Notes under the pieces: model-generated
Seen by the model: only the letters and a program-made list of their open reading frames with translations
Database searches by the model: none
What the model was told of the DNA's origin: nothing
Assembly: GCA_026874595.1 (NCBI GenBank)
Contig: CM049308.1
Span: 90,647,624 to 90,711,623 of the forward strand
Reading direction: 5' to 3'
Length of the DNA stretch: 64,000 nucleotides
Source: Sipunculus nudus
Taxonomy: Eukaryota > Annelida > Sipuncula > Golfingiida > Sipunculidae
Program-made: the position numbers and the translations under genes
Part shown: in pieces, positions 1-64,000 of the stretch
Numbering within the stretch: position 1 is the stretch's first letter
Layout of the letters: the number at the start of each line of letters is the position of its first letter

Positions 1-2414
1 AACGTGCATAATTAATAAGTTTAATATTCCCCCCCCCCCCACCCTTTGTCTTCGGGCCCTGTAACACAATGGCTATAGAGTGTGTGATGGCGGGACAGAG
101 TTTTACTCCGGGGGCCCTATCTGGGGTTCTCATACATTTTGCGGTGACCGGCCCGAATTAATCCATATCGGCGATCCCTTTTCAAAAGGGGGATCTCGGA
201 AAGAATTGTTTAGCAGGAGCCCTCTTCGTGACCCGATACGCTTGAGTGCACATCTACCGGGTGGCAGGAAATCGTGATGGATAGGCCCCAAAAAAGGTAT
301 GCTTCTCAGGCACTATACTTCACAAACCTTTGGGCCGGGCGATATTTTACCTTTGCTTTGTATGTTTCGATCAAAATTTCATATGATCAGGGGAAAGCAT
401 GAAAATAACAGAATTATTTTGCTAAACACGCAAAAGCACTAAATAACAAAGGAAATCTGTTCTAAATTGTATTATTTTATCTGGAAACTTGAAAGATGAA
501 AATCAAAATAATTTTTTTATGCGGGGGGGGGGGGGGGGCCCGAGAAACATACCTTTTATTTTTTTGGTCTTATACAGTCGCACGAAGTCCAGGGCCTTGC
601 ACGCGATTGAGGTCCTTGAAAAATATTCACCAACACATGTAGGCCTACTATGTAACAGATGTAAAGAAAATGTTAACCCAATTCACGTCGTGGTTGGTAC
701 AGTGATGTTAACATGCGTGGACAAGCACCAAAGTTGTAAACACATCAAATTGACTTAAAATGCTTTGGAAATCGAGATTTTTTCTCATTACTGCAATTAC
801 AAATGTAAACCTCCTGCGAAATGTATATTTGATACGTGGTATTTGTTTCTTTTACATGCATGTGCCATCTGGTTTTCAATAATGTTTATGTAATACTTTT
901 TGTTTTTAAAGACTTTTAATTCTTTAATTCAGATTGTATGCTTATTGCGTATTAGTCATGGCCATCATTGTTAGTATTTTCACATATATAACTGGTATTT
1001 TTGCATTTTCTTCGTGGACGGTTTCTTTTGTATGTATATGTAATACTGTTGATCAGTTTCTAATGTCACATGGTACATGTGTGGGTGACTATTTGTCAAA
1101 GACCCCGACCACATGTTAAGCTATGGCTTCGGGTGACCGTGTGCGACTGCACGCTGTTCCGAAACATGTGCCGAATGCTGTTCCGAAAATATTTATCCAC
1201 AACACGAAAGATTTGTGTGATTTTCTGTATCTCCGGATTTTCCTCGGAATTCCGGTACCACCACACGAATTGTAGTGTTCGCCCTAATCCGTGCGTAGCA
1301 CGGGTATTGCTAGTGAAAGGTTAAAAGTCTAGAACTCGGACTTGGAAGTGATATGTCTGCTTCATATAAAAGCGACTTTAAATACTAGAAGGCACTAACT
1401 AGAGAGCTGACTCATTCGCCAATAAATAAACAACATTGTGTCTATGAGTGTGTGATCTTGGGCATGTATAGTGCATGTAAACAATTAGGGTTAATAATTG
1501 TTATATGAATATGTATCTGTGCGTAACATAAGTAAACCATTTACTTGAAAATAGCTTGGTTTTTGTAAGAGGGATGTGCGAGGAACATGCGGGAGGGAGG
1601 AACTGGCGGATATTTTACGATACGTTACCCGCGGATAACTTTCTCTGATATCTCGATTAGAATCGAGATTAAATTTGTAGAGATTTTTTTGTGCAAAAAA
1701 GATCATCTGTTCACATGTAAAATTAAAACGTGTGTTTTGTAAACTGGCATCGGTGGAGAAGAGCTCAAAACAGCAGGTCATGTTTCCCCAATGGTTTCCT
1801 TTTTAACTCGAATAGGAAATGGAAGATTTTTAAAAGTGCCAAGTGATCAAATCACAATTTTTCAGATTTAAAACAGATCCGAAACTTGTGTTTACATTTA
1901 TAATCTGGTCCACTGTTGTTTTTCTCTGTTTCCCCTGATTCCTTGTTTAATAAACTTCACCATATTCCATCCATTTAGTGGAGACTGAGATTAACAAGCT
2001 GTTAGAATTAAACCAAAAACTATTCATAAATAAAGCGTGTTCATTCAGTTAGCATCAAAAGACAAATAAACCTCAGTAAATGCATCAATTTTATTAACGA
2101 ATGAATGCAAACTGTGCTTAACTTAATATACGTCATATGAATATATATGAAACTATAAATACTACAAATATTGATATAGGGCAATGTCAAACGATAATCC
2201 ATATTTACATTTACTAGGGATATTTACACAATAGACAATATTATGCGCTGTCTATAAGAAATTTATATATTTATAAAATAAACTTCACTGAAGTATTAAC
2301 AAAGAAACACAACAACCTATAATGAACATGAATGTAAAGGGCTGACTATGGAAACAGATACTGTAAATATCAATCAGTTGAAATCGTGTATCAAAATCAA
2401 TGTCTAATTTTTTT
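1..2414. other. Intergenic DNA, no gene recognised
   Basis: AT-rich sequence with a poly-C run near 30-40 and a poly-G run near 524-538. Short open frames at 80-277, 489-758, 934-1324 and (minus) 1491-1781 show no recognisable domain, no splice context and no family resemblance, so none is called as a gene. No repeat family that recurs elsewhere in the window was recognised here. Confidence 0.5.
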
Positions 2415-2424
2415 TTTATTTATT
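2415..2424 (-). promoter_or_regulatory. Candidate poly(A) signals for claudin-like gene A
   Basis: Two overlapping AATAAA hexamers read on the minus strand (TTTATT on plus), about 290 bases past the stop codon of gene A. The position is reasonable for a 3' UTR end. They lie in a T-rich stretch where such hexamers also arise by chance. Confidence 0.35.
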
Positions 2425-2715
2425 TAATCTGGTACATGTTGGAATATCGTTTAAATGCTTAAAACTGACTCTTATAAAATAACATAGTTAAATACTGTAT
2501 GAAAGGCCTTTGTTTTTGCATAAAATCTTCATATGATACTGATATATCAGTTCCATATAAACACACAAAATCATAGAACTACATTTACAGTCACTATGTA
2601 GATGAACAGATTCTAAGTACGCTTAATCATATAATATTTATAATGACACCGTTGATGTAGATTGGAAAGCTTTGCCAGGTTTTATCCAGACGATGGCACC
2701 AGTGAGATTGTGAGA

Positions 2716-5399
2716 TTATTTGTCGTCGCGCGTTATAACGGCAACTATAATTCCGAGGATAGCGCCAACCAAGCTGAGAGCGCAGTGGGCGGCGGCCAGG
2801 TAAAACCCCACGATGAACCTTCTCTCATAAAACTGTCTCGTGTTAACGCCGAACACACTGAGGGCAGCCACACTGAAACACACTGAAAAGGCACCGCAAG
2901 TTAAGTATATTCAATCACGTCTGTTTATATATAACTTATGACATGTATACATGCATTTAAAATCTACGACAACTTCTAGGTATTTGCATATAATTGGCAA
3001 TATCTACTTTTATTCATCAAATTAGATTTCCAAATAAACGAATCGCCTGATATTTTATTAATATATTCTTCCATTTGTAGAAAATATGAAAAGCGTCGAT
3101 AGTACTTACGTTTGGTGGCTAAATTTTTAGCAGGACCAAAAAACAATAATAATAATAATAATAATAATGATAATAATAACAATAATAAAGACAATAATAA
3201 TAATAATAATAGTAATAATAATAATAAATGGTATAACTGACAAATACATACCTGTGAGGAATCCCCCCACTGTTACCACAATGACGGTCACCCTCATTCT
3301 GATTCTCTGAATCAAGACATAGAGGACAGCACCGACAGCGGCTGAGATGTTACCCAGCAGGGCAAGAATCATCATGGCGGTGGTTGTCGACAGCCAGACT
3401 ACAAGTAAATATCAGATATAACAGAAACGTTATCAGAAACCAAAACCTCCGCCAGGATACTTATCAATGATTTTGAAAGCAAATTGGTGGTGAAAATTAA
3501 TTCAAGATAATATTTCTAGGTCTTCCTCAGAATCAGAATGTTGTACAGTTATAGTGAAGCAGAGTATGGAAAATAACAATTAAATATATATGGCACTAAT
3601 TAAAGCTAGCTGGTAAATTTCCTTTAAAAAATGATATATGTGTCTAAAATTAAAATATGACATAGGGGCATGGCCATGTGTAACGTATTGTAAACATCAT
3701 ACAGTTACTGACACCTATAACCGATATCAGATAAGAAATTTGACTCGTTTCATGAGATTCTTAGCTGTAAATTTCAATCTCTGCTACTCATGATTCAGTC
3801 TGAGTAACCGGGTACCTACAGGTGTGTTATAGCTTGGCCTCATACATCACTCTGGTATATGTATGTAACCTCGGCTGTAAGGTTCACCAGTGAAATAGAA
3901 GGCTAACATATATCTGTAATGCCAAAGGTCAAATGGCGGCCGACACTGTTCAAGAAGCATTCAGAAATTCTGACCCGTTTCTCCCACTTATGACTTGGTC
4001 GTATATAATTTTAAACTCCTCCCTGAACCGTTCATTATAATTAATTGAATGTTGGTAAAGAATTCACAGCTTGACGAGCACATAACTCTACAGATAATTA
4101 AATGCCTGCAAATACCGTGTTTAAATGAACCGATGATGTCGATGTGATAAAAAGTTGTGATGCCACGTAAATGATTGGAATTCGGGGCGGATCCAGGATC
4201 TAGGAAAAGAGGAGGGGGTGGGGGTCCAGGCGGAATAATTTGTCTGAAACCCTTAAAAAATGTTGCGGCGGGTGAAAAAAAAGGTTGGGGGTCCGGACCC
4301 CCTTGGACACCCCCCCCCCCCCCCCGATCCGTTTCCGGCATTTCACTTTTGATTTTCCGGCTGATAGAAATGATCGCCAGATAAACTGGAATAGGGGGAG
4401 GTTTGGTGGGGGGGGGGGGGGGATTTAGTCCACGAGGTCCTTGATACATGAATGTTTCAAGAATGAATATACATTTGGTTTAATGACATAATCACCAGCA
4501 GACTAATGACCAACAGATATCCCTTTCAATTTTGCCCTATGCCCATTATTGTGAATTTCAAACTCTGCCCGACATTAGTCCATTTGTGTAAAAATATATG
4601 AAGGTATGCTTGCTTTGTACTATTTCTCTAGCAAGAAGTTTATGCAGATGTACAAGATGTCCCAGATAGCGATCAGCCTTAATAAAACTTAATTACAGTA
4701 AAAGGTCAGATAACTAGCTGCTTAACATTCATTCAATCCAAGCCGTAACCTCTGCTTACTTACTTGGCTGCCCTTAATAATAAGCACACTTCTGTAAGGT
4801 CCACCTAAATATAGTGGTAATAGACGATAATTTATAAGCTTATTCATGTATTTTAAGAGGGCGCACTTTGTTATATACTTATATGTATACTTGCCCATTT
4901 TCAAGTGTGTATAAGTCATTGAAATACGTGACAAATTTCTAAATAAACCGATACAGTAGCCTCTTTTCTTGAATGGTTCGAGAAAAAAATAAGGCAAGGT
5001 ATGAGGAATGAGGAAGGTAAGGAGGATGTTAAGGCCAAGGAAAGGTCCGTTTCTCAGACAACGCACGCATCAATTTTTAATCCACACCCGATCCCCCGCA
5101 TCCAAAATGTTTATTTTTATATTATTAGTATTTTTATTATTAGAATAAGAATTATCAGTAGGTTATCAAATATAATGAAACTAAACCTTACCTGTTCTCA
5201 CTGGAACCACGCAGATATATTTGTTGCACCACTCCCAGAGTCCAAAGGTTACTGGGCCTACATAATAATCCTCACTATGTCGTGGATACCGGTACTCGAG
5301 CCAGTGAAGGTTTCCAAAGGCAAAGGAACTTATATGTAATGCCAAGGATGCCCATAGTATTATCAGCATAGGTATGGCAAACACTGCAGTCGCGACCAT
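2716..5399 (-). CDS. Claudin/PMP22-superfamily four-transmembrane protein (gene A, 3 coding exons)
   Basis: Coding exons are 5192-5399, 3252-3398 and 2716-2882, joined at GT-AG introns that are both phase 1; product 173 aa. Visible parts: TM1 about residues 5-30; an extracellular loop with W33 and the family signature GLWEWC (53-58) followed by C63; TM2 about 76-98; a short basic loop QRIRMR (100-105); TM3 about 106-130; TM4 about 142-168; and a very short tail ending RDDK. The W...GLWxxC...C pattern and four-helix layout are those of claudins and their relatives (PMP22, EMP, MP20, voltage-gated calcium-channel gamma subunits), which sit in the plasma membrane. The start is ATG at 5399; an acceptor (CCTACAG) ends at 5427, so a 27-nt 5' UTR piece precedes it and an upstream non-coding exon is implied. 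Gene B lies divergently upstream. Placement as a true tight-junction claudin rather than a superfamily cousin cannot be decided here. Confidence 0.85.
3144..3229. repeat. AAT microsatellite in intron 2 of gene A
   Basis: An (AAT)n tract of about 86 bp, interrupted by a few GAT/AAC/AGT variants. It lies within intron 2 of gene A, some 20 bases downstream (in transcript sense) of that intron's donor at 3250-3251. Confidence 0.9.
4181..4330. repeat. G/C-tract-rich insert, possible small transposon remnant
   Basis: Begins GGGGCGGATCCAGGATCTAG and ends with a C run followed by GATCCG; the inside has G runs (GGAGGGGGTGGGGG) and the facing GGTCCGGACC palindrome. This looks like a small DNA-transposon derivative lying in intron 1 of gene A. 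I could not find clean terminal repeats or a target-site duplication, so the class is uncertain. Confidence 0.35.
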
Positions 5400-5666
5400 T
5401 TTGCTGAACGCAGACGAAGATGTTACCTGTAGGATAGAATAAGGAAGGAATGACACATTATGAGTATTCCAGGCTTATGGTAGGTAGCCCAGAGGTTTTG
5501 TTTTATGATTCATATGTCAAAAGGCATGAACCAGTGACTTACGAGATAGAATAGATAATTATTAATCAGAGCTTGGCCTGCTGATTTTGTCGTAAAAATA
5601 TAATGATTTTCCATTTCTGTATTTTTTTATCATTATTTAAAAATACAAAATTAAGTTTTGAAAACC

Positions 5667-5722
<56 letters not shown>

Positions 5723-7645
5723 AAATCTGTTGAAACTTGAACATGGATCGATCACTTGGCAAACGGCTGTTCTGCGTGCTTATCTGGCAAAACTGCCAAA
5801 TATTCCATTGTATTTTGTACCTGAGCGATGATGCATTAAATAATTTCTCTGTGCTAAGGTCAACATCAATGGCAGATATATATTTCTTTCTTATTGAAAT
5901 GACAATAGAACTTTTTTTAAAATTTGTTTATACATCTTTTGATTATAATTTTTCATTCTTTTATAACCACCAAGAACATAAAATATTTTTGAAGTCGTTG
6001 AATATTTTATGATTTAAATCATTAAATTAATTATCAATTCTATATTCCCACCAGTTTAAGCTGAATTACATGAAATGGGCATATACTCTATTGCAGAACA
6101 TTTGCCATTGTGTGAATTCTTATAAAAAATGTATGAATATGTGTTTAAGTGTTCAATGTGTTTTTTTAATTATGAAAGGTGATTAGATTTTTTATCAGAG
6201 GATAAATTAGCAGACCGCTTATAATCAATGGTATTTATGGATTTGCTCGAGACACACCGTGTGAATCATGTTACAGAAGCCAGATGGCCTGAGTCAGCCG
6301 TACACCTGCATTTATTTTACCAAGGCTGCTACGCTACCTGGTATCAGACTTCTAAGGCCATACCAATAAAAATGTGTTATGAAAGCATATAGCTCCTATT
6401 TATCATGTTATATAATCTATTATTGGTTTACGATTTCTTCGTGAATTAAGAGCAAGTTTGGATCAGCAGTTTTTTGGGTTTGTTCTACTTAGTCACGGTC
6501 CGGTGCTGGAAGCTGAAACATGATAACTCTGTGCTGCCATCTGGCGAATTTTCACGAATACTGTATTAATCCAGATTTCCTTTATTTCACGGTTTTCGAC
6601 AGGGATAAAAAAAGTCACCGCTGTGTCCTTGAAATTAAGATTTCGGATGTGTATGCATGATGTTTACAAGTACCCCAACCGCGTGCCCAGTTCGCTATCT
6701 TTATCAGTTCGCTATCGTGTCATAAACAGGAAGTGTGTGGGAGGGACGTTTCCTCGGGTACATCCTTTAGCCTAGACTGGTACAGTCGTTAAAGCTAACA
6801 AAACTTTACTCACCGAGTAATCCAACTTGTGATTAACTTATGGTTCTTTGGCCTCCAGGTTTGCAATATATGAATCAGCACAGAAAAATCTTATTTTTTA
6901 TACATTTATACTTATTATTTACATATATATTTATTATATTTCATAATTACAAATTATTTTGCATAAGTTTGTGGCAGACCTTATTGCCGACTGTCTGGAG
7001 GGTCTCCTATACAATTATCCTCGAGGTCATCCTCATTTAAAATTCTTAAACATAAAATTCATGTATGAAATATTGAACATAAATTACATTTACGGTCTTC
7101 CCCGAATTTTTTTTGAATATCAGAGCAATCTTTTCTCAGGACTGTTGCTAACCTGAAATCTATTGACAAATTTCGTATTAAGGAATGTGGTGTTGTATTA
7201 AGGTTTTTCATCAAGATACACCTGTGTGCAGAAATGTCTTAAATTATAGCCAGTCATTGTGACCAATAATGAAGAGTACCTTAAACGAGGGTAACAGCAC
7301 AATATACACGTTATAGACGAGATATCACAAACACAGGTCAAAGATCACTAAATAGTAAACAGCTGCTGACGTCGGAAAAAGCACAGTACCCCGAGAACAC
7401 AATATATAGATATAGCCAGGATATACATTGCACACGGCAGCGCTAACTTTCAGACAACCTCGGCTTATCCGTGTTAACTATTAGTGGTGGTCTTACATGC
7501 AGTTTTTGGATGTGACCCATTCGGGACATGTCGCGTAGAAGTATCGACTTCAGTTGTAAATTACAAATTTGTGCTTTCAGTCACTAATATAATATCTGTA
7601 TATTGTTTTCCGCCCAAATTCTGTCGTGGGAAGTATTTATGAACC
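5400..7645. promoter_or_regulatory. Shared upstream region of the divergent claudin-like pair
   Basis: About 2.2 kb separates the two start codons. Gene A has an intron acceptor ending at 5427, so its transcription start lies somewhere inside this interval, and the promoters of both genes must fall here or overlap. Contents: an AT microsatellite (5669-5719) and otherwise unremarkable AT-rich sequence. Short open frames at 5737-6012 and 6840-7156 show no recognisable domain. No convincing TATA or initiator element was identified. Confidence 0.45.
5669..5719. repeat. AT microsatellite
   Basis: A perfect (AT)n run of about 50 bp in the interval between the two claudin-like genes. Confidence 0.95.
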
Positions 7646-7947
7646 ATGGCCGGACAAACGTTAATATCGTGGACATTACTTAGTGTGCTGGGCCTGTCTC
7701 TGCTATTTCATGTTATTTCATTTGGTGCTCCATACTGGCACGGGGCCCCGAATGGACACACAGGGCTCTGGCGGTGGTGCACGTTTGATCCGTCAGTTTG
7801 TTACGGTGACCTGAGCACACATTCAGGTAAGAAAATAATACTTTACCTTTGTTGATAAGAAGGATCATTTAACAGTCTTGATAGTTTTTTTTTAACCCAA
7901 ACACATTCAATAATGTGATGGTAATGGCTGTTACATTGCGCTAGTCT

Positions 7948-8005
<58 letters not shown>

Positions 8006-8936
8006 GACAAGATAATAATTTATGAAATATTCTGCAGGAATAATCGTCTAATTATAAATAAGGATACGGGTTAAAGTTTATGAAAATTCAATGTAAAGCC
8101 AAACAAAAATCCATAAGTTAAAACTTAACTTTAATTACATCAATGTGTATTTGCAGACTGGGAGAAAGCGACTGCAGCTCTGATGACACTTGCGTTGGCG
8201 TGTATTGTTTGTGTAACTGTTGGAGCTCTCCTATACAACTGTGACGAAAAATATGCCTCAAAAGGATGCCTGAGATATATACTTTATGGATCATTTGGAG
8301 CAAGTGAGTACTACGAACTATCTCCTCGTCTTTATGTTGGCAAACATTTTGTGGTAAAGTCACTGTGTTTTTTGCCCAATTTTGAAAATCTTTTGAAAAA
8401 ATCTGAATAGTTTAAACTATATATACCATAACGTTTATAGGGATTAACAGCGATACAATAAAAATCGAATCTTTCATAACAATTCATTATATTTTTAACC
8501 GTATAATATAGCAATAAGGATATATATTACATTATATATGAAATTATATCTTTACGTATCATATATATATTTTATTGCATATTATTATGTATAATATTAC
8601 ATTATAACATTTTATATGGTATTATTTTTATATCCTGTCAGAATCACATATAACCAATATAAAATATTATTTCCAGCGTTGTTCAGCCTGATATCGGTGA
8701 CTATCTGGTGCACAAAAGTTGCAGACATGGCGGCTGAGGTAGGCGTTGACTTTCCCCTGGAGTGGAGTTATGTCCTCGCCATTATACATTGTATTCTGAG
8801 TGCCGTGGGAGGAGGGTTGGCTCTTATTATTATCTTGAGAGGATCATCAGAGTCGGAGTACACCTCGGATCAGTGTCAAAACAGCCGAAATTGTCAAGCT
8901 TCATCGCAAACCAAAATGGTGTCAATCTCTGTGTAA
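7646..8936 (+). CDS. Claudin/PMP22-superfamily four-transmembrane protein (gene B, 3 coding exons)
   Basis: Coding exons are 7646-7826, 8157-8303 and 8677-8936, joined at GT-AG introns that are both phase 1; product 195 aa. TM1 about residues 7-29; extracellular loop with YW (30-31), the signature GLWRWC (40-45) and C52; TM2 about 66-88; TM3 about 101-121; TM4 about 139-163; then a roughly 30-residue polar cytoplasmic tail rich in S, Q and N. The start has a strong context (ACCATGG). The first extracellular loop is about ten residues shorter than in gene A, while the tail is about 25 residues longer. Exon 2 is 147 nt in both genes and the splice phases match, so the two are probably diverged duplicates in inverted orientation. 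Function is inferred from family only: a plasma-membrane junction or channel-associated tetraspan protein. Confidence 0.87.
7946..8002. repeat. CT microsatellite in intron 1 of gene B
   Basis: A (CT)n run of nearly 60 bp in intron 1, ending about 155 bases before the exon 2 acceptor. In transcript sense it is a long polypyrimidine tract. Confidence 0.95.
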
Positions 8937-9139
8937 CTTGTAATCATGCGGGTGGCCAAATTAATATCTGCAACGTTTGTCCAGTGACTTCAGCTTTTTC
9001 ACATCAATATAAAATTATGGTGAAGCAATCATAAGACGGCAATTTGATCAAAGTTAGCAAAGTAAAGAGGCGGCACATATGTAAATATAATCTATTATTA
9101 ATATTTATCTTCTAAAGCGAATTGAAAAATGTGAACTTT

Positions 9140-9145
9140 AATAAA
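9140..9145 (+). promoter_or_regulatory. Candidate poly(A) signal of gene B
   Basis: AATAAA about 200 bases after the gene B stop codon, the first canonical hexamer found downstream. Confidence 0.5.
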
Positions 9146-9439
9146 CTGAAGACAGTTGTTGAAAGCTATGAGTGTTACAAAAACAGACATGAAATGGAAC
9201 CTACATTACATCATCACAATAATCTAACACATTCATTTATATAGGTCTTATATGTGTCCACTTTAAATGTGGTTGATATATATTTAACGGGTCGATCGAA
9301 CTCTGTCTAGTCCAGTTTGTTTTCTAAGTTCCGCCTTAAGGATTTGTCTCATTTCGTACACTCTTTCCATTCCAATAATCCCTCTTTAGACTTTGCCTGG
9401 TGTAATTTTACATCACCTTGAAGCACGTATAATGTAGAT

Positions 9440-9845
9440 AGCTCCGCTGTTAACGGTGACCGTGACAGCACGCCGCTACAGCTCATTATCCATATTTTTC
9501 ACTTTCAACTTTTCTTTAAAACTTTCAGCCACCTATAAAAATGTTTCCCAAGTGAGAATATTTTTAATAACACAAATCCTTAAACGTAACTCTTGACTAC
9601 GTATTGGTATGTAACTCTGTATATGGTTTGTAACTTTGTAACATTGGTCAGGAGTATACAATCGAGATATGCCGAATCCAATCTATGGTAGTACATGCAT
9701 GCAAGTATTTTCTAATGTAATTTGTTTAATGCAACACTATGTATATGTCTCTGTATCTGTAACGTATATTTTTGCATAATTTATTGTTAAACAGAGATTC
9801 CGCTATTAAAGGTGGCCGTGGCAGCCCGCCACTATACAACTTATT
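9440..9845. repeat. Two short direct repeats about 350 bp apart
   Basis: The pieces near 9440-9483 and 9793-9835 share the pattern CTCCGCT/TTCCGCT, then TTAA(C/A)GGTG(A/G)CCGTG(A/G)CAGC and a CCGC(C)ACTA-type end. The DNA between and around them shows no gene. Confidence 0.45.
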
Positions 9846-9949
9846 TTTTTATCTTTGAAGATTAAAATCCTGTACAAAACAGCTTGGCATCTCCTTGTCT
9901 GTACACCCTCCCCCTTACCACCCAAATACGATCCCGTTACATACACTCA

Positions 9950-10910
9950 CAGTATACTTGTGCGATAATGTGCAATGGTTAGCTCCGTTCTCTAGCTGCC
10001 AGTGTCCCTGCGACAGTCCGCGACACAAACCCTACTACAAATCCTACCTCTGCAACATTGTGCAATGGTTAGTACATTCTCTAGCTGCCAATGTCGCTGC
10101 GACAGTCTGCGTCATGCAACCCAGTATATATCTTACATCTGCGACAATGTTCGACAAACTGTCGTCGTAACAGTATTGTTTGTCGCGTTTCGGCTTGAGA
10201 GTGTAGTTAACCGTCACACATGCAGGTACGATGTGTACTGGGGTGTGTGACGAAAACTGTCGCAGCGACAGTGGCAGCTAGAGAAAGTAGCCGACCATCG
10301 CACATTGTCGCAGAGGTAAGATATATACTGGGGTACATGTAGCGTTGCACGAATGCCCTCCCCCTGGTATAACCTGGGAAACACCCTATGACATCATGGC
10401 TACCAGGGGAGATTCCCTTGGTAATGATGCCACTAGATGCAGAGATCTGGGGTTGACAAATGACCACAGAGCTGGAATGCAGGGCTAGAATTACTGATAC
10501 ATGAGCGGGGTACTAGTATATCCCGGCTGGTGAATGCCCAGCCTAGCTTTCTCTCTCTCTTGGCTCTGGGACACCGAATACTGCAGACGTGCTGCAAAGC
10601 TAAGAATAAAGGGAACAGAAAATACCTGGACAACTAAGTCTTCAGTAGGTTAGAACATATTCTTTGTGTAATCATAGTTAATGCATGTATCTATTTTTGT
10701 ATATTACAGTTTCTTCTGAATAAATTCTTGTGGCCACTACTTGTCTTTTATTTTTCGCAGTGAATATGGAAGTGATCATTTAATATATTTAATTAATTAC
10801 AGAACCCCATTTTGTAACAATGTGCCGCACACAGTCGCACATTATCGCAGCGAGAGTGGCAGCCAGAGAATGTTGCTAACCGTCGCACATTGTCGCAGAG
10901 GTAGAATTGG
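9950..10910. repeat. Cluster of ~90-bp units in both orientations (inverted repeats)
   Basis: The unit contains TCTGCGACAATGTGCGATGG, then TTCTCTAGCTGCCA and GTCGCTGCGACAGT. Units run forward near 9955-10030, 10045-10115 and 10120-10150, and reversed near 10247-10345 and 10825-10905. The facing copies at about 10060-10150 and 10247-10345 can form a hairpin with ~90-bp arms. Many open frames cross the region because it is less AT-rich, but none encodes a recognisable protein. Confidence 0.7.
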
Positions 10911-11129
10911 CGATGGTGTGGAGACGTCTGTCGTCTGTACGTTGACCCATACTATCTCAAAAAGGACAGAAGCTGGTATCACCAAATTTCATGCAAATAA
11001 AGCAGTCATCTACAATACTCTATCGGACTTTGATTACTTTTTCTTGCTATCTGCATTTACTTAGCTTTTTGAGGAAAGGCTAAAAAACCTTTAAACATCT
11101 TCTTCTCCAAAATTGTTCAGTCAAATTGT

Positions 11130-11240
11130 CCAATATTGTCCGGACAGACAGAGAGACGGACAGGCAGACAGACGGAAGACGGATAAAGAGTGATCGCTAA
11201 AGCTCTGATGACTTTCAGTCAGCTGAGCTAAAAAAGAAAA
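11130..11240. repeat. Dispersed-element 3' terminus with conserved hairpin
   Basis: GACAGACAGACGG-type repeats are followed by GATCGCTAAAGCTCTGATGA and AGTCAGCTGAGCTAAAAA. The same end recurs near 17250-17335, 17600-17672, 19190-19260, 24300-24400, 31240-31305, 34150-34232, 37010-37080 and 58800-58837. Confidence 0.7.
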
Positions 11241-11524
11241 GGATAATACTTTATAGGTGGCAGCACCATTCTTCTGTACCAACTTCTTCAATCAACTTGA
11301 TTTTTGGTTCAATCCATATAAGCTGTCTTCAGATATTTAAGATTTTGTGTGATTTTCCCCAAAAAATGGAATAATACAAGGTCAAAGTTACTCTCCTACA
11401 AAAGGTCATGACCCCATTTTTAACAGACTTTGTCCTCTCACCAATATCTATGTACAATTTTGATAAAGATCCGTAAAAAAATTGAGGAGTTATATCCCTC
11501 ACAAGATTTTTTTTACGGCAGGAG

Positions 11525-11870
11525 AACCGTGCTTAAAACAAGGGAACCATGGGTCTCTGTGTTCAGGTGAAGTTGACCTTGATGTTAAAAAGATAAAATA
11601 ATATCAAATGGAGATAAAATATAAGAGGAAGAGGTAATATAAGGCCTTTGATGGTTGATATGGTTTAAGATTTTGTTTCAAATAATATTTTGGGATCTGA
11701 CCCTATGTTTCCTAATGTTGAAACTTAAGCTTGTTGGCAGTTTGTGAATATAAGATCTATACTATTACCATGCTCATTGTTTGGCTTTATTATAAGCTGT
11801 TGAAAATTCAGTGGTTTACACATTTGTTCAGTTAGATACTATTTTTTTTTTTATTTTTTTGATTTTATAA
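11525..11870. repeat. Dispersed repeat R1, copy 1
   Basis: Starts with a CCCATGGG-type palindromic leader (GGAACCATGGGTC) and continues through GTTGACCTTGA and CCTAATGTTGAAACTTAAGC to a T-rich end. Copies at 14190-14580 and 19925-20320 match it along their length. No coding potential seen. Confidence 0.7.
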
Positions 11871-12189
11871 AATGTGAACAGTTGCAATAAAATTCCCTGT
11901 CATAGGTGGAAAGAATTGATATTGTGTGCAGTGGGGGAGGGGTTGATAATGATGGGAGTTATATCACCTCTGCATATACATGTATTTTCTTTATTATTAA
12001 AGTTATGTAAGCTATGTAAGATCGATAGTCACGCCAAATTTCAGGCCCATACGTCAAACCAGTCCTGAGATATAAGCATGGATGTCTGCAGCGTCAGTGT
12101 AAATAAAGGTTGCGCCACCTGCCACATAATCGAGCAAGGTAACCAAGATGTATACATATGCAAAATTTTAAGAAGATAAGTTAGATTAC

Positions 12190-12478
12190 TCCGGCTTCTG
12201 TGGCCCAGAGGTAGAGCGCAGGACTCAAAGCCGGGAGATCGTGGGTTCGAATCTCAGCCGAGGCGATGAGGATTTTCACGGTCGGCCCCCATCCAGGGTG
12301 ACCGCCCTGCAGGCTTAATGGGAAGGCTGTGCCCAACAGCCGTGTATCACTCACATACGAGCGTCTTTGGGAGGTTCCTCTGTATTATGACCCAGCAATT
12401 GGGATGATTACTCACCCAGGACCCGCAGGTGCGGTAGACACTGGGCCTGGGTTACATCAGGATACAAAATAAAAATGA
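12190..12478 (+). mobile_element. tRNA-derived SINE
   Basis: The 5' part is tRNA-like, with an A box near 12201 (TGGCCCAGAGGTAGAGCG) and a B box at 12244-12253 (GGTTCGAATC). About 200 bp of unrelated body follow, ending in an A-rich tail near 12465-12478. This is the layout of an RNA polymerase III-transcribed SINE mobilised by a LINE. Which bivalve SINE family it belongs to was not determined. Confidence 0.75.
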
Positions 12479-12575
12479 TAGGAAGCGAGTGCTACCGCCC
12501 TGTCAAGTAGTCCCAAACCGAAATTGGAACTCTGCAGATGAACATACTAAGGTTTAGAATTAGATAATTCAGCAT

Positions 12576-14190
12576 TAACAAGTGACCCGTGGGTCATGAC
12601 GCTCAGCCGACAATATGTCCTTGCACAGGCAACTAATTACGATAATGTACGTGGCATCATTTTTTTTTATGTATATTAGCTTAAATTCATCAAGACCCAT
12701 ACGCACAACAAATTTGATGACAATCCAACCAGCTTTTCCTGAGGAATCTGGCAATTTGTGTGTATTTTGCATTAGTTCTGGGGTGCTCAAACATACCCCA
12801 AAACCCTATGAATATAGGTCACAATGACCGAATTTCAGGTTTCTGGGGAGAACTTTTGAGGAACTCTCAGGATATCAAGTTAGAAGATTCTGGGCCCAAT
12901 GGTTTGATTTGTGCCCTACTTTGGTTTAAAATTTCAGTTATTCAGAGGGGTGCTTATAAGCTCAGAAATTATGGGCAACAGAGACCTAATTTCACGTTTC
13001 CTAGGAGACTCTTCATGGACCTCCTTGGATTTTAAGTTAGAAGATTTCAGGTCCAATGGTTATGATGTGTGCCCTGCTTGGTATCAAATCATTAAATTAT
13101 GCTGGGGGGGGGGGGGGGGTGTTATTAGCCCCATAGCTCGGAGAATATGGGTAAAAGAGACCTAATTTCAAGTTTCCAAGGATATGTTTCACAGACTTCT
13201 TGGACTAATGGTAACAATTTGTGCCTTGTTAACGAACCACCACTTCTGTAAAGGTCTCAAAAATTGAGAAAAAAGGGTTAAACTTTTTAAAAAATCCAGG
13301 TAGCGCCACCAGTCTGCAGGATCTTATGAAAGAATCAATGATCAATATGCATACAGATAATCATGGTGATAAATGCATTAGTTGTTTAGATAATGGAGCT
13401 TTATATCACATTTTCCATTATTCTGGGGGGTATTTCTGAGCCCCATAGCTTGGAGAATATGGGAAACAGAGACCTAACTTCAGGTTTCCAAGGAGACTTT
13501 TCATGGGCCTCTCTGCATGTCAAGAGATAAGATTCTAGGTCCAGTCGTCACGATTTGTGCCCTGTTAACAGATGACCGCATCTTTTAAGGTTAAACAAAA
13601 AAAACAGAGAAAAATAATCGTAAAAAATACAGGTGGCACCACCAGACTGCAGAAACTGATGAAACATTTCATAATCAATATATATGCAAAGAATCATGGT
13701 GATCAATGCATAAGTTGTTCAGATACTTGAGCTTTTGTATCAAATTTTCCATTATTCTGGGGGGTATTTCGGAGCCCCATAGCTCAGAGTTTATGAGTAA
13801 CAGAGACCTAATTTCAGGTTTCCACGGAGACTTTTCATGAGCCTCCCTGCATGTCAAGAGAGAAGATCATAGGTCCAGTTGTTACGATTTGTGCCCTGTT
13901 AACAGATGACCGCATCTCAAGGTCTCAAAAACAGAGAAAAAAATTCGTAAAAATAAAAAACAATACAGGTGGCGCCACCAGTCTGCAGAAACTGATGAAA
14001 CATTCCATGACCAATATCCAAGCAAATAATCATGGTTATCAATGCATTATTTGTTCAGATACTGGAGCTTTTGTATCAAATTTTCTATAATTCTGGGGGG
14101 TACTTCAGAGCCCCATAGCTCGAAGAATATGGGTAACAGAGACCTAATTTTAGGTTTCCAAGTAGACCCTTCAATTCGTAAAAATAAAAA
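12576..14190. repeat. ~335-bp tandem repeat array, copy A
   Basis: The array opens with a palindromic leader (TGACCCGTGGGTCA near 12583). About four units then repeat the order CAGAGACCTAATTTCAGGTTTC, GATTTGTGCCCTGTTAACAG, GGTGGCGCCACCAGTCTGCAG and GTTGTTCAGATACT. The palindromic cores lie at about 13300, 13632 and 13967. A G tract inside the unit (ATTCTGGGGGG) varies from 6 to about 16 G. A second array with the same leader lies in GSS intron 7. Confidence 0.85.
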
Positions 14191-14580
14191 CAAGGGACCC
14201 ATGGGTCACTGTGCTCAGCTGAAGTTGACATTGAAGGTAAAATCTAAAATAATATCAAATGGTAATAAAATGTCAGAGGAAGAGGTAATATAAGCCATTG
14301 TTTGTTTTATATGATTGGTTTATATTGATGTGCAAGAAATTGTGGCAAATAATATTTTGTGACCTGACCATGTGTTTCCTAATGTTGAAACTGAAGCATG
14401 TGAGCAGTTTGTGAACAAATGATCTGTACCATTACCATGATCATTAGTTGGCTTTTTGATTAACTGTTAACATTTCAGTGGTTTACATATTTGTTCAATT
14501 GAATCTATTTTTGATAATATATATTATTATATATATGTATTTTTTTTTATTTTATGAAATGTATACAGTTGAAATATAAC
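14190..14580. repeat. Dispersed repeat R1, copy 2
   Basis: Starts with GGGACCCATGGGTCACTGTG and CTCAGCTGAAG, and is closely similar to 19925-20320 through CCTGACCATGTGTTTCCTAA and the TATATATTATTA end. It abuts the ~335-bp array directly. Confidence 0.75.
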
Positions 14581-15114
14581 TAATGTCCACAGTCCACCGA
14601 TGAAAGGACTTGGTGGTGGCGGGATGGGGTGGGGGATTGGAATGGTGGGTGTAACAATATATCTGTATTATCATAGTGTATATACATAGGATTTTCACTT
14701 AATTCAACAATGCTTACAGGATAAAAGAGTTCATTCGAAATAACTCAATACTTAAAAAAGGACAGACAGACTGGTAGACAAACAAGGCTGATAATTTATG
14801 AAGTTTCAATTATTTCCTAAATTTTTATTATACAAATTTTAAAAAAAAGTTTTATATCTGCAATAATACACAACTGAATATATAATTTGCTTTCAAATTT
14901 CAGACTTAAATAGCTTAATTCCAAACACAATCAGCATATGAAAGTTATTTCAATAGTGCTTATAGGAAAAATTTCATAATTAATATATATTTAATGATAA
15001 CAGAGAGATGATGGACAGAGCTGATCACATTATGTTCCATTCTCATAAGGCAGGAATATGTTTCAATAAGATCTTAATTTTTTCTAATCCTATTATTTTT
15101 TAAATTAAATAAAT
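14581..15114. other. AT-rich DNA, nothing recognised
   Basis: No open frame, known element end or tandem repeat was identified. There is a short GACAGACAGACTGG run near 14761 of the type that precedes dispersed-element ends elsewhere. Confidence 0.4.
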
Positions 15115-16040
15115 TTTACACATTTGCAATAAAACTAATGTTCCAGTGCACAGGAATCAATGGCAGCAGGGGGGGGGGGGGGGAGATGATGGGATTAACA
15201 ACACTTCTGCATACACATACAGGGCAAACAAAGCCTGATCTCCAATTCTGCTGAGGCAGGAAATAATTAACAAATGTTTGTACTAGATCCTCATTTTTTA
15301 TCACATCAATTTTTTTATTATAAGTTTATATTTTTTAGACATTTCCAATATGACATATATATCTGAATATAAAAGTTGATTCATAATTCTAAGCATCATC
15401 ATAAGTCTCAATCTTGTCAGACAATACTACATCATGCATACAAATGTTTATCTATTTTGACCACAAAAACAAATTTGCAAAACAATAAATATCTAAATAT
15501 AATACTTGATTCAGATTTTACAATTTTAAATTGTGCCATTATTTATGTATAATTTGCTTAATTTGGGTTTAATTATATTTGTTAAAATCATTTAAAAGAA
15601 AATTGTTTCCTTAAAAATGCTACATTAACACAACATGGCATCTTCTGGATTACACCTCGAATTACCTTTTCAAGGAAAGTTTTTGTATATTGGAGTGGAA
15701 ACAATAACAATTACTGCATAACACTTGGTGGGTCGGGTTTGCTGTGGGGGGGGGGGGGATAGGGGTGTTGATATGAGAATAACTGTACACCTGTCACAGC
15801 AGGGGATCTCCCCCAGTGACTGTAACAAATCAGAAACCCTTGCATAGCTGACTTCCAGTGACCTGGAGTGGGACCCTGCATCTTGATAAAGCAACTGACT
15901 ACAATAGAGACTCAAGAAAAAAATCAATAACTTGCTAAATTTTCAAGCTTTTATTTTCAAATTTCAGATTTAAACAAATAAAATACTTATGTTTACATGC
16001 TGTGAAATATAAATCAATAGTACTTACAGGAAAAAAACGT
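15115..16040. repeat. Duplicated block, copy 1
   Basis: Shares long stretches with 22915-23810, including GCCTGATCTCCAATTCTGCT, GCATAACACTTGGTGGGT, a G run of variable length, and TCCCCCAGTGACTGTAACAA. The similarity appears high, with scattered differences and G-run length changes. The open frames in it (for example 15670-15927 minus) are mirrored in copy 2 and show no known domain. Confidence 0.75.
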
Positions 16041-17335
16041 GCCATGGTCAAAGTTGGGCAAAATTTAAGGTACTGATTTTATTTTTATGCTAATACTTTT
16101 AAAAATTTGAAAGATTTTGATCTAATTTTTGGGTAAACAGTTTGATTTTGATTAATTAAAGTTATATTACTGGAAAAAAAGTCCTTAGTTCTAACATGTT
16201 TTGTGTTAGGTGATCAAATATATTTCCTGATTTTTTACAAAATGCATTATGTTTGAGCCAAAAACTTTTTTAAATTATATAATACAGATCTTATTTCTGG
16301 CGTGTACATAGGAACAATATAGAGGAATATTTATGGTAAATATGAGGAAAAACAGATGAGTGGTTTTGATATTAGGCAGTCCTGAAAAGTGAAAATAGAT
16401 TTTTAATAAAAAATTGAGGTTTTTCCTTAATTTCTCAAAGGAACAAAGTCGCAAAGACCCAGTTTTTGGCTTGGAAGGAGATCTTGGGGACATCTAACAA
16501 TACGCTAATAGCCTAAGGAGCATAGAGAGTTGCACTGAATGACCTACAGTGACCAAAGTGGACTGCTTGACAATGTAAGGGAATTCAACAAGAGCCTCCA
16601 AAAAATTCAATAACTAGCCTAATTTTGCAGCTTTTATTCTCAAATTTCAGATTATAACAGATTAAATCCTTATGTGTACATGCTGTGAAAATTAAATCCA
16701 CAGTACTTACAGAAAAAAAAAAACGTGCCGTGGCCAAAGTTGGGCAAAATTTAAGGTACCAATTTTTTATTTTTGCTAATATTTAAAAAAATTTAAATTA
16801 TTTTGATCTAATTTTGGGTATACAATTTAATTTTGATTAATTAAAGTTATATTACTGGAAAAAAAGTCCTTAGTTTTAACATGTTTAGTGTTAAGTGATC
16901 AAATCTCTTTCCTGATTTTTACAAAATGCATTATGTTTGAGCCCATAACTTTTTTAAATTATATAATACAGACCTAATTTCTGGCAAGTACATAGGAACT
17001 ATACAGAGGAATATTTATGGCTAATATGAGGAAAAACAGATGAGTGGTTTTGATATTAGGTGGTCCTGAAGTGTGAAAATAGGTTTTTAATAAACAAATT
17101 GAGGTTTTTCCTTAATTTCTCAAAGGAACGAAGTCGCAAAGACCCAGTTTTTGGCTTGGTAGGAGATCTTGGGGACATTCAACATTATGCCTAATTTTGG
17201 ATTCCTAGGTCTTACGGTTTCAAAACGTGCCACATCTACGGACGGACGGACGGTCGGACGGACGGTCAGAGAGACGGACGACGGACAATGGACCACGACT
17301 ATAGCACAGATGACTTATAGTCAACTGAGCTAAAA
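16040..17335. repeat. Dispersed repeat R2, two tandem copies
   Basis: Copies at about 16040-16510 and 16720-17335 share TTGGGCAAAATTTAAGGTAC, GTTATATTACTGGAAAAAAA and CAAAGACCCAGTTTTTGGCT. The second ends in a GGACGGACGG run plus the conserved terminus (CAACTGAGCTAAAAA). Further copies are partial at 18930-19262 and complete at 23810-24398. Confidence 0.75.
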
Positions 17336-17675
17336 AAACAGGTAGCGCCACCAGTCTGCAGAAACTGATGAAACACTCCATGATCAATATATATGCAAAG
17401 AATCATGGTGATCAATGCATTAGTTGTTCAGATACTTGAGCTTTTGTATCAAATTTTCCATTATTCTGCGGGGGGGGGTTACTTCGGAGCCCCATAGCTC
17501 GAAGAATATTCCAGGTTTTCAAGGAGATTTTTCATGGACCTCCCTGCAGGTAAAAGTAAGATTCCAGGTCCAGCGGTTACGATTTGTGCCCTGTTAACGG
17601 ACAGACGGCCGGACGGACGACGGACAAAGGGTGATCGCTATAGCTCAGATGACCTACAGTCAGCTGAGTTAAAAA
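17336..17675. repeat. Single unit of the ~335-bp family with its 3' terminus
   Basis: GGTAGCGCCACCAGTCTGCAG is followed by the rest of the unit and then GACGGACGACGGACAAAGG and the hairpin end GTCAGCTGAGTTAAAA. This shows how one unit joins directly to the common terminus. Confidence 0.7.
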
Positions 17676-17689
17676 TGGAGGAGGTTACC

Positions 17690-18930
17690 TATACAAAAAA
17701 AAAATTAAAAAAAGTTAAACCAATCCGGAGATGCGAGTTATTTTAACACACGATATACAAACTGATGGACGCTGTGCAAATTTATTGCAGATGGCGCCAC
17801 CAGTTTATTGTATGATATAAAGGCCTACACTGGTGCAAAATTTCAGCCTGATTGGTCAAACAAGTCCGAAGATATGCAGTTTTATGCGTAAACACAAAAG
17901 TACAGATGGACGCACTGGTGACAGGAAAGGTCAGAGGTCAACACAAAATAGTTAGGCCCCAGTTCACGTGACCCCATAATTGGTTCAAGTTTCGGAGAAA
18001 CCGGTCCAGTGGAGTTCTCCGGAAACGAACGCGGCGGCGCGGAACCTGGTCAAAAACATAGTATCCACAAAACTTTGTTTTGATGGAGAGTTTTGATGGA
18101 GAGGAGAAACGGAAAATCACACAAAGGGGCGTCCGGAGGGGAGGGGGATAACAAATATTTAAAAATAATAATTATGCAAGTAATACGCAAATATTGCGAA
18201 TAAAAGTGGTTGGAATCTCTTCAGACAAACCCGGTGCAAATGTATGTTGAAAATCACGGCGATTCGTTCGGTGGTATCAGAAGAGATACGGAAAATCACA
18301 CAAATGGGGTTACCCTATTAATATTAGGATGTTCGATCAATAACAATTATTGCAATACACTTGGTGGTGGTGGTTATAGAGCTATCCAAGGGCTACATTT
18401 GTGTAAAAATTCTTTCCTGATTGATCAAACGGTTCCAGAGATATGAGCTTGGATGTCTACAGAGTAAACGTGAATGTAGGTGGCGCCACCTGTCATAAAA
18501 TCAAGAAAGCTATCTAGGATGTATACGTTTGCCGAATTTTAGGTGAATTAGTCAAACCACTGCAGAGATATGAGTGATTTTAACCCAAGGCAGATGAACA
18601 GATGGACACTGTGCAAACATGGTTGCAGGTGGCGCCACCTTTTCTTGTGTATGTTATAAAGCTATCCAAGGGCTACATTTGTACAAATTTTTTTTCCTGA
18701 TCGGTCAAACGGTTCCCGAGATATGTGGGTTTATATGTGGAAACAGACGCACAAACGGACGCTGGGGCGAGAGGAAAGGTCAGAGGTCAAGGCCACTTGG
18801 TTAGGCACCAGTTTACATGTGACCCGATAATTTGTGTAAGTTTCGGAAAAATCCGTACTGTAGTCTCAGAGGAGTTCTCCGGAAACGAACGCGGCGGCGG
18901 CGGAACCCGGTCAAAAACATACAATTAAGT
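17690..18930. repeat. GGTGGCGCCACC-core repeats with a conserved CGGCGG-rich end
   Basis: Units of about 110-150 bp carry the 12-bp palindrome, exact or nearly so, near 17788, 18479 and 18629. Two related distal segments (about 17925-18060 and 18775-18925) share GGTCAGAGGTCAA, AGTTTCGGA, TCTCCGGAAACGAACGCGGC and CGGTCAAAAACATA. The region at 50590-51480 has the same order of parts. Confidence 0.75.
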
Positions 18931-19262
18931 AACACTGACTTTATATCTGGCATGTACATAGAAACTATACAGGGGGATATTTCTGGTCAATATGAGTGGT
19001 TTTGATATAAGTCATTCCTGAATTGTAATAAAAGGTTTTTAATGGAAAATTTAGGTTTGTCTTTGATTTCACGAAGAAATGAAGTTGCAGTGACCCAGTT
19101 TTGGATTTGGTAGATCTTGGGGCATCTAACTTTATGCCGAATTAAAAATTTGTAGGTCTAATGGTGTGGAAATCTACCTGTCTTACATTTGGACGGAAAG
19201 ACGGAAGGATGGACAGACGGAAGGACAACGGACAGCAACTATAGCTCAGCTGATTTTGTTAC
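18930..19262. repeat. Dispersed repeat R2, partial copy
   Basis: Resembles the second half of the R2 copy at 16970-17300 (TCTGGCATGTACATAGAAAC, GAGTGGTTTTGATAT, GACCCAGTTTTGG) and ends in a GGACGGAAAGACGG-type run and a TAGCTCAGCTGA end. Confidence 0.65.
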
Positions 19263-19264
19263 GA

Positions 19265-19400
19265 AGATAAATTTTAAGGGGAAAATACTGGGCCGATCCG
19301 GGAATTGAACCCATGTCGGTGGCGCACATATCCGGTGTTCCAACCGCTTCTCTAGAAAAGCCACCTTCACTAGTGAGACAGTTTGCTTCACTAGTAAATG
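19265..19400 (-). mobile_element. tRNA-like SINE fragment
   Basis: Read on the minus strand there is an AGAAGCGGTTGGAACACCGG segment resembling a D arm/A box, then GGGTTCAATTCCCGGAT, which contains a B box and T-arm stem, ending TCGGCCC. No A-rich tail or target-site duplication was identified, so this is probably a tRNA-derived SINE head or a decayed tRNA pseudogene. Confidence 0.5.
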
Positions 19401-19661
19401 AGTCCGCTTTTATGTAACCCCGTAACAACTTATATTCAGCGAAGCAGAAAATAGTATCTTGACTTTGGGATACAATTAGCAAGTTGTTCTCGGATACTGC
19501 ATTTTTCTTATACCATTTTTAATTTTTGGATACTTGCAAATATTTATTGATTTCTTTGATATATTAAAAGCTTATAGATAATATTATCAAAATATTACAC
19601 AATGCAACATTTCAATGGAATTGGAACAAGTACCACTGAGATATTAGAAGTCAAAAAGCAG

Positions 19662-19664
<3 letters not shown>

Positions 19665-19719
<55 letters not shown>
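19665..19719. repeat. AT microsatellite
   Basis: An uninterrupted (AT)n tract of about 55 bp. Confidence 0.95.
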
Positions 19720-19721
<2 letters not shown>

Positions 19722-19924
19722 CATAGAAGGTGCATTCATGTCACCTGTAAAGCGTGGCATACATGATCAGAATCAACTTGCCCCAACTTAACAGGTTTCC
19801 TCAGGTTTTCTACAGTTTTTCCTGTTTTTCGACCCTGCAGACTGATGACGATTGGGGTGCATACACAAAAACTACCCGACTCAAATCAGCTGGATTGACG
19901 GCTGAGCCGGTACTTTCAAATCAA

Positions 19925-20320
19925 CAACAAGGGACCGTTGGGTCACTGTGCTCAGCTGAAGTTGACCTTGAAGGTAAAAATCAAAATAATATCAAATGGA
20001 GATAAAGTGTAAGAGGAAGAGGTAATAAAGGCCATGGTTGGTTTATATGATTGGTTTGTATTGATGAGCAAGAAATTTTTGCTAATAATATTTTGTGACC
20101 TGACCATGTGTTTCCTAATGTTGAAACTGAAGCATGTGAGCAGTTTGTGAACAAATGATCTGTACTAGTACCATGATCATTAGTTGGCTATTTGATTAAC
20201 TGTTGACATTTCAGTAGTTTACACATATGTTCAATTGAATCTATTTTTTATAATATATATTATTAAATATATGTATTTTTTATTTTATGAAATATAACTA
20301 ATGTCCCCCGTCCACAGATA
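19925..20320. repeat. Dispersed repeat R1, copy 3
   Basis: Starts AAGGGACCGTTGGGTCACTG and tracks copy 2 (14190-14580) closely as far as the TATTTTATGAAAT end. Confidence 0.75.
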
Positions 20321-20539
20321 AAAGGACTTGGGTGTTCATTCATAATTACTTAATATTTAAACAAGGCCTACAGGCCTAATGCGAATCTGTGCATAAGGAA
20401 ATACACCAGGTATAATGCTTCAATGCTTGACCATTACTTCTCATGTATATGATGCAAGTACTAAACATTTTGAATAAGAAACAATTACACAAGCATCACT
20501 GCTGAAATTCTGGCATGGGTGCACACAACACAAAAATGA

Positions 20540-20880
20540 TTGTAGCTGGCACCGCCAGTCTTGTATACAACAACGTTATCAGAGATATATACATATGCCC
20601 TATTTCAGACTCATATATTAAAACCCCTCCTGAAAATAAGCAGGAACACACACTGTAGGGGCACCACCAGTCTTGTATATGACAAAGCTATTCGATAAGT
20701 ATATATATGCCCAATTTCAGGCTGATATATCAAATTCCTCTCTAGAAATAAGCAGGCACATACACTGTGCAAAAGTCATTGTAGATGGCGACACCTGTCT
20801 TGTGAACGAGAAAGCCATCAAAGACACATAGACAGGTCAAAATATCAGGCCAATACATCAAACTCTACCTTGAGTCTTAT
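20540..20880. repeat. Degenerate ~120-bp units with a GGTGGCACCACC-like core
   Basis: Three units have cores near 20548 (GGCACCGCCAGTC), 20661 (GGGCACCACCAGTC) and 20785 (ATGGCGACACCTGTC), each followed by a TTGTATA(C/T)-type sequence and AAATAAGCAGG. Related units recur near 51690-51990. Confidence 0.65.
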
Positions 20881-20899
20881 GCATGGGGCTGACCAGGCT

Positions 20900-21270
20900 T
20901 AGGTGAGAAAGGCAGTTGCCCCGAGTGAACTGTGACAAATTTGCTGGCTCAGTCTTCTGCACTGAGTGAACTCATGACCTGCAGCTGGCTAGACTGAGTG
21001 AACTTTTGACCTGTACCTGGCTGCACTGAGTGAACTCTTGACCTGTTGCATAGTCTGACACAGTTGGCACTCTGCCAAAGCTATAAATAGATCTAGGCTG
21101 AACTTTGTTGCCAAATCTGATGCAGTATGCAGTCTGCCAATGCTATAACTAAAATGCAGCTACTGCATTGAGTAAACTCCTGACCCATACCTGGCTGCAC
21201 TGAATGAACTCTTGACTTGTTGCCTAATCTGATACAGTTGGCAGTTTGACAGAGCTATAAATAGATTACT
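20900..21270. repeat. Short tandem and interspersed repeats
   Basis: CTGAGTGAACTCTTGACCTG alternates with CTGGCTGCACTGAGTGAAC, and a longer unit GTTGGCA(C/G)T(C/T)TGCCAAAGCTAT recurs three times. The arrangement is irregular, with no coding content. Confidence 0.6.
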
Positions 21271-21289
21271 TTGTCAGTATGCTTATTTG

Positions 21290-22914
21290 GCCAAATGACT
21301 GTTCAAATTCACGTAACTCCACTAAAATTCATCAAATGCAAACCATATGAACAAACTTGAGAGGGCTTGCCTCTGGGATCATTTCTGTAAAATATTGAAC
21401 AATTTGGCTGGACCGTTTACATGAAAACTTTTAAAAGTTTTTCAGCTTTTTCCCTATAATATCTAAGTAAATGCAGGTAGTTAAAAAAATAAGCTGAATT
21501 CCACAAAATTTTATATGTGACAGATTATTGCATAAATCTGGGGCTGGTAGCTCCTGCTATTCCTGAGAAATTATGGGTTAATGTACAGATGACCAATGAC
21601 CCCCGTACAAAAAAAGGTCAATGCAGGTGGCACCACCAATACCTGAATTTCATATATGACTCATGTGACCAACACTGGCATAAAATTTGGTGATGATAGC
21701 TCCGGTCGTTTCTGAGACTGTCATTTTAGTGTGCTTTTTTGGACAGATGACTAAGTTCAACTTCCTGTAACTCGGCCAAAATTTACCGAACTTGAACCAT
21801 TCGAACAAACTTGGAAGAGATGGTATAAAAGATTGTTTCTGTGAAATATTCTATAATTTGGCTTGACAGTTTCGGAGAAGATTTTTTTAAGGTTTTTAGC
21901 CTTTTCTCTGAAAAATCTAAGAAAATGCAGAATTTTCAGATGGCTAATCTTTTGCATTAAATTTCATGATGCTAGCTCCAGTTGTTTTCAAAATAGTATG
22001 GGTTAACGTACAGACGACGGACACTGCCACATCATCACATTAGCTCACAGGATCGCTAAAAATTACTACAGATGCATACTGAATGCAAAATTATAATACA
22101 GATACATCTCACTGATGGCAAAATCTTGAATTAATTTGAGTATGGTTACCAATTATTTATAATCCATGTACAGCCGTCTTTATATACCCACAGAGAGCTG
22201 TATACCTGTGATTGGAAACATTGCCTGGCATAAGGAATATCTGAAATCATGAATCTACATTTTTCAAAAGCTTTTAAAAAAACATTTTTGTCAATATTAA
22301 CCATAGTTATCCTGAAATCCAAATGTCTATAGAGGCATGATGCAACGGATGCTGATAAACTGATGCCAGGCTAGATGTATCTGCTTCACACAGCTAACAT
22401 TTATGGTAAAATGACTCAATTCAATCTTTATAATTCAGCCATAATTCATTCTCTGGAACCATAATAGACAATTATTATAAGAACTATTCAGGGAATTATT
22501 CTTGAAAAATATTAAACAAATTGGCCTCAGTGGCATCAGTCAAAAATTGTTTTACAGGTTTATAACTCATATGGGAAAATACAGCAAAATTGCTAAGTTA
22601 AGCTTCCCATAACTCAGCCAAAAATCACTGAACAAAAACCATTTGAACAAATTTGAATTATCAACATCGAAGGATAATTAATGTGTGAGTTTTAAGAATT
22701 TGGCCCAGTGGTTTTTGAGAAGAAGATCTTTGTAGCCACTGAGCTAAAATCAGCTGTTACAGCATATGACTAAATTTAGCTTCCTATAACTCAGCCAAAA
22801 GTCACTGAACTGAGACCATTTGAACAAACCTCAGAAAGCACTACCCTAGGCTCATTTCTGTGCGATATTAAACAATTTGGCCATATGGTTTCAGAGAAGA
22901 AGTTTTGGTAGGAG
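21290..22914. repeat. Degenerate ~200-bp repeats
   Basis: About five loosely spaced copies (near 21300, 21745, 22410, 22600 and 22770) share CTT(C)CCTATAACTCAGCCAAAA, (A/G)ACCATTTGAACAAACTTG and AATTTGGC. No open frame of interest and no element ends were recognised. Confidence 0.5.
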
Positions 22915-23810
22915 ATGGTAGGATTAACAAAACTTCTGCATATACATACAGGGCAAACAAAGCCTGATCTCCAATTCTGCTGAGGCAGGAAAATAATGAA
23001 CAAATGTACGTATTAGATCATTTTTTTATCACATCAATTTTTTTATTATAAGTTTATAATTCTATACATTTCCAATATAACATATATATCTAGATATAAA
23101 AGTTGATTCATAATTCTAAATTGCATCATAATCAATCTCAATCTTGTTAGATAACACCACATCATGCATACAAATGTTAATTTATTTTTTACCACAAAAA
23201 ATATCTTTTGTATTTCCAAAACAATAAATATCTAAAAATAATACTTGAATCAGGCTTCACAATTTTAAATTGTGCCTTTATTTATCCATAATTTGCTTCA
23301 TATTTTATAAATTTAAGCACACTGATGGGTTTCATAATATTTGTTAAAATCATTTAAAAGAAAATTGATTTCTTAAAAATGCTTCATTAATGCTACAACT
23401 TTTTCAAGGAAAGTTTTTTGTATATTAGAGTGGAAACAGCATTAAAATTAAGGAGATACAGTGAAAACAATAACAATTACTGCATAACACTTGGTGGGTT
23501 GAGTTTATGGGTGGGGGGGGGGGGGGATTGGGGTGGTGATAAGAGAATAACTGTACACCTGTCACAGCAGGGGATCTCCCCCAGTGACTGTAACAAATCA
23601 CAAACCCTGGCATAGCTGAATTCCAGTGACCTGGAGTTGGACCCTACATCTGTACAAAGCAAAAACCTACAATAGAGCCTCAAGAAAAAAATCAATAACT
23701 AGCCTAATTTTCAAGCTTTTATATTCAAATTTCAGATTTAAACAAATTACATACTTTTGTTTAAATGCTGTGAAAATTAAATCAATAGTACTTACAGGAA
23801 AAAAACGTGA
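22915..23810. repeat. Duplicated block, copy 2
   Basis: Second copy of the block at 15115-16040, followed as there by an R2 copy, so the combined duplicated stretch is about 1.5 kb. Confidence 0.75.
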
Positions 23811-24400
23811 AATGGTCAAAGTTGGGCAAAATTTAAGGTACTGATTTTATTTTTATGCTAATAACTTAAAAAAATTTACAGAATTCAGATCTAATTTTGG
23901 GTAAACAATTGAATCTTAATTAAACAATGTTATATTCTTGAGAAAATAGTCTCTAGTTTCAAAATTTTCCATGTTAAGTAAGTAAATATTTTTCCTGTTT
24001 TTTTACAAAGTCCATTATGTTCAGGCCCATAATTTTAACAAATTACGCAATACTGACCTAATTTTGGTGTGTATATAGGAAATATATAGGAGATTACTTC
24101 TGGTAAATATTAAGAAAAACAGAGAAGTGGTTTTGATATTAGGCAGTCCTGAAGTGCAATAATAGATTTTTAATGGAAATTTGAGGTTTTTCCTAAATAT
24201 CTTGAAGGAACCAAGTCATATTGACCCAATTTTTGGTATGGTAGGGGATTGTGGAGACATCTAACAGTATGCCAAATTTTGGATTCGTAGGTCTAACGGT
24301 TTCAAAAAGTGCCAGTCTAACGGATGGACAGACGGATGGAGGACGGACAATGGACCATGATTATAGCTCAGATGACTGACAGTCAGCTGAGCTAAAAATG
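23811..24400. repeat. Dispersed repeat R2 copy with hairpin terminus
   Basis: Begins TTGGGCAAAATTTAAGGTAC, includes GTGGTTTTGATATTAGGCAG, and ends in a GGACAGACGG-type run and TAGCTCAGATGACTGACAGT followed by CAGCTGAGCTAAAAA. This is the cleanest example of the 3' terminus. Confidence 0.75.
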
Positions 24401-25665
24401 GAGACCAGCTAGAGTCATATGAAAGCAAAGTCATTGATACATTTTATTTTTTATATCAGTATACATGTATATATCTATATCTCTCCCTTTCAATTTTCCC
24501 CATCCCATAGCTGAATATAATTTTTGGACAATATACCTGAAGTCAAAACAATATTATTAATGTCCTGAGATATTATTATATACTCATATATGCATCCAAG
24601 AACATAAGCCATATTGATATTATGCTGCCATTTCAATATATATAAATTGTCTTTCTAGGATTTTGTATAGGTATAGGAGTATAGGATTTTGGCCCATAAA
24701 TTCATATGACGTGTTACTCGTGTGGACAGAGACATAGTTGCGATCGGTTGCTTACTGTGCTTCTGAATGATGCGACTCAACTGATGGGCAATTTTTTTCG
24801 GACACTGCCAGAAACCAAAATCTGATGAGGACTGGTGCCGACACTGGTTGACAATTGTTTTCACTCATACATACTGAGACACAACTCGACTGAACTAAAC
24901 AGTGTTTGAGGTGTTGAGTTTAGTCGGGTCTCAACATGTATGATGGATTTAACTCTTATTTACATGTGAAGCCTATATACTAGCTGGACATATACTATAT
25001 GACATGTACAGAATTTGAAAGATCAGATACACCGGATATGTTTGGAATTTAAAACAATGTTCTGCCACACATATTAAAAAAAATTGTTCTGTGGAATTGT
25101 CTTTTCTACTTTTCTTGGATCAAATAATTTGTTTTTGGTGAATGAAATGACCAAATCCTCAGTATCAATGCTGCCCAGAGCTGTTCTAGCCTTAAACCCC
25201 AGCAAGAACTCATTACTTATATTGTTATTAGTAATGATTAATTTTCATTCTTAAAGGTATCACTGTAAATGATAATGGATTAAAATTAATGTTTTGTCAT
25301 AAGCATCATACCAAGATTTGTCAAACGTTTTGCATCAACCCTGCAGGATGGCTTAATTTCTCACATTTTGTCTTGACTGGTAAATTCCCCCAAACAAAAA
25401 ATACAGCTTCATGTTCCATACTGTTGGTTCCTGGTGGTCTAAATACTTCAAGTATAAGGACTATTACAGGCTGTGAGACTGCAGTGCTGCTTTGCAGTGA
25501 TATCCACATGATCTGATTATCCTTCATTCTTAACATATTTAACACTGCTGAATGTTTGTCACATATTGGACCACAAGATATATGGTCTTCCTGTTCAACA
25601 CCAGTATTAAGGTAACCCTGCCATAGGTAAGAAATGCCTCGATATGTACTCCGATGTATTTATAT
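24401..25665. other. GSS 3' flank, no other gene recognised
   Basis: AT-rich sequence between the R2 repeat and the GSS stop codon, containing the GSS 3' UTR. No confident poly(A) hexamer could be assigned. An imperfect inverted repeat (CATACATACTGAGACAC... facing ...GTCTCAACATGTATG) lies at about 24865-24943. Open frames at 24655-24864 and 25289-25545 show no domain. Confidence 0.45.
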
Positions 25666-25789
25666 CTAGATGAGGTAAGGACTGTCTAGGGCTGAGTATC
25701 CAGTTGCGACCCCTCCCTCTTCTACACCAGCCACCTTGGTTCTTAAGATGAATCCCTCCTGCTTGTTGATGATAATGCTGTCTTCAGTG
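25666..25789 (-). CDS. GSS: GSS exon 12 (last)
   Basis: Encodes residues 453-492, from [18 protein letters not shown] through GGVATG to a C-terminal SPYLI and a TAG stop. It contains the conserved Arg of LRTK and the glycine/alanine-rich loop that closes over the substrate in the family; the human HADGG is VEEGG here. Acceptor TTTTTTCCAG. Confidence 0.95.
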
Positions 25790-28700
25790 CTGGAAAAAAT
25801 TAATCAAATACATTTCACGACTGCCTATAAATCATATTAATAACACTTCATACTTTGACAAAACAAGATCATGTATGCATGGCCTAATTTCAGGTTTCAA
25901 ATGAGATTTGACCAAGACTTCTCTATTTATTATATGATAGAAGGTTCTAAGGTTGACAGATACAATTACTGCGCTGTCTGGCTGTCCAGGTACTCAAAGT
26001 TTCTGTCAGATGATCAAGCTAATTAAAAGACAAAGCCATACCTCATTCCATTAAAAATAAAGAGCAGACTGTAATTAAGAACATTAAAATTAAAATCAGA
26101 CTGAACAAATTGAGAAAGACTACTAAAATTAGGAAACAAATTGTGCAACACCCTACTAAAATATGGAAACCAATGTGGAAACAACTCACTAAAATTAAGG
26201 AACAAATTTGGACACTAAAAATAAAGGAATATATTGTGATTTATCCAATTGAAGTTAAAGAACAGATTGAGACTCACCAAAGCCTACTAGAATTAACGTT
26301 ATGGTGAATTAACAGATGGTGACTCACCCCACTAGAATGCCAAATACTCCCAGCTCACTGACCATGGTGCTGAAAACTTCTTGTTCTCCAGAACGCACAG
26401 CATGGTTGTGTAAAGGGGTTGGATATATTCTGTCCATTAATATATATGCTGAGCGTTCTGAGGTGTCTTTGATTTTTCCAAGTAATTCCCTGATATCATC
26501 TCCAAATGTATTATTCCCTGAAATATAAGAATTCTAAGTTTTATTTAATTACCTACTATCTGAAATATATAACTATTAATTATCCATCATGCAATGTCCA
26601 TTAACTTAATTATTGTCCATGAAGATTCATAATCTATAACTTATGTTCATAGGTAACCGTTCAACAACTCACAGTGTTCCTGAACTGGTAACCATTCAAC
26701 AACCTACACTTTTCCTGACCTGGTAACCATTCAACAACTTATCCTGTTCCTGACCTGGTAACAATTCAACAACTTACACTGTATCTAACCTAGTAACCAT
26801 TCAAAAACCTACCTCCTCCCTCTCTCTGGGGTTTCAAGACATAGTGTTCTGGATGGACCATGGCTTCTGCAATATGTTTGTCTCCATCTTCACCCTGCAA
26901 TGATATGCTCCTTTGTTTACCTAAACAACTGTATCTAATGTTGATGTAGAAACTAAATGACAATCGATACTCTGCTTTTAGTTTGCTTTGAATGGGAAAG
27001 TGTGGCACATGGCCCATGACACTCAGCTGAATTTGGGAAACAGGCAATGTTATCATGATTATTAAATTATTTATGTTATGATTTAATGCAAAATATTTTC
27101 AAAGAACCTTGAGTAGTTGGCAGAATTACTTTCAAATTGTTCTCTCAGAATTGATCATAGTCGCCCCAAACAGATTGCAGTGACCTTATTTTGGGCTTCC
27201 AGGAAGAATTTACATGGAATTCCCTGGATCAAACCTGATGAGTTCCCCTTGTTAAACTGTTAAATTCATGCTCATATGACTTCCAGGGTGCTCAAATCAT
27301 GTTCTTTAACATAGTTTTCATTCTAGAATACAGGTCACTGTGACCAACTTTTATGTATCTAAGGAGATTTCCCAAGGGTCTCCCAGGATGTTTTGTTAGA
27401 GGGCCTGATTATAGGTAATCAGGCTATAATCCCAATTAATTGCATGTGTGTTACAGAGTTAAGCCAATCTGTGTGCAAGTTATTTATGGTATTCTCTCTG
27501 ACTTGCATCTTTGCAGTAATAAAGTTGTTGTGTAACCAGCTATCTTGCCCATGTTTCATGCATCACAGCATGGTGTCAGAAGCTAACTGGCAAGCAAATG
27601 AGCAGCAGTGATCAAACAGAGACGCTTTACCACATAATTGGGGTTTTTACATCAGGACTTGTTGAGATACAGAGAGCCTTACAAGATCCGGATCTACTTA
27701 GATCTGCACAAACTCAACAATTCTATTAAATGCAATCACTAACACATTCCAGCAGTGGAAGAGATGGCTTCAAGAATGAAGAATGCTAAAATATTCTCTG
27801 TGGTGGATGCTAAATAGGACCCATGGATTTCTGTAAGTCCTTCCCACTGAGCCCTCTGGAAAGCTTACCACTTTCTGTAGTGTGTATACTGCTGTATGTT
27901 TAATTCCTCAACTTCTATACTGTGTATTTTGCTGTATATTTAATACCTGAACTTCTGTACTTTGTATATCGTGGTATGTTTAAGCCCTCAAATTATGTAG
28001 TGTGTATACTATTGTTCTTTAATTGCTCAAATTTTATATTGTGTTTAGTGCTGTATGTTTAACTCCTCAACTTCTGTATTGTGTATTCTGCTGTATGTTT
28101 AACTCATCAACTTCTGTACCTTGTATACTACTGTATATGTAAATCAATCCTCACCTTATCAAGTGTATACTGTCCTGCAAATGTGTTTCTGATTCTTTGC
28201 ACCGCCTCTGGATCATCCGGGAGGAACTTTTCTACTGCTCCTTCATTAGCTAGCATTTGTTGTACTTTTTTCGTCCCTGCCAGGTGGTAGTGGATGCTGG
28301 GACATTTAATTGCACATGACCTCTCCATCATCAGACGAGATGCCCATTCCTGTTGGGTTAAGATGTACTGATCATTCACAAAATAATTCAAAACTAATCA
28401 TGTTTGCTTAAACATTTATAAGGGTAGGTTCTGTGGTTGGCTCTGCCCACTGAAAGAAGATCAAAGTATCCATAATAAGAATTGCAAATGAAGGTCACTA
28501 AGGTTTATGTGATCAACATGGTTTGTGTGTTTGTTTGTTTGTTTGTCCAGGTAATATCTCTGATAGTTCTCAATTTATTTGAATGAAATCCTGTTGAAGT
28601 GTGGGCGTTGGGCCAAAAATCAATGGCTAACTTTTGAGATGGATTTGTAATCTTTAAATACAGATCTGGATCTTAATACCATCATGTTCACAGCTTTTTG

Positions 28701-31700
28701 TTTGCTATCTTGATTGTTTCTTCATATAAAAATCTCCAAAGATATATACTATATTTATTAAACCTTTCAAGAGCATGAGTGGAGTAATGGCAATAATGCA
28801 ATATGTATAAAATGGTTGTTGACTTGAGTAGTTTACTGTACTCATGATACATAAACCACTGTCCCTGTCATGCATTTAAAGGAAAACAAGGTTTATCAGA
28901 TGGTGACAGCTGGCACAATAACATGGTCTTGGTTGAGAAATCTGAATATGTAATGACACAAAAAACTTTATTAAACTCTATGATTTCATGTGAGGTAATG
29001 CTTGGCTGCCTAGGTACCAGTAAGTCAGGACATGGTTTCATGCAAGGTCATGCATGGCTGCCTAGATACCAGTATGCAAGGACATGGTTTCATGCAAGGT
29101 CATGCATGGCTGCCTAGATACCAGTATGTCAGGACATGGTTTCATGTGAGGTCATGCATGGCTGCCTAGATACCATTATGTCAGGACATGGTTTCATGCA
29201 AGGTCATGCATGGCTGCCCAGATACCAGTATGTCAGGACATGGTATTCATGTGAGGTCATGCATGCCTGCCTAGATACCAGTATGTCAGGACATGGTTTC
29301 ATGTGAGGTAATGCTTAGCTGCCTAAGTACCAGTTTGTCAGGACATGGTTTCATGTGAGGTCACGCTTGGCTGCCTAGGTACCAGTATGTCAGGACATGG
29401 TTTCATGTGAGGTAATGCTTGGCTGCCTAGGAACCAGTATGTCAGGACATGGTTTCATGTGAGGTAATGCTTGGCTGCCTAGATACCAGTATGTCAGGAC
29501 ATGGTTTCATGCAAGTCATGCATGGCTGCCTAGGTACCAGTATGTCAGGACATGGTTTCATGCAAGTCATGCATGGCTGCCTAGGTACCAGTATGTCAGG
29601 ACATGGTTTCACGTGAGATCATGCATGGCTGCATTCTTAGGTACCAGTATGTCAGAAAAAATTGGTTTCATGCATGGTCATGCATGCCTGCCTAGGTACC
29701 AGTAGGTCAGGGCATGGTTTCATGTGAGGTCATGCATGGCTGCCTTAGTACCAGTATGTCAGGACATGGTTTCATGTGAGGTAATGCTTGGCTGCCTAGG
29801 TACCAGTATGTCAGGACATGGTTTCATGCAAGGTCATGCATGCTTGCCTCGGTACCAGTAGGTCAGGGCATGGTTTCATGTGAGGTCATGCATGGCTGCC
29901 TAAGGACCAGCATGTCAGGACAGGGTTTCATGCAAGTCATGTATGGCTGCCTAGGTACCAGTATGTCAGGACCTGGTTTCATGTGAGGTCATGCATGGCT
30001 GCCTAGGTACCAGTAGGTCAGGGCATGGTTCATGTGAGGTCATGCATGGCTGCATTCCAAGGTACCAGTTGGTCAGGACATGGTTTCATGTGAAGTCAAG
30101 CATGGCTGCCTAGGTACCAGTATGTCAGGACATGGTTTCATGTAAGGTCATGCATGGCTGCCTAGATACCAGTAGGTCAGGACATGGTTTCATGCAAGTC
30201 ATGCATGGCTGCCTAGGTACCAGTCATTCAGGGCCTGGTTTTATGTAAGGTCATGCATGGCTGCCTAGGTACCAGTATGTCAGGACATGGTTTCATGCGA
30301 GGTCATGCATGCCTGTCTAGGTACCAGTATGTTAGGGCATGGTTTCATGCGAGGTCATGCATGCCTGTCTAGGTACCAGTATGTCAGGGCATGGTTTCAT
30401 GTGAGGTCATGCATGCCTGCCTAGGTAGCAGTATGTCAGGGTATATGGTTTCATGTGAGGTCATGCATGGCTGCCTAGATACCAGTATGTCAGGACATGG
30501 TTTCATGTGAGGTCATGCATGGCTGCCTAGATACCAGTATGTCAGGACATGGTTTCATGTGAGGTCATGCATGGCTGCCTAGGTACCAGTATGTCAGGAC
30601 ATGGTTTCATGGGAGGTCATGCATGGTTGCCTAGGTACCAGTAGGTCAGGGCATGGTTTCATGTGAGGTCATGCATGGCTGCATTCCAAGGTACCAGTTG
30701 GTCAGGACATGGTTTCATGTGAAGTCAAGCATGGCTGCCTAGGTACCAGTATGTCAGGACATGGTTTCATGTGAGGTCATGCATGGCTGCCTAGATACCA
30801 GTAGGTCAGGACATGGTTTCATGCAAGTCATGCATCGCTGCCTAGGTACCAGTATGTCAGGACATGGTTTCATGTGAGGTCAAGCATGGCTACCTAGGTA
30901 CCATTATGTCAGGACATGGTTTCATGTGAGGTCAAGCATGGCTGCCTAGGTACCAGTAGGTCAGAATATGGTTTCGGGTGAGGTCAAGCATGGCTGCCTA
31001 GGTACCAGTAGGTCAGGGCATGGTTTCATGTGAGGTCATGCATGGCTGCCTAGGTACCAGTATGTCAGGACATGGTTTCATGTGAGTTCAAGCATGGCTG
31101 CCTAGGTACCAGTATGTCAGGACATGGTTTCATGTGAGGTCATGCATGGCTGGCTAGATACCAGTATGTCAGGGCATGGTTTCATAGGTAGGTCTAACTT
31201 TTTCAAAACATGCTCTTTTTACAGATGTCCAGATGACTGTCGGGCCGGATGACAACATAGATCATGACTATAGCTCAGATGACTTTTTGTCATCTCAGCA
31301 AAAAACTAACCAATATTCAGTGTCAATTTTTCTATAAATATTTATTTTACCTTATTAATGTCTTTTCTTTATCAAACACATAAGCAGATGCAAATGTGGT
31401 AATACTTTAATATTTAAGAAGAAAATAAAGAAAATGTTCTCAAAATATAGCTGCTTGTGATTTGTGATCAGGAAATTATAACTTTAAAATTTTAGAAAAA
31501 TATAACCACAGAAATACAGACACCAGTGAAAACCTCTATGGAAGAGTTGGTAAACTGCAGAAAAAAATTCCGGAAACTGTAGAAGAAATCCAAAAATGTG
31601 GAAAAAATCCACTAAAAAGTAAAGAAACTCTGGATGAAATCTGCAGATTTAGGATTTAAGACTTTTTCTCAAGAAATTCTAATTCTTGGGAAAAAGTTGC

Positions 31701-34700
31701 AGATTCCATGGAAAAGCAATAGCCAGGATTCTATTATGCAAATTATATATTTTATTGGCCAATATAACAACCTGTAATGTCTACTGTCTTGTCTGTGTAA
31801 TCTGTGTGACCTACCTTTTCTGATTTGTAGGACATGGGTGTGTATCCTGTTCTCATGTAGACTACAGCAACTTCAAGGCCATCACTGAGAAAAAGAAGAA
31901 AAACCAAATATAACCTCTCCATAAAGACAATAAAAAATGAACTTAACTCAAAGTAATCATAATTTCAAGTAAATCTGAAGGAAATGCAGATGAAAAGACT
32001 TGTCTAGTGCATCTATAGAGCACAGTTAAATTCATAAATAAACATTAGGGCACTAAAATTACTGGGTACTCATGGTCCCATTTTTACCACAATGGGTCAA
32101 CAACAGTGAAATTTTGCAAATACAAGTGACCTGTGGGTCATGACGCTCAGCCGACTGACATGTTTATAATATGTCCTTGCACAGACAACTAATTAAGATA
32201 ATGTAGGTGGCATCATAGTTCATGCATATTAGCTTAAGTTCATCAAGACCCATAAGCACCACAAATCTGATGACAATCCAACCAGCCTTTTATGAGGAAT
32301 CTGGCAATTTGTGTGTTTTTTGCATTATTTCCGGGGTTCTCATAAATACCCCAGAATCCTGAGAATATAGGTCACTGTGACCCAATTTCAGGTTTCTGGG
32401 GAGAACTTTTGAGGAACTCTCAGGATGTCAAGTTAGAAGATTTTGGGCCAAAAGGTTATGATTTGTGCCCTACTTTGGTATCAAATTTTCAATTATTCTG
32501 AGGGGTGCTTATAAGCCCCACAGCTCAGAAAATATGGGTAACAGAGACCCAAGTTCATGTTTCCAAGGAAACTTTTCATAGACCTCCCTGGATGTCAAGT
32601 TTCAAGTTTCTAGGTCCAATGGTTACAATTTGTGCCCTGTAAACAGACAACCGCATCTCTGAAGGTCTAAAAATTATAGAAAAAAAAATGTGTTAAAATT
32701 TAAAAAAAAATAAAGGTGGTGCCACCAGTTTGCAAGAACTGATGGAACACTCCATGATGAATATGCATTCACAGAATCAGGGTGATCAATGCGATAGTTG
32801 TTCAGATACTGGAGCTTTTGTATCAAATTTTTAGTTATTCTGGGGGGGGGGGGGTACTATGAGCCCCATAGCTCGGACAATATGGGTGACAGAGACCTAA
32901 TTTCAGGTTTCCAAGGAGACTCTCATGGGCCTCTCAGCATGTAAAGAAAGAAGATTCTAGGTCTAGTGGTTACGATTTGTGCCCTGTTAACAGATGACGG
33001 CATCTTTTAAGGTCTTAAAATAGAGGGAAAAAAATCATAAAAAATAGAAAAAATACAGGTGGCGCCACAAGTCTGCAGAAACTGATGAAACACTTCATGA
33101 TCAATATCCATGCAAAGATTCATGGTGATCAATGCATTAGTTGTTCAGACACTTGAGCTTTTTTATCAAATTTTTTGGTAATTGGGGGGGGGGGGGGGTA
33201 CTTTGAGCCCATATTTCGGACAATAAGGTTGACAGAGACCTAATTTCAGTTTCCAAGGAGACTTTTCATGGGCATCCCAGCATGTAAAGAAAGAAGATTC
33301 CAGGTCTAGGGGTTACGGTTTGTGCCCTGTTAACAGATGACGGCATCTTTTAAGGTCTCAAAAATATAGAAAAAAATTGTACAAAATTGAAAAAATACAG
33401 GTGGCCCACCAGTCTGCAGAAACTGATGAAACACTCCATGATCAATATCCATGCACAGAATCATGGTGATCAATGCATTAGTTGTTCATGTTCAGATAGT
33501 TGAGCTTTTGTATCACAATTTTCATTATTCTGGGAAGTACTTCGGAGCCCCATAGCTTATAGAATTTGGGTAACAGAGACCTAATTCAAGGTTTCCAAGG
33601 ATATTTTTCATGACCCTCTCTGGATGTCAAGTAAGAAGATTCCAGGTCCAGCAGTTACGTTTAGTGCCCTATTAACAGATGACAGCATCTTTTTCATTAT
33701 TCTTGGGGGGTACTTCAGAGCCCCATAGATTAAGAATATGCGTAACAGAGACATAATTCAAGGTTTCCAAGGACATTTTTCATGGCCCTTTCTGGATGTT
33801 AAGTGAGAATATTTCAACTCCAGCGGTAACGTTTAGTGCCCTTTAAACAGATGACGGTATCTTTTAAGGTCTCAAAAATAGAGAAAAAATCGTAAAAAAA
33901 TGAAAAAATACAGGTGGCACCACAAGTCTGCAGAAACTGATGAAACACTTCATGATCAATATCCAAGCACTAAATCATGGTGATCAATGCATTAGTTGTT
34001 CAGATATTTGAGCTTTTGTATCAAATTTTTCATTATTCTGGAGGGTACTTTGGAGACCCATAGCTTGTTTTAAGGAGATTTTTCATGGTCCTCTCTGGAT
34101 GTAAAGTTAGAAGATTCCAGGTCTAAGGTTATGATTTGTGCCTTGTTAATGGACAGATGGCCGGATGGCAGGACGGATGACAGACAAAGAGTGATTGCTA
34201 TAGCTGAGATGACTTACAGTCAGATGAGCTAATAAGAAATATATTTGAAGCACAGGTAGTGTTGCTTTTCCAGAAATTCATGACAAGGCTAAAAGACAGT
34301 TTGAATGTATAAGCACATAATTCAACTGATGATTCAATGAAAGTTCCAGTTCAGCTATTTGCATCAACAAGTTTTAAATTTATGAAGCACAAGATCATTA
34401 TATGCTCTATATATTTATATATAATAATAATCAGAAGTAATATGGAAAAACCTTTATTTTCATATCTATTGTCAACTGACCAAGTTAGCTTGGTATTCAT
34501 TGGCAGACAGAGTGGCTATGTTGCCTGTAGCCTGCATTTTTTGTGGTAAAATATTTACAACCTTCACTATACCTAATAAAATCCTAAGCTTACATACAGG
34601 TCTGTTTTCCCATGTTTATTCTATTGTGTGTCAGTTCTCCTTACTTCCTACTTGAAGATCATACTTACATCTCAAGCAGCTTGTTACTGGTTAAAAAAGC

Positions 34701-37700
34701 TCGTTCATTTAGATCCTTGAATGTTCGTCTTATGACCTTGACCCCTTTATGTGTTTCAAGGATTGCATATTCCAGCAGCCTCTGATCATAAATATTTCTT
34801 TCTTCTTCGTCAACAAGAAATAAGACTACCGCTCTGAAAAGAGATCTCACATGAATCATATACGACTAGATGAACATACATAAACCTGTGCATTAATTCT
34901 GACCAATATTAAAAACAACAAAGGAAGGAAAAACTATGACCTGTGATCTTGTCTAAGGGAGATTCCTACCCCTGAATGCAATACATACAGGAGATATGAA
35001 AACAACAGGGTCAGTGGCTGTTTAGTTACAAAAAGGTAATCCAAACTTCAACAAGAAAACCGCTAATGTGCAATATATGCCTGTGTATCTGGTGACCTAG
35101 GACCTCATTGAACCATTGAACTCTGTAACCACTTTAACCACAAGCACACATTGTGACATGCAGTAACTATTTTGTTCTTTAAAAAAGGAACATGAGATGG
35201 GGGTAATGTTTTATTTCGTGGTGACTTCTTGAAGGTAAATTTTATTTAACAGATGACAATGACCAGATCAGATCATGTCCGTGAAATTCTCAGACTTTTT
35301 CCTGAAAAGAGAGTGTGGTTAAGATTTCACTTACTCTGGATTTCCATAAGCCATCCATGCTGACACAAAACCCTCTGCTAACCCAGTAACTGCTCTGTTT
35401 TCTGGCATTTGCTGAAACAAGAGTTGAGGTATAAAATATACAGAGATAAAACAGAAGCTACTTCAATGTAAGTGTCATATAACTGCATCAGATAGCTACT
35501 GATTAATCACATCACTGTGAAATTGTGAAACTGAGAGCAACATTTCTGGCATCTGATGCACTGTAATATCCCCAGACTTTGGGCATACCACCTTTAAAAG
35601 AGGCCCCCTTCTTCTGAAGCACTGACACCACAAATTATGTGGAAACACATTGAACGTACCTAAACGTCTGTATCTGTGCAAACACCACATAAATGAATAT
35701 GTAGCTTTAATATACACATCTGAGCTTATGATGCTGTAACCACCACTTCACATTTGCTAAAAAGAGTTATTTTAATTGGAGTTTACAATAATATGTGGTT
35801 GGAAAATGGAGGCTTGTAATATTATTCTGGAAGAATTGTACTTACATCATCTGTTACTGGAATGTTGAGTTGATTAAGCACTGCCCTGAAATAAAGCAAA
35901 CTGTGCATTGATCACCAAAATCAGGGCTGCCATGGTAAATCAATGTACTGCATGAACAGTGTATGTAAATGTACACAAATAAAACTCCTACAGGTATCTG
36001 AGAGGTAAAACTGTGCACTCAAAAGTTATGCACATGTTACAGAAAACATACAAATCTACAGATGTGACCATAAAAATCAAGATGAAGGTCACTGGTTTTT
36101 AAACTTTTCTGAGAAGGTGATGAAAAGAGCTGTGTGAAATCAGAATAAAAGATATACAATACCTAAAAGTTATGGGCCAGGTCACAATGATTTTAGCTTC
36201 TAATATTATAACTAGAATGGCTTTGTTTTTTTGCACTGAAAAAACAGATATATGTGACTCCCCACATGGGGCATCCCAAAACATAAGGGGTAATTAAAAT
36301 ATGCACTTTCAGATCTCAAAACATTGATTTTAGATTTCAGAATATTTGACCTTGAAGGTCAAGGTCCCCACTTTTCAAAATCCTTCCAGATGATGGCAGA
36401 AAGAACTGGTGTGTCAAATTTGCAGAAAAAAATCTTTAGTACTTTCGAAGTCATGGGGGTCACAATAAACCTAGAATTGTGCAAATATGACCTTGAAGAG
36501 GTCAAGGTCAAGGTCACCAGTACCTGAAATGTACTGAGAACTCAATTAAAACAACTTGTGTCAAGTGTGAGGGAAAAATCTGCAATACTTCAAAAGTTAT
36601 TGTGGTCACTATAACTCTGCTGATTTGACCTTGAAGATCCTAGTCAAGGTCACAAGTTTTCAAACTAGCACAAGCACCTGGAAGGAACAATTTGTGTACC
36701 AAATTGAGGAGACAATGTGAAGCCCCTCAAAAGTAATGGGGTTCACAAATCAGCAGATTTGGCCTTGAAGGTGAAGGTCAATGTCATCAGATATGGAACT
36801 CATCTAAGATTTTGGTAGAATTAATGAGTGTTTTAAATTTGGAGGAAAATATCCAGCTGTTCAAAAGTTATCACATTTACAAGATAATAACTATAATTAG
36901 GCTGATTTGGTTTCAGCTTTCCATGGAAATTTAACTTAGACCTCCATTGATGTACAGTTAGAAGGTTAAACTGATATGATTTATGCCCTGTTAATTTATG
37001 GACATATAAACGGACCCAGATAAAAAGGGACAAAGGGTGGTTGCAATTGCTCAGAAAACTTACAGTCAGCTGAGCTATAAATAACAATCCTGGAGATTCT
37101 GTTCAATTTACTCTTTTTAAAAAAAATAGTACATGACTATAAAAATTAAAAATTAAATACACATTTTATATTGATATTATACTCAAAAACTTACACAAGA
37201 AGGAAGTAAAATCATAACTTTTGCCACAAACCTAACACATCGTAAAATTTTCAAAGATGGCCCGTTATGTTTATACTACAACAGGGAAACCTATCAGGTA
37301 AATTTAACTCAATTAGAGTTCTTAGATGAGGATGTTATTTTCACTATTATATTTCCATAATGACGACATCACCTTGGTGATGTTATTATCTCACTCCTGG
37401 TCTTGACTGTCCAAAATGTATCTAAAATGTTTTGCTGAATTAAAATAAAATTCTAGTTCTCTACATAAGTACTACCAATCTGTCTAATAATTTTAACACT
37501 TGTACCTTTTCCATGGCTCAATCACCCACAAAATTCCTTTGAAATTATGTACCCTTGAACAAGTTGATTGTAATTTACAGTAACTCCCGCCTTTGCTTAT
37601 CAGCGCCATCTTGAGACCATTTAGTGATATACATAATGTTTGAGTAAGGCATTATAACTGTTAATTCCTTTGTATATTCTTATACATTTGAGTGGATTGC

Positions 37701-40700
37701 CAACAGGAATACATAAAGCTTCACTACATTTAGTTGAAATATGATTAAAATTAATTTTTAATTGAAAGATAGATATCTTAAACTTCTAAATTGTTCAAAG
37801 TTTGACTAGATAGCAATTGTGGGAGTTACTGTAAATAACTATGATCTTGTTCAAAGGCACCCAATTCATTGAAAACTTCCACTGATACAGCATGGGTGAA
37901 TAAGCACAAACTTCAGCCATCTTCATGATATGGGTTATTCTACAAATTAAACTACCGCTCTCATGAGTCAACTTCAACCATAAACCTACTTACCTATGTA
38001 ATAATGAAAGTTGACAACTTAAACCACCAAAACTGGATGCCATGGTGTTAAACTCTATTTGTCGGACATTCAGACATGACACATCCACCTTCGTTTCATT
38101 CATCTGTTGAGGTGATAAGTGGCAGTCAAACATGTAGTCAGACCTGTTCAATCCCAGGCTGATTGGCTGTTATAAAAAAAGTAAAATTAAAATCTATCAT
38201 TCTATTTTAACAAATTTGGTCCCTTCAACTTTAATTGCAATAATCATGAAATGCTTATGTGTAACAAAAACAAAACATTATGAGCCCTATATCAATATTT
38301 GATTCAAACTTAGGGACATTTTAACTTAGGCCATTTGATTCAAATGTAAGCCAAACTTTGGCAAATTTTTCAAATATTATTTATATTATGTTTTTCTTTG
38401 TGTTTCTGCCAAATTTCAGTTGAACTTCTGTGTTAAATGTACAGAAATTATCTTCTGCAATAGTAACCAAAATGACCACAGAACGTCATTTTCTATACCC
38501 CTAAAACAGGCTAATTTTGGTGACAATTTTTTTCCCTATGTGTGAATTCCTACCACTAATATACACATATATATGTTTGTGTGTGTGTGTGCTTCACCTG
38601 TGCCACCCCTTCTTGTCTGACTGTCTCATAGATCTCCCACATGTGTCTGGTGAAGTCGTCAACTTCTATGGTACTGTGTAAGAAGATAAAAAAGAATGAG
38701 GTTCATTCAGTTGAGAAATGTTTAGTGCATCATTATTCTTTAAGAAAAGATTAAAAAACATGGGCCGAAGGACCAAAAGCTCAACAGTGATTTTCCCCAT
38801 AAGATATATACTGAAAAAATTCTCAGTGTATATTTTTAGAAAATAATAGAACCTCACAGCTTGTAACCATGACGTGTTCCAATCCACATAAAAAGAGGCC
38901 TATAAAGACTCTGTCACACTGAATGCTGCCCTACACCATGCTGCGCTGTAGAAAATGCTGACTACATGCAAATACACTGGGGTGTCCACACCAAACGCCT
39001 CTATGCACAGGGCTGTGCAGCATGGCAAAGCAATGCTGAAAAAATTTCAACTTTCTCTGCTTTGCACCAAAAATTACGTTTTCAGTCTTTGATTCAAAAT
39101 CAAAGAATTTTAAATCTGACAACTGCCCATCCAGAATGATAAACTATACTTTTAAATTTTACAACTCAACAAATCCTGAAATACAACTGTACTTTTTCAA
39201 TTTACAACTACAAAAATAGTGGTTAACTGCATGTTGGAATATACCTGATTTTTGTATTTCATTCAAGGAACCTCAAGGAACTTAAATACAAATGCTAAAC
39301 CTGCAGAGAATTCTTATAGAATATAGGTACTTAAGTCATACATTTCCTATAATTTTTCTTATAACATTAATATTTCAAATTTGGCAGTTTTTTCACGTTC
39401 AAAGTTAATACTTATAGGAGCAAACTTTTATAATTGCATTTCAAACATGAAAGACATGTGACAGGTCAGTAAACAAATTCAGGTATTTTTTCTTGGGCCT
39501 ACTGAAAATTTGCTACCTGCTATGATGTGTTGGTAATAACTCATTTTGTACAAAAAATCAAGTTTTTATTTAAGTTTAAAAAATTGAACATCATTGATGA
39601 GATGCAAAAACAAATTATTTTCATCAAATAGATAATTTTATAAGGTTTAAAATGATATACATTTTATAAGTTTTTCATGAAAACAAAATGACTTATTGGC
39701 ATTTTATTGAGATAAGAGTAAAAATTGAATGCAGACAATGTTGCTACCTTAAGCTGCCATTAAGTAAGAAGTTTTCAGGTAAAGCAGTTGTGCCATGTCT
39801 GACTGTCTGCTTGTTCCAAATCAAGTTTTTGGCCCAAAGCTTATAGAATACAGAGAATATTTAATATTTGGATGGGTTATTTTGTCTGGGACATCCCTCG
39901 ATGTGAACATTTATGATTTGTGCTAACATACAGACAAATGGCTTCAAGGGGAGACAACAGACAAAGGGGAATCACAAAAGCCAGCAGGTACTTTAAAACA
40001 TAATGAAAATACTTTTTATATGGCTAAAACAAGAAATGGTAGGATAGTGGTAATATTTAGATCAAGAAGAGGTGACTGCTTTACTGTTCAAATAACAGTT
40101 ATTTATAAATTACCATCAGTTGTGTTTTGAAAAGATTTATTTATTTCACAAGCATTTTACAAATAGTTATGATAACTTATGTGAGGTACTCTGCATGGCT
40201 CATATTTTTGCATTCTGGGGTCTGTAAGTGATGGAAGAAACCTACAGACTCAGAGAAACAACTACCCACTCTTAAAGTAAACCCAAGTCACCAGTGAAGA
40301 TAGTCCAGGGATTTGACAAAGTTACCTTTTTAAACAGTCCTTGAGGAAGTCATAATCATGAGCCACTCTGTGCATGAGTAAGTTAAAGTCCTGCTGGACA
40401 TCTATTGCTTCCTGGAAACATCTTCTTGGAACTGGTGATGGCAGTATAGTAAATGGGGCATGAGTAACAACGTCTCCTGATGGGTTTTCTTTTGTCCTGA
40501 TGGTAATCCCTGGGAGAAAAATATAACACTAGTATTGATGTAACACCAGTAACTTCCACATAATTTGAAGAAAATCAATATTCATGGACACTTGCAAAAA
40601 TCTAATATATTTCTGCTACAGTGAACCATCTCTAAAAACAGATTCTGTTCATAATATGTTCTTGATACCCCAAGGTATAGAATGATGATGCTCCAGGTTA

Positions 40701-42169
40701 TAAATTTATCAGCCTGCGTCTGAAATACCACCAGGAAACAGCCTGACTATATCACAGCAGGCCATCATGAGCTGCACTGTGTCCAGTGATAACAAGCGGA
40801 CAATTACTTGTAGTCAGGAACAGCTGAAATACTGCATGATGCATGTGATCTTGCTCTCATTAATAATGTTATCATTTAATTTTAGTTTATTTACAAAGAT
40901 GTGCGTTTGCAAATCTTATCACAATTAAAAGTAAAGTCCATAGTCTTTAGCCAAAGGCACAAACTCACCATGACTAAGAGTGTAGTCTTTAAGTCAAGGC
41001 ACAAACTTACCATGACTGAGAGCACAGTCTTAAGTCCAGACACAAACTTACAATGACTGAGAGGATAGTCTTAAGTCCAAGGCACAAACTTACCATGACT
41101 GAGAGGATAGTCTTTAGACCAAAGAACAAACTTACCATGACTAAGAGCATAGTTTTTAGACCAAGGCACAAATTTCTATGACTGAGAGCATAGTCTTAAT
41201 ACCAAGGTACAAACTTACTACGACTGAGAGCATAGTCTTTAGAACAAGGCACAAACTTACTATAACTGAGAGGATAGTCTTTAGACCAAAGAACAAACTT
41301 ACCATGACTAAGAGCATAGTTTTTAGACCAAGGCACAAATTTCTATGACTGAGAGCATAGTCTTAATACCAAGGTACAAACTTACTAAGACTGAGAGCAT
41401 AGTCTTTAGAACAAGGCACAAACTTACTATAACTGAGAGCAATCTTAAACCAAGGCCAAAACTTACCATGACTGAGAGCATAGTCTTTACCCTAAGGCCA
41501 AACTTACTTTGATTGAGAGCATAGTCTTTCGACCGAGACACACACTTACCATGACTGACAGTGTAGTCTTAAGACCAAGACACAAACTTACTATGATTGA
41601 GAGCACAGTCTTTAGACCAAGGCACAAACTTACTGTGATTAAGAGCAGTCCTGAACCAAGGCACAAACTTACCATGAATGAGAGCATAGTCTTCAGTCTG
41701 AGGCCAAACTTACTATGACTGAGAGCATAGTCTTTAGACCAAGGCCCAAACTTACAATGACTGACAGCATAGTGTTTAGACCAAGACACACACTTACCAT
41801 GACTGAAAGTGTAGTTTTTAGACCCAGGCACAAACTTATTTTGATTGAGAGCAGTCTTAAACCAAGGCCCAAACTGACAATGACTGAGAGCATAGTCTTT
41901 AGTCCAAGACACACACTTACCATGACTGAGAGAGTAGTCTTTAGACCAAGGCACAAACTTACTGTGACTGAGAGTATAGTCTTATCTTGAGACAAAATTA
42001 CCATGACTGAGAGCTTTTTCTATAGCCCAAAGAACAAAACTTATCCTGACTTATAGCATAGTCTTAGCTTAAGACAAAACTTACCATGACTGAAAGCGTA
42101 GTCTTTGGCCCATGGCACAATCTCCCTAAGCTTTGACTCTGGTATAGGAACACTACAGCACCCTTCCAT
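25666..42169 (-). CDS. GSS: Glutathione synthetase, 12 coding exons, 492 aa
   Basis: Joins gamma-glutamylcysteine and glycine using ATP, the second step of glutathione synthesis in the cytosol; eukaryotic enzymes are homodimers of about 474 aa with an ATP-grasp fold. Exons (minus): 42085-42169, 40326-40509, 38598-38673, 37994-38166, 35846-35885, 35335-35411, 34669-34833, 31815-31884, 28155-28367, 26813-26894, 26328-26517, 25666-25789; all junctions are GT-AG and phases agree. Recognised blocks: [10 protein letters not shown] (119-128), QIEFNT (151-156, with E153 and N155 as the expected Mg ligands), [29 protein letters not shown] (319-327), [10 protein letters not shown] (382-391, glycine-rich ATP loop, E386 expected third Mg ligand), SELGVFG, LRTK and GGVATG near the C-terminus. 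The human NTISAS stretch reads NTMASS here. Exon 4 has about 11 extra residues between DYMF and QIEFN. The gene looks intact. An acceptor three bases before the ATG implies a 5' UTR intron. Confidence 0.96.
26080..26327. repeat. Minisatellite at the 5' end of GSS intron 11
   Basis: About six degenerate units of 25-40 bp built on ACTCACNNNACTA(A/G)AAT (plus). The first full unit overlaps the exon 11 end: ACTCAC|CCCACTAGAAT spans the donor junction at 26327/26328. In transcript sense the units read ATT(C/T)TAGTGGG then GTGAGT or close variants. The array fills roughly the first 250 bases of the intron. Confidence 0.7.
26328..26517 (-). CDS. GSS: GSS exon 11
   Basis: Encodes NN of the glycine-rich ATP loop, then [11 protein letters not shown] and [11 protein letters not shown] (about residues 390-451). 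Donor GTGAGT, acceptor TATTTCAG, phase 2 at the 3' end. Confidence 0.95.
26652..26812. repeat. 35-bp minisatellite at the 5' end of GSS intron 10
   Basis: Four full 35-bp units (plus sense GGTAACCATTCAACAACTTA, then a C(A/T)CNGTTCCTGACCT end) and a fifth partial one that ends exactly at the exon 10 donor. In transcript sense every unit carries a donor-like GTAAGTTGTTGAA, GTAGGTTGTTGAA, GATAAGTTG or GTGAGTTG. The real donor is the first of these, GTAGGTTTTTGAA. Confidence 0.85.
26813..26894 (-). CDS. GSS: GSS exon 10
   Basis: Encodes [20 protein letters not shown] followed by KPQREGG (residues 362-388), the ATP-binding lysine and Mg-binding glutamate segment. Donor GTAGGT, 82 nt, phase 1 at the 3' end. 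Confidence 0.95.
26895..27865. other. GSS intron 9, unique part
   Basis: AT-rich intron sequence. A stretch near 27120-27400 resembles decayed ~335-bp-family or similar units (phrases such as CAGTGACCTTATTTTGGGCT and AAGGAGATTTCCCAAGGG) but is too worn to assign. No embedded gene. Confidence 0.4.
27866..28154. repeat. ~40-bp minisatellite at the 5' end of GSS intron 9
   Basis: Seven units of about 40 bp (plus: AACTTCTGTA(C/G)TGTGTATAC, TGCTGTATGTTTAACTCCTC) run up to the exon 9 donor. The exon end itself reads CCTCAC|CTTATCAAGTGTATACTG and aligns with the unit (CCTCAACTTCTGTANTGTGTATACTG), so the unit spans the exon/intron junction. The most distal unit has GCTTACCACTTTC, again donor-like. 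Confidence 0.8.
28155..28367 (-). CDS. GSS: GSS exon 9
   Basis: Encodes residues 291-361, with [27 protein letters not shown] and [18 protein letters not shown], the best conserved stretch for recognising the gene. 213 nt, phase 0 at both ends; donor GTGAGG. Confidence 0.97.
28981..31187. repeat. 52-bp minisatellite, about 42 copies, GSS intron 8
   Basis: Consensus unit CATGGTTTCATGTGAGGTCA, TGCATGGCTGCCTAGGTACC, AGTATGTCAGGA, about 52 bp, repeated for 2.2 kb with scattered substitutions, one- to five-base indels and variant blocks (TGTGAGG/TGCAAG; GTATGTCAGG/GTAGGTCAGG). Some multi-unit blocks recur, for example those containing GCATTCCAAGGTACCAGTTG near 30050 and 30690, so longer segments were duplicated inside the array. 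It is not adjacent to either splice site of the intron. Confidence 0.95.
31188..31305. repeat. Dispersed-element terminus next to the 52-bp array
   Basis: GGTAGGTCTAACTTTTTCAA followed by CAGATGTCC, a GACTATAGCTCAGATGAC segment and a worn terminus GTCATCTCAGCAAAAAA, placing the 52-bp array inside or beside a member of the R2-type dispersed family. Confidence 0.55.
31815..31884 (-). CDS. GSS: GSS exon 8
   Basis: Encodes [20 protein letters not shown] (from residue 268). YMRTGY corresponds to the YFRDGY of the human enzyme, whose Arg contacts the substrate. 70 nt; donor GTAGGT. Confidence 0.93.
32122..34232. repeat. ~340-bp tandem repeat array, copy B, GSS intron 7
   Basis: Has the same palindromic leader (TGACCTGTGGGTCATGACGC) and the same unit as 12576-14190, with cores near 32716, 33057, 33400 and 33911 and an extra partial unit near 33700. 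It finishes with GACAAAGAGTGATTGCTATA and a worn hairpin GTCAGATGAGCTAA. G tracts in the units vary between 3 and about 14 G. Confidence 0.85.
34669..34833 (-). CDS. GSS: GSS exon 7
   Basis: Encodes about residues 213-266, [18 protein letters not shown], then [18 protein letters not shown]. The ERNIYDQR block matches the substrate-contacting ERNIFDQR of vertebrates. 165 nt; donor GTAAGT. Confidence 0.95.
35335..35411 (-). CDS. GSS: GSS exon 6
   Basis: Encodes [20 protein letters not shown] followed by AYGNP (residues 187-211), matching the PSKGLALGIAKAWELYGSP stretch of the human protein. 77 nt; donor GTAAGT. Confidence 0.92.
35846..35885 (-). CDS. GSS: GSS exon 5 (40-nt micro-exon)
   Basis: Encodes [13 protein letters not shown] (residues 174-186), less conserved. 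Support comes from the phase match (phase 2 in, phase 0 out), the TTATTTCAG acceptor, the GTAAGT donor and the need for this segment between exons 4 and 6. Confidence 0.85.
36060..36910. repeat. AGGTCA-rich ~140-bp units in GSS intron 4
   Basis: Units recur near 36067, 36349, 36490, 36629 and 36762, each with (T)GACCTTGAAGNT(C/G)AAGGTCA followed by a TTTTCAAA-type sequence and CAAAAGTTATGG. They belong to the family arrayed at 60990-61720. The nearby terminus at 37010-37080 (GTCAGCTGAGCTATAA) is the common dispersed-element end. Confidence 0.75.
37994..38166 (-). CDS. GSS: GSS exon 4
   Basis: Encodes [13 protein letters not shown] and [14 protein letters not shown] (residues 116-172). Between these blocks there are about 22 residues where the human protein has about 11, so this lineage has a longer surface loop. 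173 nt; donor GTAAGT. Confidence 0.95.
38598..38673 (-). CDS. GSS: GSS exon 3
   Basis: Encodes [20 protein letters not shown], then EGVAQ (residues 91-115), matching the [20 protein letters not shown] block of human GSS. Its donor GTGAAG is followed at once by a CA/TG-rich microsatellite near 38575-38590. Confidence 0.93.
38674..40325. other. GSS intron 2
   Basis: AT-rich. A stretch at about 38915-39020 (GTCACACTGAATGCTGCC ... CTGTGCAGCATGGC) has facing GC-rich pieces and could be a transposon scrap, but no clean ends were found. No gene seen. Confidence 0.4.
40326..40509 (-). CDS. GSS: GSS exon 2
   Basis: Encodes [20 protein letters not shown], then [20 protein letters not shown] (residues 29-89), matching VVSYAPFTLFPS and VQMDFNLLVDAVS of human GSS. 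184 nt; acceptor TTCTCCCAG, donor GTAACT. Confidence 0.95.
40935..42084. repeat. 42-bp minisatellite derived from the end of GSS exon 1
   Basis: About 27 degenerate units (plus: CTTACCATGACTGAGAGCAT, AGTCTTTAGACCAAGGCACAAA) run from inside intron 1 up to the exon 1 donor. In transcript sense the unit is the last ~30 bases of exon 1 (coding W-A-K-D-Y-A-F-S-H) plus the donor and the first bases of the intron. At least nine intron copies keep CTTACCATGA, i.e. TCATG|GTAAG, near 41006, 41089, 41131, 41298, 41462, 41545, 41668, 41792 and 41926. A four-unit block (about 41105-41270) is repeated next to itself (about 41270-41440). Confidence 0.93.
42085..42169 (-). CDS. GSS: GSS exon 1 (first coding exon)
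   Basis: Encodes [18 protein letters not shown], then [10 protein letters not shown] (residues 1-28). The N-terminal residues are not conserved, but the second half aligns with LEELARQAVDRALAEG of human GSS. The ATG is preceded by AAT and an acceptor TTACATTTCAG, so an upstream non-coding exon is expected. Donor GTAAGT. Confidence 0.88.
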
Positions 42170-44036
42170 ATTCTGAAATGTAAATATTACACAATCAACC
42201 TTCTGCAAATGATACATGGCTGAATAGATATCACCAATTAAGTTAAGTTATACAACTCTGTAAGACTGTATTTACACATGTTCACCCGGGATACCTGCCA
42301 TGTCTCCTTTGGTCGTAACTGTGACATCTCAATCACGTGAGTGAAGCAAAAAGAGACAACAGACAAAAAATGGTTTCACAATGTTAACACAAAAACTATG
42401 ACATTACTTCCTGTCACTCTCCAGGCATATTCCTTAAAGTAGAGAAAACTATCAGTCTGTCTTGAACGTCTGGCATCACATGGGATAAAACTGCTCCCAA
42501 GGCATAAGGAGAAGCATCACACTGTAACTTGATAGGCGTGTTGACGTCATAGTTTACAAGTTCTCCAGCCATTAAAAACAAATTCTTGCTCTCTGGAAAT
42601 GCTTTCTCGCTCCTATCTATCCGATTCCAGACTACATGTTTATGTGTCAGTTCATTCAGAGGTTGCAGTATTGAAGCTATATTTGGCAAGAATTTCGTAT
42701 AATATCTGAGTAATCCTAGGTAAGACTGCAACTTGGCTACATTTTCAGGTCTACATGCCTCTAAAAGAGCTTGCACTTTCTGTGGTGTAGTTCTCAGTCC
42801 TTCTTTATCTACAGTGTGGCTCAGATATGTCACACTTCTCTTTAAGAATGAACATTCCTCTTTCTTTAATTTCACACTACAGTGATCAAACCTTCCTAGT
42901 ACTTCCTCTAACCTAGTACTAGGTTTTCTTCAGCTGAGCCTGATGCGATAAGTACATCATCAAGATAGCAAACAATTCTGTCAAGACCTTGTAGTATTTG
43001 GTACATCAATTTCTGGAAAATGCTTGGCGCTGAGTTGACCCCGTTACTCAAGCGTTCATACGAGTCAAGTCCACGTGCTGTGTTTATCACAAGATACCTT
43101 TTTGAAACCTCATCAAGCTGTCGCTGATGATACGCATGTCTGAAGTTTTTTTTTGTGAAGAATTTTCCACCAGACAATGTAGCAAACAGATCCTGTGCTG
43201 TAGGCAATGGGTATGTGTCAATGGATATGAAACGGTTAATAGTCACTTTATAATCACCACAGATGTGTACATTGCCTCCTTCTTTAGGCATATCGACTGT
43301 AGGCACTGGCTTATCTGATTTTTCAGTTTTCTTTATTACTCCTTCAAAGTATTATCGATCAAGCTCTCTCTCAACTGCTGGCTTTAGAGTATAAGGAACA
43401 CAGGCCTGGTCTCCCTAAACACTGGACTAACACCATCTGGTACAGTGATATGAGCCTTGAAGTATTTAATTTTTCCCATTTTCTCATCAAATACTCCATT
43501 AGACTTGGTAAGCACCTTGTCACAGTTGGGGCCAGGTACTCATACCTGTACCTGAACCTGAACCTGTACCTAGGCACACAATTCAGAGTACCTGTACCTG
43601 GCTGCCATGCATAGGAAGTACTTTGTTCCTGTACCTGGAACTAAAAGTACCTGTACCTGGTGAAAGATACTCCAGGTGCAAATGTGATAGTTGAAATGAA
43701 CACCAGGCTTGGGTCAATTTCCAAAGTTGTCACCCCTGTCATTGCTGTTAGTTACCTATCTCAGGCAGGGGTGATCACAAAGCATTCATCTGGCTACCTT
43801 TGTAGCTAGCTGAGCCAGCAAGCTGGTCAACCTCCTGCCCCTAAACAGAAAGTTCATTGTGACATTAATTTTTATATAAAATATATTCATGTTAAGCCTT
43901 GATTTATTATATTCCCTTTATTTGGAAGATAAGTCAGTGATTTGGTTTATTAAATTATTTACATTTTAATTATAATGCTTTAGTATTTATGTAGGTATGT
44001 GTATATATATATATTTATACATACATTATATATACA

Positions 44037-44040
<4 letters not shown>

Positions 44041-44070
<30 letters not shown>
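44041..44070. repeat. GA microsatellite
   Basis: A (GA)n tract of about 30 bp. Confidence 0.95.
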
Positions 44071-44072
<2 letters not shown>

Positions 44073-44104
44073 ATAGATTATCCAATGAAACGTATAATGA
44101 GGAA

Positions 44105-44280
44105 GCGGCGGCCGATATGGTAGCCTAGTTCTTTCTGCGGCTGATATGGTTGACTTGACAGAGTTAATACAGGCCTGTGGGCAATTGCAGCTGGCGGCAG
44201 ATATTGCATCCTGCTGGGCGCCGGCTGCCGATATGGTTCATTTGAGACCGGCGGCCGATGTCGACAGCGGCCGATATGTC
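44105..44280. repeat. Interspersed GCGGCCGATATG motif cluster
   Basis: The 12-base motif GCGGCCGATATG or a close variant occurs six times in 175 bp (near 44107, 44138, 44203, 44225, 44255 and 44266). This is a GC-rich pocket in AT-rich surroundings. Spacing is irregular and no frame is open through it. Confidence 0.6.
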
Positions 44281-44557
44281 CCTATACCCCTTTAAATATA
44301 GGTGCATACTTGGGTCAGTTATTACTTTGGTTAGTTATTTCCTAACTGGTAACAATGCGGCAAAGATATGGACTTCGCAAACAAGGCTCTAGAAGATATC
44401 CATGTATTGCATTTGGAAAGAACGGTACAGAGCAGTGTATAGAATCCTCTGGACTGAGAAGCTGGGGTGAAAGCAGATGTGAGGTTTTTTTGTAAGAACT
44501 GCAGACTTAAAGACAACAAGAAATAACTGTCATTACCACCAGTATAGGTGTACAATA

Positions 44558-44562
<5 letters not shown>

Positions 44563-44607
<45 letters not shown>

Positions 44608-44610
44608 AGG
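44563..44610. repeat. TA microsatellite
   Basis: (TA)n and TTTATA-type repeats, followed by a short GT run near 44625. Confidence 0.9.
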
Positions 44611-44884
44611 TATAGTATATATATATGTGTGTGTGTGTATACTGGGGGTAAGGAAAGTTATTTCAGTGTATTTTGGTGTTAATTCGGTGTTTTTCAGTGT
44701 ATTTCGGTGTTGGAGCGAATTTACAATCAGTACCTACATTTGGGACAGTTGAATAAAATATTGCTACCACTGTTGTCTTCTCTTCTATTTCCTACCGCGG
44801 CATTATCTGTTGATGAAAGACATTTTATTATTATTCAGAAATGTGTATGTACATGTATACATTATAAACCATGAATATCACATG

Positions 44885-44970
44885 AAAGAGCAGAAGTTGG
44901 TCCTCGCTGGAATCGATCCTGTGCAGCACGGCTCAGTACTCGAACACTAATGCCATTACACCATGCAAGA
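44885..44970 (-). mobile_element. tRNA-like SINE head or tRNA fossil
   Basis: Minus-strand reading gives TGGTGTAATGGCATTAGTG (A-box/D-arm-like) and later GGATCGATTCC (B-box-like), with spacing close to that of a tRNA. The anticodon stem is not convincing. It probably belongs to a tRNA-derived SINE. Confidence 0.4.
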
Positions 44971-45084
44971 CAATGTGAAGGTCACAGGAAAAAAGAGGGC
45001 TTTTAAATCTGGGTGTGGAGTAATAAATAGCGCCACCTAACGATGGTTGTAAATATCATGAAAATATTTATTGAGAAATATTAT

Positions 45085-45200
45085 TAACTACTTAAAAGAT
45101 GGGGGAAACCCCCCATACCCCCCTTAGATTTCCTACAACAAAAAAGAAACATTATTAACTTCTTTTAATGTGGGGGGAGACCCCCCATACCCCCCCATGG
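45085..45200. repeat. Two direct ~55-bp repeats with facing G and C runs
   Basis: TTATTAACTNCTT followed by GGGGG(A)AACCCCCCATACCCC occurs twice, at about 45085-45125 and 45150-45200. Each copy can fold on its own G and C tracts. Confidence 0.6.
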
Positions 45201-46290
45201 TCAGACCGGTATACTTTACGGTAGTCTGAACGGAGATTGTTTACCATACCGTAATTATCTGTTTAAAATAAATCATGGCTGCCCGTCTGGATTTGGATAT
45301 CAACAACATGCTACTAGCGGTATTTAATATGTACTCCAGAGGAAATATATTTGTAAAATGAATCCTATTATGTATATCTAAACCTATAATAGGCAATATA
45401 GGGCTATTTGGTTGTATAACTATTACTTCTTTACTCATTTCTACACTCGGGGCCGAGCCCTGACCGGTAGGTACTGATTGTAAAGTCGTACCTCGGTGTT
45501 TTCCCGTGTATTTCGGTATTTAGTCCAGCCCGTACCTGGGTACTCAACAAAAATGCTGTACCTGTACGTGTACCCTGGTACCTGACCATTTCACCAGTAC
45601 CTGTACCTAGGTACTGTCGCATGTACCCTGGTGGCAGTTCATCAACAACATATGCACCTTTAGGCCTGGACCAACATTTCTTACCTGAGCCTCTAAAATG
45701 GCATCTTTAATTTACTATCTCTGTAGTATGCTTACCACTAAAACGTGAACACTGTCTGTCACGGTGGCCGTGTAAGCTCGGTGGGCGATAATGGGATTGT
45801 TTACAACTGACAGTTCCCTTACCTGCCTTCAGGTGGCGCTGTGGACGCTGTGTGTGAACTATCGTTTCCTGTGCTTTAAATCAATGCATCTGAGCCGGTC
45901 CGAAAGTTTAAGCACCCGTGTACGCCATTTCCTTAGCCTGTGCAATGTCCTGGGCAGATTTCCACGTTAAATTCCTTTCAGATAGAAGTCTCCGTTGTAT
46001 GGCCTCGCTCCTTAAACCACAAACCAAGTGATCACCCAACCGCGTGTTCAAGTAAACTTCCTAAGTCGCAGTGATACGATGTACTGAGCAAATTTCTCCC
46101 CTTTTCACGGTCCTCTCCGGTGGAATTCGAATCTTTCACAATAACAAGATCAAGAGGCGTTGGTTTGAAGTGCTAAGAAAAGTCTTTTGGTATTCTCGGT
46201 GCCGACAAACGTCTGGCAATCGCAAAAGTTGCCACGCCCACAGGCATTTGTCGTGTTATATTCAACCAGCTGGTTAAATAAGCAAAATAA

Positions 46291-48985
46291 TCTAGTATGA
46301 AGGCTGCCCCTATATACTAGATATATAGAGGTTATTAACAAAAATAAATGGACATGAAATTAAATGGATTCCTATCATTGAGAGGCGATTGGTTATCTTT
46401 ATTTTGCACCGCGGGGTGGTTTCCTTGCTCAACAAACTTCAAAATAATACAATTTGATTGTACGAGGTAAGTAACTTTATTCATAATAAAGCAATATGGG
46501 AAATTGATATCAAGAGTTTGCATAAACAGAACAGGTATGTCCTTGCGCGGCGCGCGGCATTGATATGCAAATTATACCAGGGGTGGAAATAAGGCCTTAT
46601 ACCGCCGTTCTCAGACAGGCAAACGTTCACGGAAAGGCATTTTTATATGTGTTTTATATGTATACTGGTAGTTTTTATAGCAAGGATTTTTTTTGTTTTC
46701 TTCGTCTAGGTATTTATGTTTATATAATGTTGAAAGTGTATTTGTATTATGCTATATCTTGTCCAGAAAAGATTTTGTATTAGCCCCTGCCATGGGCTGT
46801 TTGCTAATCCTTGTGAAATAAATACGTGTAAACCAAACAAAAAATGTCACCAAATTGTTTTTTGAAAAACTTATTCATTTTTACAAAGAACAAAATACTC
46901 CATATACTGACATATGCTCCTACACTATAACTGCTGCTGAGCAAATTAAGTCTTTATTCACGGAGAAATGGAATATACTTTTCAAAACGTTGTGTTATAG
47001 CCAGAAATAAATAACTGTTCAAGTAAGGGAAGAACTGAGGGGCGGCACGCGGGGCGCGGCACGCGGATGAGACTTACAGACCACAATACTAAACCTAGTA
47101 AATTACTCTTCAGTGATTCAAGCAGGGGTGAGCTGGACATGATGTTTGACTACCAGGCATATTCACTAACAATAATAAAGCAGTATCAATACATGTATTT
47201 GTAATAAAGTTACTTACAGTACACCTGGCTGACTCGGTCTCCACAGTAAAGTAAAAGGAGATGACTTGTCCTGAGACTGCTAGACTTTAAATGAAGCACC
47301 ACTGACTGGTTGAGGGTGGCGGCCTTTTAAAGATTTATGTTTCAATTGTAATCTTAAATAAACATTCAGCCAATAACATTTACTTACATATGAAATGCTA
47401 ATAGCAGACACTGACAGTGACATGTGATACTATTTTGTGAGGTCACATGACCATGAATAATCATGAGAGATTATGGAGTTACATGCCTCTTCCTCCCTCC
47501 TCAAAGTCACATGACTCTATGAATAATCATGAGAGATGATGGAGCAGCCTCTTCCTCCCCCCTTGGGTGGTGGGGAGACAACGCCTGTTCAGTGTGACTT
47601 GATAATGCCTGGCAGATTAAACAATTTGTGATTTCCAGTGCTTTTATCTACCCACCTCTACATAGTACCTCTGCCAAAACATTCCAAAAGTTTCCTTGTG
47701 GTATAAGAAAACTTCTGATTTTAATAAACAACACGATTGATCTGATAATACTCTTTAATTAAACCTGCTTCCTTTTGATTGCTGGGGCTATTAAACCTTT
47801 GACCCTGTAACCTCAAAATAGACAGGATCATTCACCTGTGGATGGGTGAGCCATATGTGAAAGATGAAAGATTTTGGTTGAACAGTTTGGCTTAAACGGG
47901 TCACAAAGATTGCTCAAGAAGTGGTTCTCTTCATACGTGGATTAGCCATATGAGAAAGATGACACTTTTTTTTGTCAAATGGCTTGGTGTAAAATCTACA
48001 CGCCAATTCCGGATGCACAGGCGGACGGACGCATGGATGGATGCGTTAATATGTCCTTCAACTTCATTACGAGGGGATAATAACTTGGACTGCGCGATAT
48101 TATCGATATATCGCGATACGGTGATTCGCATATTGCGTATCGCGATACATTTTTCAAATATCAGTATTTCCGATAATTTGTTGATATGCTTAAAACTGAT
48201 CCTTTAGGTAAAAACAATGTTTCTGTTTTAAATTTAGACATCTTAATTAGTTGGGATCGATGGCAGGCTTAAAGTGGAGACCCCTAGCTGTCGCTTCTTG
48301 AGACATTTAGTGTGGAATTTTTTAAGCATATTCTATAGATCAAAGGTCCGTCCCATGGAATTTGCACGTCTGAGAAATATTTTGATACTCAAAGAGAAGG
48401 GAGTGCTGAGTATAGTCGTAAGAATTATTCATGCATTAACCTGAGTGACTGACTGAATATGTTTTAGCTTTATCGAGCAGCTACAGGTTGCTTTAGTCAA
48501 GACTTCAGCCCTGTGCACTCCTTAAGCGTAATTTTGAGATTAAGATGGAGCCGATAGACGTGATGCCACCAAGCCAAGCAGGAAGCCCCGAGAGACCGCC
48601 ACCGTTTTACCCGCACCGGTGACCAAGGAAGCCACAGCACCCACATCCACACACGCCCCGAGCGGGCCACGCACCGGCACCGGTCCCAGCAGCTGAGACC
48701 AGTCAATCAACAGTGCAAAACTCGATCTCCAATGATAAAGAGCGATCATTGTTTTCTTCATAGGCAATCAAACATTCATATTCCCTCTTCATTCTCATTC
48801 CCATGATAACTGCAGCAAGAGTGTCAACTTAACAGTAATATTGTTTAAGAACGGCAGTCGTGCGATGTGGTATACACGGCGGTAACAGTGCACACCATCT
48901 ATACCCTCTTTGTGCTAAACCACAGTCCAGAATTATCTAACTGCCAAGTTATTTGCATACATTAGGCCCAAAAAACTTTGATTTT
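46291..48985. other. Upstream region of GSS, no gene recognised
   Basis: AT-rich with three GC-rich pockets (46540-46560, 47040-47075, 48550-48690). Open frames in the last pocket on both strands lack any known domain. The GSS promoter probably lies in this interval. A TATCGCGATA-rich stretch at 48085-48150 resembles one near 50040. Confidence 0.4.
47218..47300 (-). promoter_or_regulatory. GSS: Candidate non-coding first exon of GSS
   Basis: Read on the minus strand, this stretch ends in GGTGTACT and a good donor GTAAGTAAC at 47217. GSS needs an upstream exon because an acceptor lies three bases before its ATG, and no better donor was noticed nearby. The 5' limit is a guess. Confidence 0.25.
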
Positions 48986-48989
48986 TAAA

Positions 48990-49610
48990 TGTTTCTTTGG
49001 ACACGGTCAACATTACATTAGTAAGTTATATTTCGTGTCTGAAATATACTGATCTGCATAAACTTTTATTGTGTCATTATGTTTATCCATTTTTTCTAAG
49101 AAGACATAAATTAATGCAATTTCAAAATCATGTCACCTCCATTTACGCATCAGTGGAAAAATCCGTTATATCACAGATGATGCTTGCAAGGCACTTGTCA
49201 CAATCGGATTAGATTATGGAAATGTGTTACTGTGTGGAGTGCCGGTTACTAGCTCTCATCAGTAGAATACAGCGTATTCAAGATATTGCCGGCAGGATTA
49301 TCAGTTGAACGTCGAAATTTGCCTGTATTACCCCAATCGAGAAACAAATGCACTGGGTACCGGTGTTACGTTGGATTCAGTTTAAGATTCTCTTTTATAT
49401 CTAAGTGATCTTCTTGTTCCTTGTATTCAATCTAGAACTCTGCCTACTGCGAAAAAGTGCTTGTTGGCAACACCGACGTCTGGGACTTACATTCGGGGAG
49501 AAATGTTTTAGCATAGTTGCCCCGGCTCTGGGAACAGTTTACTTGACACTGCAAAACATGCTGATTATTTAGTAACTTTTTTTAGTCGCGTTTAGAAACG
49601 CATTTATTTT
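48990..49610 (+). mobile_element. Truncated CR1/L2-like LINE, 3' part of the reverse-transcriptase ORF
   Basis: Degenerate plus-strand segments match the end of a non-LTR retrotransposon ORF2: TDDACKALVTIGLDYGNVLL followed by CGVP, then RIQRIQDIAGRIIS, ITPIEKQMHWVPVLRWIQFK and, near the end, SRLETHLF. They fall in different frames, with stop codons after HQ near 49263 and after IIS near 49305, so the copy is dead. The catalytic core lies further upstream and is missing, as expected for 5' truncation. Clade is judged from the LDY..LL.G and HW.PV..RI.FKI phrases only. Confidence 0.7.
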
Positions 49611-49807
49611 GATCATACTATATTTAACTCTTACATGCACTAATTTTTATCTTTCTTACCTTTCATACGTTTTAGCTTTTATGCTTTTTATTGTGCACTG
49701 CTTTAGCGCAGGATTTTTTTCTGGATTTAGCGCTGTATCAATATGATCAATAACAATAATAATATTAATAATAAAGAATTATCAATAATATTATAAATTA
49801 TATTATA

Positions 49808-49810
<3 letters not shown>

Positions 49811-49851
<41 letters not shown>
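49811..49851. repeat. TA microsatellite
   Basis: A (TA)n tract of about 40 bp, directly left of the foldback at 49854. Confidence 0.95.
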
Positions 49852-49853
<2 letters not shown>

Positions 49854-49854
<1 letters not shown>

Positions 49855-49960
49855 AATGAAGGTAAAGAAAAAGAGTGAAGCCTTTTAGAAAGACTAACTT
49901 GTTTATTGAAACACAAAAAAATCGTCTAAAAGGCGTCACACTTTCTCTTTACCTACATTT
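49854..49960. repeat. Foldback sequence with 36-bp arms
   Basis: Arms 49854-49889 and 49925-49960 are reverse complements with about five mismatches (AAATGAAGGTAAAGAAAAAG facing its complement, and both ending CCTTTTAGA), separated by a 35-nt loop. As RNA it would fold into a long imperfect hairpin. It may be a small MITE or an inverted duplication. Confidence 0.75.
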
Positions 49961-50349
49961 CTTGTACAGACTTACACGGCCTTATCACTGTACATATACA
50001 GAAAGCACACTTATTTCCTATGAATTTAATATAATGTAAATATCGCGATACGTACGGCAATTCGCTACCAAATATCTAAATCTATTTCGGTAAGAATTAT
50101 GTAGACGATACAAAGCTCTTATAAAACCAATGGTTCTCATTTTCCCGAGGTAAAATAAGCCATCTTGTCAACTTTTTATGTCTAAATACAGGTAAATAAG
50201 TAACTGTAAACCAAAACTCTACTAATTCATATGTCAGATTGTCCCCTATACGTAATGTATCTTTTTCAAGTGCCTGTTAATCAGGGGCATAGCCAGGATT
50301 GATGGAAGGTGCCTAATATTTGGCAAAGATAACTGAAACATAAACACAT

Positions 50350-50351
<2 letters not shown>

Positions 50352-50412
<61 letters not shown>
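50352..50412. repeat. TA microsatellite
   Basis: A (TA)n tract of nearly 60 bp followed by GTGTGTGTG. Confidence 0.95.
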
Positions 50413-50419
<7 letters not shown>

Positions 50420-50589
50420 CAGATATATAAATATATAAACACCACCTGTTTTAATTCCAATTAGAACTAGAATGCGGGTAGTCGACAAGCGACTATGTCT
50501 ATCCGCCAAAATCAGAGTAGGACGGGTGAAGTGAGGCACGGATTGAGTGGCAAGGGGAAATAGAGTTAGATGTGTTACATATTAGCATT

Positions 50590-51480
50590 GATGTCTGCCA
50601 GGTAAACATGATTATAGGTGGCGCCACCTGCTATTTGAACGAGGAACTATCCAGGATATATACACATTCAAAACGTCAAACCAGTTCGGAGATATTTGCA
50701 TGGATATCTGCAGCATTAACTTGAATGTAGGTGGTGCCACCTGTCATAAAATCAAGAAAGATATCCAGGATGTAAATGCATGCCAAATTTCTGGTGTATA
50801 AGTTAAATAACTGCCGAGATATGAGTGATTTTAACCCAAGTCTAACTAACAGATGAACGCTGTGCAAAAATAATTGCAGGTGGCGCAATCAGTTTCATGT
50901 ATGATAAAGGACTGTTTTAGATCTAAACACATGCAAATTTTCAGGAAGATACGTCGAACTAGTCTGGAGATACAAGCATTGATGTCTGCAGCGTGAACGT
51001 GAATGTAGGTGGCGCCACCTGTCATAAATTCAAGAAAGGTATCCAGGATGTATACGCATACCGAATTTCAGGTGAATTGGTCAAATCACTGCAGAGATAT
51101 GAATGATTTTAGCCCAAGTCAAACGAACAGGTGGACGCTGTGCAAAAATGGTTGCATGTGGCGCCACCATTTTTGTGTGTATGTTATAAAGCTATCCTAG
51201 GGCTACATTTGTACAAAATTGTTTTCCTGATTGGTCAAACGAGCCCGAAGATATGTGGGTTAATGTAACAAACAGACGCACAGATGGACGCACTGGAGAG
51301 AGGAAAGGTCAGAGGTCAACGCCGAATCGTTAGGCACCAGTTAACATGTGACCCGTTAATTGGTGTAAGTTTCGGAAAAAATGGTCCAGTAGTCTCAGAG
51401 GAGTCCTCCGGAAACGAATACGGCGGCGGCGTCGGCGGAACCCGGTCAAAAACATAGTAACAGCAAAACTTTGTTTTGGC
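50590..51480. repeat. GGTGGCGCCACC-core tandem units with CGGCGG-rich end
   Basis: Cores lie near 50619, 50731, 50879, 51008 and 51159, at spacings of about 112, 148, 129 and 151. Each unit continues with CAGGATGTATAC-, CCAAATTT- and GAGATATGA-type phrases. The segment 51290-51455 matches 17925-18060 and 18775-18925 and ends CGGCGGAACCCGGTCAAAAA. Confidence 0.8.
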
Positions 51481-51689
51481 GGATACTAATATCACTAATG
51501 TGAACCTGTACAATGGGATATACATAATGTTTTATGCTCCCATGATAACATGCTTGACCATTATTGGAAAAGTACTTGATTACTTTTCAAGTACGTGTGT
51601 GACATGCACATGTGCAAATCAAGTACTTACCATTTTGAACAAATACACACACGTCACTTCTGAAGTATTAGCATGGATGTATACAACTT

Positions 51690-51990
51690 AAAATGATTGT
51701 AGGTGGCACCACCAGTTTGTGTATGAGAAAGCCTTCGAAAATGTATGGACATGCCAAATTTCAGGCACAATCTACACTTGATTTATGCGCACAGATGCAT
51801 GAAAACCTAGGTGGCGCCTCTGAAATGTACAGATATGCACATTTCTGATATGCACATTAGGCTGATTTATCAAATCCCTAATGAGAAATAAGCAGGGCCA
51901 TACACTGTGCAAAAATCATTGCAGGTGGCGACACCAGTCGTATGTCAAGAAAGCCGTCAAAGATGCATGTACATGCTAAATCCCTTACCG
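51690..51990. repeat. Degenerate GGTGGCACCACC-core units
   Basis: Cores near 51702 (GGTGGCACCACCAG), 51811 (GGTGGCGCCTC) and 51926 (GGTGGCGACACCAG), with AAATAAGCAGG between them, as at 20540-20880. Confidence 0.65.
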
Positions 51991-51994
51991 TAAA

Positions 51995-52325
51995 ACAGTA
52001 TGAAAGAAGTATAAAGTTTGCAGTATGACAAAAGTAGAAAAGCAGTATAAAGTTGCAGCAGGAATGCAGTATAGCAGTATAGGTGCTATGTTAAGTGTAC
52101 ATAAGAGCATGAGGAAAGTAGTAGGAAAACAGTATGAAAGCAATGTTTAAAACATTAAAATTAGCTCAGCAATATCCTTGCAGTATACACAGCTGGATAT
52201 TGGACTGATGTATGAAAGCAGGATGCTGATGTAGTATGACAGCAGTATAACTGCAGTATGGAAATCGTAGGCATGCAGTATGCAAACTATGGTTTCAGTA
52301 GGGTTTCTTGTATATTTGCAGTATA
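51995..52325. repeat. Irregular GCAGTAT-rich stretch
   Basis: GCAGTAT or (G)TAGTATGA recurs more than a dozen times in 330 bp without a fixed period. No frame is open across it. Confidence 0.6.
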
Positions 52326-53012
52326 ATTATAATAGAAATAACTCGGTGTGGTTTTTTAATTCCAAGACAAGTTTTATATTAAATGATTTACATCAAAATA
52401 GGTTTGTTTCACATAATATTAACAAAATGCCTGCCAAAGAGCCAGTGTGGTGAAATACTTAACAACGAGGTTATAAAACTAAAATATTGTTTAAAGAACA
52501 AAATAAAGAAAATGCATGGAAAATTCCAATAAGATGTCATTTATGGCTGAAAATTTGCTGTGTTTGTGATATCGCCATGTTTTTTATACCAACTTAATGA
52601 ACTATAAGCTATGTATGCCTACCTTACATCAAAAATGTATTTAGCCAAAATCTTGAAACGGAATAATTGTTGGTGTTCTTTCAAGTTTAGTGGAGCTTTG
52701 TCAAGATGTATACGCAGCAGTTACAGCATGAAGGTGTGCCTTAGCACTCTAAAAGAGCACGAAGGTAAGGTATGCATTCATGCCCTAATTGTTACGGCAT
52801 GAAGCACTCCTATTTTTTTTACCGCTGAATGACAACATACTGGTGTTGGGAATTTGTTGCAATTATGTGATCATCATCAGTAAAATCAGTTGACCTCTAC
52901 CGACCGATTTTGGAAACAGTCGTTTGTTAGAAGTATGAACTTTCGGACTGTTCATAGACCGGAACATCATCTCAACTTATATGTAGGCCAACACAATGTC
53001 CATTAAGGCACA
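52326..53012. other. AT-rich DNA, nothing recognised
   Basis: No gene, element end or repeat family was identified. The open frame 52611-52802 has no known domain. Confidence 0.4.
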
Positions 53013-53020
53013 CATTTCCT

Positions 53021-56000
53021 CAGCGGCGTACCTGGCCTCATTGCCGCCCGGGGCGGTCTTAGAAATTGCCGCCCCTCTAACAAAACATTACAAACCTGGA
53101 TAACATTTTGAAACATATCGTTTCAAATGTCCTTGCTACAGGCTTGTATTTGACAAAAACGCAATTATATGGATTCACTGGCAGGGAATTCTTCCGCCAC
53201 ATATTAAAGAGCAGACATCTCTTTGCTAATGTAAATCAAAAGATCGATCGAAGCTCAAACAAGTATATTTCATTATGAAGTGAACAGAAAGGAATAAAAC
53301 GAATAACTTGTAACTATTAACAGATTACACTGCAGGATACACATATAATGTGGGAAATTGATCTTTCATCATTCATGTAAACACGATTCATGATTACTTT
53401 AAACTCAACTTGGGGAAAAAACTTTATTTGGTGAGTGTTATTCTATTCTCGACGCATACAAATACTTTGTCACATCTATAATTCCACCTCTTGTTATCGC
53501 ATATGACAGCAGGTACACCTAATAGAGCTGTTGAGATATGCATGATACTGCTGCATGCAAGTCATTTAGTATTTACTAAAACAGCGTAATTCATGAGTTA
53601 AGCATATATATGTAGGCATGGCATGTTTATTTTTTTACATAAAAAAACCCAATGTTTGGATAAACTGACTTTGTTTAATTAAAATATCCTCAAGAATAAA
53701 ACATACTTTTATTCAAGGCTACATCAAATCATTTAGAATTATAGTGATTATGCACTTTGCGAGGTTTTATTTATAAACTAATGACTATTTGTTATTCAAT
53801 AAAGTAGTTAAATAAATTTCAAGTAATGATATAATTTAAATATATGTTATAATTTAATTTGTAATGATTTTTCACAATATACAACAATTGTCTGTAGGTA
53901 GTGGATAATGAAACTGTTAATAACAAAATTAACAGACAGGTAAATATATCTTTAATTTAAGTTTTGAACCCTAAAAGTTAAAACTGATACCTGATACGTA
54001 TATTGAACATGTGGCTAAGCGGCATAATTCCTATATAGGTCTGGGTGTTTATTGGGTTTTTTTTTCACGTTACCTAAAAGATCATACAGGTCATATTGGT
54101 TAATCAAAAGACACAGGCATTTAGGTAGTACTCATTATATACACGATAGTGTAAACGTCTGTATTTTAACGAGACTGATGTTAGAGTATTAAGAATCATG
54201 GAAAAAGGGCATTTCAGGTTGTTTCAGACTGTTCAAATATCCTGGAATTTCGGGAAATTAAGGGTTCAAGATTGGAAATTCTTAATACTTTCCAAGGAAA
54301 GAGCAACACAATTCGTCAAAATAGTTTTGACAATATGAACGACAGACACCCCACCCCCACTACCTGGTGCCATTGGTCTTCTGGCAGGGTTTTTCCCTGG
54401 TGATTATCAGATGCTGCTAGGGATTTCTGTAAACGACGACCGCCCTGAAATGCAGGCTTTTTGCATGACTGGTCAGTTTATCGGTGGCGTTCTGACATTG
54501 CAAGACCACAGATCTAACAAAGAATAACTACAGATATGTATTTCTTGCCTTAGATTTAGAGATCGTTCTCAAATAATTTTGTAGGTTCCACCGCCACATT
54601 TTTAATATCTGAAATTCTTGAAAAGGGACAAAAAGGCCAAATTTGAACTTTTTGAGGAACCCCTTCTGCCACTGATTATATTAAATCCCAGAAATGCCCC
54701 CCCCCCCCCCCAAAAAAAAAAGTGTGCAAAACGTTCGCTAATCATTTGGTAGGTTCCACTGTCCAGTTTATAATCCCTGGAATCTTGAACATGGGACAAA
54801 AAGGCCACATTTGTAATTTTTGTGGAACTCCTTATGCCACTGATAAAACTAAATCCCAGAAATGCCCCCCCCCCCAAAAAAAAAAAAAAGGGTGCAGAAT
54901 GTTCGCTAATAAATTGGTAGGTTCCACTGTCCAATTTATAATCCCTGGAATCTTGAACATGAGACAAAAAGGCCATATTTGTAATTTTTGTTGAACTCTG
55001 TAGGCCACTGATTTAACTTAATCCCAGAAATGCCCCCCCCCCCCCCCAAAAAAAAAAGTGTGCAAATCGTTTGCTTATCATTTGGTAAGTTCTACTGTCC
55101 AGTTTATAATCCCTGGAATACTTGAACATGGGACAAAAAGGCCACATTTGTAATTTTTTGTTTAACTCCTTATGCCACTGATTAAACTAAATCCCAGAAA
55201 TGCCGCCCCCCCCCCCCAAAAAAAAAGGGTGCAGAATGTTCGCTAATAAATTGGTAGGTTCCACTGTCCAGTTTATAATCCCTGGAATCTTGAAAATGAG
55301 ACAAAAAGGCCATATTTGTAATTTTTGTTGAACTCCGTAGGCCACTGATTTAACTAAATCCGAGAAATGCCCCCCCCCCCCCCAAAAAAAAGTGTGCAAA
55401 TCGTTTGCTTATCATTTGGTAAGTTCTACTGTCCAGTTTATAATCCCTGGAATACTTGAACATGGAACAAAAAGGCCAAATTTGTAATTTTTGTGGAATT
55501 CCTTAAGCCACTGATGAAACTAAATCCCAGAAATGCCGCCCCTAAAAATGTGCAAATCGTTCGCTAATCATTTGGTAGGTTCAAATGTCCAGTTTATAAT
55601 CCCTGGAATACTATAACATTGGACAAAAAGGTCAAATTTGTACTTTTTGTGGAACTCCTTATGGCACTGATTAAACTTAATCCCAGAAATGCCCCCCCCC
55701 AAAAAAAAGGGTGCAGAATGTTCGCTAATAAATTGGTAGGTTCCACTGTCCAGTTTATAATCCCTGGAATCTTGAACATGAGACAAAAAGGCCATATTTG
55801 TAATTTTTGTTTAACTCCGTAGGCCACTGATTAAACTAAATCCCAGAAATCCCCCCCCCCCCCCCAAAAAAAAGTGTGCAAATCGTTAGCTTATCATTTG
55901 GTAAGTTCTACTGTCCAGTTTATAATCCCTGGAATACTTGAACATGGGACAAAAAGGCCAAATTTGTAATTTTTGTGGAATTCCTTAAGCCACTGATGAA

Positions 56001-56377
56001 ACTAAATCCCAGAAATGCCGCCCCTAAAAATGTGCAAATCGTTCGCTAATCATTTGGTAGGTTCAAATGTCCAGTTTATAATCCCTGGAATACTATAACA
56101 TTGGACAAAAAGGTCAAATTTGTACTTTTTGTGGAACTCCTTATGCCACTGATTAAACTTAATCCCAGAAATGCCCCCCCCCCCCCAAAAAAAAAAAATG
56201 TGCAAATTGTTCGCTTATCATTTGGTAGGTTCCGCTGTCCAGTTTTTAATCCCTGGAATACTTGACATGAGACAAATAGATCGAATTTGTACTTTTTGTG
56301 GAACTCCTTGTGCCACTTATTATACTTATTCCCCGAAATGCCGTCCCCCACCCCCCCACCCCTTAGGTACGCCACTG
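53021..56377. mobile_element. Non-autonomous hAT-like DNA transposon (~3.36 kb)
   Basis: The left end is CAGCGGCGTACCTGG. The right end read inward is CAGTGGCGTACCTAAGG, so the terminal inverted repeats match at 12 of the first 13 bases. Both flanks carry the same 8-bp target-site duplication CATTTCCT (53013-53020 and 56378-56385). An 8-bp duplication and CAG(T/G)GGCG-type ends point to the hAT superfamily. The inside has no transposase frame: 53060-54580 is non-coding AT-rich DNA and 54580-56340 is a satellite array. The subterminal TGCCGCCCCT occurs near the left end and again inside array units. Confidence 0.8.
54580..56340. repeat. ~168-bp satellite, 11 units, inside the hAT-like element
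   Basis: Each unit carries GGTTCCACTGTCCAGTTTAT, AATCCCTGGAATCTTGAACA, GACAAAAAGGCCA, TTTTTGTGGAACTCC and AAATCCCAGAAATGCC, then a C run (up to about 17) joined to an A run. Units start near 54581, 54751, 54919, 55085, 55257, 55423, 55578, 55738, 55906, 56060 and 56228. The block 55423-55900 is repeated almost unchanged from 55906 on, a three-unit higher-order repeat of about 483 bp. Confidence 0.92.
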
Positions 56378-56385
56378 CATTTCCT

Positions 56386-56800
56386 CATCACAATGCCTAC
56401 ATTCTGTGACAACAATTTGAATTGATTAAGGCACGGCAAGATCGAACATCAAATTTTTGCGATCGATTATAATCGATCATTAGCCCATGATTACAACATA
56501 CTGTTAGCCGAAAACCAGTTTATTTCAATTTTGCTGCTTTGATGACGACTGAAGCACATAAATTACCGGTAGTTTTTTTTTTTTGCACATATCAGAACAA
56601 CATTATTTTGAACCAGAAGTGGATCAAGGGGAGCTCAGGGCAAAAGAGGCTCTTTTCCATCCACCGCAAGTTTTCTTAGGGAGTTCTGACCAACTTTTCA
56701 GGCCTGAACCCCCCCCCCCCCCCCTTTCTTGATATGAGGACCTTTTCAAGGTTTCTCACTAGTCTTCAGGATTGGACCATGTTTTTCCTTTCCAGATCCA
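56386..56800. other. Non-coding, with a poly-C run
   Basis: No gene seen. A C run of about 16 lies near 56709. GTGGATCAAGGGGAGC near 56622 resembles transposon ends of the GGATCCAGGGG type seen near 4181. Confidence 0.35.
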
Positions 56801-56804
56801 GTTA

Positions 56805-57105
56805 TACACAGTAACATTATGATCCAGTCATACAGTAACATTATGATCTATTCACACAGTAATCTTATGATCCAGTCTCACAGTAACCATCAGATTCAGT
56901 CACACAGTATCCATCAGATACAGTCACACAGTATCCATCGGATCCATTCACATAGTATCGATCAGATCCAGTCACACAATATCCATCAGATCCAGTCACA
57001 CAGTAACCATCCGATTCAGTCACACAATAACCATCGGATCAAGTCACACAGTATCTGTCAGATCCAGTCACAAAGTAACCTTATGATCCAGTCAAACATT
57101 AAATA
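56805..57105. repeat. 24-bp minisatellite, about 12 copies
   Basis: The unit CACAGTATCCATCAGATCCA plus GTCA repeats through about 300 bp with modest variation. Because 24 is a multiple of three, an open frame (56819-57124) encodes an eight-residue repeat such as IQSHSIHQ. I treat it as a by-product. Confidence 0.9.
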
Positions 57106-59040
57106 TTTTTTTTTGCTGCTGTGACAATGATTACATAGCTTAACTTAACTTTAAAAGTAATGTACTGAATTCAAAATTGGCTTCCCCAGAGGCTTAACAG
57201 ATTTGTGGATGCATTATAACATCTTATGTGGGTCATGATACACACGGTGAAAAAAACAAGGATTTTAACACTAGGAGTTGTCTTCCTGGAGTCATATAGG
57301 TTAGGTTGTCTAACACTTGGTCGTCTGACTGTGGTGGTCTCGATGGGTGTAAATCGATTGTTTTACAAGTGCTTTATCAATGAAATATTATATTTACAAT
57401 ATAAATATTACAATAATATAAGAATAATACAGATTTAATAATAATAATAATAATAAAAATAATAATAAAATGATAATAAACGCTTTAATAAATAAACAAT
57501 GACAAGGAATTTTGCAAAACTCATTTTTTAGAAACATTACATTTCAGAATTATGACTAAAGGGGATGTGGGAAATTATTCATTTAAAATAAATTGAAAGA
57601 AAATATATTACCATATCCGACTTAATTCTACATTATATAATAACAATACCTGGACTTGGATGAAGTGTTCTAGGAGGCAACCCCCAATTAACTGTTTCAA
57701 ACTGTTGAATAGCAAACATGTCTTAAATTCAGTTAAAGCAATTCATTTTATCTTTCAGCAGGTCAGTTGTCCTCAGAATGTGGAAAGTAATGGACACAAC
57801 TCTTGTCAAATTTTAAACCAAAACCTTTCCTGTAGATCAGTATAGATTTGTGGTGAGTAATTAATTACTCATGGTTCCCATTCAAATGCTAGTTGAATAA
57901 TATAGGAATAAGTGTGGTTTGCTCAGATCTGAGTTCTGTACATTGTTATAGCAAGTATAAATGATACCAAATGCTTCTAACAAATTGACCTGTAAATGTA
58001 GTGTTAACTATTACAGTTTTGCAGAGCAGTGCACATCAGTAGATCTGCATGATGACCATAGATGATGAAACCAACAAGGCTTGAAAAAAAAAATCACTCA
58101 CCAGCAAGTGTTTTTGACAAACTACATGGCCTGAATTTGCCAAATAGGCCTACCCATTAAGCCTCAGAGCAACAAAAAAGAGAGTCCTCTGCTAAATCAA
58201 GCTATATAATTTATAAAGGCAAAGCTCATTATTTTTACAGTTCATCATTTGCCTAAAACACATCAGATCACAACAATTTCAGTCCTATGGCCCAATGCCT
58301 GGAAATTTTAATCATTTCGTAAAATGCCCGAGTGAATCAGTCATTTTGTGAAATGGCTGAAATATTTGACAATTTCACAAAATGCCTCACTACACAGTGC
58401 GCCTGAGTTCATCAATGAGACATACATCATACTCTTTGCTCAATTTCTTAGTCATATAATTGCAAATGAAACCAACAGGGAAAAGTAATAATTAATGAAT
58501 TGTGCCCATCCGCAATCCCAAGCTGGTTGTACCATGATGTTTACGGTGCCAATCAAAATGTCAACAAGAACTGTCTGGCATCTGAGATAATTAAGGCATA
58601 TTCCCCATAAAAATAGCCCCCCTTCTTCAGAAGCACTTCTGACACTTGAGAAGGCCACGGTCACCACAAACCTGGAGGAGAGAATTCACATATCAAATTT
58701 AAAGAGAAAAAAAGCAGTTATTCAAAAGTTATGGGTTTCACTAAAATCCTACGTTCTTCAGGTGTGACCTTGAAAACCAAGACTAAGTATCAATGATCAC
58801 AATAGACCAGATGAGTTAAAGTCAGCTGAGCTAAAAAATGAGAATAGAACAAAAGATCTGGACCATTTTCATTATGCAAACATGCTAGATTTTTCTTTGA
58901 AGTACTTTAAATTAGACTGGCAGGGATAGGTGGACTCAGATTCCAATTTGCCAGACGATCGCGGGAGCACATTGAATCTTAACCATGAATACTTAAGTTG
59001 GCATTTATACTAAGTCTACTTGAAAGTATGAAAGAAAAAA
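57106..59040. other. AT-rich DNA with one dispersed-repeat copy
   Basis: AAT microsatellite at about 57437-57477. At 58690-58837 there is one AGGTCA-family unit (CAAAAGTTATGGG, TGACCTTGAAAACC) joined directly to the common terminus GTCAGCTGAGCTAAAAA. No gene recognised. Confidence 0.5.
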
Positions 59041-59043
59041 AGC

Positions 59044-59322
59044 TCAATTCGCCTCTGTTTCTTCCGCTTCTATGCTTTTCAAGGCAAGTCCCGTGAGTCT
59101 GTCTTGACCCATGGTTTTGAATATGCGCAAATTGGAAAATGAACTCTTTGCTGAAGATGAGATAGGAATACATCCCAGTGTCTTGAAGAGCAGCCGCACG
59201 TTGGGAAACGTGCCTCGACTTTGAAGTAGTAAAGAACTGATATCCCCTATGTTGTGACGGGCCGTGGGTCAAGACAGACACGCGAGATCTGCCTTGGTTA
59301 GCGGAAGAAACGGGGCGAATTG
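59044..59322. mobile_element. Foldback element with ~65-bp inverted arms
   Basis: The left arm (59044-59114: TCAATTCGCC, TTTCTTCCGCT, AAGGCA, GTCTGTCTTGACCCA) faces the right arm (59262-59322), whose reverse complement shows the same blocks in the same order. The loop of about 150 bp has no similarity to known proteins. It looks like a MITE or an inverted duplication. No target-site duplication was identified. Confidence 0.7.
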
Positions 59323-60037
59323 ACTATGACAAGGTTGTGAGAAAGTGTGATCGACGATTGAAATTCTGATTATTCTATGCAATCATGACCTTCAAGCAGA
59401 AGGAGGCTCTTTAACAATTATTTTTATCATTTCTATTCCTGGCGGGAAAAAAACCCTTCCATATAATGTTGTCTTATTCACGATACACACTGCCTGACTG
59501 CTAGTCGGCAACAGAGTTTCCTTAATTGTAATCTCTATTATTGAAATGATCCACTTTTTCATGTAATGTTTGTATGACTTTAATTCATATTGAGTTGTAA
59601 ATCACGTATTTTGTTTGAATAATTCTAAAAGTAATTGATCATCATGTTACTTAAAAAACTACAACAATAACATGGCTGTCTGAGTCATCTGACGGCCACT
59701 TGCCAAAGTGAATACAAATTTTAGAATATGTAGCGACAATGATATTTAGGGGCAGAGTGAGCCACAATATATTATATATTGTTATATTTGCTATTAACGT
59801 CGGAAAAAAAGGTTATTCTTTATGCCTTTATTTGATTTACCTAGCCAAACCGGATATTTAATGTTATTCATGATAAATTGCTGCAGGCAGAGTGGCCTTG
59901 AGATATACAGTACACATGAAAATGGAATAACTCATATTTTCATTGTAACGTGACTTATCTTCACACCCAAATATATGGTGTAAATCCCGCAATCATTAAC
60001 ACGTGTCGTAGGTCGAATAGTTTCAGGCACGCGCGCA

Positions 60038-60137
60038 CATACACACACACACACCCTCACACACATATATATATACATAATTCACACGCAAGCTTACGCA
60101 CGCACACACGAACACACACACAGACACACACATACTT
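60038..60137. repeat. CA-rich microsatellite
   Basis: Interrupted (CA)n and (CACG)n repeats with an AT segment in the middle, followed by a C run near 60150-60164. Open frames on both strands here are low-complexity. Confidence 0.9.
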
Positions 60138-60283
60138 TTCCACTCGGTCCCCCCCCCCCCCCCCTTCAATTCGTTTTGCCGGGTACGCATTCCGTATGCC
60201 AGATACGCGCATAAGGGATCTAACCTTATTTGTTTAGTCAATGGCGATTTTGTCCGCATGCCGCATTCCATACATAAGGAATC

Positions 60284-60301
60284 TTAGCTTAATTAAGCTA
60301 A
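60284..60301. repeat. Perfect 18-bp palindrome
   Basis: TTAGCTTAATTAAGCTAA is its own reverse complement. It stands alone, with no known element around it. Confidence 0.6.
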
Positions 60302-60989
60302 AATGGGGGCCTAATTAACTGGAATGAATAAAAAAAAATACCTTGAGAAATATTTTAGTGATTGGTTATAACTAATATCTGAGAGTCTTTTTTTTAATAT
60401 CTTAATCCCATCGATGAAGGTCACATGCTCAAACAACTACATTTAAAAACTTTGATTGGTGGTTTAGTGTTTTAAATATTCTACAGAATATAAACTATCA
60501 AAGAGAGGCTGCAAACCCATGACAGGTGCCATGTCACTTGGACACAAGATTCCGAAAATCCAATTGTTTCAAAATATAAATACTGAATTTTGTTAAGAAG
60601 TTTAACATCTCATATTAGGCCTCTGGTGCCTCATCAGGTTTAGTGTCAAAACGTCTAAAGAGTCCAAATGCCAAATTTCAGTGTGCAGCTACTCCTGGGA
60701 GGGAATACAGTATAATTACCTCAAGAGGTGGTTTCACCAATAACTCTCAAAAAATGAATGAATACGGGTGCGGTGTAAACAGAATGTGGTTTTGGAGTTA
60801 ACCATTTTTTTCATAGTTGATGCCGTATACAGTGAATATAGTTTCCAGTGTGAACAAAGTTCATTAGTCACATAAAAAAGCACCAATTGACAGCTGCTGA
60901 TTGGATGGTGTCATGTAAAACAATAAATAAATACAACACACTAAAACAAAGATGGCTACTAGTGTCAGATCACTGTGAAGAGTCCAAAA

Positions 60990-61720
60990 AGTTTTGAAAC
61001 ATAAACTGGAGATTTATTGTAAAATTCTTTATCACCAGATTAAACCATCACTTCCATATTCAGCTTTCTTTGAAATTATTTCAAACTACAAAGTTTTAAA
61101 AAATTGTTATGGGGTTTACAAAATTTTACATTTCGGCAGATTTGACCGGGAGAATGAAGGTCAAGGTCAACGGATTTCGAACTCATCGAAGATTTTGGTA
61201 GGAACAATAAGCGTTTCAAATTTTAGGGGGAAATATGCAGCCCTTCAAAATTTATCATGTTCAGAGGCAATTACCATAATTCGGCTGATTTGACCTTGAA
61301 CATCCTGGTCAAGGTCACCGCTTTACGAACTCTCCCGAGAACTTGGTAAGAACAAATTGCAAACCAAATTTGAGGACAAAATGTGAAGCCCTTCAAAAGT
61401 TATGGGGTTTACAAAATTTTATATTTCGGCAGATTTGACCTTGAAGATGAAGGTCAAGGTCACCGGATTTAGAACTCATTCGAGAATTTGGTAGGAACAA
61501 TGAGTGTGTCAAAATTTGGAGGAAAATATGCAGCCCTTCAACAGTTATCATGTTATCAAGACAATAACAATAATTGGGCAGATTTGACCTTGAAGATGAA
61601 GGTCAAGATGACCGGATTTCGAACTCGTTCGAGAATTTGGTAGGACGTTATTTGTGTCAAATTTGAGGACAAAATGTGAGGCACTTCAAAAGTTATGGAG
61701 TACACAAATTTGATGGTAGC
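60990..61720. repeat. ~147-bp tandem array of AGGTCA-containing units
   Basis: Units start near 61139, 61287, 61433 and 61580 (GATTTGACCTTGAAGATGAA, GGTCAAGGTCACCGG), with spacing 146-148 bp. The array ends with a GGTAGCGCCACCTT core near 61715. Related units lie in GSS intron 4 and at 58.7 kb. Confidence 0.85.
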
Positions 61721-61739
61721 GCCACCTTGTATCTGTATA

Positions 61740-64000
61740 AAATACTAATGCTGATATCAGCATCTATGAAATCACGACGCGCCAAACGATGTTTGATTGA
61801 CTATAATTGATGATCAACGTGAATATTCGAATATATTTGAGGGTCACAGTTCCTGATGAGGCCAAACTATCATAGAGAAGAATATGATGTCTGGTATCAG
61901 ATTTTAAGCGCGAATAACTGAATACGGTCCCTTCTTATATCCATATGATATGGAAGTAATCTGTAGTCAATCCTAACTGACAGAATACGAACGGACATGA
62001 GTTCACCACGGTGTTTTACAATCAAATTTTTCTCTTAGTGGCCGAATTGCTGTCGGCATTTTGGAAATTAATAATACTTCTTAGTAACTTATGATTTGTT
62101 CATGAAGCTGAAATATCACGATTCACGTCTATAAAAAATGAAACTTTCAATATCCCGTGCCCCCCACCCCCCGCCCCCCCCCCCCATACCCCGTGCACGG
62201 TCCGCCCGGCACTCAAATTATTCTGATCAAATCACTCATATATATCAAAGAATGAGTTTTATATATCCTTTAGTAATAGGGCCAATATGTTAACCGTATT
62301 TTAAAATACAGGGTGCATTTAAAGTTTGCTTCTTAATAGAGTATCTAAAGAAGAATGCATTTCAAATGTTTTGGTTTTCCAAAGTTCTTGAATTAACCAT
62401 CAGTAGCATCGGGAAAATAATCTTCAGCCATTTTCTCTAGGAGAAATTAAATCATTTTGATAATAACTCTAAATATTAATAAATCTTAAATATCCAGTAT
62501 GTTTATCTGCACAAATGTACTAAAGAGAAACATAACTAACAAACAAACATTTTAACAGGTTTACCATATAAGTTATTGTCAAAAATGCAATGAAACATGT
62601 AATACAATCTGTGTGGTCATGCTTGTGTTTTGGTGGTTTAGTGCAATATAAAATTCATGTTGCCCGACTGGGCAGGAGCATTCAGAAGTGGGTTGGACTA
62701 TTCACCAAAAAACCACAGAAAATCAACCAAAAGCCACTTCGAATCAACAAAGGTTTTTTGACATTCCTGAATTTTTAGTTGTTTTAACTGATAAGTAACA
62801 TAAGATGATAAGATGAATAGGGTAAAACGTATTATTTACAATAATAAATAACAGATTAAATAATTCACATATACATTCCTCTCACAATTCGAAGGTTTAA
62901 CATTCTTATAACTAATATTCTAAAACATCGGAATGTTTTTTTTATATTGACGGGAGAACACGATGGTGTTCAGCACGTACCCAGTAACTGTTGGACTTGG
63001 AAAGGTATCGCCACCTGTTGGCCAAATCGGTTACTAACAGCCCTGTAAGTGAATCAGCAAAAAGCTTCAAGTTTACTTGCCCTAGATTAGAATCATGTGC
63101 TCATCGAGTTTGGCTAAAAAGGCGTTGATATATTATAAAAATTTGTAAAATTTTCAATTTGTGTTTAACATCTGTAAAACTTTTTTTTCTAGAAGACCTT
63201 AGAAAAATGCTATCTGACAACATTGGCACGCCCCCTCTGTTCGCCAGTGTGTGACGCTCATATACAACTATATTAAAGCATACACGGCATTGTCGGCGAC
63301 GACTTGTTTAAAATAAATCAGATATAAGACTTACATCATGATTTTATGGGATTTTAACTGTCGTCTTGTGGTTGATGCTGCGTATCTGTTTATTGTATGT
63401 AAACATTAACATTTTAACACACGTACTGTAGTTCGTGACGTTGCCGAGTGTGCCCTGTCCTCGGAGTCTGACTGATCGCCTGGCCTCTTCCACAACAAAA
63501 CATAGTGTCTTAAATAGACACACGGTGGCGCTCCACCACCTCGATATGGCTACGATAAGGCATATCCGAATCAACTATTTACGCCTGCGGCTCACAGCTG
63601 ATCATAATTCATAGTCTAAACTAATCTCGATCAAGACTAATGTGGTAGGGTACATAATAAACGTACACTTGCAGTGAGCTGGCGTGTTTTTCTGTTATTA
63701 TTGTTTGAGGGAGCTTGCTGTCCATTCCGTGCAACAAGTTTCAATGCCATGCAGGTCCCATGAAACGTCTAAACCAACTATTGAGGGCATAAAATCCGGC
63801 ATTCTCCACAAAGAAGTTCTGTCCATGAATTTCAAGGATAAATCTCCTGCCTACACTGATGCACACAGTAGGCTTTCATGTTGAAAACGAGCTAATTCAC
63901 CAGGGAATTGTAAATGCTCATAATGAGGGCGTAAAATTCCCCCCCCCCCCCACTTTTTAGCAAGGGTGGGGGGGGGGGGGGTCAATATAATAACCCCCTG
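61740..64000. other. AT-rich end of window, no gene recognised
   Basis: C-rich run at 62158-62186, G and C homopolymers at 63939-63982. The open frame 63344-63574 (minus) has host-like composition but no recognisable domain. A lone GCCACCTG core lies near 63008. Nothing else identified. Confidence 0.45.

Follow-up and report, generated by a model that had tools for sequence, protein, structure and literature searches.

Minisatellites spanning exon/intron borders in the glutathione synthetase gene and elsewhere in a non-amphioxus genome

Introduction

In amphioxus, 'mirages' are described as minisatellite-like tandem duplications at 5' and 3' exon/intron borders, many copies of which carry splice signals; they are reported with unit lengths of 10-160 bp from Adh3, the globins BflGb6 and BflGb9, TnC and PGBD5 (PMC3087553, PMC3902484). 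Undisturbed regular splicing and array lengths that vary between haplotypes or in the soma are further traits by which mirages are defined. Intron gain by tandem genomic duplication is described as a process in which the duplication brings along a splice-site-like sequence (PMC4974935), and the C. elegans intronic minisatellite CeRep25B is reported in its abstract to be over-represented near alternative splicing regions (PMC4039745). Among the literature matches listed, border arrays are found only in lancelets; other examples may exist in further papers or in subscription journals.

Here we analyse the glutathione synthetase (GSS) gene in a window of 64,000 nucleotides (the whole stretch of Sipunculus nudus DNA that was analysed), together with other loci of the same genome. 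The original prediction, made for GSS, was that introns 1, 9, 10 and 11 begin with unrelated minisatellites whose units contain the 5' splice site.

Results

Border arrays in the GSS gene

The GSS gene occupies positions 25666..42169 on the minus strand. Its 12 coding exons (exons 1-4, 42169-42085, 40509-40326, 38673-38598 and 38166-37994; exons 5-8, 35885-35846, 35411-35335, 34833-34669 and 31884-31815; exons 9-12, 28349-28155, 26894-26813, 26517-26328 and 25789-25666, all minus strand) join into a frame of 486 amino acids up to the stop, and the product matches human glutathione synthetase (PDB 2hgs) with an E value of 4e-129 over residues 12-485.

The array of intron 1 (40939..42084, minus strand) begins at the donor, 42084, and comprises 28 units of about 42 bp, the last one partial, as delimited by TRF (40939-42120) together with the units in register from the donor. 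The unit, GTAAGTTTG plus about 33 bp of the 3' end of exon 1, straddles the exon/intron border. The copied part of exon 1 (42085..42123, minus strand) gives a 39-nt alignment to a copy beginning 125 nt into the intron, with a score that 0 of 1000 shuffles reach. When the last 40 bases of exon 1 alone are compared with the intron, the score is 27 versus 9.6±1.4, and again 0 of 1000 shuffles are as high.

The other predicted arrays are less clear-cut. In intron 9 (27873..28154, minus strand), the 7 units, each about 40 bp long, can be aligned in register from the donor at 28154, yet the TRF edge (27873-28136) lies 18 nt inside the intron; when the border is aligned freely, no signal emerges, and the in-register similarity to the exon is equalled at 20-44 of the roughly 1440 positions in the CDS, according to the length used. 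In the six later copies the donor has decayed (GTTGAT, GTTGAG, TTTGAG etc.). The intron 10 array (26652..26812, minus strand; TRF 26652-26812) has about 5 units of 35 bp, its first base being the donor position, 26812. The unit starts read GTAGGT, GTAAGT, ATAAGT, GTAGGT and GTGAGT, with GT kept in 4 of 5, and the alignment has p=0.25 for the exon alone and p=0.024 for the border with 7 exon bases. Intron 11 contains a degenerate border copy and an inner array (26120..26327, minus strand): the 33-bp TRF array (26120-26212) is separated by 115 nt from the donor at 26327, and a single copy of 11 exon bases plus the donor is found at +34 (local alignment, p=0.006).

Three of the four predicted donors, those of introns 1, 9 and 10, thus carry a short-unit tandem array at the exon/intron border, as mirages do, while intron 11 is marginal and falls outside the TRF rule. 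The stronger part of the prediction, that the junction lies inside the repeat unit, holds unambiguously in intron 1; in introns 9 and 10 the units cannot be shown to hold exon sequence, and intron 11 is again marginal. The contrast with the remaining introns stands: a search of introns 2-8 found no border copy, and the array of intron 8 (28980..31185, minus strand; 52 bp x 42, TRF) begins about 630 nt inside the intron, away from the donor at 31814. The border-spanning arrays are also mutually unrelated in sequence, as predicted.

By a single fixed TRF rule, 3 of the 11 GSS donors (introns 1, 9 and 10) and 0 of the 11 acceptors have an array. The prediction held chance placement to be unlikely, and for assumed per-donor rates of 1-3.6% the coincidence is unusual, with P(>=3/11) = 0.0002-0.006, but it is unremarkable once one gene has been picked among many thousands. 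It is very unlikely, in our estimate, that the GSS coincidence reflects chance alone in a genome full of repeats, with no general phenomenon behind it. Such a reading agrees with the density of arrays (0.27 per kb across the window and 0.22 per kb in stretches holding SLC6 genes) and with an exonic part that is weak or absent in introns 9-11, but the intron 1 unit includes exon sequence and 18 other loci pass a strict test (below). This recurrence refutes the view that no general phenomenon is involved; chance may account for no more than the clustering of arrays within GSS. With 3 of 11 donors affected, GSS is an outlier relative to the uniform origin proposed in the Discussion.

Recurrence of border-spanning arrays

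Searching with repeated donor motifs yielded 43 arrays, 24 of which, on visual inspection, begin at the end of an exon-like frame. Seventeen of these 24 (17/43 overall) also pass a strict test, in which 24 bases of the exon itself must recur at a level above 300/300 shuffles preserving only single-base content; the failures are L004, L010, L011, L068, L069, L076 and L081. The remaining 19 arrays are non-exonic or unclassifiable, several of them since the stretch began within the array. No array among 7 reversed-motif controls starts at the end of an exon-like frame, these having been fetched from at least 25 places, chosen as visible arrays and mostly represented by one flank. In total, 26 arrays were put to the exon-only test; it is passed by GSS intron 1 and by 18 other arrays, their units spanning the border as those of mirages do. 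The duplicated unit measures about 27-60 bp in most arrays read and 117 bp in one. Recurrence is thus supported: a general class of border-spanning arrays exists in this genome, because the intron 1 unit holds part of the exon and 18 other loci with the same anatomy pass the strict test.

Exons adjoining the arrays match the Pfam families AWS (L003, 2.9e-19), Glyco_hydro_47 (L012, 1.1e-7), MAS20 (L071, 5e-12) and SIS (L067, 1.6e-5) and, below the curated cut-off, ABC_membrane (L064, 3.4e-5) and Ank (L082, 0.002). Many array exons are supported by their open frame alone, because in two of three batches the peptides mostly lack a Pfam match (8/10, 7/10 and 4/10 without a match). We take L001, L007 and L011, which have no Pfam match, to be ATG7-like, SFI1-like and FAM120-like, respectively; L067 is presumably GFAT-like and L071 TOM20-like, names finer than those from Pfam.

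The original prediction also considered selection for spare donors; on this reading, added copies would raise splicing efficiency or buffer mutation. Intron 1 looks favourable to this proposal, since 9 decoy donors equal or exceed the real one in score and 21 of the 27 full units have an exact GTAAGT, many copies keeping the AG/GT signals as in mirages. The donor hexamer of intron 1, however, shows no higher conservation than other parts of the unit (0.80 versus 0.84 elsewhere, rank 37 of 42 windows), which means no preferential retention there; the intron 9 copies have lost the donor, and the other arrays rich in intact donors came from searching for intact donors. Nor is there a robust bias towards unit lengths of 3n. 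Counted by hand, the modal unit is 3n in 14 of the first 20 arrays versus 18 of the 52 TRF arrays used for comparison (Fisher p=0.009). The lag measured to the copy that matches best, which in three rows lies several units off, is however 3n in 9 of 20 (binomial P=0.19, and p=0.43 when compared with the 52), and six arrays read later give 1/6. Selection on the reading frame is accordingly not supported, and selection for spare donors, the least favoured of the explanations weighed here, appears highly improbable.

Rates at donors, acceptors and within introns

Rates were estimated in the SLC6 and dynein families, which were chosen regardless of repeats. Splice sites were placed by paralogue alignment and a frequency matrix, some placements being wrong; an earlier strict-motif placement kept only 14 donors and was replaced. 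From 57 SLC6 and 86 dynein exon matches (several of the dynein ones in the wrong frame), 52 and 56 distinct donors were kept, and alignment scores were obtained as well for 49 and 55 donor rows, respectively. Of the 108 donors, 2 carry a border copy or array, as do 3 of the 136 acceptors, and 1.8% of random intron positions lie near an array edge. To our knowledge, these are the first rates for donors, acceptors and background of such arrays. The affected donors are those of L054 (alignment score 23) and of L045, where a TRF array begins 2 nt from a weakly scoring donor and the exon is not demonstrated within the repeat unit.

Acceptor-side border copies, which place the arrays at both 5' and 3' borders as in mirages, occur at L045 (56 bp x 18; alignment score 33), L032 (score 22) and L035 (117 bp x 3), the last counted by eye as its true acceptor was missed by the script. 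The TRF rule alone gives 4/136 acceptors (L019, L036 and L050 in addition to L045), and weaker alignment scores of 14-17 are seen at L034, L019, L050, L030 and L039. Background intron positions with an alignment score of at least 22 amount to 4.4% and 6.2%, above the donors; array edges were used as the background instead, because the alignment background counts positions deep within arrays. Donors and acceptors are affected about as often as array edges occur at other intron positions; hence a donor excess is not shown, and the suggestion that donors are special finds no support in these families.

A comparison of motif pairs gives a somewhat different picture. In a shared 258 Mb, pairs of CAGGTAAGT mark at least 22 arrays versus at least 12 control places among the matches listed, some control places being single pairs and the motif occurrence counts including copies within arrays; 10 of the 22 are at donors by eye. 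The matched 9-mer estimate puts the donor rate at 2.2-4.5 times that of the reversed motif for an assumed number of CAGGTAAGT donors of 2386-5000, with confidence bounds from 0.8 at the lowest to 11 at the highest. This suggests that there may be a moderate donor excess, with 2- to 4.5-fold compatible with the estimate, and it counts against a purely uniform origin, which would not give such an excess, although the confidence bound reaches 0.8. Two other counts were set aside as proof: three-copy GGTAAGT matches show no excess (3278 versus 3393 for the reversed motif), match counts being dropped because a few giant arrays dominate them, and for the AAGGTGAGT pairs (301 versus 16) the forward word is a functional motif.

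If donors were hot spots at which R-loops, stalled splicing or transcription-coupled breaks drive border duplication, arrays there should exceed chance. The 3/11 donors versus 0/11 acceptors of GSS and the motif-pair ratio point in this direction, but the introns that were not ascertained by repeats show donor rates near background, their acceptors are affected as frequently as donors, and the ratio depends on the assumed donor number and has a confidence interval extending below one. We regard such a mechanism as distinctly unlikely. That the border in this lineage is a true duplication hot spot, a few-fold above the intron background, also seems unlikely, if somewhat less so; introns would then grow from their ends through copies of exon end and splice site, and the spliceosome would routinely settle on the outermost donor or acceptor in a series of up to dozens that are near-identical.

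Discussion

Taking these observations together, we consider that border-spanning minisatellites are probably ordinary repeat growth tolerated by splicing, and not arrays drawn to splice sites. A short tandem duplication could arise anywhere in this minisatellite-rich genome, presumably via slippage or unequal exchange. Where the duplicated stretch happened to straddle a border, whether the end of an exon with its donor or an acceptor with the start of its exon, the outer copy would go on coding and keep the splice site that belongs to it, and further copies would land within the intron. The duplication would be tolerated because splicing presumably uses the exon-proximal site, and the change would be nearly neutral, leaving the array free to grow and decay, because the extra copies fall inside the intron. 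Introns would thereby lengthen via copies of the adjoining exon end and splice site.

Border-spanning minisatellites thus recur in at least one animal genome beyond lancelets, at donors and acceptors alike. They represent a local, traceable source of intron growth from the adjoining exon, and the arrays are natural experiments on the choice of the spliceosome among near-identical tandem splice sites.

With CeRep25B, the arrays share an intronic minisatellite and a possible link to splicing; CeRep25B differs as a single named repeat, and its abstract does not describe exon-derived units (PMC4039745). With intron gain by tandem genomic duplication (PMC4974935), the arrays share a duplication that carries splice-site-like sequence along; that process would place a new intron where relatives have a continuous exon, whereas here presumably existing introns carry arrays at one end. 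The closest likeness is to amphioxus mirages as these are described (PMC3087553, PMC3902484), in the border-spanning units, in both border types and in the many copies with splice signals. The host differs, being a 1.43-Gb non-amphioxus genome with dozens of cases, one of them of about 61 copies (L001); the present arrays are the same kind as amphioxus mirages, in another genome.

Results

The glutathione synthetase gene (GSS) lies on the minus strand, where 12 coding exons running from 42169 to 25666 match human GSS (2hgs, E 4e-129). Tandem Repeats Finder (TRF) placed arrays in its introns 1, 8, 9, 10 and 11 and elsewhere in the window, about 12% of which is covered by arrays with units of 15-200 bp; large ones are found at 54562-56358 (168 bp x 11) and in intron 8 at 28980-31185 (52 bp x 42). 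Under one fixed rule, 3 of the 11 donors (5' splice sites) and 0 of the 11 acceptors (3' splice sites) were affected. Directly upstream of exon 1, the frames at 42417-43351 (minus strand) are presumably those of a reverse-transcriptase-like retrotransposon.

The clearest array occupies intron 1, where the first of 28 units (about 42 bp each, the last partial) begins at the donor itself, and the unit is made up of GTAAGTTTG and, after it, a copy of the final ~33 bases of exon 1. The exon 1 sequence alone aligned to the intron 1 copies with a score of 27 (shuffles 9.6±1.4), and its last 24 nt scored 18 against the intron (shuffle maximum 11). GTAAGT is intact in 21 of the 27 full units, and a splice-site matrix puts nine intronic sites level with or above the true donor, which happens in no other GSS intron. 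Selection for spare donors, one proposed cause, found no backing. Two results speak against a role for the extra donors: conservation in the donor columns of intron 1 is slightly below that of the other columns (0.80 versus 0.84, rank 37 of 42), and no robust 3n bias emerged when unit lengths of arrays across the assembly were tested for frame.

The original prediction had arrays starting at the donors of introns 1, 9, 10 and 11, with the junction or donor inside the unit. This holds fully for intron 1. The array of intron 10 starts exactly at the donor and GT opens four of its five units, but repetition of the exon was not seen past ~7 bases. The units of intron 9 fit a register with the donor, but the donor is gone from later copies, likeness to the exon is slight, and free alignment of the border gave no match. 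Intron 11 has its array 115 nt away from the donor and shows a single degenerate border copy (a repeat of the exon end plus splice site). The remaining introns were rightly set apart, as introns 2-8, including intron 8 with its large array, yielded no border copy.

Two families, the SLC6 transporters (PF00209) and the dynein heavy chains (PF12774), were chosen without regard to repeats and examined in compact stretches with splice sites set by paralogue comparison. Either a copy of the border or an array extending from it was present at 0 of 52 SLC6 donors and 2 of 56 dynein donors, namely a 42-bp duplication (stretch L054) and a 22-bp array at a weakly placed donor (L045). Three of 136 acceptors were affected (L032, L035 and L045). 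In L035 and L032, both SLC6 genes on contig C16, the 5' part of an exon and its acceptor have been copied upstream of the true exon, as a 117-bp unit x 3 and as one degraded copy, respectively. In L045 (G000:C3:1459200-1463200) arrays flank a single dynein exon on either side: 18 units of 56 bp, the printed ones containing the acceptor and exon start, end at the acceptor, and 23 units of 22 bp run from about the donor (the two arrays occupy about 2304-3320 and 3462-3965). Random intron positions in these stretches had a TRF-edge rate of 1.8% (3.6% in GSS introns). The TRF-edge rule found 1 donor where 1.9 were expected and 4 acceptors where 2.4 were expected, so neither border stands out.

Two further observations came from these families. 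Four successive exons of one dynein heavy chain gene (G000:C6:39308505-39316367) match the same AAA_6 positions (~82-119); they are likely duplicated and perhaps mutually exclusive. Small contigs among C61-C133 carry long intronless SNF-family frames and are possibly bacterial.

A tandem donor search over the 1.43-Gb assembly recovered at least 16 distinct arrays with triple GGTAAGT and at least 22 with CAGGTAAGT pairs (each among the first 100 places listed), 4 of the latter already among those found, and 9 with AAGGTGAGT pairs. We read these 43 distinct arrays, the first 16 with 10 kb of flanking sequence and the rest with ~0.35 kb; one (L001) has ~61 copies. An exon-like open frame stops at the first donor in 24 of the 43, and in 17 of these the last 24 exon bases matched the following DNA better than 300 of 300 shuffles. 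Exons at arrays matched the AWS domain of a histone methyltransferase (2.9e-19), glycosyl hydrolase 47, the MAS20 import receptor (5e-12), the SIS domain (1.6e-5) and, below cut-off, an ABC transporter; in the three sets sent, 8/10, 7/10 and 4/10 peptides had no Pfam match. None of the seven arrays read for the reversed motif had an exon ending at a donor. One of them (L085, C1:49302520-49302870) is a 24-bp in-frame repeat inside a long open frame, with CRFVNGQL repeated.

CAGGTAAGT occurs 15,332 times and its reverse 12,946 times. Among the matches listed for the same 258 Mb, it gave at least 22 arrays, of which 10 were judged by eye to sit at donors, versus at least 12 places for the reverse. 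With 2386, 3500 or 5000 true donors assumed among its occurrences, arrays fall at donors 4.5, 3.1 or 2.2 times as often as in the control, with confidence intervals from 1.75-11.4 at the high end down to 0.84-5.5; there may therefore be a moderate excess of arrays at donors. The predicted excess over other intron positions may thus exist by this estimate, but it is not seen in the two families. The anatomy itself recurs in the assembly.

Discussion

At 1-3.6% per donor, the probability of at least 3 of 11 donors being affected is 0.0002-0.006. Such a count would be unusual, as had been argued for four arrays, if GSS is taken as one named gene, but would not be so for the most striking among many thousands.

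Border minisatellites are, in our judgement, probably best explained as ordinary duplications tolerated by splicing. Duplication seeds would fall at any position; those within exons would harm the protein, while those across a border need not, because the outer copy would go on acting as the exon with its splice site, leaving the remainder to be spliced out. The array would afterwards grow, homogenise and decay as any minisatellite does.

Our literature search found no border arrays outside lancelets and no genome-wide rate, which does not prove their absence. In amphioxus, two reports describe 'mirages', tandem repeats that span the exon/intron borders of Adh3, globins, TnC and PGBD5, which occur at 5' and 3' borders, keep AG/GT in many but not all copies and leave regular splicing undisturbed (PMC3087553, PMC3902484). 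The arrays described here share the anatomical features of these amphioxus mirages.
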